From: Owenia fusiformis
Lineage: Eukaryota > Annelida > Polychaeta > Sabellida > Oweniidae
Length of the DNA stretch: 64,000 nucleotides
NCBI GenBank assembly: GCA_903813345.2
Contig: CAIIXF020000008.1
Coordinates: 19,390,822-19,454,821 of the forward strand
Direction: 5' to 3'
Under the pieces are notes generated by a model that did no database searches, was not told the DNA's origin, and saw only the letters and a program-made list of their open reading frames with translations. Positions 1-64,000 of this stretch are shown here, piece after piece (the stretch's first letter is position 1; each line of letters begins with the position of its first letter). The position numbers were made by a program, and so were the translations under genes.

Positions 1-2560
1 TGAAAAAAAGATAAGGGAATTATGACGAATAGTGACCAAGATAATTGACAGAATGTTAGAAATGTAAGATTTGACCCAGTTCTTAACCTTGGCTTTTCAG
101 TGTCCAAATTTTATATTAATGGAGCTTCAGAGGGCCTCGTCTATTGCAGACTTTCATTTATTTTATTTGTATCCAGTCTTTATCTCGTATATTTACAATT
201 CATAATTTTCTTGAGCTCCATAGATTTAACAGAGGGATATCATCATATCGACTTTTTTAAAATTCGAAACATCATAACTTCCGAACCGGAAATCAAATCG
301 AAATTTGGTTTGCAGATTTAGATTCCTGGGAAAATTCTACCCTTATTTCATAACTCATACATTAAATTTGGAGATTTTTTTATTTTGACCTACTTTTAGG
401 ACGCCATATCTCAAAAGTGGGTCGGAATACTTTCTGACGGCAAAAGGCTTGCACTATTAGCACACTCTTTTCTACCTGTATACAAAATTTTGAAGCAGAT
501 CATCAAAGTGTAGTGTCAGAATCGCAAAAATAAGGAAAAACTATGAATTTGACCTAGATTTTGACCTAGGCATTTTGGTGTCCAAATATTGAAACTAAGT
601 AGCTTTTGAGGTCCCCTTCTTTTATAGGAATTCATTATCTTAAACTGCACTCAGTCTATATCTCGTATTTTACACTTCAAAAAAGTCTTTTTTCCCATTG
701 ACTTAACATGGGGCACCAAATTTAGCGATTTTGAGCTTTCAAAACGCCATAACTTCCGAACGGGAAGTCGGATCGGAATTTCGTTTGCAGATTTGGATTC
801 CTGAGAAAATTCTACCCTTATTTCATAGCTCATATGTTAAATTTGGAGAATTTTTTAGTTTGACCTACTTTCTGGATGCCATATCTCAAAATCGGTAAGA
901 GTAATCAAAAAACGGATGGCACACTCTCGATTTGTTTTTTTCTTAGCTACATGTTAAAAAAAAGATGAAGGAGTTACGTCAAACAACAACGAAGATAATT
1001 GACAGAATGCTGATTTGAACTAAATTTGACCTAGTTCTTGACCTTTGACCTAGATAAAAAATTGACCTAATTTCCCAGAAACTAGGTCGATGGGCTATGT
1101 TAGCCATGTAAATAGGTTAAAGTAAGTTCTTCTAGTTGCTGAGAAAAAGTGTTCGGAAAGAAAGAAAGAAAGAATAACTAGATTTTGGAAATTGAACGAA
1201 GTTCAATTTCAGACTCCAGATCTAGACTTTTTTTAGCCGAGTCATCCAGAATAAGCCGAGTCATCCAGAATAAGCTGAGTCATCTAGAAAGAGATGGATA
1301 AATAAAATAGGAAGGTAGGATAGGATAGAATAGGAAAGAACGATAGGATAGAATAAGAAAGAAGGATAGGATAGAATAGAATAGGAAGAAAGGATAGGAT
1401 AGGATAGGAAGGATAGGAAGGAAAAGATATGAAGGAAGGATAGATAGGAAGGATAGGGTAGGATGAGATAGGAAGGATGGATGAATTTTTCAATATTTTC
1501 TTCTCTACTCTTGACTTTCTATCAGGATACCATCAGATCGATTTTTCTCGAAATTTCAAAACGCTATCACTTCCGAACCGGAAGTCGGATAGAAATTTGG
1601 TTTGCAGATTCGGATTCCTGACAAAATTCTACCCCTAATTCATAACTCATACGTTAAATTTGGAGATTTTTTATTTTGACCTACTTTTCGGACACGCCAT
1701 AACTTCCAAACTGGAAGTCGGATCGAAATTTGGTTTGCAGATTCGGATTCCTGAGAAAATTCTATACTTAATTCATAACTCAAACGTCAAATTTGGAGAA
1801 CTTTTTATTTTGACCTACTTTTCGGACACCATATCTCAAAAGTGGGTCAAAATACTTTCTGACGGCAAAAGGCTAACACTATTAGCATATTCTTGGCTAC
1901 ATGTATACACAATTTCGAAGAATATAATTAAAGTGTAGTGTCAGAATCGAAAAAATAAGGAAAACCTATGAATTTGACCTAGATTTTGACCTAGGCATTT
2001 CGATGTCCAAATTGTGAAGCTAGATGGCTTTTGAGGTCCCCTTCTTTTAAAGGCTTTGATTATATGAAGCTGAACTCAGTCTATATTCCGTATTTTTCAC
2101 TTCAAAAAAATATTTTTTCCCATTGACTTAACATGGGCACCAAATTTAGCGATTTTTGAGTTTTCAAAACGCCATAACTTCCGAACCGGAAGTCAGATCC
2201 AAATTTCGTTTTCAGATTCGGAATTCTGAGAAAGTTTTCTATAAGACTAATATCCTGGACATTTGATTCGGAGAACTTTTTTTTGGACCTCGTTTTCGGA
2301 CACTGATATCTCGAAATCGGTTTGAGATATCAAAAAACTAAATCGACCCTAGGTTTCCTACTTTTTTATAAGGAACACAATGAAAAAAACCCGGATCGAA
2401 AATATTGAAGGACGACCGAGAAAATCGAAAAAAGTGACAAAGTACTGGATTTGACCTAGTTCTTGACCTTTGACCTAGATAAAAATTTGACCCAATTTCC
2501 GAGAAACTAGATCTAGGACCTAAATAAACCATATATAAGACTTGACTCAATATCTTCTAG
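1..2560. repeat. Diverged tandem array of ~1.43 kb noncoding units
   Basis: Two long copies are visible, about 240-1130 and 1530-2560, offset by roughly 1427 bp, with a piece of an earlier unit at 1-100. Landmarks recur in order: the palindrome-like TTCCGAACCGGAAGTC (near 280, 757, 1573, 1705, 2179), a GACCTACTTTT block, TTTGACCTAGATTTTGACC (about 549 and 1974) and the block GTTCTTGACCTTTGACC (about 1034 and 2460). The short open frames inside are not conserved between copies, so I treat it as noncoding. A diverged relative lies at 51225-51560 and fragments sit in the foldback arms at 19.7-20.0 and 24.9-25.1 kb, so the family is dispersed. Confidence 0.8.
1284..1482. repeat. Purine-rich microsatellite (GGATAGGAA-type)
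   Basis: About 200 bp of almost pure purine/T sequence made of GGATAGGA, GGAAGGAT and GATAGAAT variants. It separates the two ~1.43 kb units. The open frame on the minus strand here is only a product of low complexity. Confidence 0.85.
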
Positions 2561-2574
2561 TTAACGAGAAAACT

Positions 2575-2890
2575 GGGAAAGAATAATAAAGAATAATAAA
2601 TAAATAATAATAAGAATACTGGCAAAAACAATAGACTCCAGATTGACATCTGGAGTCTAATAAGAAAACTGGCAAAAGCAATAGACTCCAGATTTTCAAT
2701 CTGGAGTCTAATAATAATAATAATAAGAAAACTGACGAAAACAATAGACTCCAGATTTTCAATCTGGAGTCTAATAAGAAAACTGGCAAAAGCAATAGAC
2801 TCCAGATTTTCAATCTTGAGTCTAATAATAGGAAAACTGGCAAAAGCAATAGACTCCAGATTTTCAATCTGGAGTCTAATAATAATATCT
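2575..2890. repeat. Minisatellite of ~58 bp units, each a perfect or near-perfect hairpin
   Basis: Five units carry AGACTCCAGATT, a 3-nt loop, then AATCTGGAGTCT, joined by TAATAAGAAAACTGGCAAAAG spacers with variable (TAA)n tracts. The first unit has a changed loop (GATTGACATC) and the fourth has one arm mismatch (CTTGAG). The 12-bp arms are conserved better than the spacers. Both strands stay partly open because the unit is short. Confidence 0.88.
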
Positions 2891-2901
2891 ATAAAATCTA
2901 T

Positions 2902-2928
2902 AGGAGGCCCCCTGTCGGGGGGCCTCCT
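2902..2928. other. GC-rich perfect stem-loop
   Basis: AGGAGGCCCCC (2902-2912) pairs perfectly with GGGGGCCTCCT (2918-2928) across the loop TGTCG. It is an isolated GC-rich hairpin in AT-rich DNA, directly between the hairpin minisatellite and the LINE coding remnant. Confidence 0.85.
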
Positions 2929-5396
2929 AATAACACAGATTTTATTAACCTCAATGATCATCTATTAAGTGCACCATGGGAAATAATTTACTTTGAAACT
3001 GAACATACAAACATAGTTGTATCTAACTGGTATGAATTATTTTGGACAGTCATTGATAGCTTCATAAATAAGAAAATAATAACTATTTCTAGTAAAGATA
3101 AACCTTGGATAACCAAACAAATTAAACAACAAATTAACAAAAGGAACAAACTTCATTCCAAATGGAAAAAATCAAAAAATATTGCAGACTTTTACAATTT
3201 CAAGAGAAAGCGAACTGAAGTTAATTTCTTAATTTCTCAGAGCAAAAAAATAGCATAGAAAACTTGAAACTAAAACTGGCAGATAGAACTACTACTTCCA
3301 AAATGTACTTTAAAATTTTGAAAATGATGTATGGTCCAAAAGTTTCACAAGGCATCCCCTCTCTAATTGAAAATAATGAAACTATTACTGATTCAAAAGA
3401 AAAGGCCAACATATTAAATAATTTTTTTGCAGATCAAACAATTCTTCCTTCAAACCTAAATGACCCTGTACTTCCTAACATGATATACAAAACTGATTCA
3501 CACCTTAGTTTTATACAATTTGAAGATTTTCAAGTTTATGATATATTGATCCATCTTAACGTATCAAAGGCAAGTGGACCAGATAATGTTTCCAATCGGA
3601 TTTTGAAAGAATGTGCCCTTGGTTTATCACCTAGCCTTTGTGGTATCTTCAATAACTCTTTACAAACTGGTATATTTCCATCAGCATGGAAAGAGGCACA
3701 TGTCTCACCTATTTTCAAAAAAGAAGATAAACAATCTAAATTAAACTATAGACCAATCTCTCTTTTGTCCTGTATATCCAAAGTCTTTGAACGTTTAGTA
3801 TTCAATGTATTATATAACTTTTGTAAAATAAACAATATCTTAACTCCCAGAAATTCTGGTTTTAAACCAAACGACTCAGCAATAAATCAACTGATAAACT
3901 TAGTTAACAAAATTTACAAAGGCTTGGATGATCGAAATGAAATTATGATAATCTTTTTAGATATTTCCAAGGCATTTGATAAGGTTTGGCATACTGGTTT
4001 AATTTACAAGTTAGAATCATATGGAATTTCTGGTCAACTTCTAAAATGGTTGAAAAGCTATCTTTCTGACCGCAAACAGAGAGTTGTCATAAACGCTGTT
4101 CATTCTGACTGGCGCTACATTGAAGCAGGTGTCTCTCAAGGCTCAATACTCGGACCTCTACTATTTCTGTTTTACATCAATGACATTGTTGAAAATAAAG
4201 ATACCGACATAAACCTTTTCGCTGATGATACCTCCCTACTTGAAGTGGTAAACGACCCTATACTTAGCTCAGTTAAAATGCAACATGATATAGACCAAAT
4301 AGAACAATGGGCAGAAAGATGAAAAGTTACTTTTAATGCTGCCAAGTCAAAACTTCTGATAATCTCACTTAAACAAAATAAATTTAATTATCCTGATATA
4401 AAGTTAAACAACTCTGTAATTCAAACAGTTGATCACCATACCCATCTAGGACTTACAATTCAATCAAATATGAGCTGGCACCTTCATATTAACAATATTG
4501 TTAAGAAAGCAAATATGAGACTTGGCCTCCTTAAAAGGAGCTCATTTAAATACAACTTAAATCAAAATGAACTAGAAACATTATACTTTTCAATGGTTCG
4601 ATCAGTACTTGAATATGGTGACGTCCTTTATAATAATTGTCATTTATTCCAAAGTAAATCATTAGAAAACATCCAAAGAGAAGCTGCTATATTATGTTCA
4701 CATGCCTATAGACATACTAAATATAATGACATTTTGAATGAACTAAGCTGGGACTCACTCAAAACCAGAAGACAATTACATATTACCACCATTTTCCATA
4801 AAATGGTTTATCAAAATGCCCCGCTTTATTTGACTGACCTCTTAACGCCTCTCTCCCAAAAGCAGACCAGATATAGCTTAAGAAACCAAAATTCTTTCAA
4901 TATACCCTTCTGCAGACTTAACATTAATTACAAGTCGTTTCTTCCAAATGCCATTAGAATATGGAACAACCTTGAACAACAGTTTAGGAACATTGGTTAT
5001 CTCCCTCTATTTAAATATAAACTTAAACATTCTATTTGCAAACGCAAAAATAAACTTTACTCATTAAAAGCCAGCAAATCTGCAATTAATCATGGGAGAA
5101 TCCGAATGGGTCTCAGTGCTTTAAACCATCAACGTTTCTCTTACAACCTCATAGACTTCAAACATTGTGCTTGTGGTTTCGCACAAGAGACACCACTTCA
5201 TTATTTTCTTGACTGTCCCCTCTATGTTGCCCAAAGAACAACTCTTTTCAGGGAATTAGGGAACATAGCCGTAACCAATAGACTTAATCTTCTCAATCAT
5301 ATTATCCATGGAAACAAAGATTCTTCATTCATTGACAACTGCACTCTATTTAATCATGTCCAGACATTCATCAGAGACACTCAGAGATTCTTATAA
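2929..5396 (+). pseudogene. LINE ORF2 remnant: reverse transcriptase with one frameshift and one nonsense change
   Basis: The frame starting at 2929 runs to a stop at 3256 and encodes the linker (PW, KPWIT, RNKLHSKWKK blocks). It then shifts at the A7 run 3244-3250 into the frame that continues through the RT. Recognisable RT motifs are the YRPISLLSCISKVFE block, FLDISKAFDKVWH, AGVSQGSILGPLLFLFYIND and the catalytic FADD box. A TGA at 4320-4322 falls where LINEs normally have Trp (QWAER then KVTFNAAKSK), and the same frame continues unbroken to TAA at 5394. The C-terminal part (about 5160-5215) has CACG...ET..H....C, usual for this group. With only two lesions over about 2.4 kb the copy is young but dead as it stands. 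Confidence 0.88.
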
Positions 5397-5491
5397 CCAT
5401 ACAAAACTGTCTAACCTATTGCATGACATCTCAAAATTTTACATGTAGACCCCTAGGGGATGTAATAGTGTAAACTGCAAACCCTAGGCTA

Positions 5492-5497
5492 AATAAA
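5492..5497 (+). promoter_or_regulatory. LINE polyadenylation signal AATAAA
   Basis: AATAAA lies 8 nt before the A15 tract that ends the LINE copy. Confidence 0.7.
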
Positions 5498-5645
5498 ATG
5501 ATTTAAAAAAAAAAAAAAAGTGAATGGATATGGTATATTTGGTTGAATTGGCTTACCACGAAGAAATACGAAATATGTAATTGTTTAATTTTTTTGATGC
5601 CTTTTTTATCTTCATGTTAAACAATATGTTTCATCTTTATTGCAG

Positions 5646-5834
5646 TTACAACACAGTGCCAAATCTGATCTCTTAGTAAAAGACTTATATAGTGAAAATT
5701 CTGAACTGATGGAGGCATTATATCACACAGAACAGAGACAAAAATTAGCTGAAAAACAAGTATATGAACTTCTAGAACAAAATAAGGCTTATGCTAAAGT
5801 GATGAACAAAGTTGGACGGGCAGCAATGGGATGA
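5646..5834 (+). CDS. Last exon of a ninein-like coiled-coil protein
   Basis: A 3' splice site (pyrimidine-rich tract ending TTGCAG at 5640-5645) opens a phase-0 exon of 62 codons ending in TGA at 5832. The peptide is strongly alpha-helical with heptad spacing. It contains LYSENSELMEALYHTEQRQK followed by AEKQVYELLEQNKA, and the pattern Y-x-E-N-x-x-L-x-x-A-L-x-x-T-E-x-R-Q-K-x-A-E-K resembles, from memory, the extreme C terminus of ninein and ninein-like centrosomal proteins. That family anchors microtubules at centrosomes; this role is assumed from the match. The rest of the gene lies to the left, outside or beyond the LINE-bearing intron. Another long coiled-coil protein cannot be excluded. 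ATTAAA at 5911 could be its poly(A) signal. Confidence 0.55.
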   Translation, partial: LQHSAKSDLLVKDLYSENSELMEALYHTEQRQKLAEKQVYELLEQNKAYAKVMNKVGRAAMG

Positions 5835-6036
5835 TGACAACAAACCTAGTACACTGAATGTTAATTTATAGAAAATGATGTAGATTCTTACTAGTCATTA
5901 TGAGTCATCATATTAAACAGTTACAGACTATGATGAATTGGATCATGAAGACATAGGAACTATACTACTACAGACATATGTATGCAAATTCCACAAGCAC
6001 TGCTCTGCAAATAGGAACAAATTATGTATACATGTA

Positions 6037-6555
6037 CAGGGTGGTCCAAAAATGGAAACCCTGCATTTTTCTCATATCTTTGTCATTTTACAAAATTACT
6101 CCCTGATATTTCCTACCACCCTACCATATTTCATGACAATCAGACTGATAGTCACAATTTTACAGCACTTTGAATAACATGCTTCAGATTTGGCCATTAT
6201 TGGGCTGTAGGCAAACCTGCACAGTTGTCAATGACCCGAATGTATTTCTCAGTAGGCATGGCCTGACTGACACAGATGATCTCACTTTTGAGGTTTGCGA
6301 TTGTCCTGAGGTCATTCTCATACTCTCTATCTCTGCCATATCCCCACAGGTTTCGAAAGCGCAATAGTGGCCACTAGGGCATGTTCTTTAAAGTGCTGTG
6401 ACATTGTGATTATCAATCTGATGGTCATGAAATATAGTGGGCTGGTAGGAAATTGAATGATGTACAAATGTGTAAAATATCAGGGAGTTATTTTTTAAAA
6501 TGACAAAGATATGAGGAAAATGGTGCAAGGAGTTCCATTTTTCTTGACCACCCTG
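6037..6555. mobile_element. Tc1/mariner-type nonautonomous element, 519 bp, TA target duplication
   Basis: Begins CAGGGTGGTCCAAAAATGGA and ends with its inverted partner CCATTTTTCTTGACCACCCTG. TA dinucleotides flank both sides (6035-6036, 6556-6557). Inverted arms of about 150 bp each can be followed (6037-6190 and 6380-6555), sharing CTCATATCTTTGTCATTTTA and ACTCCCTGATATTT. The middle holds a decayed transposase end on the minus strand. Confidence 0.85.
6170..6372 (-). pseudogene. Mariner transposase C-terminal remnant
   Basis: Reading the minus strand gives WPLLRFRNLWGYGRDREYEN, then a stretch ending MPTEKYIRVIDNC, and after one frame change VCLQPNNGQI. This matches the general layout of mariner C termini (L...I......iP...l..v..n...RL..C....GgqI). 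Stops and a frameshift interrupt it, so it cannot encode a working transposase. The assignment is by pattern. Confidence 0.55.
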
Positions 6556-6793
6556 TACATTGTATAATCTTCCAGTTATATTTTGTTTGATTATTTGTTT
6601 GTAGTGTAACTTGATAGAGGCAATAACAGCCAAAAATGCTCATAAAGCATAAAAATATTATGCAACTTTAAAATATTTTTTAATTGAGATTATTTCTTTT
6701 GATACAACGATTTCATGATAAATATGTTTAATAATTTTTTCTTCTTAAAGTGTTCACAGTACAATACGTCTAAGTTCTTAATAGAACCAAAAT

Positions 6794-7017
6794 GATATGT
6801 TCAAGTCTAGGAATTTCAGAATTTGTCTACATAGTATAATTCTTTAATTACAAATGGTAATTATGATTTGATTCGGCTCCATTGTAGCTACAAGCATTAC
6901 CATTGTCTACTCATACATACAGTATGTTATGATCATGTTCATATCCATCCTATGGATTGTTATAATATGTTCAAGTCCTGGAATTTCAGAATTTTAATCA
7001 ACGTAGTATAATTCTAT
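6794..7017. repeat. Local direct repeat (~52 bp, two copies)
   Basis: The block ATATGTTCAAGTC..GGAATTTCAGAATTT...GTAGTATAATTCT occurs at about 6794-6845 and again at 6964-7017, with about 85-90 percent identity by eye. There is no coding content. The remaining 6556-7435 holds nothing else I recognise. Confidence 0.7.
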
Positions 7018-7435
7018 ATTGTCAGAAAATTTTGTGGCAATTGTAAATCTTGTAAAATGATAAAACTAGACCCAGGTCTGTCAGAAAGGCCAAGGCTAAA
7101 TTATCGAGGAATACTTTACTGTACATTCTGTATCCAGTAGCATTATAGGATGATGTAAACGGAGGGTTCTGGTGGTTTATAACAAACCACATACTGTTAT
7201 AGGTCTATGATCCTGTGTATAATGAAACAGTAAATCCATCACTTGTCCAAATATTTTGTTTAGTCTTAAGCTATAATGGCTGATTTTAACTGTTCAGTTT
7301 CAATTTCTACCGAAGGTCCACATCCATGCTCATATCTAACGGCACCTCCATAAGCCTCGTTTTCAGGCCCAGTGATCGGGAAAATGGGACGGAGGGGGAG
7401 CAGGCCTAATGGATAGGGGCACGGTATATTCAAAT

Positions 7436-7585
7436 ATGTTAGGTCTTTTAGGATCTTTTGAACCAATACGCTTCTAAGATATGAGATCTTTTAAAAAGGT
7501 GCAAGGCCACCAACGCTCACAAGTCGATGTTTTGCTATAAATCAAGCAACAATGGCCCACACGATCTGTAAAGTGATTCTAAAAA
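7436..7585. repeat. Dispersed repeat, relative at 21000-21150
   Basis: Shares TACGCTTCTAAGATATGAGATCT and the block GCTATAAATCA(A/G)GCAACAATGG with the stretch at 21000-21150, where a (CAT)n expansion has been added. It is noncoding. Confidence 0.75.
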
Positions 7586-7818
7586 GGACATTAGGTATAA
7601 AAAATGTCGCAACCACAGGAGTGGTGCCATATTGTTAAAGTCGCCAACTCTTATGACGGCGGTTCAGAGTTTGTAACAAATGCCAGGTGGTGGCATCTTA
7701 CATTTTAATGCCTTGTCTATTCATTTCACAAAATGTCCCAAACATATTTTAATGTTAATGTGAACTGGGTTTGATATACGTATAGTTGATGATATAGTTA
7801 ATTTATCAGTATTATTAA

Positions 7819-9631
7819 AGTGCCCGATAAACTATAAAATGCGCATGCGTCCAGGTGTTGATAAACTATAAATAGCGAAAATCCAGGGTTTGTCACCACA
7901 AGGTAAGCCAGGACGTGTTAGTTTTCTGCATGAGAAAAATGCAAATTCTGCGCAGAAATTCTGCATGAAAAAGCCAAATTCTGCACCAAATTCTGCATGA
8001 AATCTAAGATTCTGCGCCAAATTCTGCACGGGGAAAAGTGAAATTTTGTGGTTCAAGTATGTGCAAAAAGTTAAATTCTTGCTAAAATCTGAGACTAACA
8101 TAAAGCTAAAATCAATAATTTTCTCCAAAAAATGAATAATTCAAAATTCTTGAACTCCACTCATGCTGCTTTATTCAGCGATAATGGACAACTGCAGTAA
8201 TAGCATCAGATGCAATTTTAATCAATTAGCGACAAAACTTACCAAATGCTCACTTGTGAACTATCACGAAATTCGAAGTATCACGAAATTCCAGATCAAT
8301 ATGCAGGGAATTCAGATGTCGTTTATTTATATATGACGAAGTAAAACGCAAGAAGAAGCATGATTTATTGCGTTAGAATACAAAATAATACAATATTAAA
8401 CATATTATTGCAAAACAATTACGAGGGACAGTCATCAGTTTCAAATTTCGTGATTATGTTTGACGCAGTCTTACCTCTAAGTGCAAAGGCGGAAGTTCGA
8501 GAATATTTAAAACAGATTTCAGATTTCCTCTTGAAAATCTGACAAAACACAAGTATCTGACAACAAACGAGCGGAGTCTTTGGGTGTTAAGGTGAGTGAC
8601 AAATATGAGATGAGATGGTTGACTGGAAAAATCATGTTTTCCGCGAAATTCCGTGCTAAAACAAAAATTCTGCAAAAAAAATGAAAATGCAAATTTCTGC
8701 GGTTTTTCTGCGGCGACGCGGAATCACGGAATACTAGGATGAGTGAACAGCTAGTGTTGATATTGAATTTATATGTAGCCAGATAAGTTTCCTTATTGAA
8801 ATTACATATGGTTATTAGCAATACTTTGTAGGTGCTAAATAATAAAATATTTAGAGTATATATGAGAGAAATTGGTCATTTCGAACCTGTTGAAAAGTTT
8901 GTGGCTCTCGGCTACACCGGGGAATTTACTTCCATGAGTACACACATAAATGTGGGGTTCCCCAAGAGGTACGCGACAAGGTGACCTGGCATCAAATGTG
9001 CGACTAAATGCTACTATCGAGAAGATAAAATAACGAATACGACAATAAGTTATTGCATGTGACAATTCCGAGCCTTCATCTCACTGAAGTATTTTGAAGT
9101 GAAAATAGGATTTTTGTTTTGATACATGGATTCAGATGAACGTAACTTTATTCTGACAACTAATCAAAACTGAACAAAATTGATTGTACGTAACATACAA
9201 TTTATTGTTTTGCAATGTTTTGATTGGCTAAACGAATGAAACCAACAAATTATGACATGTAAAATGACAATTTTGAAATGTAAAATTTAAAAGTGACAAA
9301 CACAACCTCCCTATCCACTCTTTGGGAGCCCTAGTAAATTAGTAATATTTACATGCAGCAGTGGTAGTGTACAGCTTATTATCACACCACGCTTTGTATT
9401 CTAAAGCCTGTTGTTTGTAATAACACTGTTCACTCAACGTATGTTTTGTGTGTGGGCAGTCAACGATAATCATTGTTTTATCCCGGTTATATGACCTCGG
9501 CAATTATAACAAAACCGTACTAAACGAAAAAACGCAAATAAGAGAAAGCTTTCACACACATATAAAAAATGAACTAGTCTAATCCGCCAGTATAAACTCT
9601 GTGCTATACGTAGCCGGGTCAGGCGCACACT
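7819..9631. mobile_element. TTAA-flanked DNA transposon, copy 1 (piggyBac/Kolobok-like, nonautonomous)
   Basis: The element starts AGTGCCCGATAAACTATAAA after TTAA (7815-7818) and ends GGCGCACACT before TTAA (9632-9635), so it has a TTAA target duplication and short AGTG/CACT inverted ends. A second copy at 15359-16524 has the same ends but unrelated flanks, which proves transposition rather than segmental duplication. This copy carries an ~825 bp nested insert (7921-8745) absent from copy 2 and keeps about 80 bp near 9090-9170 that copy 2 has lost. No transposase is encoded. Confidence 0.85.
7921..8745. mobile_element. Unclassified ~825 bp insertion nested in the TTAA element
   Basis: It is defined by alignment with copy 2, where GACGTGTT runs directly on to GA(GA)GAACAGCTAGTG. 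It is rich in TTCTGCG/CGCAGAA motifs at both ends (ATTCTGCGCAGAAATTCTGC on the left; TTTCTGCGGTTTTTCTGCGG on the right). This suggests subterminal repeats; clean terminal repeats and a target duplication are not evident. The right end has CTAG, compatible with but not proof of a Helitron-like end. Confidence 0.6.
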
Positions 9632-9635
9632 TTAA

Positions 9636-10312
9636 TCACTGCGGAGTGTTAAATTTTTATTAGAAGTAACGATGAATGTTAATATTTAGCCTTATGAACA
9701 GCTTCGAAATCTGTGCTACATTTCTGTTTCTACATTTCTTCTCATTTTTGAGCATAATGATTTAACTCATTGAATATGGGAGTTATATACGGAATGTCAA
9801 ATGGATCAATACAAATCTGCCCTCAGAGTTCCCAAAGGGTGACAGAAAAGGAAAAAAAGGAAAAAGAAACAAACTCCGTTTGCAAACTAGTCATATACAC
9901 TTAATATCAGATGCTAAATTATGAATACTGCAACTGGAAAACGTCAATTAGTGAAGTCAACGGGTATCATTCATGAAGGATCTCTCTTTTCCGAGTATTA
10001 ATTGAAGATGCATGTTTATACTTTATTATTAACCAGAGAATTGTTTTACCGCATATCATTCTTGATTCTCTTTATACAAATTCTGACTCATTCACATATT
10101 TATTCAATTAGTATTTGAACACTTATTGTGGTGAATGTGATTAACCTTTCAACGAAATGCAGAAACATACAATACAAATTCAGCATGATATCAACATGAA
10201 CTTAAAAACGTCAGCCTAGAAGCTATTGTCATGACCTATCCAACCGTCTGGACTTCTGTGAGTCAGTCATTCAGTCTGTTAATAACATTTTATAAAATTA
10301 CATCTACAATAA
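9636..10312. other. Intergenic stretch without recognised features
   Basis: AT-rich, with stops in all frames; I see no gene or repeat structure between the TTAA element and the 3' end of the first protease gene. Confidence 0.6.
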
Positions 10313-10318
10313 TTTATT
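10313..10318 (-). promoter_or_regulatory. Poly(A) signal of protease gene A
   Basis: AATAAA on the minus strand about 70 nt past the stop codon of protease A. Confidence 0.6.
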
Positions 10319-10387
10319 GCAATAGTTATATTTGCAAAATTTACTTTATCTCATCATAAGTAAAACCTACAGTTATTTCCAATTCTA

Positions 10388-13639
<3,252 letters not shown>

Positions 13640-13720
13640 TGTTGAAATACAATATTAATAAATGGAATTTAATATTTGCATCTATTATATGTTGTGGTTG
13701 AAATATATTGTACATAGCTC

Positions 13721-13738
13721 AACATCTGTGTAAATACA
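13721..13738 (-). promoter_or_regulatory. Conserved upstream motif of the protease paralogues (gene A copy)
   Basis: AACATCTGTGTAAATACA on the + strand, 82 bp upstream of the start codon. It is identical at 27389-27406 (gene B) and 14/18 at 37607-37624 (gene C). In the direction of transcription it contains TATTTAC, which fits the forkhead consensus TRTTTRY. Confidence 0.45.
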
Positions 13739-13771
13739 ACATACATGACAGACATGATAACTGATCCGAGG

Positions 13772-15347
13772 CCGTGAATCTCATTTAAAAGGATATAAAT
13801 GTTACCAAACAGTGCACTGAAATATACTTTCTATGAGAAATGAAAATTGCTGAATCTGCAAAATTTAGCATACAGGATGCGCGAGGACGTACACTTCCCT
13901 CCATAGGTTTGGCAACACTCACTCCCTCATTGGACTACGTGTTAAAGCCCCTTTATGTTTGAATTTTTATTTAAATAACCAGCGATGAAAAATACTTATG
14001 ATAAAGGTGGAAATGTAACCTGACTATTAATTTTTCCATTTTTTCTCACTTACAATAGGTCAGAAAATTGATGACAAAGGTGTGGTATCGATATGGTGAA
14101 CCTTTTGAACACGCGTTTCTCTTAAACCAGTCATCAAAACATTCTGAATATTTTACACATCGTCAATTTAATGGTCGTCTTTTGGATGGTATCATTATCA
14201 TTTGAAATATTTATATATACATCTCTCTATATTGTTTTAGAAAACACATCAGACACTTCTTTTGTTCTTGGTATCATATGTTCGGATTGAAATGAAACAT
14301 CTATCCGAACCTCATTGGAACAAAACGACATAAACACAACGTGTTTAGGACTCTCAATATTGTAATTGTACAAAGGAAAGTTTGGTATCTTGTTAATGAA
14401 ATAAAAGGTTTATCTTAATTTTTATCTATTTTGGGGGGTTTTGTTTTAATTTTTTGCATACTTTTTGTTAAATCAACCAAAATTTCCTTTGTATAACTAT
14501 AATATTGAGAGGTCTAAGAAAATGTTATATACTATTTTGTTCCAACAAGGTTCGGAAAGACATTTTATTTCATTCTCAAGAATTGGTAGAAAGGAACAAA
14601 AACAATTGCACTAAAAAACAAAAAATGTTAACAAAAACAGTTATATATATATATAGATATATTTTGCATTTAATTGTTGCCAATCAGTCAACATTACATA
14701 AAGGACCATGTCTTTTACAGAATGTTTTCAATAATTGGTTTAAGAGAAAAGCATTGTTGAATTCAGTTCACCATATCGATACATATCCTTTGATGATTTT
14801 TTAAAAATCGTCATTCCCATGTTAACCAATGGGAAATGGTGAGATCAGGGCAAATCAGATTTCTGGTTATCTATTTAGTAAATGCTCCACCAAAAATATT
14901 TGTATTTAGAAAATTGAATTGTCTAACCTTTTTGCAACAAAAGTCTTAAGTTTACTTTGTGAACATTAAAGTTACATAGCTTTAGTCATTTCTGAAAATA
15001 ATTTTTCGCCTCCTGTATTATATCAATGGGAGGGGTATCTTGAAAAATACTGTTGATTTTGGAGACCTATAACTTTGTTGACCGTGAAGAAACATATCCT
15101 TTTGTTGAACAAAGTTTGCAGTTTCAATTTTTTACCTGACTTACATTTTTTTGCGAGAACTAGGATAGATGGATATATACATATGACTTGTGACCAATTG
15201 TTCAGTTCCAATTGGTTTAACATCGGAATTTCAACAATAACCTACTGGGGAAGGGATAGGGGTAGGGTTGCCAAACGTAGTGTATATCTCATTCTAAAGT
15301 GATATGAATGTCGCAAAACGAAAATTGTGAAATCGGCAGAATTTACA
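13772..15347. repeat. Old palindromic (foldback) region with flanking direct repeats
   Basis: Arms at about 14070-14410 and 14465-14800 are reverse complements at roughly 70-75 percent. They share TATCGATATGGTGAAC, TTTCTCTTAAACCA, TCCGAACCT..TTGGAACAAAA and CTCTCAATATT..A. The centre is near 14440. Similar sequence in direct orientation (ATCTCATT..AAA..GATAT.AATGT and GAAAATTG.TGAA) flanks it at 13772-13872 and 15284-15347. There is no coding content. It lies between the promoter of protease A and the second TTAA element. Confidence 0.65.
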
Positions 15348-15358
15348 TTATCATTTAA

Positions 15359-16524
15359 AGTGCCCGATAAAGTATAAAATGCGCATGCGTCCAGGTGTTG
15401 ATAAACTATAAATAGCGAAAATCCAGGGTTTGTCACCACAAGGTAAGCCAGGACGTGTTGAGAGAACAGCTAGTGTTGATATTGAATTTATATGTAGCCA
15501 GATAAGTTTCCTTATTGAAATTACATAGGGTTATTAGCAATACTTTGTAGGTGCTAAATAATAAAATATTTAGAGTATATATGAGAGAAATTGGTCATTT
15601 CGAACCTGTTGAAAAGTTTGTGGCTCTCGGCTACACCGGGGAATTTACTTCCATGAGTACACACATAAATGTGGGGTTCCCCAAGAGGTACGCGACAAGG
15701 TGACCTGGCATCAAATGTGCAACTAAATGCTACTATCGACACTGGCGGATTAGGGGGGCCCAGAAAAAAAAATTGGGCCTTTTAAGGCCTTGTTTTTTAA
15801 TTTCAGGCCAAATTTTGAAGAAAATGGGCCTCAAATTTTCAAAATTTGGGCCCACTTTTGGATTTTAGGGGCCCAAATTTTTTTTCGCGCAAGCGCGGAC
15901 ATTTTTTTATCTGACCTGGAATTTGGGCCCCCCCTTGTTGGTTCCTAGATCCGCCCCTGATCGAGAAGATAAAATAATGAATACGACAATAAGTTATTGC
16001 ATGTGACAATTCCGAGCCTTCATCTCACTGAAGTATTTTGAAGTATTTTGAAAACTGAACAAAATTGATTGTACGTAACAGACAATTTATTGTTTTACAA
16101 TGTTTTGATTGGCTAAACGAATGAAACCAACAAATTATGACATGTGAAATGACAATTTTGAAATGTAAAATTTAAAAGTGACAAACACAACCTCCCTATC
16201 CACTCTTTGGGAGCCCTAGTACATTAGTAATATGTACAATGTACATGCAGCAGTGGTAGTGTGCAGCTTATTATCACACTACGCTTTGTATTCTAAAGCC
16301 TGTTGTTTGTAATAACACTGTTCACTCAACGTATGTTTTGTGTGTGGGCAGTCAACGATAATCATTGTTTTATCCCGGTTATATGACCTCGGCAATTATA
16401 ACAAAACCGTACTAAACAAAAAAAACGCAAATAAGAGAAAGCTTTCACACACATATAAAAAATGAACTAGTCTAATCCACCAGTATAAACTCTGTGCTAT
16501 ACGTAGCCGGGTCAGGCGCACACT
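15359..16524. mobile_element. TTAA-flanked DNA transposon, copy 2
   Basis: Same ends as copy 1 (AGTGCCCGATAAAG... and ...GGCGCACACT), flanked by TTAA at 15355-15358 and 16525-16528. It lacks the 825 bp insert of copy 1 but holds a 220 bp MITE. Identity outside the indels is very high by eye, so both copies are recent. Confidence 0.85.
15740..15959. mobile_element. 220 bp MITE nested in TTAA element copy 2, 5-bp target duplication ATCGA
   Basis: CACTGGCGGATTAGGGGGGC at the left end is inverted at the right end as CCTAGATCCGCCCCTG. ATCGA is duplicated at 15735-15739 and 15960-15964, and the empty site survives in copy 1 at 9016-9020. The inside is G/A-rich then C/T-rich (GGGCCCAAATTT blocks) and would fold as one long hairpin. 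The CAG/CAC...GGCGGAT ends suggest hAT-related elements, but the superfamily is not certain. Confidence 0.85.
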
Positions 16525-16528
16525 TTAA

Positions 16529-17051
16529 GGCATGCAATATAAGTTGGGAAACATTGTCAATATTAGGTAAAACCAGCTTGGCATTTATAATTATTTCATC
16601 TCCAAACTCGTGAAAAGCCATGATAGCTGATTTACTGCTAAGCTTTCTGCCCCGATGCAGACCCTTGAGATTTATTGGAAATGCGCCAAGTAAAAAATTG
16701 TGATTTCAATGCAAATCAGTCTTAGAATAATTTAACTTTTGTATCAAATAATTTTTCAGTTCAGGTTCCGAAACTAGAAAATATGGATGATAAAATGAAA
16801 TTTTAGCTATTACATTAAGTTTATCATTCATCTATCACGGGAGATCTTGGGATCGAAATCAATGTTGAGACAAAGCGATATCTCAGACTAAATCATTCAA
16901 TGAGCAGACAATAGGGGAAAGTATGCATAATAATCAATCTTGCTCAAATTAGTCTTTTCTTCCATTTGCTATCAGCAAACTCAACTCTATAATTAGTAAC
17001 TACCTCAACGCTTCTTAATTTTGAAAATGTACGGATGACCATAAACTTTAA
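16529..17051. other. Intergenic stretch without recognised features
   Basis: Noncoding DNA between the TTAA element and the 3' end of protease B; no ORF, RNA gene or repeat recognised. Confidence 0.55.
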
Positions 17052-17057
17052 TTTATT
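17052..17057 (-). promoter_or_regulatory. Poly(A) signal of protease gene B
   Basis: AATAAA on the minus strand about 80 nt past the stop codon of protease B. Confidence 0.55.
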
Positions 17058-17136
17058 CCATAACAAGTAGCTTTTACAAGTAAATTCAGATCAGATCAGC
17101 TAATTTTGCTATACATATTTATCTGTTCCAGTTTTA

Positions 17137-27317
<10,181 letters not shown>

Positions 27318-27970
27318 TTGAATTATACAGGACGTATCTTTTGCTTTTTAATCATTTGTTGATCTCTAACATGGTAGATATATAATTGAACATCTGTGTA
27401 AATACACTAACCATGACAACATGATAACTATAGTCTTCAAACCACCAACCAGGATCGTATGAATGTTGTAGGTTGACTAACCTTTTGTTATTTGCTCAGT
27501 CATTTTATTATTACAATAAATTGATTTTAACGATTATATACGAACAAACATTTGATATGGAGTTAGTATTTCATATCAATTCCTATTATACTCTAATTTT
27601 GGTATTTTCGCAAATTGCTCTATTGTCCTGATTGATTTCCCATCAATTAATACTACGTTAATTCTCTATTCAATTACTTCATGTCATTTTAAATACGTCA
27701 TAATAGAAAATGTACAGTTTAAAGAGCTTCATAAGTATCTCCAATGTCTTTATCCTCAAGTCCAATGGAATAACACAAAGTAATTTATTCATTCACCTGG
27801 ATAAAATACGATTTCTATATCAATGCCTCATAAATATATTTGTTCACTGACATTTTAAGTTCAAATCGGTGGCGCACTAAAATAGGAGTTCTATATAGCT
27901 TTGGAATCTCGCTTATTCTCGTTCCGTGAGATTTTGAGAGATTTTTGCATTTCAAACCTCTAATGACTTA
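27318..27970. other. 5' region of protease B, no further gene
   Basis: Contains the conserved 18-mer at 27389-27406 (72 bp upstream of the start codon); the rest is AT-rich with no ORF or repeat recognised. Confidence 0.5.
27389..27406 (-). promoter_or_regulatory. Conserved upstream motif (gene B copy)
   Basis: AACATCTGTGTAAATACA, identical to the gene A copy; contains a forkhead-like TATTTAC in the transcribed direction. Confidence 0.45.
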
Positions 27971-27974
27971 CTTT

Positions 27975-28460
27975 TTAGCTCACATGGTGAGCTATTGCAA
28001 TCACTCACTTGTCTGTCTGTCCGACTGTCCGTCTGTCTGTCTGTCAACAATTGGCCAGTTTAAAACCTCTGTCAATAGGATTCCCGTTTAAGTTATTTTT
28101 GTTCAACATCAATATAGAACCCCCCCCTCCCTATGACTCCTGGTTCAAAAGCTCGCCTATTTTCATATTTTTTTTATTATCTATTATCTATTTTTATATT
28201 CAGCCATTTTAGTTAACATTGATTTGTCCATATGTCTCACGAAATCCACTTTTGGACCTTTTGCCTTAAACCATCTGTCGATAGCATTCCTGTTTTAAGT
28301 TATTTTTGTTCAGCATCAATACAGAAAACTCCCTTATGACTCCTGGTTCAAAAGCTCGCCTAATTTCAAAATAGTCGCCATTTTTGTCCTGCGATATCTC
28401 TTGTGGCCCATTTCCTAGCTTTACAAATAATTTCAGGTGTCCTGCATTGTTTAAAACCAT
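27975..28460. repeat. Interspersed repeat with AGCTCAC hairpin, TCTG tract and internal duplication
   Basis: Starts with the hairpin AGCTCACATGGTGAGCT (7-bp stem), followed by a (TCTG)n-like tract at 28012-28044. Then the block GTTTTAAGTTATTTTTGTTCA..ATCAATA.AGAA...ATGACTCCTGGTTCAAAAGCTCGCC occurs twice (about 28085-28165 and 28290-28362). It is likely a dispersed element family; no coding content. Confidence 0.65.
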
Positions 28461-29222
28461 GTCACTCCATTTTCGGCCATTTTAGCCATCATTCACTTTT
28501 GAGCAACACCACGGGAGCCCAGTACCCACGGTACCATTTATTTATTTTAATAGCAAATTAGTATTCAGGGAAAGTTATCCACAATGATAACTTTGATTGA
28601 TACTTTTCATCTTTTTTAAAAAAGTGTGGGCCAAATCTCCATTGATGCGATGTTAAGGTTCTTTAGAACCTTGGTTTAATCATTCAACAACCAACATTTT
28701 CATGATTTATTGTAATGTGTCCATTAACGGGTCATGACCATAGTATGTCATTTCACTTTCAAACAAAAAAGCCAAAACATTATGGTAAACCATGTAATTG
28801 AGTTGCAACCATTGCAACTTTTACCATTGAAGCCTATGGTAGTCTGGCTCAAACAAAACAAATAAAAACAAGTGTTGACGTTTATTTATTCAGCGTTATT
28901 CAGCTATATTGCCACTTCCTTGTATTGATATGTAACTTCATAATACTCAAAGGCTTGAATGACACAAACATATCAAACACAAAATATAAAATTTAATTTG
29001 TGGAATTCTAGATTTTAACGTGTAAAAATCAGCCCTATTTATTTTCAAATTGATTCATATCCAGAGAATTGGAATACTCGAGTTTAGAACCTTATTTATG
29101 TAAGACGTACATGTAGCTAGATGTACCTCAGTGACATACGATGATATATTAGTGTTTAAGATCGTAGCTCTTTCTGTTAATGTTTCAAAAGGTATAAAAC
29201 AGTAAAATTCCATATCATTTTT

Positions 29223-29228
29223 TTTATT
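29223..29228 (-). promoter_or_regulatory. Candidate poly(A) signal of the folate-receptor-like gene
   Basis: AATAAA on the minus strand about 175 nt past the stop codon at 29401-29403. The stretch 28461-29222 beyond it holds no recognised feature. Confidence 0.45.
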
Positions 29229-29400
29229 TTGAAGAGTAAAGTACTCCCTTAAAATACAACCATTTACATTTGGGCATTTTGTTTGAGTTTTGTTTAAGAA
29301 AGCAGGTCAAATGAAAGATGACCTCAATTCTGATAACACATTCGACACAAAGGTTTGCACTAAAGATATGTTCTCATTTTAGTGTTGTAACTTGTTATGT

Positions 29401-32310
29401 CTACACTGTAAGTACAAAAACAACTGAGTATGCGACTAAACTAGTAAGCATGAGCGAAACTGAATTATTCGGTGAGCCAGCCGATGAACCATCTGTTGAA
29501 GCGAGTTCCTTAGCTCTAGCTTCAGCCACTGCCTTATTTCGCTCGGCACCAGAAGTGTCATATGTGAATTGCATGCACGGTTCATCATCAGAAACTACTT
29601 TGTAAGCGTCGTCCCATATTTGCTCACAAAAGCTGTTGGCAGAGTCAAAGTGCTTGTCATACTTGTCACACTTTGATTCATCAAGACATTTCATCTGTCC
29701 ATCTGAAAATGAAATTAAGCAGTGTAGAAATATATGGGTTCCATGCAATAGTTTCTTGGTAAGGGCCGAAAATGTAAATACTATAAGGGTCCGTCCACTT
29801 TTTTGCTTTAACTCGTTAACTCACCTTTAAAAGGCATTAACTTAGAAAAGACTAAAAAGTGTTGAAAAACAGGACAAAAAGGGAACATTTTAGAATACAA
29901 TCAGTCGTAACGAAAACAAACAAAGAATTATGAACTTTTAAGCTAATCTTAATCCAAATGAATAATTTCAGGCATATATTTTTGAAACAAATATATATTG
30001 TTAAGAAAAAGAAGTTTCATACAAAGAAACGAATGACATTTTGTGATCGACGTCATCACATGCTTTTAGTTTAGCCAGACACAAATCGTTAATTATAAAT
30101 GCATGCTTATAACTAAATTTTTTATTTGGCATATTTTAATGTCGCTGTTCTACTTGCCCAAATGTGGTAAAATGTCGTACAATTAAGCTAATATAATAAT
30201 AATTCACTCGTCCTATGCATGTATGTAATAAATCTTGAGGTTTCTTACCTTGAGTTGATATGTTCAATCCAAGGAACCAGTCATTTGAGCACGTGTATTC
30301 CTTCTGACATGCGTTATACCATCGTTCGCAAGTACTTTGACATATAGGTAACCTACGCAGTGAATTCTTTTCCTGTAACAATTATAATTTGGATAAATAG
30401 TGTGATGTCAAATTATTGTTTTCAGTAGCGTTGGAGCTGTAATGTATCTTGGTTCTTTAAGTACTAAAATCCTATTTTCTATCTTTTTTGCATTTTTTAA
30501 ATTACTATTGATTTAAAAGATGGAATCACTTCTATAAAAATACTTTGCCATCTTTCAATGACATTGATAAAAACTTGATATATAAAGCTTGACAGATCAA
30601 AATTTTTTGATAATTTATTGTAAGCTTTGGTGTGGTCCATTTGAGTTGTTGTTGGAGTCAAATGAAAGATAAGGTTCTTATGAATACATTGGACATACAA
30701 TGAAATTTAAATGTAAGTCTTTATAGTGCTCAAAAATGTTGAAAATTCCCAAAGTGGGACTTTTAACTGTGATTGGAATTAAATAAGGGATAAATAACTG
30801 AAAATGATTTCAGACCCCTGTGATGGCGAGTGCACCTACAACCCCAGTGGTCTATTTACTGACCATTACAACCATAATGGCTTCAGCCGGTGTGAATGTG
30901 ACAACAATAATGGAGAGACATGTAGCTGCTGCAAGCCTTTCTACATGAAATGCCCTTATGGTAAAGTTTTTCACCACTTTCTGGTTACTTCATCAGTACT
31001 ATTGAGACGATTTAACTATATATTCGACATGTATTACTGAATTACTCAGTTATTGAAATAATATCCCTCTTCTCAATCAATCCTAGCTTTTATCATCATT
31101 AACATGCTTGTTTCTGGAACTGCCTTTGATGATTCTACCAAGGTGTGCAGCAAAGCAGCTTATACCAGCTCCCTACCATCCTGCTTCACATGCTCATGTA
31201 CACCATGCTCCCCATCACGCTCATGTACACCACGCTCCAACTCATGGACTTTATTAAAAGTCACAGAAATTAATTGCACAATTCGAAGGAGGATAAAATA
31301 TGACCTTTGATGACAGCATGTAATACTGGTTATATATGTTATAAATGATCTGACGACAAAACTCAGATGTAATGATACCGTAATGAAGAATTATTCATGA
31401 ATCTAAAATATCATACTGGTGTACACTAAATAAATATAAATTGAGTGTTAGTCATACTTTGCGGAAATCTCAAATTAATGCAATTACAACATCGTCTGGC
31501 CATTTTGGATTTTTTTACGGATCGAATATATGTCAAGTGGCCATGTTGGAAAAAGGTTTTGGCGTTACACTATTAACAATTACATATTTCGACCAACTTT
31601 GATGAAAAATGCATTTACTGGTATTTGAGATGCTCCGGGTGGTCGGATGGACTGAATGACGGATGGACTGACTGACAAACGAAGTGCTTTATTGCACTGT
31701 ATAATCTTCATTTGAATTCGTTGGGATAGCAAGCGGATTATTATAGATGATAATAGTATCAGCTTTTTTTAGTAAACATACCCCAAAATTCGGATGTTCC
31801 CTATTGATCCAAGGGCCAAGATCGGGGGAACAGGTGAAAAAGCAGCCCTCTTCGATAAACTTCTCATAACATGTTGCTCCTAGTGATTTTTTCTGAGGGC
31901 AGTGCGCATATGAGAGTGTGTAGTTCCGCAAAAGTTCTAGTAGGGGACCTGGTTTACAACAAGATCGATTGGCAAACGTGGGACACATAGAACCCTGAAA
32001 CGAAAGTTTTCAGTTGCATTAAAATAACTTTATTAGTCACAAGAAAATAATTGTTTTCTCGAAGACGCTGGTATAAAACTGATAATAATTGCATACTTAA
32101 TGCTTAAGTATTGTACGGCCTTAACTTATAACTCACCTCTAAACCAGGTTCTGGGCTTGGTGATGCCTTGGTATTGTCCATGCACATATTCAGGTAATCC
32201 GTCTGAGATCGCACATTTGTTTCAATAGTCATACACAGACATTGACCGAACAGCATCAACCAAACTGCAGACAATATGACCATTTTAGTCCTATTTGGAT
32301 CCAAAGCCAT
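29401..32310 (-). CDS. Folate receptor-like, GPI-anchored Cys-rich protein
   Basis: Exons 32310 (or 32283)-32137, 31994-31782, 30372-30249 and 29702-29401 join with phases 0, 0, 1 to give 270 (or 261) residues, the usual size of folate receptor / riboflavin-binding family proteins. Visible landmarks are a signal peptide starting MVILSAVWLMLFG; LNMCMD; NRSCCKPG; GCFFTCSPDLGPW, the family hallmark; PICQSTCERWYNAC; TCSNDWF; CEQIWDDAYKV. A hydrophobic C terminus (LMLTSLVAYSVVFVLTV) after a small-residue stretch fits a GPI signal. These proteins bind folate or related vitamins at the cell surface and are internalised; the ligand here cannot be told. The start at 32283 gives the cleaner signal peptide. 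A mariner element ends 42 bp upstream of the other start. Confidence 0.82.
30812..31310 (+). pseudogene. Cys-rich (chitin-binding-like) exon pair nested in the intron of the folate-receptor-like gene
   Basis: Exon one (30812-30960) follows an ATTTCAG acceptor, encodes DPCDGECTYNPSGLF... with eleven cysteines in 50 residues, and ends at a GTAAAG donor in phase 1. The expected continuation, GTAFDDSTKVCSKAAYTSS, is at about 31121-31177 and would join in frame at 31121. However, the bases before it read TTTCTG instead of TTTCAG, so the natural acceptor seems mutated; an upstream AG at about 31085 would add eleven unrelated residues. No upstream exon with a start codon is visible. The C-x-x-G-x-x-F...C pattern recalls peritrophin-type chitin-binding domains. 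It is probably a decayed gene fragment on the strand opposite to its host. Confidence 0.45.
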
Positions 32311-32351
32311 AAATATTTTTATCAGAGCTAGATACACTGTTAAACAGAATA

Positions 32352-33395
32352 CAGGGCGTTCATAAAGTTCTTGCAAAAGTGCTCTAAAATTGTTGTATCT
32401 TAGTCAATCTGGCTGTAATTTTCACTCAGTATACCTACACTATTTATACATTGAGATCCTAAATTATAATAATAGGTCCTTGAGGAAAAAAGTTATGGTT
32501 CCTATAGGAACATGCGTCGGGGGTAGGCGGAGCAGGCAAAAAGGATTTGTTTTGTTTGAAAATTGTTTGAAAATGTTTTTAACTTGTCCTATTTACTTTA
32601 ATAACAGTATTTCAAGAGTGTAATGTGTTCAAAATAGTGTCCATCATGGTCTATATACCTCTGCTGTCTTACTTACCATTCCTCAAACAGATGAAGGAAC
32701 TCATCAGGAAAATTTCTTGCGATTGATCTTTTTATGGATGGCTTTCATTAACATCATCTGATCCTCATTGGATTTCGTTCTTCTTGGATGGCCTGGTCTA
32801 GCATTGTCCCTAACATTTGTTCTACCATCAGAATGTCTTAGTCCATCTTGTAAATGGTTCTTTTGGTCATAGCTTCCTTCCCAAACACTGTGAAATGTCT
32901 TCAAGTGTTTGTTTTCTTGAATTTCCCAGTAAAACATACATCCCGATGCTACTGAATATTTGTAATTGCAAATCATCATCTTTAGCTGATTTTGCAGCCA
33001 TTTTTACAAAAATAAAATTGAAAGTCCGATGTCATCAACCAATATAGGTCACTATGATACCAGTGATGTCATGAAACAAAGAAATTTCAACTCTGATGTC
33101 ATCATATGACATCATCTAGGGTTGATTTGTATTATGCTTTATTTGTATTTTCCAGGATACTTTAAAGTATTTTAAAATTACCTCTAACCAATATCTGTTC
33201 TTTTTTTCAATGCTGCTCCGCCTACCCCTGACTCGTGTCACTATAGCAATCATAACTTTTTTCTTCAAGGACCTATTCGTTATGATTCAAGATTCAAATG
33301 TATGAATAGTGTAGGTATACTGAGTGAAAATTTCAGTCAAATTGATTGAGAAACAAAAAATAGAGTACTTTTGCAAGAACTTTATGAACGCCCTG
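32352..33395. mobile_element. Tc1/mariner-type element, 1044 bp, long inverted ends, TA target duplication
   Basis: CAGGGCGTTCATAAAGTTCT at the left is reversed at the right end (AGAACTTTATGAACGCCCTG), with TA on both sides (32350-32351 and 33396-33397). The inverted arms extend about 190 bp (to 32540 and from about 33200), sharing CAGTATACCTACACTATT and AAGTTATG-type blocks. The interior keeps a decayed transposase segment on the minus strand. Confidence 0.85.
32704..32985 (-). pseudogene. Mariner/Tc1 transposase N-terminal remnant
   Basis: The minus strand reads HSDGRTNVRDNARPGHPRRT then KSNEDQMMLMKAIHKKI. This is the linker after the first helix-turn-helix in Tc1/mariner transposases (the DxxRxGRPR-like block with polar D..I). 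It is short and ends in stops, so it is not functional. Confidence 0.6.
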
Positions 33396-33397
33396 TA

Positions 33398-34430
33398 AAC
33401 TTGACCGATATATCACTGACTCGTGACCTTGTTTTAAGAAAAATGACTGCGGTTTATGTCTCGTTTTCTGAAAGCACTAGGCCTAGCGTAATAAAAATAC
33501 AAAGCATACAATAAAAAAGATAAATCAAGCTAAGAGGAACATCTCGATCTTTTTAAAAGCCCCGTGTAAAGGACATAGTTTGATCATTCAAATATTACCT
33601 TTTATGTTGCGACATTTTTGAAGAATATGACATTTGAAAAAAAAGTTTCTAATAAAAATAATCTAATAATTTTCAAATATTTGAATTTCCCACCATTTTA
33701 GAAACAAACGTTAAGATTTAAAAGAATCAAAGTTTAAAGATATGTTGCACATTTTCTTGTCTTACCTGTCTTGAACTCCACCTGTGTTAAATAGAGAAGG
33801 AGGATCAAGAACCATTGATAGATAGAAAGTGGGGTTTGGTATAATCAACAAAGCTGCAGAGCAATAATTCTAAAGGTTTTTGATATCGTTCTTGAACAAT
33901 GGGTAAAGAGAATTCTCTTACTTTTCTCGGAATTGAGGCAGCCTATGTCCCCTAAAACTCGGTGGATCAACAGAGAATTCTCAATATAAGTTTATTTTCA
34001 TATAATTTACCACATACATCGCCTTGTGCTCAACTATATGATGATGACGCCATACACACGTGAGAATCATCTAAATTCAAAATCTTAGTTTTGCCAAATT
34101 ATTAATATTATGGGATCATGGGACCTAGCCTTGTCACCCAAAGCCAGGGATGGTGGTGTTATTGTAGAAAATTAAAATGTCAACACAATTTGAAGAAATG
34201 AGCGTGGAATTCATCAATGAAGACCAGAAGATGATTGGATAAAAAGTTTTAAAGATATTGGAAATGTAAAATTTCCAACGAAATAGTTTTAGTCATGGTT
34301 AATATCAATGGTCACAACGCCTAACAAACGTTAACAGTCAACAAACAATGTAAGGCAATTATGGTAATTAAACTTCAATTAATTCCATGAGAAGTAACAT
34401 GTACAGAAAATTCAGATATGATATGCATGT
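33398..34430. other. Intergenic stretch without recognised features
   Basis: AT-rich DNA between the mariner element and protease C; no ORF of note, no clear repeat. Confidence 0.5.
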
Positions 34431-34445
34431 TTTAAACATTTCTTT

Positions 34446-34519
34446 CTTCTGCTTGTCAACAATATCTCATTCTGACTTTTCCTTGTGCTCCAGGACATGT
34501 CTCGTTAGAGTCCGACATC
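34446..34519 (-). pseudogene. Remnant of the second C-terminal TSP1 of protease C
   Basis: Just past the TAG of protease C, another minus-strand frame reads SDSNETCPGAQGKVRMRYC then a stop. This matches the [11 protein letters not shown]... end of protease A but lacks the middle of the module. It shows that C once had a second TSP1 and lost it through an internal deletion and frame change. Confidence 0.6.
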
Positions 34520-37500
34520 CTAACACTCTACCGCGTCAATGTCAACATACAATCCAGTCTTCTTATCTTTATGTACTTTGCCAATCCCTTTGCATTTACC
34601 ATTTCCTATTGGCTCTGGATTTGTACATATTCTGGCCCTACTTTTGGCACCATTTGTACAGTCAGTGAATGGAGTCCATTCGCCCCATCCCCCATCAGTA
34701 GATATAATATCATTTATCCAATCAATATAGTGAGGAACTTTGGTGTAAACGCCAGACATCACGCCACACGTATCTGATGGCCCCCAACTAACAATCCCAT
34801 ACTGAGTCCATTTATTCGTTTTTGGATCACGGCACATAAACGGTCCTCCAGAATCTCCAAAACACGAGTCCCTTGAATAACCAAGATAATACATACGTTA
34901 TCGTACTATAACTGGAAGCTTAAAGCATGATGATTTGACCCTTAGTCACCCTCGACCAAGTATCTGTATTTGCATTTTTGTGTTCGACCTTTCTTAGTTT
35001 TTATGTGTACCAGCAATCATGGTTAAAAGGACATTTGAAAAACAAAGCAAATCTTTCATGAACTAGTACAAAACGCCAATAATTTTTAATGTCGATCACA
35101 TTATGACACTTCTATCAACATTTAATTGGTACAAATACTGGCCTAGCTACAAGCTCCCCGTAGTCCCCACACTATTTGACAACACGCCTTCTTTTATGGG
35201 GAGGTATGTAGTCAAGGGGGGGGGGGTCACTAGGGCGTGTAGTTAGACTACAATAATACGTACCTATCATGATATCACACTTGGAATCCATGTTGTCCGT
35301 AGGTGAAATGCTTATTGATTATATATGATATGAATTAGTTATACTTACTTTCCATCTTTACTTGCACAGAACATATTATTAGTGACTTGCTTTGAGTCAT
35401 TTATATTGAGCCTACATGTCTCCTTCTTAAGAAATACTTCTAGAAGAACACTCGAGCCCCTCCAGTCATCTATAGCTCTTCTGCCCCAACCCGTTACCTG
35501 GCACCGCTTTCCGTTTAAAGTCCTGTCGGTGAATACAGGGTCTGTCGGCAATAATACTGGTTGTGTATAGTTATTCAATTCAATTGGGGGATCGACAATG
35601 ATAATTGCAATATCACTATCCAAACCATCGTAATCTGGATGCATAATGATGTTTCTGCTATACACGACTCTTGATTGTTCACTTGCCTCCCTCCTTGTTT
35701 TATCATGCTTTCCTGTCTTAAGAGTTATTCTTGGCATAGCTTCCACACAGTGAGCTGCAGTAAGAACATGCTTTGGTGAGATAAGCGCCGCCCCACACCC
35801 TTCAGAGTCAATCAACACCATCCACGGAAAATTATGTGGAGGATCCACCTCTTTTCCTCCGATGATAATAGGCTTTTTCTCAGTCAATCGTCCACCAGGA
35901 CAACCAGTACATTTATCTTCATTACAAGTCCTTATTGCAATGGTATTTCCAAGGCAAGGGTTTCCATCTGCTCCGACTGCACTATGGCATTGTTGCACTG
36001 CTACCTGCTTACCACAGCCTTTCAGGTCACATGCACTATAGTCAGTTAGATCACCTAAAAACCACAAATATATTGTACATTACATACTATAGTATATTGA
36101 TATTATTGTTAGATGGAGTAGTCTCTAACTTGAAAATATCCCCGAATTAAAAATACTCGTATCACCTGCAATATTTATTGATACATACTTCATTTCTACA
36201 AACACTAAAGCACGAAACATTTTTAAATTGCCATAACTTTTTTTTAATTTCTTATCGAAAATCACAGTTTGCATACCTAAAGAAACTAGAAGTTGCAATC
36301 TAGCCATGCATTAATTATGAATTGTACACTTTTAGTGTCACCAGCGTTTCACTTATGTGACCATGGTTTGATGTGTCATGGGAAATAAACACTAGGGAGT
36401 TTACAGGTTTTAAAGAGAACTTGTACGCGAGCGTGTGATATTTCGACCCCCGGGGATTACTGTACCATTATTTTACAGGTTCACGTACAAGTTTTTTTTA
36501 AAAACCACAAAGATTAGAGAATACTTTTGATCATGGTGCAGTAAAATATGCTTGCAGGAAGAGTGAGCAGGGCGGCCAACTTGAAATCAAGAAATTGATT
36601 ATCAATTTAAGGGTCAAGGTCAATTATTTTTATGCCTAGTGTTTTCTGATTGATCAGGATTAGATTTATCTTGCCTAGCTTTTGTGAATACCTTTTAATC
36701 CACGTTCACAAGCAGTTGTGCATGAAGTGTACATCTTTGATTTACAAGTGCACCTTGTACAACGGTCTTTCCAATACGAATAGGGACTTTTCCTCATCCC
36801 ATTAGATGTTTTGCACTTTTTGCAACCTGAAAGAGATCACCCCGTTTAGACAGTATTTTTTTCTTTTACTTAACGCCTTTTAGTCCAGCAGAAATACTGG
36901 GTATTTTGAGAATTAAGCGTTTTCTTCGGATTACAATTTTTTCAAACTTATCAGCATGTATTTGCTGTAGGGCTGGGGCCTCAAAACCACTGGATACCAC
37001 AGCGGTTCCCTAGAACTGTCTACAGAGCATTTGCCATTATAAGAATAATGATGAGAACTTAACGATCTACCCTCGTATATTGAATTACCTCTCTTATCTG
37101 TACATTTCACCTCTCCATTTTTGAGGCAGCTGCATTTGTTACACTTGTCTTCATTACTTATCCACGGTTTGTCGTACCATTTGTGTGAAACTCCGCTTAA
37201 ATCAACGCAAGTTACATCAAGACAGCACATGGAATACAGATTTGAGGCAGTTTCGTAGCACTTATAGCCAGAGCTACAATGCTTGCTCCCTCCTCCTTTA
37301 CACGGCCAAGGTGCTCGTGTGACAGAATTCATTTCTGGCTCACATCTTGGTATACCCTTATACTCACAACATTCTCGTTTAATACATTTGAATGTATTGG
37401 GACATTCCTCCCCACTTCGTCCACATTTCACATTTTTATATTTAAGTAAAGTAGTACCAGAGCAAAATCCACCTCTTCTTCTTCCTCCATCTAGCAGTCC

Positions 37501-37536
37501 TATTAAACTCAATGTAACGGTAATCCCAAAGAACAT
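34520..37536 (-). CDS. Protease C: secreted trypsin-like serine protease with Cys-rich, pacifastin/VWC-like and TSP1 modules
   Basis: Exons 37536-37089, 36826-36692, 36054-35349 and 34871-34520 join with phases 1, 1, 2 to give 546 residues. The layout is as in proteases A and B: signal peptide ([15 protein letters not shown]), Cys-rich region, two CxxCxC modules ([15 protein letters not shown] and [18 protein letters not shown]), TSP1-like module ([11 protein letters not shown]), S1 domain with TAAHC, DSDIA and [10 protein letters not shown], and one TSP1 module ending at VDIDAVEC. The S1-pocket Asp predicts trypsin-like cleavage. KKPIIIGG precedes the mature domain with no basic residue at the expected cleavage point. 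The peptidase exon is the same length (706 bp) as in A, which suggests A and C are the closer pair. No lesions in the exons. Confidence 0.85.
35140..35252. mobile_element. Short G-rich MITE in an intron of protease C
   Basis: CCTAGCTACAAGC on the left and GCGTGTAGTTAGACTAC on the right are inverted partners around a G13 tract. It is the same family as 54831-54954 and similar in layout to 52833-52923. Confidence 0.6.
36405..36500. repeat. Dispersed repeat, relative at 43570-43790
   Basis: GAACTTGTACGCGAGCGTGT, TATTTCGACCCC and GGGATTACTGT recur in reverse orientation at 43726-43776. The unit itself has inverted ends (AACTTGTACG and CGTACAAGTT). Confidence 0.6.
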
Positions 37537-37606
37537 TTTTCTTCGTTTCGCAACGCTACAGAATCATTACTAATAATTCATTAGAATAATGGTTGAAATA
37601 CATATG

Positions 37607-37624
37607 AACATTTATGTAAATATG
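37607..37624 (-). promoter_or_regulatory. Conserved upstream motif (gene C copy)
   Basis: AACATTTATGTAAATATG, 14 of 18 bases shared with the gene A and B copies, 71 bp upstream of the start codon. Confidence 0.4.
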
Positions 37625-38198
37625 TATACTGGTATACACTACCGGATGAATGATGTGAAAAGTATAGGTTCACAAGTTACCAGCGAGTATCATATCAATA
37701 CATTGGCGGATGATCAACCTACGTACAAGGACTTAGTACTAATATCCTATTTGTTTGTATACATTTTCATTATTACCATAAATAATATAAACATTTTATA
37801 CAAAAGGAATATGAATCAGATTTTTTTCATAATAGTTCAAGTTATTTTGCTTTTTAGGAGTCAAGGTTGTTCTATCCACCTGATTTATTTTATCAATTAA
37901 TACTACATTAATCCCCGATTAAAAAAGTTTTATGTCATTGTAAATACATCACAGCTAAAAGGTTGCAACTGAGAGAGCTTCAGAAATCGATGGCTCTTCA
38001 TGGATAATATTAGCAAGTCTATTGGAAGTATTGAGACATAAAATACAAATTGTTCAATGTATGTTTACGAATGTTTAAACGGATTTATTCGTATCCTGAT
38101 ATGTGGCTTGTATAAGTTGAGAGTATTTATCATTTATTGATTATATTGTTTATTTACTCTAGTTGTTACGCGAAATATGCCATACTCACCTATGGAAC
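37625..38198. other. Intergenic stretch without recognised features
   Basis: No gene or clear repeat; the + strand open frame at 37589-37900 shows no family signature. Confidence 0.5.
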
Positions 38199-38253
38199 AT
38201 GACCTCCCGCTCTCGAGTCAGACGCTCTACCCCTGAGCCATAAACAGTAGGAC
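38199..38253 (-). repeat. tRNA-derived element
   Basis: On the minus strand TTTATGGCTCAGGGGTAGAG then CGTCTGACTC gives a clear tRNA D-arm/box A (GCTC...GAGC). The anticodon stem does not pair and box B is degraded (CATGTTCCATAGG). A relative is at 42205-42255. Pseudogene or SINE head rather than a working tRNA gene. Confidence 0.55.
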
Positions 38254-38479
38254 GACACATTGAAAAAAACCATTGTTGTTTACCAAACTTTATATCAAAG
38301 TGGTGTAGCGATATATGACGTCATCGCACTACTTGTTTCTGGTCCGTTGGCTACCATCTTTATGAGGTTCAATGAAACGGGAAACATTTAAACATTTGAA
38401 AATGAAAGTGACGGATAGAATTCTACTGATCTCTTCTTTCCAACTATCTCATTTTAATGTTAGAAAAATGCACATAAAT

Positions 38480-40790
38480 GGGAGTAAAATGCAATCAAAC
38501 ACGTGAGACTTTCATTCATTTTGTACCCTATATTCGTGCGAAATTAACATTGATTAAACATAATTTTTTTAATTGTCTGAATCGCTTAAAAGTTAAAGTA
38601 AATACGATATTTTATAAGTACCAAATATCAATCATTTCCGATAAAATGCCTTCATTTGTTACATTTTCTACGAAAACGGCTGGGCATAATGTGGGTAGAA
38701 ATGTGTATTTACGACGTTACATGCATGGTTGAATCCAAAAAGTAGCGTCATTCAGGAAATTATCATGTGTGCGTAAAATCATGTGGATATTTCATTTTGA
38801 GTAACTGAATTATCAAATTGACATATATATTGTCTTTGGAACATCACCTTTACACAGAATTATTTTCATAATGATTGCTCGATTTGTTCCATGATGAAAT
38901 GCAATTTTAGACCTTGAGCTGACTCGTATCAAAAAGTATTTAGCAATGAGTTCAGGCTCACTGATTTTAAAGATAGATAAAATGAACGAAAGAGAAAAGG
39001 TTATGTGTGCCTAAAAGCAAAAGCGTGTCAGTATTTGGATTTGAAGAAATGAATTAAAGTTTTGACATTAATATTATTTGTGAAGCATCACCTTAACATT
39101 GAATTATTTTTATAATCTTTGCTTGATTCCTTCCATGAGAAAATGCAATTATAGACCTGGCACGCGTATCAAAGAGGTATTTGGCAATTGCGTCCAGTCT
39201 CATTGGTTTTCAAGGTAAATGAAATAAGCAAAACTGGAAAAGGTCATGTGTGCGTAAATGCGTGTCAGTATTTAATTTTGAAGAAATGAATTAATTTTTT
39301 GACATTAATATTATTTGCGAAGCATCACCTTAACATAGAATTATTTTTATAATTTTTGCTTGATTCCTTCCATGAGAAAATGCAATTATAGACCTGACAC
39401 GCGTATCAAAGAAGTATTTGGCAATTGCGTCCAGTCTCATTGGTTTTCAAGGTAAATGAAATATGCAAAACTGGAAAAGGTCATGTGTGCGTAAATACGT
39501 GTCAGTATTTAATTTTGAAGAAATGAATTAATTTTTTGACATTAATATTATTTGTGAAGCATCACCTCTACGCAGAATTATTTTTATAATTTTTGCTTGG
39601 TTCCTTCCATGAGAAAATGCAATTATAGACCTGGCACGCGTATCAAAGAGGTATTTGGCAATTGCGTCCAGTCTCATTGGTTTTCAAGGTAAATGAAATA
39701 AGCAAAACTGGAAAAGGTCATGTGTGCGTAAATGCGTGTCAGTATTTAATTTTGAAGAAATGAATTAATTTTTTGACATTAATATTATTTGCGAAGCATC
39801 ACCTTAACATAGAATTATTTTTATAATTTTTGCTTGATTCCTTCCATGAGAAAATGCAATTATAGACCTGACACGCGTATCAAAGAAGTATTTGGCAATT
39901 GCGTCCAGTCTCATTGGTTTTCAAGGTAAATGAAATATGCAAAACTGGAAAAGGTCATGTGTGCGTAAATACGTGTCAGTATTTAATTTTGAAGAAATGA
40001 ATTAATTTTTTGACATTAATATTATTTGTGAAGCATCACCTCTACGCAGAATTATTTTTATAATTTTTGCTTGGTTCCTTCCATGAGAAAATGCAATTAT
40101 AGACCTGGTACACGTATCAAGGTTGTATTTAGAAATTGCGTTCGGTCTCCTTGGTTTTCAAGGTAAATTAAATGAGCAAAACTGGAAAAGGTCATGCGTG
40201 CTTAAAAGCGTGTGAGTTTTTATTTTTGATACATTTTTTTGACATTTTTGACATTTATTATACCTAGGCTATGGGGAATCATCTTTACATAGAATTATTT
40301 TTTGATTCAAATTTAGTTCCTTCTATTAGAAAGGCATGGCTAAGATTGGTTCTTATGTACAACTGTAATGAGATCTTTATGTTTGAATCGCACAAAAAGA
40401 AATAATGTCACATGTGCGTGAGTGCATGTCAAAATATTTTAAAAACTGAATTATGATTTTGACATTTTCATAAGCTTTAATTAAACCATTGCCTTTCCAC
40501 ATATTTATTTATTTTAACATGAGAACTTTAAACAAGTTCATAACTGAACGGTCAATGTGAGTTGAATTAAAATAAAAAATATCAATTATCTGCGCATGTT
40601 GGTTATATTACGTCATACGGGATTTCGTGCTTTAAATGGGCTGAAAGTGGAAATGGCACGTGTGCGAAAACGTTTGTTATCAATTCATCTTTCAAAACAC
40701 ATTTTTATCTTTTACATATCTATGATCTATGATATATAACCTATGTAAAGAATTATTTTCATATTAATTGCTAGGTCAATTCAATAAGCA
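38480..40790. repeat. Satellite array, ~237 bp monomers with a two-monomer higher-order unit
   Basis: CACGCGTATCAAAG recurs at 39161, 39399, 39635, 39872 and (CACGTATCAAG) 40111, spacing 236-239 bp. More diverged monomers lie on both sides (about 38690-39150 and 40200-40790). Monomers alternate in type: 39161 and 39635 share GGCACGCG, GAGGTATT, AATGCGTGTC and TTGCGAAGC, whereas 39399 and 39872 share GACACGCG, GAAGTATT, AATACGTGTC and TTGTGAAGC. The central monomers are the most alike and edge monomers the most diverged. Confidence 0.88.
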
Positions 40791-42165
40791 ATTATGAGGT
40801 ATATTTGAACTTTAATTCCATAGCAGATGTAATTCGGACAAAAGTTTTAAAATTCAAGAAGAGATTAAATCAATCAAAATAAATCTTATAATTCAAACAA
40901 GTCGACAATACTTGGTTCAGTTCTTTCATTTTCAATCATACCACGGTCATAGATTAACATAAGTGACCATTCGAAAACATACCATTTTTGTAGAAAATGA
41001 AAGAAAATCGCGTTATAACATGTATCGAGTCAAGTCAAGTCAAGTTCACGTCTTAAGTTTGATGTGGTAAAACGCATTCTTCATTAGTCACACATTTAAG
41101 TTAAGGGAAGCCAAGATCATTTTAAAAATGAAACACTTGAATAGATATTTTTAACATTGAAATACTTTTAGAAAGTAAGCTTATACTAGTAGATTTGCTA
41201 GAACTAGCTGTTTGGAATTCATCAACTTTTCTCCACAGGATCATTTCGTAGTACAAATGCAGGTCATTCAAAGGAAATATAGGTTTCAACATCCCCGTCT
41301 ATGAATATTGATCTTTTTCAGACAGCAAAGGTAAGTTTAAAACAGAAATACTTCTTACGAATCCAAATTACATTTTAAACTTAGAATTGTGATCTACGAT
41401 CTTATGGGTATGTCACAAATTTGATAAGATACATTCACTCAGCAGGCCGTTAAACATGTAATTAACTTTACAAGCGTAACTATAGGTAACTTCGATTTTA
41501 GTATGTTCAAGTTCAAGTTCTGTAGTCTCGAGAGTCAAACGATTATCATAGTTTATTTGGCCTGCTTTTAGAATTGGGAAAACAAAGGCAAGGTTTATGT
41601 TTTATGAACATTCCGATTTGATAGCAAACTTTATTTTTGAGTGTATTAAATCAAATAAAGCTTATTGCGTCGGGACCTGTACGTTCGCCCAATTAAAGGC
41701 AAATGTGCCGTCAATTAAAGAAACATGCACAGTGGTACATCGTTTTTGGAAAACATAACACTGATAATAAAAATTCATCAATTGTTATGAAATTTGCACC
41801 ATCATTAAAAAGAATCTCGAATTTCATGATGACAAAATATCGGATAAATATGACGAGAAATAAGAATTTGTTACATTTTTTCCCAAAAAGTTGTAAAATA
41901 AAAATAAACTAAAAAAATAATATTTTCACGACAAAAAAAAATGGTTCAACTGTATTGATTATACATGGCGTTTTCAAAGAGTAGAGAGCTAGATTCAAAG
42001 CACCGTTCCTGCAAGTTTCAAATGAAAATATTAAAAAACGCGCGCGTATGAGAACCGCAACTTTCTATGTCTGCACTGACAAAAACTTGAAATCCCCGCT
42101 GTAAAGATATAGTCCCACGCGGATGTGCACGTCATAAAACTGATGGGTTAAGGCAATGTGTCCTC
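40791..42165. other. Noncoding stretch, no gene recognised
   Basis: AT-rich; a short (AAGTC)n tract at about 41030-41045. Small open frames only. Confidence 0.5.
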
Positions 42166-42168
42166 CTA

Positions 42169-42284
42169 CTGAAAGGCTAGCCACTACAGCTGAGACTGTA
42201 GTAACCCAGGACACTCCACTCTCAGAGTCAGACGCTCTACCCCTGAGCCATAAAGGCTAGCCACTACAGCTGAGACTGTAGTAG
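42169..42284 (-). repeat. tRNA-like element flanked by a direct repeat
   Basis: AAGGCTAGCCACTACAGCTG then AGACTGTAGTA occurs twice, at about 42172-42202 and 42254-42284. Between them on the minus strand lies TATGGCTCAGGGGTAGAGCG with a tRNA-like box A. The repeat itself is a hairpin (CTACAG...CTGTAG). It resembles a tandem duplication of a tRNA-derived unit. Confidence 0.55.
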
Positions 42285-42555
42285 CGACTTGCTATCGAAG
42301 GTCATTACAATATTTTGCAATGTGTGAAAAAGTGAGCCATTACATGATGCATTGTCGCTGATTCATTCCACTCAGGCTTTCTTTCTTAAACTTCACATTC
42401 GAAACCGCACATCTCGTGCAAGGGTTGATATAACACTTTTTGAGCAATGATTCAGTCTACACGTTAACTGAGTCCAGGTGACTAAAGATATTCTCCAGCT
42501 ATTTTGGGAACAATTGATAAGATGCTGCATCTCCAGTAGATATATAGGTGAAATA

Positions 42556-42618
42556 TATGGCTTATTTAAAAATAAAGTTGTAGCAAAATAAAAAGTGACG
42601 TTTTTGGCACACCCTGTA
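42556..42618 (-). mobile_element. Tc1/mariner-like terminal fragment
   Basis: On the minus strand it reads TACAGGGTGTGCCAAAAACG then TCACTTTTTATTTTGC, a typical mariner-type end next to TA. The opposite end was not found nearby. A second, different end-like block (TACAGGGTTGTTCTAACTCA, + strand) begins at 42673. Confidence 0.45.
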
Positions 42619-42954
42619 TTGGTCGAATCATACAAGTTATCTCGATTTTTTTTAATTTTCAATAAACCGTATACAGGGTTGTTCTAACTCATGGTTATTT
42701 CTAAAACTTTAGGAAAATGTGCATTAAGAGTTCTGATAACAGTAGAACCTTCTTTTTGCCCATATGGACACTCATGGGTTTATTAAGTGCCAGATTTTTA
42801 AACACCGGAGACACCTTCGTGACATTAGATTTGTTTATTCGGCCTACGTGTAGCTGTAGTGTGAAAGCAAGTAAGTTATTGCACACCTGGTACAAGTAAA
42901 TCACTACATACATTATTTTATCTGCCATAAAACTTGAAGATAACTGTTAATAGT

Positions 42955-42960
42955 TTTATT
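42955..42960 (-). promoter_or_regulatory. Poly(A) signal of the P450-RhoGEF gene
   Basis: AATAAA on the minus strand about 120 nt past the stop codon at 43079-43081. Confidence 0.55.
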
Positions 42961-43078
42961 GCTGAATCACCACGTCATTTACTGATATTTCTATTGATTT
43001 TACAATACTCTGTGTCTCTACGAATGCACAGTTGCATTTGAATTACTTATCTTGCATATGTTTGTTGATTTAACTATA

Positions 43079-44906
43079 CTATACAGTCAGATTGTCAGGG
43101 TCAGTGGATATATTTGAACTTGTACTATCAGCCAAGCTTTCAACTGGCGATGGTGTCTTTTTCAGGCTAGGTGATCCTTTACGCAGGGCTCCTTTCCTAA
43201 GAAGTGATGACTGGCGTCGATTTGTTGATGCCATAAGTGGGCTCCCCTCAACATTGACTTTAAATGGTTCTGGACGTATTGTAAACATATATTTCTCATC
43301 TTCTGATGGGACCTTGTCTTCATCGCTTGGCTGTACTGAAACCAACGTTACCAATCGGGCGATGAACATAAAGATCATCATTTGACACATGTTGTCACCA
43401 GTGGAGAGGCGGCTCATGGAGCTAACGTGGAAGAAATGCTCCGGCTTTATCAGCTGGTTCGTTTCATCCAGAAACCTTCAAAATAACAAAAAGCATCAGC
43501 GTGGTGAGTTTGACAGGGAAGTTGAATATGTTACAATTGATGTACATGATGTTTTCTTATATTAGGGAGGTAAAGATACACGGTTTCCGCTTGTACGTGA
43601 ACGTGTAGATTCATGGTCCTCTGTGGATAAGTTCTCACATTTGTACTGTTTACTTGGCCGACTTAGTATTAGGTATACGAAAAATAATTGTGATAAGGTC
43701 CCTAGGAAAGTCTGGACTGAGAGCGTGACAGTAATCCCGGGGTCGAAATATTACACGTTCCCGTACAGGTTCTCTTAAGAACGTGTAATTCAACCTCTCT
43801 ATTGAAACATATTTTGCCTACCTAGAGGGATCAAACTGCAAAGGGTCTGTCCAGTAAGTTTCGTTATGATGCAAACCCCAAATATTGAACAATACGCTTG
43901 TGTCTTTTGGTATGCTACATCCTGTAAAAAATGAACCACCACGTGAACATTTGAACATTTAATGGAACCATATACAAGGAAATGTTATAAACCAAAAAGA
44001 GCTAATGCTAATTCTTATTGTTAGTTTCGTTTGCTCTCTGGATGTCTTAATAATATCATGTTAAATTACAGATGAAAAACGTTCGCTTATTAAGTATGAC
44101 GCGGCCAATTACCTTTGGGATACACAGATACGTAAGCACGTGTGCCAAAGACGAAGATATTATTTTATAACACGAAAAGAATCCCCTACCTTGGAATGCA
44201 CAATTTGAACCTATTGCACGACTGAGAAAAAATGGATCGACACAAGCAATCCTCTGGACTTCGAGAAGTGTAGCCATTGTGTACGGTAGAGATTGTCTAT
44301 CATCTAAAGATACAGGCCGATCCGCAACAATGTTCCTCAGTTCATCGCGCATATTTGTTTGGACCTCTTGATTACGCACGAGATAAACTATTGTCCATAG
44401 AATATAAAGGGATGCAGTCTCGTATGCGGATCCAAAGATTTCTTTGACTTCTTTCAGCAGCAGCTCATCGCTAACCGTTTCTTCCGTCTTAGAACTATAG
44501 CACTGTTGTAGTATACAATCTAAAATAGTGGTCACCTTGGATTTGCTAAACGACTCCTTTTGCTCTTTTATGATATTTCTAAGAATATCCTGCTGTTCTG
44601 GTGTAGCCGCTGATTGCTTGAGCCTGCGATATCCTTTAGAGTCAAATTTTCCCCAAAGTGACATAAAGCCAACGTTTTCGTCCAGTGCAAGGGATGATAA
44701 TACCTGTTGATCAGTCTCGGATATGTCTGATTTTTTACCAAACAGGAGGGATAGCACTAGCTTGAATGTAGTCCGTGTTACAAGAGTCCTGGGATCAAAT
44801 GTTTCGTCCTCCATTACTCTGAAGTCGTCTGCAAAGTCACGTGATGCAAGACTGATTTGATTCTCTATCTCCTTTGTCATGTCTACCGTCTCGCTGCAAA
44901 TGTTAC
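43079..44906 (-). CDS. P450 C-terminal half of the chimera (three exons), heme cysteine lost
   Basis: Exons 44906-44190, 43921-43822 and 43475-43079. The I-helix reads FGSAYETAS with the acid-alcohol pair E697-T698; helix K has E750-VQ-R753 (ExxR); the PERF region is FDPSRF (803-808). The heme loop aligns without gaps to clan-2 P450s downstream of it (MIFMFIARL), but the ligand position is R829-L-S831-T-G833: serine where all catalytic P450s have cysteine, and V824 and M827 replace the conserved Phe and first Gly. C837 lies six residues on and out of register. After the usual P450 end (RPEPFKV) comes a 53-residue basic, Ser/Pro-rich tail ending NLTV. P450 identity is certain; oxygenase activity is unlikely. 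Confidence 0.88.
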
Positions 44907-47900
44907 CTACAGTGAAAAAACACAATAAGCAATATTGGAAAACACTAAATAACCGAACATCACCAAACCCCGTCTAAATCAAAAGTTTTGCATCCAATAC
45001 TGATTTTAATAGGAGATAAAAGGTTGAACACGCTTTTCAATGCAATATTAGAATGGGCTCACCTATCGCTTCATATTCATTTATTTCCTCGGCTTTTGTT
45101 ATTGCTTGTACCCAGTTTTCGCGAGCAACTCTGAAACATAATGAGAATGAGAATTTTTAGGAAAACATACTCTTAGTGAGATCTACGTTATGCTAATTTA
45201 TGTATTTCTTATAAAAATGTTAGAGCACGCACGAGTGTGAAACGGCCGTTGAAACGAGAGAATCAAAAGGTAGAAAACACAAGTAGAAAAAGTTAATTAT
45301 TAGGAAACAAAACCATGTGATACCAATTATCAGTTTACATGCATACACAGGTAAAAGGACATACCTCACCGGTAATACTATTTTTTTTACTTGAAATATC
45401 AATCCAAAATATAAAAATACAAATGACTCACACTGATTCACAGCCAAATACATAATAGTCATTCTTTGTTTGATGTTCATCTGCAAACGTGAGAGCAAAT
45501 AAATGATCACAACCACTGGGTACACCAAGTGGTAGTTTCTCATGTCCTGATATCTGATTCTTGTCGATCTCACTCACTTTGATTGGGGGCCGAGCGCCAT
45601 AGTCCAACACAACATATTTGTCGTCTCTGAAACACAACATCAAGTGCATTACTTAAAGGCCCCGTGTAAGTTTCAAACAGCACATTTTGATAACATTGGT
45701 TCGGATAATAATATAAATCAATGATGTTTAAACTTTATATGGGGCGAAACGCTTTTTTCTTGAAAAACTTGATTTATACAATATAAGTACATCACTGTTT
45801 CATGTGTTTGCTCCATTTAAAACACTTTCTACACAAAAAAGATTAAGATAAGTCAATCGTTGACAAATCATTCCAAAAATAGAGGGTTGTGTTCTTGTGG
45901 TTATCCTAATAGTGTCTCAGTCCAAACATTGAATTTGTACAATTCCCAATGATGAAAAATAAATAGATGTCCAGCGCGTATACTAGTCTACTGTTAAAGC
46001 CTATGACTTACTTTTTCCTCTTGGTAATCATAACAATGTCATTAAATACAAATAGATGTCGCAGTTTTCTAATCGCTCGTTTCTTTCTCGGGAGACTACC
46101 AGCGTCCGTGACAACTACTGAAGGCACTTGTCCCTGCGTCACCAAGTACCGAGAACCAGAGATCAACGGTATTTTCTGAAAATAGCATGATTATCGTTTA
46201 CGTTTTCACTAGACAGACTGTGTGCTTGCCAATTCAGGAAAATTCTTTGAATCAAAATAGCGTTTCTCTTTTATCGTGCTTCCTTGCTTCATCTTTTCAC
46301 AAGAACTCAACTTATGAATAAATAGATATATACTTATTGGTACAATGGGCAAAAGGAAAACCCCACACAAATTATAGAAATAATACAGTAGAAGACGGAA
46401 CACCGAAAAGCACCCAATGCAAATGTTCTAACCAGTGGGCAAACGCATAAAGAAACAGTATCAAACAATTCCCATTCAGTACGTCAAGTAAATTTAATAA
46501 TGCCATGAGAGCTCACTAACAGGCTTCTTAAAATAATTCATGATTTGATTCAAAAATGCCTTCAAATGTTGTTATTTGTGCTTCTCATTCCATTCATCCT
46601 ATGCTAAGAAAAGCAGACTGGCATTTGGTCTTTACATGCACGTAACTAGAATGGCTTGTCTAAAAGCTAAGGCATTGGGTTACATCATTAGAGTAATTGA
46701 TTTAGCATCGACATTGGTTTGAAGGCAACTTAGTCACTAAATATCTTGCTTTGTGACCGGAGTTGAAATTGTTTAACACACTGATTATACATACACGAGG
46801 AGGTGGATTGAGTGAGTCACAAGATAAGAACAATCGACCGATAGTGGAATCCCTTGATGAATAGCAACATTACCTTAACATTGTTAAAATCGAGCTGGTT
46901 ACTGATTTCAACCATCTGTTCTGTTCTTTCCATTTTTCTAGCTCCCTCGTTGCACTTTTTCACAATCTGGAAACGGTCATGGAAAACAGGTGAAACGAGT
47001 TGGGTCTTTGATAAAATAATTGGGTCAGTTACAAGTAAGGGTATTAGCACCATAGCAAGGAGGATACATGACTCACATTTGGAAATGTGAAATTAAAGGG
47101 GCAACGAAGAATTGAAAAAATCAAATGTTGAAATTTTACATTATTCTCTTCGCAAAACTTTTGAAAACTTGAAATCCACTTTCAATTCTGATGAACGAAT
47201 TGTTCAGATAATAAAACTATGATTGTAAGGAGAGCATAGGCATTTTGCTGTCTCTTTAAGGTATCGATGGCATCGTATGAAACCCATAAATCAATCTGGT
47301 GATTTATCTATTTACCACTTCTGTGTTTGATTTATTCAATAATACATAGTATCTGAACCTTTTAGATTGACATCATTATGCAGCAGTTGGTGTGATCCAT
47401 ATTAACCCTTTCCTGACGTGAATATAAGAGGCAAGTGTTTGCCTTGTGACTGATAAGTAAGAGTGGTTTTTAGGTAAAAGCTGAAAATGACGTATACCCC
47501 CGGACCTATACTTTAAATTGTATCTTTAAAATACAATTTTTAATAAGCATTATCACATGTCAATACCTTGTCAAAATTTGGTGCAAAAATACTGAATAGA
47601 ACTGGAGATATTGTCATTTCATTGATGTATGTAAATAAAACAGTGGTGCCAAAAGGAGCCTATCGTCCTGAAAGGGCTCCATATGGAGCCTATCGTCATG
47701 AAAGGGTTAAGATAGTTATTTTGATTTCATGACTTATATCTATGTTTATATTGCCTACATCTGCGGCCGTGCACAATTAAACCCCATTCATGTATTTCTT
47801 ACTATGAATATACCTTCTGCAAAAGTGACTTTGCTTTTGATGCAAACGTGTGTCTATCAGTGCCCTCTATAAGCCGTTTATGTATGGCATCTACGAGTAG

Positions 47901-50900
47901 GGGCAGTCGGGTGATCCTTTGCATAGGTTGCTTCAAGTACGAGGCCATGCTCATCCTCTGAACCTCAGGGTTCTTCTCAAGTTTTGCAAGAATTTCTTTG
48001 AACTGCTTATCTTTGCTGTAAATCAGAAATATCAGAGTGTATACTATATTTGATTCCAATTCCTTTACGAGGCTATGATTTATTTAAGGAATAAATAATG
48101 ATAGGCCATTCAATATGGTGAAATTCAGCACGAGTTGGACAGAATGTTGTACAAAGCACGAACCGAAGGTGAGTGCATTTGTACTAACATTCTGCCCAAC
48201 GAGTGCTGAATTTCACCATATTGAATGGCCTATCATTATTTATTCCGATTCAAACATAAAAATTAGTAAAAGCCGTGTCTGTGGAACGGGCATGAAGGAA
48301 GAATGCGCATGCTGTCAAGATTCTGAAGTTACATTAGTTACGGAGGGAGTAAAAAAGAACAACTTTCCCCGGACAGAGCCCCAGATGTGCAGCTGAGATG
48401 TGACGTCACTCAAAACAATGCAAATTGCAGATTGAATAGAGCATGGTCGTGCATCTATGGAGAATTAGAGAACGTTCTATATTGGCTATGCTGCATTCTG
48501 ATTGGTTGAGAAATTCGAATAGAGCACGGTCATGTTTGAATGATAAATTAATTCGATTATATTGATAACGCTAGTGAAGAACGGGGGGATAACTTACGAT
48601 AATTTGCTGAGTGACCTGTCCTGGTATATCTGGTTGCTGCAGTAGGTGACGTATACATCGAAATATTTGCTGGCGTGCTCTAATATCACTTCACAGATGT
48701 CCTCCATTATGCAATTTTCCTGCCATCGTTCCTCTAGTGCTTTTACAATTCTATAAAAAAGATAATGCTTTTAACACGATTTTTCTAGCTCTCATGAGTT
48801 ATATCGCCTATATTAAGCTTATAGTTAATACCCCTTTTGACACACCTTGGATGATACTAGACATAACTAGATATTTCCAGTGTTGCGCTTGAACTGACGA
48901 ATAATTATTGGAGGGGGTTATTATCGAAAGATATTTCTTTGGTTGTTAGGTATGGTAGTAAAATTATGTGTTTGGATATTTCCAAATTCTGTTTTCTATT
49001 AAAAGAGCAAAATTCCTTTGAAGATCTTTTTGTTTTGTAACTAGCAAGGAACTAAAAGCTTGTATTCGATCGCGAATGCAAATAGCGGCTACCGGATTAA
49101 CCTACTATTTATGGGCAACTCAATTAAGTATAAATAGTATTTGCCACTATTCCACACATATTTAAATGAATTGGTCATAAAATAGTGGGTTAATCTGGTA
49201 GCCGACAGTCGTTAGTTGGATTTGCGAATACAAACTAAGCGTGTATTCGAGAATGCAAAATTCAGTTGTGATTATAGGGCAACTCATTCAGATATAAATG
49301 AGTTGGTCATAAAATAAAAAAAATAGTAGGTTCATCCGGTAGCCGATCGCGATAAGTCGCTATTTGCGTGCGCGAATACAAGCTAATAGAAGGCTGTGAT
49401 CTCTCAAGATGCAAATTGGGTTGGGTTCTTCTTAATTTATGTAACCGCGAGTAAGAAATCTAAATGATGGGAACGATAAAACAGTCTGAGAGTTTAATGT
49501 AAAACCGTGTTTAATCCCCTGATTAGAACAGGCGCATAAAATAACCATATTTGTTAGTAAATATTAATTTATCACGAATCTTTGAAAATCCCAATAGAGA
49601 CATTATTCCCTATTGCTATTTTTAGCCATAAAGCTGTGAGGTTTGGAATTACAGGATTTATTACACCCTGGATATTTTAGGATTGATAAGGGTCGATATC
49701 AAATAGCTATACATCCGTGCTAAAGCAAGAGAACCGAAACAATACTTGGTATATTTTTATGCACTCTAGTTTAATATTTTATTAGATAAAGTACATTGAT
49801 TTTAGATGTTTGACGTCATGCTGAATTTTGGCCATGATTGTACGAGAACAGGTCTCTTATCATAAAATAACGAAAAATCGGGTACTTTGTTTCGTCAGAT
49901 GTCTAGAAGAAGCACAGATCAGTAATTACTAGGATGAAGAAAAAAACATCCTAGGTAATTAGAAGATAAGATTTTCATCTACGTTGATGAAGTCTTGAGT
50001 ACTACTTCTTTGCTGTTTTGCCTACCTTTCGCTTGTATCTCTCACTGCGGTTAGATTGGAGAATAGATGATGTCTGTCCATCTTACTAAGTGGAGACTTA
50101 TCACCTTCAAATTCTTTGGCATTCACAAAATTGTTGATGAGAATATCGAGGCTGTTTAAGTATCTAATCTCTGATGTAATCACCTCAAATATAGCCTAAA
50201 ATATAGAAACAGTGATTGTGCCTTTCATTTTTATCTCTAATGGCTCAATTGGGATATGAGCGTTTTATAAATGGCAAAGTAATGTGTACGAATTGGTTTT
50301 GAAACCAACTGGCTAGCAATAGTTGAGGGCATATAGCCATGGGAATAAAGAAGATTCTGGGAAGGTATGTTGTCTTAATTGGTAACACAAACCTGTGTAA
50401 TTACTACCGAGACTTGTTTAGATATTGGAAGGCTCTGGAGCGTGAAGTTAGGTGCCATGGAATGCTTACATACTATAGAACATATATGTTTAGACATTAC
50501 AATACCATCAGAATCCCATCTTCAACAGACACATTACCAGCCTTACCTAACTGATTGTCTAATACCATTGTCATTTAGTACAGCGATACACATGATGATC
50601 TATTGCAATCTCTTTTATTGTTACTTAGTGACGTGCCATCATTATTATCATACTACACGAGATACAACACCTACAAACTGATGATGAGGGTTTGCGTTTT
50701 GTACGCGGTTTAACAATATGCCCATCATTTCCATTTGCAGGTCATTTGCCGTAATTAAGAAACTTGTTTCATCATCCACGCCATTCATTTCGACCTTTCG
50801 ATGTATTGATCAATTTGAACAACGCAAGAATAGGGAGAGTTATATGGCATGACCATCGTTCAAGCTGACCTTCACTAATTTTAGGATTCTTATGTAATTG

Positions 50901-53900
50901 CTTCACTGTTCTCTGTCTGACGCAGGTCTGGCTTTTACATTTGTCGACTTCATCGATTTATTTGTTTGTGTTTTTGGCAGAACGTTGCGCATTTGACTTT
51001 CTGGATGGTTACATACTTTTTGTTTTATGGTATAATTATAGGATATGTTCCTATTCGTATCTTCTGATGTCGTTGTTGTAAAATGACAAATGAGAACTTA
51101 CCTCTTGTGTTTTCCGTTCAGAGGAATCGACAGTATCTATGAGACCATCAGTTGTTACCTGGAAAATAAGAGAACTCCTTTGATTAAAAGTATACTCAAT
51201 ATCTGAAAATCAATTAGCCTTAAATTCAATTTTGTGTTGACCTACTTTTAAGACGCGTACATGATAACACTAAATTAAAATACATTCTGATGGAAAATGG
51301 TCAAGACTATACTATCTGTATATCACAATTGAAAAAACATGAACGTGTTGTGTTAGGATCACAAAAATAAAAAAAACTTAGATTTGCCCTTGACTTTGAC
51401 CTTAGATCTCGAGCTTCAAAATATAACGCTCGCAGAGTTTTTTGGCAATTTATTCAATCCAAAGACTCAAAAAGGATTTTAATAATTGATCCTTGACCTT
51501 TTAAAGGCCACAGAAAATTAACCTTCAGTATGATCGTTACGTTCGACCTTTTTATAAAATAACAATCATAGCCTATATCAACTTCCTCATACACAATTCT
51601 GATCTCTGACAATGGCAACCATCTATAAGTTTAATATATCAGGAATCAATGTTAAATACATATTTATTTAATTTCTGGAATTTTATAACATAATGAATAT
51701 TAACTTTAACATTCATTATCAACTACCCTGCGTGCAGACACCGACGGAGTAAGAAGTGAAGTCGAACGAATGCAAAGGGTAATTATAATATTAACAGAGG
51801 CATGAAATTAACAATGCGACATTTCTGGGGTAAAACAAAATGATAACGATTGCCAAAATTTGTATTTGCATGTGATGAAGTCAAAAGAATATGGGAAAGA
51901 ATATAGGAATTACTCTAGCATTAATATCCATGTACTTTTGATTGATCTTGAACTATAGCATCCATTTTAAAAGGCCAACCATCCAATTCGGCTCTTAAGA
52001 AAAGTCCATATTAATAAGTTGCATTTACTTCTTGAAGATGGAGATATTCCTTTGATTTTAGCTTAAGAGCTTCATCATTTAATCCAATCGATCATACCGC
52101 TGTAATTGAGAATTATGTAATTCGTAAAGAAACTTGATCAAATGCTGTTTATACCATAAATCTGGGGTACCGAACCGATTCAACGAAGCTCATATCGGAT
52201 TATCTACAGCTTTCCCATTTCTGATTCAAGTTCATCATTAAAATTTACTTAAGATATAAATCAAATCATCGAATATTTAGTATGCTGTTGGTTTTTTCAT
52301 AGATTTTATGCTTTATGGGTTAGTCATTCTGATACTCATAGCAGCTTTCTGTTTCACATGAAACGTGATCTCAGGGCTAAGAAGAAATGATCAGATGTCT
52401 GTCATGGTTTATCATGATGGGTTTTAGTATATTTGTGTGTTTATTCGCCCAGGTTAGCATAATTTTGAGCAATTGAAAATGGAGCCCTTGCAATAGGTAT
52501 ATGTATTTAAGATCTTGGCTTTACTTCTTACTTTAAACAAATTTATGGTCTTAACATCAAAAATGTCTTATTCATAAATACTGTCCATCTTGCGACTCGG
52601 TCATTTGCAGGATTATGATCTGCTAAAAGGTTGTGCTATTCACACTGGATGATGATTTTCTGGCTCAAGCAAGAGCTGGCGCAATTTTTATTCAATTCTT
52701 CAATTTCCATTCTTCAGAGCTTTTATGGCATATTTGCCGAACTTCTTTTATGGTTACGTTTGTATTTGTGCAATACATTTACCAGGCCTCTACCTAACTA
52801 TATATGTCAGCTCTCTGTAGTTTCATAGTAAATAGTCTTGTTCAAGACTGTGTAGCCCCTGTACTTTGTGTTGCACTGGAAAGGTAAGTACACAGGGGGA
52901 GGGGCAGTCTTGAGGCAAGACTACATAGTTGAATACTAACCCACCTCTGGCATTTGACTCCAAAGTAACATCCTCTGTGCAGTAACTCTCTCCCGAAGTG
53001 TCAAGTCGTTGATGTCATCTGGTGTCTTACTGCGTTGAGTTTGCACCGTTGGAGTTCCCGCTCTTTTGGCACGACCTGCAAATCATGGATTTGGTGTATA
53101 TAATTAAAGTGTTGTATATATCGTCTCTTCATAATTTTACATGAGTACCAATTCTGAGGCCAATCCAGCCCATGCTCTTCAATGTATATTGGTGTATATT
53201 CGGCCCGGATATTCGGCGAACATAGATCTTGGGGAAGGGGCATAGAGAATAGCTCTTGGGGAAGGGGCGCAGAAGAATACTATGAAATTAGATACAAAAT
53301 GAAGATACTCAGAATTGATCAATACTTTTTGTAACGAGATCAATGACCATTGGTTTTTGCCGACCCTGGTGCCTGTAAATGAACTCCTTACAAGGGTTAT
53401 CAAAATGATATGTTCTACCATCTTTAAATTCCAAGCTACATGTAGGTGTGGTTATAATAATGATGTTGCAGCAACTGCAAGTTCTGCAACTTTGTGAATC
53501 AGCATGAAGCTAGTTAGCTTTTCAGTGTACATAACGGTTCATAACTCATGATTATACTTTATATAGACGTGACAATTTTACAAAAATACAAATAAATAGT
53601 TATTTTATAAGTAGTTCTGTGATATTTTGGACACAGTTGGTGCAATAGGTGATATATGGGAGAGGAGCAGGCCCGTAGCCCGTTTATTCGAGCACCCATG
53701 GCCGAGAACTGGTCAAATATTCTTTCAAAACCATGCAGTTTTTCAACATTCTGAGCACCTTTTAAGTGATTTTGGCAAATTTGTCAAAAGTGAACCCCCT
53801 GGAATTTTTTAAAAGTGAACCCCCCTTTGCAAAAGCTGTCTACAAGCCTGAGGAGCCCCTATTTATCTTGCACACAGCAATACACGCTACAAAGTTAATA

Positions 53901-55369
53901 TCAGTTGCCGTAGTTAAGTGATTGATATTGTTAATATATTAAAGCATGTAACTTCAATAAATGAAAAATTATCTAGGTGTCACGTCATGCATGCTTTAAT
54001 CTCGAGCTCTGAGAGCTTAATGTCTTGTTCATTTGTGAATATACGATTAATTATAACAGTTGGATAGCTATACGGCACTGTCTGGTCATAACATTTGTTA
54101 TTCAACTGCAACGGTCCCTGATTTATCTCTTCGATGTTCTCACAGGCAAAAAATCCAGTCATGTTTCCCCCACTGTACTAATACGATGAGTTCTAATCTC
54201 CTTTATGGGAATACGAGTAGCTTCACTTACGTATCGAGAACTCCAATGATAACAGTGGTTAAAATAATAAAACACTCGTTTCATTAATGTGTTATAAATA
54301 TCATTTACACTTAAAACATTTTATATCGATGAGTTTGTTAATAACTTCATCAATGTTAGCTAATCTCAAAGGGCCCAAGAGGAGTTATATTTGCAGATAA
54401 TCGGATTAATGGGAATAGTTTAAATCGTGAAATACTGACACTGGGAATTAAAAAGGAATAAATAGTAATCCATATCCTGATGTACTGCAATGTATCTTGA
54501 AACAGTATATTTATCATTTTGCCTGTTTCTGCTGCAACTTTTCATTTCTCCTATCAAAATAGGATTTAAGTAAGCACATTTGAATAACAAATCAACACAA
54601 ATTAATATCAGTCATAAGATAAATTATTCAAGGAGGAAACGTCATACCCATGTGAACCAACGTTGTAACCTACATGTACGCCCCTATCCTCTTCCTGATT
54701 AGCTATAGATAGATGACTGGCAAATCAGAATGTATGTAAACAATCTCATACTGATAAAAATGATAGTTTTGGCGAGGATGCACAAGTTAGCACAATGGAA
54801 AATAAAGCATGTAAAAGAATCAATGTCCCTAGTCTAGCTACAAGCCTTGGGTGGGTTCCGGGGGTGGGTTGTATCTACTTGACTGAACACCTTCTCACAC
54901 TTGTTGTAGTGGCGAAGGGGGGGGGGGGGGGTCACAAGGGCTTGTAGCTAGACTACAAAGTCCCCGAAACTATTCAAAATCGAAATACTGGATACTCACC
55001 ATTTTGAATGGATTCCACTTGGAATCCTGTACTCGTATTTCCATCTAGAAATGGCGCTCTTTCCGCAAGCAGTCCTTCTTTGAAGCCTTCCCACGAGGCC
55101 ACCACAACCACCTCCTTACGTCCAAGCTGTACACTAAATATGTCACCATACGTTTCTCTCCATTTTGAGATTACCCTGTGTGGTTTATCCCCTAGTAGAT
55201 GCAGGGAGCCTATGAAAGGGAGGCCAACAGGGCCTGATGGGCACGTTGTCTTTTTTCGTTTCTTCAACACTGCGAACCCTGCTACAAATGTCATAACAAC
55301 GACCCCCCATACGAGAACCATTTGGACGAAGCTTAGAATAAATCCTAACATGTTGTTTAATAGATCCAT
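43079..55369 (-). CDS. Chimeric gene: cytochrome P450 interrupted by an ephexin-like DH-PH RhoGEF module
   Basis: Thirteen exons: 55369-55000, 53075-52945, 51158-51102, 50195-50026, 48750-48598, 48015-47814, 46966-46874, 46175-46012, 45626-45432, 45130-45063, 44906-44190, 43921-43822, 43475-43079. All junctions have GT-AG and matching phase (1,0,0,2,2,0,0,2,2,1,1,2), total 938 residues. Residues 1-123 are a P450 N terminus (membrane anchor, KKRKK, Pro/Gly hinge, helices A-B). Residues 124-535 are an ephexin-type linker, DH domain and PH domain. Residues 536-885 are P450 from helix D to the end. Residues 886-938 are a Ser/Pro/Lys-rich tail. Helix C is missing and the heme cysteine is Ser831. 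The predicted role is an ER-membrane Rho guanine-exchange factor on a dead P450 scaffold (inference). Alternative: a RhoGEF nested in a P450 intron with terminal exons I could not find. Confidence 0.65.
43570..43790. mobile_element. MITE-like element in an intron of the chimera
   Basis: CTTGTACGTGAACGTGTA on the left and TACACGTTCCCGTACAGG on the right form inverted ends. The right part (GGGGTCGAAATATTACACG) matches 36412-36470 in reverse. It lies between the last two P450 exons. Confidence 0.5.
45063..53075 (-). CDS. Ephexin-like DH-PH cassette inside the P450 gene (nine exons)
   Basis: The linker LRERVTAQRMLLWSQMPEV precedes a DH domain. Its first conserved region is QEAIFEVITSEIRYLNSL with the key Glu (E195), and its third is SYLKQPMQRITRLPLL (320-334), so catalytic residues look intact. 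The PH domain runs from LISGSRYLVTQGQV through HLFVFNDIVMITKRKK to the closing helix ENWVQAI. This layout is that of the ephexin subfamily (Dbl-type exchange factors for Rho GTPases), which normally continues into an SH3 domain; none is seen here. The block is flanked by phase-1 introns on both sides, starts without a start codon and ends without a stop, as expected of a shuffled exon cassette. The final intron to the P450 half is only 156 bp. Confidence 0.88.
48088..48246. mobile_element. Near-perfect hairpin MITE in a RhoGEF intron
   Basis: GGAATAAATAATGATAGGCC...ATTCAGCAC on the left is mirrored by GTGCTGAATTTCACCATATT...TTATTTATTCC on the right. The arms are about 65 bp with one or two mismatches and the loop is about 30 bp. 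Downstream at 48433 and 48517, GAATAGAGCA(T/C)GGTC(G/A)TG is repeated and may belong to the same element. Confidence 0.75.
49058..49386. mobile_element. Two adjacent copies of a small inverted-repeat element
   Basis: GCTTGTATTCGATCGCGAAT (49060) pairs with GTGCGCGAATACAAGCTA (49368-49385). Inside, GATTTGCGAATACAAACT and AAGCGTGTATTCGAGAAT meet back to back near 49228. This suggests two head-to-tail copies (about 49058-49228 and 49229-49386), each with GGTAGCCGA and a CAACTC..T..TATAAAT block. They lie in the intron between the third and fourth RhoGEF exons. Confidence 0.65.
51225..51560. repeat. Diverged copy of the 1-2560 repeat family
   Basis: TTGACCTACTTTTAAGACGC, then GTGTTAGGATCACAAAAATAA and GATTTGCCCTTGACTTTGACC follow the same order as GACCTACTTTT..., GTGTCAGAATCGCAAAAATAA and GAATTTGACCTAGATTTTGACC in the units at 1-2560. 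Confidence 0.6.
52833..52923. mobile_element. Short inverted-repeat element beside the first RhoGEF exon
   Basis: TAGTCTTGTTCAAGACTG and CAGTCTTGAGGCAAGACTA are inverted partners 91 bp apart, with AGTACACAGGGGGAGGGGCA inside. It ends 22 bp from the 5' splice site of the exon at 52945. Confidence 0.6.
53668..53850. mobile_element. 183 bp MITE, ends CAGGCCCGTAGCC / CTACAAGCCTG, 5-bp target duplication
   Basis: CAGGCCCGTAGCC at the left and GTCTACAAGCCTG at the right are inverted partners; AGGAG is duplicated at 53663-53667 and 53851-53855. The interior has two AAGTGAACCCCC blocks. A similar end (GGCTACGGGCCTG) lies at 60224-60236. The 5-bp duplication matches the element at 15740-15959. Confidence 0.7.
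54831..54954. mobile_element. Short G-rich MITE next to the first P450 exon
   Basis: AGTCTAGCTACAAGCC and GGGCTTGTAGCTAGACT are perfect inverted partners around a G14 tract. It is the same family as 35140-35252. Confidence 0.75.
55000..55369 (-). CDS. P450 N-terminal exon of the chimera
   Basis: MDLLNNMLGFILSFVQ opens a hydrophobic anchor (about 7-34) followed by KKRKK and the hinge CPSGPVGLPFIGSLH, the standard start of an ER-anchored clan-2 P450. Next come helix A (HRVISKWRETYGD), the first beta strands (IFSVQLGRKEVVVVAS) and helix B (WEGFKEGLLAERAPF). The exon ends at VESIQNG with a GTGAGT donor in phase 1. In ordinary P450s the next residues form helix C with W-x-x-x-R. The donor instead meets, in phase, the first RhoGEF exon 1.9 kb downstream. 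The start is the first ATG with the anchor directly behind it. Confidence 0.88.
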
Positions 55370-55370
55370 T

Positions 55371-57852
55371 TTTTACTCTATTTGTGGGTAAGTTTTTGTA
55401 TACATCCAACTTAACTCTGACGTTGTTATCAGTGGCCAATTATGTTTTTCAAGAGCGTCATCACTTTCGTCACTTCCTTTAGGCTTGTAGTACTTTGCAA
55501 GTGTATTCCCAGCTATTCCATAGTCAGCTCAACGGTTCAGACTTTGAACGGGTCAGGCTGAAATGACAAAATATGCACACATTGAAGATACATGCTCTCT
55601 ATTTCGATATTTATTTGTTGACAATTGTAAAGTTGAAGCGATAAGGAGTTGTAAATCCACTTGACGGTCATTTAAGTTGGCAAAGCAACCAGACATTGGT
55701 GTTGCCAATGTATGCGTTTAATTCAAGTTATTTTCTTCCTTATCAAGCAAGTACAGTATAATTTTAACAGTTAAATAAAATAGTTCAAATGTACGCGTAA
55801 ATATCGCTTTAAGAAAATGATTGAGGTAGAGAACAAAAAGATTATGTTCCATAAAAGTTCAAAATATCAATACATTTTAATGGGCATCGATATCGTCGTT
55901 CACGAATTTGCAAATATTCTTTATCCATAAAGTCAAAATTTAATTCTGCAATTTTAATTATGATGATAAAACCAATCCACCCTTTTATGTTAACCGAACT
56001 AATGTGAAAGCTTTAGAGTAATCCTTGAAGTGCACTTTGTAATATCCAAACCCAGTCGCAGTGATGTGTTCTAAGGGCTTAAATACCTTACTGCTGATCG
56101 GCTCTTTCCTTGCAAGTGACTGATCATGAAGTGTGCAATAAAGCTTATCTGTAATAATGGTCCTTTGCTGATATTCCTCTTGGCTCTCTGACCTGTATAG
56201 TACATTTAGACATAACGATAGACCTCACTTCAGAGTCGTGTAGAAACAAATTCAGATTAATTGATTTCATTCCATCTTATAATAAATATACCAGCATGTC
56301 CTAATTAATCCCGTAAACTTAAATCGATATATCTTATTCATTGACCTTGAAAGTAATGAAGAAGATTTACTGGATACATTAATCGCATTCTTTGGAAACT
56401 AAGCATTTTGATCATTACGGTCTCGGTTCCATCCAGGTCACGAAACGGTTTTGATCGCCGGAAGCTATGATTATCACGAATTCGTGTGTTACGTTGAACG
56501 AGTGGAGTGGTGTTCCTTGCAATAGGAAATCCTCTATCCCACACAGTGTATTCATCACCTCTGCCCGCTGGTACAGCTGTCTCTGTTTACTAAATATACT
56601 TTGATGTTACGTAATTAATTAAACAGTGATCAGGTATCTCACTTACCTGCACAAAATAAACAGCAACTGCATCAATATTTTGAGAGCAAAGAGACTTAGT
56701 GTATCTATCTGCCGAAAAGCACTGAGCACTGATTATGAGCTGTTATTTTTAAATATATAGGCGATGATTTCATAGTAGACCTCTAGATAGTGTTAGCACT
56801 AATTAGAATATCCCTCCAGGGGCTCAAGTCCACTAACCAATAATTTAGTTAAAAAATGAACGAATCAATTGGTGCTATTAATTAACTGTTGTGCTATCAC
56901 ATCTGTGTTTTGATAGTACGATGATGACAAATGGTTGAGTGGTACACTCTGACATTAAATGAAAATATACTTGTATTTTTGAAGTTCTCTTGTACTCAGT
57001 CTATATTTAATACCATACATCTGTACATATATCGTCTATATAGGAGGAAATGGTTTAAACAAGAGGATAACAAATGAGAACGAACACATGGCAATACTAC
57101 GCAATACAACAAACAAAACAGCACTCGGCGATCATCACCAAAGACATACTGAAAACATCAAAAATATATTATGAAAGAAAAAGATGGAAAGTTAGGCTAC
57201 ATTTAATTGACTGCTCGACGTATCGAGGGCTTTAGGTGAAATACATTTTCTGATTTTATCTGCGAAAACATCTAAAAGGCAATAAATAACAATCACTTTG
57301 TCGTAGAGCCAATGCTTGTTAGGCTAATCAGTCCTAAAAACAATTGTTTTGCAAGTACTTTCATTAATATCTCGGGAAGTTATATCCAATGTCAAATCGT
57401 TATTGGGGATTTTTTGATTTTTTCGAAAAGGAAATACTCGTGTCAACTTCGATGCTTGTTAACAAAGCGAGTATGCCTTTGACATACATGTAGACAAACA
57501 CGATGACTAGCTGTCTATATTCTTTTCGCAAATACTTTTAGCTAGAGTCGAAGATTTGAGCACAAACGTTTACTCCAATGTAGTTAGCCCAAGGTTAACC
57601 TAACAAAAAATTTCTTTTCGCTTTCTCACGCTAAATACTACATCAGTTGGTCAATTCCATCCAGTCAAGGGGCAGCTTGAGAAACAAAGTGTTCTGTCGT
57701 GATAATTAATGTTGAGAAAGCCAGAACGGGAACGTCAGGAATAGTGTCTATTCAAAACACATTCTCCGCACCCTATCAACTTATGAACAAACAGGAATGA
57801 CAATTGAACTTTGGACAAAGTGTTTTCAAAATTCTTTCAACATGTTATCTTA
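55371..57852. other. 5' flank of the chimera, no gene recognised
   Basis: 2.5 kb of AT-rich DNA without a recognisable ORF, RNA gene or strong repeat. It should contain the promoter of the P450-RhoGEF gene. Confidence 0.5.
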
Positions 57853-58342
57853 CACCCCAGTCACATTTGTCGCACGGCGGCCGCAAGTCCACCGCAGATC
57901 AATTAAATCGGTGAATTTCTGCGGCGAGCGTAGAAAAACTACGCTCGCCTTGCGGCCTCCGTACGGCGTATCCAGTTTTTTACAGGCCGCAGGGTCGCCG
58001 TAGAAATTATAACTCGGAGTTATAATATTTGTTTATTTCTGAGGTCCCCGTAGAAATCAACTGGCTCAACAAGATTGAATCATTATTTGTCAGTGTTTCA
58101 CGATCACTTTTCATTTGATATTACATCCTAGCACTATGAATAACCTTTATGAATTGTCCCGATGTAAATAAAATGAAAAAAGTATTATTTATCAACAGAA
58201 ATTTAAAATTCACCGTGCGGCTGCCGTGGGAAATGTGACTGCAAAAGTATGAGAGCGCAGAAATTCTGCGGCGAGCGTAGAAATGTTACTGGCCGCAGAA
58301 ATGATAGACCGCAAGGTCGCCCTAGGAAATGTGACTGGGGTG
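57853..58342. mobile_element. PIF/Harbinger-like MITE, 490 bp, TTA target duplication
   Basis: CACCCCAGTCACATTT starts the element and AAATGTGACTGGGGTG ends it; TTA is duplicated at 57850-57852 and 58343-58345. The 3-bp TWA duplication is the PIF/Harbinger habit. The interior is GC-rich with the perfect hairpin GGCGAGCGTAG-AAAAA-CTACGCTCGCC near 57921-57949 and repeats of GCGGCGAGCGTAGAAA. Confidence 0.8.
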
Positions 58343-58599
58343 TTAGTTATTAAAGTGAGGCATTTTTCTTATCCTGGGTATACATGTCACTACATATGAC
58401 GTGTGTAGTAAGGAAGCAACCGTAGAAAAGGAGACAAGATAAAGCAGATATCAAATCTAAATCAAAGTATTCAATTATATTAATGTTTAAAATGAGATAG
58501 CTAAACTGAGAATCTTAAAATAGCCTTATTGTAGAACGGAAAAGTTCAATTTACAATTACACTTTTCCAAACAAAATCTTTATAAATCTATTAACATAT

Positions 58600-59480
58600 T
58601 TTAATAGGCCTCTTTAATCCATTTTGCTTATTCTGACAAATTCTGCCCATGTTCTGACATACACCTACGTTTAACGTATTTTACAAGAAACTAAAAAACC
58701 AAATAACGCATTTTACCAAATCCATATCAACCAATTATCATGATTTAGCGCAAACTCAAGACATTAAGCGTATTTGAATTGACCAGATATCTAAAAACAT
58801 CTAACATTATGATGATATTATTTACAAATCCTTGCATTGATACATGAACCGTTTAATGTATTTTATGAATCCCCGAAAACTATTTAATTTATTTACCAAA
58901 TCATTATAAACCATTTAACACATTAATTACCGATACCCCTACAAACCATTTAACGTATTTTACCAAACCCTATAACAATTTACGTATTTTACTTGACTCT
59001 TATAATCAATTCAACGTATTTCATTAATAACCCCTCCAAGCCACTTAACGCATTTTGCTAGACTCTCTCTTAAAGCATTTAGACCCCTAACGAACGACTT
59101 AATGTATTTCACTAGGCCCCATAATTTAAAGCAATTAATCCCCTTAAAACCTTTCGATGTATTCTAATATACCCATATTAACCATATTTTTTAACAAGGT
59201 CTTGGTCCTTTTACTAGGGTCTTGTTAATAATTTCAAGCATTTTACCAACACCTCAAAACGACTTCACTTCTACATGTAGACCTCAGGCCCTATACATCA
59301 TTTTACGTATTTTACTAGACCCTTATTAACAAATTGACGTATATTAATATTAGACCCTTATAAACCATACTACGTACTGTATTTTACTAAATCCTTTTAC
59401 CCATTTTCAAACATTTTCACGTATATTACTGACCCATATGAACAATTTAACGTATTTTAACAAGAACCATAGACACTTAA
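58600..59480. repeat. Degenerate tandem array of ~30-60 bp units
   Basis: The consensus ACCATTTAACGTATTTTACT followed by AGACCCTTATAA recurs at least fifteen times (for example 58668, 58842, 58944, 59007, 59040, 59094, 59300, 59366, 59444) with much point and length variation. It is an old, decaying minisatellite. 58346-58599 before it holds nothing recognised. Confidence 0.75.
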
Positions 59481-60600
59481 ATCAGAATACAAGTAAAGCT
59501 GAACCCACACGCAGTAGGGGTTTATGACCAATTAAAAAGGGTTCCCCTTAAAACATACCGTTCAACTTGAGAGATAAAGTAAATCTCCGTTGCTAATGAT
59601 GAAATACCCGGGGAAATACCTGGCTAAGATTAAATGGATACCTGCTTCGTTTTTTGCTACCTTTAATCATTTCAGGTGTACCTACTATGCTCAGGAATCA
59701 ACCCTCATTAACAGCAAAGTAACGTCATTTGGTACAAGAGGGTATACATCCCACAATCATTAGCCTCTGGAATTAAACTTCATGTTGAATATGATCCATC
59801 TTCAGACCGATTATTGCCAATTTAAAAAAACAGATTGATAGACTGATTGATTCTATCAAATAAGCAAATATTTAGTAAATATCTCATTTGATGGGGTCAA
59901 TTCATACTTCGAGATAAATTATGGATTGTCCCAGGAAAACGTAGGATTCAGGGTAAAAAATGAATGGAAGACGAGCAGACCATATATAAGGAGCATGTCC
60001 GAAGCCAGCTTTTGGTAAGGGGGGGGGATCGACCCCCCAAACCACACATAAAATGGCATGCTGAACCAACAAACTTTGCATTGTAATTACAAGGGTGTTA
60101 TGACAAGACACCAGGGGTGGCTCCAAAAATAAGGGAGGTGTCCCAAAAATTTCGGAAGAAAATTAGGGCCAAAATTTGGAAAATAGAGCCCAGAGATTTA
60201 GAAGGGGGGAGGGGGGTCCTCCTGGCTACGGGCCTGTGGAGCTAAAACATACCAACAGAATAAGGAGCTCCAGGCCCAAGGTAAATATCACTACAGATTG
60301 GATAAACTCAATTAGAAATAGATACTATTACACTTCAAGGGATCACACGCACGGGGAGGAAATCTTATCTTGCAATCCCAGCATTTCTTACTTCTTTCAT
60401 GTTTATGAAATCAATGTTAACACAATTATAGATAAGCATTGTGGGATTCACATACCTCCCTTGTACATGTTGCAACCAAGAATAATATATGGATCTAATT
60501 TGGTACAATTTGCGCTTTCTTAGTTGCGTTGTGATCTTGATGATTTTCTAATCACGATAATCTTGTAGATTACTAGATAATTTATACTGTTGATAGACCA
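59481..60600. other. Intergenic stretch with a G/C hairpin and hAT-like end fragments
   Basis: A GGGGGG-ATCGA-CCCCCC hairpin lies near 60019-60037. CAGGGGTGGCTCC (60112) and GGCTACGGGCCTG (60224-60236) look like ends of two hAT-like MITE families seen elsewhere in the window. No gene recognised. Confidence 0.45.
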
Positions 60601-62110
60601 GGTGTGCCAGTTTCCGAGTAAAATAGACAGAATGGGATTTCTCATTTAAATGCAACATGATAACATTACCATGTTAACAGAACGGTGGTGCTTTGATCAT
60701 TACCATAGCCACACAACGATCACTATACGTTTAACATGCTAACAGAATAGTGGCACTTTGACCATGCACATGATGTTAACAGAAGGTAGTAGGCTACCAT
60801 TAACATGATACCAGAACGATGATACTTTGACCATTAATATGTTAAAAGTACTAGAACTGGGGTGCATTGACCATTAGCATCTCAATAGAACGGGGGGTAC
60901 TTTGACCATGCATTAACAGGTTAACAGAACTGTGGTTCTTTGACCATTATTATAATGTTTACAGAACTATACTGGTACTTTGACTTTTGGCATGTTAACA
61001 CTTAACAGAACGAGGGTATTTTGACCATAAGCATGTAAATAGAATTTGTTGTACTTAGACCATTAACATGTTAACATAACTTTGGTACTTTGGCCATTAT
61101 AAACACGTTTACAGAACAATATTGGTACTTTGACTATTGGCATGTTAACACTTCACGGAACGAGAGCATTTTGAGCATGAGCAGAACTATATTGGTACTT
61201 TGACTATTGGCATGTTAACACTTAACAGAACGAAAGTATTTTGACAATGAGCATGTGAATAGAATTTGTTGTACTTTGACCATACACATGTTAACAGAAC
61301 TGTGGTACTTTGACCATTATTAACATGTTTACAGAACTATATTGGTACTTTGACTATTGGCATGTTAACACTGAACAGAACGAGGGCATTTTGACCTTGA
61401 GCATGTAAATAGAATTTGTTGTACTTTGACCATACACATGTTAACAGAACTGTGGTACTTTGACCATTATTAACATGTTTACAGAACTATATTGGTACTT
61501 TGACTATTGGCATGTTAACACTTAACACAACGAGGGTATTTTGACCATGAGCATGTAAATAGAATTTGTTGTACTTAGACCATTAACATGTTAACAGAAC
61601 TGTGGTACTTTACATGTTTACAGAACTATATTGGAACTTTGACTATTGGCATGTTAACACTTAACAGAACGAGGGCATTTTGACCATGAGCATGTAAATA
61701 TAATGTGTTGTACTTTGACCATACACATGTTAACAGAACTGTGGTACTTTGACCATTATTAATATGTTTACAGAACTATATTGGTACTTTGACTATTGGC
61801 ATGTTAACACTGAACAGAACGAGGGCATTTTGACCTTGAGCATGTAAATAGAATTTGTTGTACTTTGACCATTAACAGGTTAACAGAACTGTGGTACTTT
61901 GGCCATTATTAACATGTTTACAGAACTATATTGGTACTTTGACTCTTTGCATGTTAACACTTGACAGAACGAGGTTTTTTTGACCATGCGCGTGTAAATA
62001 TAATTGTTTTAGACCATAAACATGTTATCAGAAGTGTGGTACTTTGGCCATTAATATGTTTCCAGACTGAGGCACTTTGATCATTAGCATGATATTTTCA
62101 CAGAATTGGT
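60600..62110. repeat. Satellite with ~37 bp subunits organised as ~150 bp tetramers
   Basis: The base unit is of the type CATGTTAACAGAACTGTGGT then ACTTTGACCATTA. From about 61030 to 61960 four diverged subunits repeat together. The marker AGAATTTGTTGTAC (or its variant) appears near 61041, 61261, 61411, 61561, 61700 and 61850, so the period is about 140-150 bp after one longer step. Edges (60600-61000 and 61970-62110) show single subunits with no higher order. Confidence 0.85.
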
Positions 62111-62770
62111 GGTACATTTACATCATCATATGATCATTAGTAAAGGATAAGTCAAATTTGCTCTACGGCGGCCGTATAGCGACCGTAGCTTCACAAAATC
62201 GCTATAGAAAATTTATATCTTACTGCTTGTCCTTATGTTTTATGCTGCATACTTCTCTCGACTTTTGGGAAGCTACGACCGTCGTACGATTGGCGTTAAA
62301 CTATCATAAAACTAGTAAGTTACTTACCTCGACCAGGCTCCATTTGCAGTGTCCAATTTCGAATTATAGCCCATGGGCCTTTGTCATTAAACAGAAAATA
62401 TAAAAACTTTACTATACTCTCATTTCAAACCCCATGCGTGGCTTTTTCGAAGAAGATTACACTTGAATTTTTACTCATTGTGAGTTTAGATACATAGTTA
62501 AACTATTCCTGGAATGCGATAAATATACTGTCCCGGACCCTTTCGACTAATGAAATAAAAACAGAATCTGTTTAGTCTCGAATCAATAATGGATCTCACT
62601 TACAAGACCAAAGGGACAAAAAATCAATGTGCCGAATTAAGGATCCTCATTACATCGTATCCCACTGTTTTTAAGAATTCCCTGGATTTGAATTATACTT
62701 TAGGTATAAGATACACCAACAGGTCAAAAGGTTATGTTCAAAAGTGTGTTACGGGAGACTTACTAACACA
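62111..62770. other. Noncoding stretch between two arrays
   Basis: CTACGGCGGCCGTATAGCGA near 62162 and GAAGCTACGACCGTCGTACG near 62269 form a partial inverted pair reminiscent of the MITE at 57853. Otherwise nothing recognised. Confidence 0.4.
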
Positions 62771-63875
62771 CTGACAGAGACTGGTATGACCAAAGGCTTG
62801 CTATCAACTAACAGATCGAGACTGACAGATGGGTGTGACAATAGACTCACAATCACACTGACAGATGGGTGTTGCAAGAGGCTTACTGACAGACTGACAG
62901 ATGGGTGTGACAAGAGACAATCAAACTGACAGATGGGTGTGACAAGAGGCTTACAATCAAACTGACAGATGGGTGTGATAAGAGGTTTACAATCAAACTG
63001 ACAGATGGGTGTGACAAGAGGCTTACAATCAAACTGACAGATAGGTGTGACAAGAGGCTTACAATGAAACAGACAGATTGGTATGACAAGAGGCTTACAA
63101 TCAAACTGACAGATAGGTGTGACAAGAGGTGTACAATCAAACTGACAGATAGGTGTGGAAAGAGGCTTACAATCAAAATGACAGATGGGTGCGACAAGAG
63201 GTTCACAATCAAACTGACAGATAGGTGTGACAAGAGGCTTACAATCAAAATGACAGATGGGTGCGACAAGAGGCTTACAATCAAACTGACAGATTGGTAT
63301 GACAAAAGGCTTACAATCAAACTGACAGATAGGTGTGACAAGAGGTTTACAATCAAACTGACAGATAGGTGTGACAAGAGGCTTACAATCAAAATGACAG
63401 ATGGGTGCGACAAGAGGTTTACAATCAAACTGACAGATAGGTGTGACAAGAGGCTTACAATCAAAATGACAGATGGGTGCGACAAGAGGCTTACAATCAA
63501 ACTGACAGATGGGTGTGATAAGAGGCTTACAATCAAACGGACAGATGGGTGCGACTAGAGGCTTACAATCAAACTGACAGATGGGTGTGACAAGAGGCTT
63601 ACAATCAAACTGACAGATGGGTGCGACAAGAGGCTTACAATCAAACTGACAGATGGGTGTGACAAGAGGCTTACAATCAAAATGACAGATGGGTGCGACA
63701 AGAGGCTTACAATCAAACTGACAGATGGGTGCGACAAGAGGCTTACAATCAAACTGACAGATGGGTGCGACAAGAGGCTTACAATCAAACTGACAGATGG
63801 TTGTGACAAGAGGCTTACAATCAAACTGACAGATGGGTGTGACAAGAGGCATACAATCAAACTTACAGACGGTGT
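62770..63875. repeat. 36-bp minisatellite, about 28 copies
   Basis: The unit is CTTACAATCAAACTGACAGA then TGGGTGTGACAAGAGG. Because 36 is a multiple of three and the unit has few stops, frames stay open on both strands (12-residue periods such as DKRLTIKLTDGC and CQFDCKPLVTPI). Units of two types (AACTGACAGATAGGTGTG and AAATGACAGATGGGTGCG) alternate between about 63100 and 63500, giving a 72-bp higher-order unit. The left edge (62770-62900) is the most degenerate. Confidence 0.9.
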
Positions 63876-64000
63876 GATGCTATGTTGTCAATGGGGTACC
63901 TGAATCTGAACATTCAAGACATTTTTAGATTTTTTTAACAGCTCCATAAATAGTCAACAATATCGATCATCGCTGATACTGACGTGTATATAAGGGTTAT

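Follow-up and report, generated by a model that had tools for sequence, protein, structure and literature searches.

The locus described here, from the annelid Owenia fusiformis, raises the question whether cytochrome P450 exons and Dbl-family RhoGEF exons that follow each other on one strand belong to the same gene, how they came together and what their product could do. It was analysed in a window of 64,000 nucleotides (contig CAIIXF020000008.1, positions 19,390,822 to 19,454,821), to which all coordinates below refer. The reading that we hold to be probable is that of a single gene, born from exon shuffling, whose 938-residue chimeric product would act as a Rho exchange factor that is derepressed and held at a membrane by a pseudo-P450 scaffold.

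Gene model, reading frame and splicing

Re-deriving the exon boundaries from the sequence gives 13 exons on the minus strand, which form, once joined, a single 938-codon frame with a lone terminal stop. This agrees throughout with the sequence-only reading, which had proposed a first P450 exon, nine DH-PH exons and three P450 exons on one strand, coding for 938 residues, with a cassette in phase 1 at both ends and located 156 bp from the next P450 exon. The features are the following:

Exon 1, 55000..55369, minus strand: N-terminal part of the P450 (membrane anchor, proline hinge, first beta region) as far as the B-C loop; phase 1 at its 3' end
Intron 1, 53076..54999, minus strand: 1,924 bp, chimeric junction; its site is that of the phase-1 intron before helix C in Owenia P450 relatives
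Exon 2, 52945..53075, minus strand: start of the ephexin cassette, pre-DH region with LLWSQMPE
Exon 3, 51102..51158, minus strand: ephexin pre-DH region; the intron before it (intron 2) has no equivalent in the canonical gene
Exon 4, 50026..50195, minus strand: DH domain
Exon 5, 48598..48750, minus strand: DH domain
Exon 6, 47814..48015, minus strand: DH domain, with QPMQRITRLPLL
Exon 7, 46874..46966, minus strand: end of the DH domain, KCNEGARKMERTEQ
Exon 8, 46012..46175, minus strand: PH domain
Exon 9, 45432..45626, minus strand: PH domain
Exon 10, 45063..45130, minus strand: end of the PH domain; its phase-1 donor YEAI|G is the counterpart of YEAW|D, which precedes the SH3 exon in the canonical ephexin
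Intron 10, 44907..45062, minus strand: the other chimeric junction, a phase-1 intron of 156 bp
Exon 11, 44190..44906, minus strand: P450 from just past helix C, covering the I and K helices with an intact EVQR
Exon 12, 43822..43921, minus strand: P450, IPKDT to FDPS
Exon 13, 43079..43475, minus strand: P450 PxRF, former heme loop SRLSTG (Cys replaced by Ser), end of the fold, basic Ser-rich C-terminal tail and stop
AATAAA, 42955..42960, minus strand: candidate polyadenylation signal about 120 bp past the stop, a consensus match only

All 12 introns are GT-AG and the phases match at every junction. However, calling all twelve junctions consensus was generous, as splice strength is uneven: introns 5 and 6 have low-scoring donors and the acceptor of exon 2 contains 56% pyrimidines. 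Given the base composition, a P450 frame would stay open over its 528 codons with a probability of about 5e-15. Mean coding scores reach 0.082 in the P450 exons and 0.097 in the cassette, versus -0.159 in the introns, and GC3 is 0.42 in both the P450 part and the cassette. Exons 4, 5, 12 and 13 have a weak coding score, and an alternative frame outscores the used one in exons 5, 8 and 13. Rfam returned zero matches.

The 938-residue product is identical to an existing NCBI/UniRef entry, an unnamed Owenia fusiformis protein. This deposited identical protein provides no independent check on the assembly. Its gene model comes from a short-read RNA-guided annotation by Augustus/PASA, a procedure that can merge neighbours, and the fused model could result from such a merge if the RhoGEF exons lay inside a P450 intron and were used separately. 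The junction that skips the cassette (exon 1 to exon 11) stays in frame, being phase 1 on both sides. Furthermore, while the cassette has no start of its own at its exon boundary, as initially described, the in-frame Met159 within exon 2 is a possible internal start, from which a short DH-PH protein could begin. On the other hand, the unspliced frame contains an in-frame stop a few codons 5' of exon 2, and exons 1 and 10 have donors that are in the top 1% of the GT sites of the region and join in phase. Such a pair of transcription units is unlikely.

It is highly improbable that the assembly joined two unrelated loci: the junctions are introns of 1,924 and 156 bp, the phases agree at both joins, and the PacBio read N50 of 25.75-30.75 kb given in the published genome report (PMC9977687) exceeds the 12.3 kb of the gene.

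The ephexin cassette and its insertion

When the joined product was searched with Pfam profiles, all the domains expected from the first interpretation were recovered, i.e., p450 (1.9e-66 over two stretches; 225.2 bits, for a gathering score of 22.8), RhoGEF (9.2e-34) and the NGEF-type PH (SOS1_NGEF_PH, 8e-7). The tandem DH-PH that characterizes Dbl-family RhoGEFs is present. A structure model was predicted from an alignment of 19 rows, for which subsets were tried, including 40 random sets (9 acceptable); a mixed alignment was dropped because MAFFT placed P450 rows over the DH domain. As this model is moderate (mean pLDDT 64.7, pTM 0.50), conclusions are drawn at fold level only. Its fold search returned CYP17A1/2D6 and ephexin4 among the top 50.

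The cassette is an ephexin module. Its best structure matches are ARHGEF16/ephexin4, and it shares 48% identity with a clam ephexin, its best sequence match, and 47% with the canonical ephexin of Owenia, P0151, which is located on another chromosome. Since the best match is not Owenia's own ephexin, the donor copy is not pinned to P0151 itself. The cassette groups inside a 14-row lophotrochozoan ephexin set at 91/94 (not starred), in a tree built without non-ephexin RhoGEFs that leaves its exact place open. All seven introns inside the corresponding block of P0151 are found in the cassette with the same phase, six of them in the same alignment column and one off by one column beside a gap; intron 2 is the one extra intron. 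The flanking introns are phase 1 in both. The closest known proteins are the ephexin RhoGEFs (NGEF, ARHGEF5/15/16/19/26); with their canonical Owenia member P0151 the cassette has in common the DH-PH sequence, seven internal introns and phase-1 flanks.

Unlike these proteins, the chimera lacks both the long N-terminal region with its inhibitory helix and the C-terminal SH3, and its module is set within a membrane-anchored P450. Searches by tblastn with P0151 and four other ephexins, including separate SH3 and N-terminal queries, found no credible match to the corresponding exons in the window or in 30 kb upstream (best SH3 E = 1.0). A nested ephexin gene whose ends had been missed was therefore rejected, and this absence also speaks against the separate use of the RhoGEF exons.

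That the chimera arose by exon shuffling is strongly supported, as a symmetrical module (1-1) lying in a host intron of phase 1 is the signature of this process. The intron at the insertion point is phase 1 in 7 of the 8 other Owenia P450 loci read. Together with the shared ephexin introns and phase-1 flanks, this backs the part of the earlier interpretation that invoked exon shuffling. An ephexin DH-PH block with phase-1 introns at its ends would have been duplicated and inserted into intron 1, itself of phase 1, of a P450 gene from clan 2.

The P450 part

The best structure matches of the P450 part are CYP17A1, 1A1 and 2R1, from which we assign the host to clan 2. With the microsomal P450s of this clan (CYP2/CYP17/CYP1) the chimera shares the fold, the anchor and hinge at the N-terminus, and ExxR, IPKDT and PxRF, but it differs from them by 411 residues inserted into the B-C loop, an extended Ser-rich tail, the lack of helix C and a modified heme loop.

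Helix C (WxxxR), which opens the next exon in the P450 relatives read, is missing from the product. A profile search of 2,862 stop-to-stop six-frame pieces of at least 15 aa detected no helix-C exon in the window, the sole pieces passing the inclusion threshold being the four known P450 exons, nor did a scan for W..RR-type motifs on the minus strand between 43 and 64 kb. The absence of this segment, already pointed out from the letters of the sequence, is thereby upheld. Intron 10 was also considered as hidden coding sequence; 22 of its codons are open in the frame of exon 11 but do not resemble helix C by eye. Judging from relatives whose later gene structure differs, helix C appears to have been lost by deletion.

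The heme-ligating Cys of FxxGxRxCxG is replaced by Ser, and the F and first G of this motif are likewise replaced, whereas the Cys is seen in 24 of the 25 other Owenia P450 loci (some being partly overlapping stretches of one gene). Conserved P450 columns are kept in 30 cases out of 41 and lost in 11; losses affect 6 of the 8 heme-site columns versus 5 of the 33 others, these columns having been assigned afterwards. The core motifs ExxR (EVQR) and PxRF (FDPSRF) are kept. The earlier picture of a P450 carrying an insert overlooked the loss of the heme Cys and of most other heme-site residues, which indicates that the protein probably does not work as a P450. With helix C gone, the Cys replaced and the core of the fold kept, what is left of the P450 is probably a shell without heme. 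In the proposed history, the host would have lost both helix C and the heme Cys, leaving this shell. If the RhoGEF exons were used separately, the leftover P450 would also be without helix C and heme Cys, a further point against two units.

The P450 part exists in one copy: apart from it, the leading matches in the genome show 25-39% identity over the matched stretch, lower-ranked short P450 stretches reach 52% over 63 residues, and the genome search provided no close Owenia paralogue for dating the loss.

These losses could also reflect the decay of a fusion that formed but is weakly used, with no selected function. The branch of the cassette is long (1.02 versus 0.48 for the canonical ephexin), and seven conserved positions are changed in or beside its DH-PH, one being an L to Q change adjoining PMQR, versus a total of two in P0151; these features of the cassette could be decay, as could the 11 lost P450 columns. 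Searching for orthologues gave no second species with a P450-RhoGEF fusion among the matches listed, in line with the initial statement that no such fusion was known; this too would suit a dying chimera. However, the 938 codons contain neither stop nor frameshift, both parts carry, on average, a coding signal, the P450 losses cluster at the heme site and spare the residues of the fold (with columns chosen as stated above), and the core DH motifs TSE, PMQRITRLPLL and NEGARKMER are intact. A locus in decay is rather improbable.

Proposed function and significance

Under the single-gene reading, the P450 N-terminus, in which exon 1 shows a hydrophobic peak of 2.51 over 19 residues starting at residue 17, would anchor the chimera in the ER membrane, the remainder being cytosolic, and the P450 shell would keep the inserted DH-PH near the membrane, where it may exchange nucleotide on a Rho-family GTPase. 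According to two papers, removal of the SH3 increases ephexin4 activity (PMC5493634), an N-terminal helix inhibits ephexin1 and 3, and Ephexin5 has no C-terminal SH3 (PMC6406967). Since neither region came along with the cassette, its DH domain should largely escape ephexin-type autoinhibition, so that control would come from location, from the P450 shell or from the new Ser-rich tail. An ER-tethered Rho regulator, as first proposed, fits this anatomy. The sequence shows the gene structure, the homologies, the matching introns, the lost heme-site residues and the retained DH motifs; expression, ER location, exchange activity and lack of heme are what we infer for the chimera.

It is also conceivable, but doubtful, that the shell retains a lipid or steroid pocket and that a ligand moves the DH-PH in the B-C loop, making the protein a small-molecule-gated, ER-resident Rho activator. 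We know of no precedent for such a receptor.

Natural P450 fusions such as P450 BM3 likewise join a P450 and another domain in a single chain. There, the P450 is active and the partner is its own reductase, whereas the chimera has an exchange factor inside a P450 fold that is probably inactive. No P450-RhoGEF fusion or pseudo-P450 is reported among the titles and abstract openings listed, some lists comprising 20 of 20,792 or 8 of 33 entries, and a term search of the main text of PMC9977687 gave no mention of P450 or gene fusion. The protein sequence itself is already known, deposited without a name; what is new here is the ephexin identity with shared introns, the phase-1 host intron, the loss of helix C and heme Cys, and the absence of the SH3 and N-terminal regions.

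The locus offers a clear case of symmetrical-phase shuffling, in which the matching ephexin gene and the P450 genes with the host intron are both readable in one genome. If the proposed function is true, a P450 would have been turned into the structural scaffold of a signalling enzyme, and a RhoGEF would act at the ER membrane minus its usual inhibitory parts. If the small-molecule-gated reading were true, a receptor would have been made by one exon-shuffling step and the loss of catalysis.

A deposited gene model joining P450 and RhoGEF exons

Rebuilt from the sequence, the predicted fusion gene (43079..55369, minus strand) has 13 exons: one P450 exon, a cassette of nine ephexin-type DH-PH exons and three further P450 exons. 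All 12 introns are GT-AG with matching phases and the 938 codons of the reading frame end in a single stop, which agrees with the one 938-residue frame and phase-matched splice junctions claimed in the sequence-only reading. A Pfam search of the joined product, suggested there as a check, assigned p450 in two stretches, RhoGEF and SOS1_NGEF_PH. Sequence comparison pairs the P450 parts with the structures of CYP17A1, CYP1A1 and CYP2R1, and the cassette with ARHGEF16/ephexin4 (1.6e-82).

Letter for letter, the same product has already been deposited for Owenia fusiformis as an 'unnamed protein product' on a 39,264,044-bp sequence, so that the gene model itself is already on record. No description of it was found in the literature on P450-RhoGEF fusions or pseudo-P450s (titles and abstract starts, some listings being partial); the fusion is a deposited gene model, undescribed as far as the literature searched goes. 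According to the available text of its description, the published annotation was built with STAR, StringTie, Trinity, Mikado, Augustus and PASA, and 99.29% of its transcripts are stated to have RNA-seq support, a general figure that is not specific to the fusion gene (PMC9977687). The PacBio read N50 given there for the published assembly exceeds the length of the fusion gene.

Three protein searches, whose limit on candidate length and reliance on shared words could let a distant relative escape, gave one protein with both P450 and RhoGEF domains among 120 listed of 377, one of 30 and none among 120 listed of 709. Among the matches listed, no protein other than the Owenia product has both.

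The mean coding score, trained on six intronless Owenia P450s versus the fusion gene's own introns, is about the same in P450 and cassette exons, both being unlike introns, and their GC3 is equal. The score varies by exon, with weak values for exons 4 (0.031), 5 (0.003), 12 (-0.031) and 13 (0.034), and is higher in another frame for exons 5, 8 and 13.

Other features of the window
3264-5396, plus: RVT_1 reverse transcriptase ORF (Pfam), then a second ORF without Pfam match
10388-10909, 17887-18579 and 35345-36067, minus: three ORFs, two with trypsin and one with thrombospondin type 1 matches (Pfam)
29401-29748, minus: short ORF, folate-receptor match below the Pfam cut-off (24.9 vs 29.8 bits)
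38763-40229 and 62821-63877: tandem repeats flanking the fusion gene (237-bp unit, 6.2 copies; 36-bp unit, 29.5 copies)
48088-48246: inverted repeat in intron 5 of the fusion, 61-nt arms, 95% complementary

The thrombospondin type 1 ORF also holds a sub-threshold trypsin end, and similar-looking ORFs elsewhere on the minus strand suggest a tandem protease family. The plus-strand pair is probably a retrotransposon copy and the intron 5 repeat possibly a small mobile element. Since the 36-bp repeat is open in several frames, ORFs there are mechanical. Upstream of the window, two stretches (L030, L031) hold two similar open frames of 287 codons that look sulfotransferase-like by motif; in L030, reverse transcriptase-like ORFs lie nearby.

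Origin and insertion site of the cassette

The canonical Owenia ephexin, P0151 (1,487 aa, with DH, PH and SH3), is encoded on another chromosome (C1, 62,201,769 bp). Searching the genome with the cassette gave 13 matching stretches in two loci, eight in the fusion gene and five in the P0151 gene. Once the P0151 exons were mapped, all seven introns within its DH-PH region turned out to have an in-phase counterpart in the fusion; the alignment columns agree for six of them, and the seventh, next to a gap, is shifted by one. Phase-1 introns bound both exon blocks at start and end, and the two blocks have matching 3' ends (YEAW|D in P0151, ahead of the SH3 exon, and YEAI|G in the fusion), although the global alignment sets these four columns apart. 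Intron 2 of the fusion has no counterpart in P0151, and the first cassette exon is shorter, so that a residue-level match is not possible at the 5' edge.

By BLAST, the cassette shares 46.7% identity with P0151 and 48.1% with a clam ephexin. A tree of 32 ephexin rows places it among lophotrochozoan ephexins (91/94), with an uncertain position inside that set; its branch length is 1.02, versus 0.48 for P0151, and the program marks long branches as unsure. The donor is thus an ephexin of P0151-like exon structure, not necessarily P0151 itself.

Elsewhere among Owenia P450 genes, helix C comes directly after the start of an exon. This junction is phase-1 [G]|GN in seven of eight loci, as read from acceptor and frame (L013, L015, L016, L018, C1:32262801, C9:34659394 and C7:8295109, the exception being C1:44517476). 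L015 and L016, about 34 kb apart (C1:47070447 and 47104223), are nearly identical over the part that was read. The fusion's exon 1 stops at this place and in this phase; the cassette is thus a symmetrical 1-1 module in a phase-1 intron. Exon shuffling, proposed in the sequence-only reading, is supported by the shared in-phase introns, the phase-1 flanks and the phase-1 host intron, and is well documented as the origin of the fusion. The missing helix C segment was also rightly recognized. In L013, L015, L016 and L018, translated P450 matches begin at or slightly before helix C and continue beyond it, so that what the fusion lacks is the beginning of the former exon 2 rather than a small exon in its own right.

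Conservation of the two parts

At a cut-off of at least 95% conservation, 61 ephexin columns could be scored, of which the fusion keeps 42 and loses 19. Twelve of the losses fall at the join or within the SH3 region that the fusion lacks, and seven in or beside DH-PH; the central DH motifs are intact. For comparison, the canonical Owenia ephexin loses 2/62 and fish arhgef15b 10/65, the most among the seven rows scored. Neither the window nor the 30 kb upstream of it yielded exons for an ephexin SH3 or N-terminal region.

In the P450 part, 30 of 41 columns at least 85% conserved among 29 homologues are kept. The 11 lost are helix-C W and R, I-helix G, the heme-loop F, first G and Cys, and five others, whereas ExxR, IPKDT, PxRF and the Arg and final Gly of the heme loop are retained. 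Losses affect 6/8 heme-site versus 5/33 other columns (Fisher p 0.002), the columns having been sorted from general knowledge after the result was seen. The R-x-C-x-G heme loop, checked as a control, is present in 24 of 25 further Owenia P450 loci, several being overlapping stretches of one gene (the full motif detects 17 and a looser one the other seven); none was seen in L026. A genome search revealed no close copy of the P450 part among 73 matches, three of them the fusion itself; the other leading matches show 25-39% identity where they align, and short stretches of lower rank show up to 52%. After the P450 fold comes a Ser/Lys/Pro-rich tail of about 50 residues (43079-43230), not seen in aligned P450 relatives.

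Predicted structure and putative activity

The structure model, built from a thin alignment (19 rows), has a mean pLDDT of 64.7 and a pTM of 0.50. Its confident region runs from the I-helix to the C-terminal P450 (residues 701-880, 16 of 18 ten-residue blocks at 76-96), and Foldseek places both P450s and ephexin4 among the top 50. The modelled mutual placement of the P450 and RhoGEF parts is not reliable.

Exon 1 encodes a hydrophobic anchor (peak 2.51) followed by KKRKK. Microsomal P450s likewise have a hydrophobic anchor and then a basic stretch; with such an anatomy, the DH-PH domain would be expected at the ER, on its cytosolic side. In the available text of the respective studies, ephexin4 activity goes up on SH3 removal (PMC5493634) and ephexin1 and ephexin3 are inhibited by an N-terminal helix (PMC6406967). 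With both this helix and the SH3 absent from the fusion, its DH domain would, by analogy, likely be less inhibited than in ephexins. The new C-terminal tail has a basic character and a high content of Ser, Thr and Pro, and could plausibly be a control site. As judged from its residues, the P450 part is probably a heme-free scaffold carrying an ephexin exchange domain.
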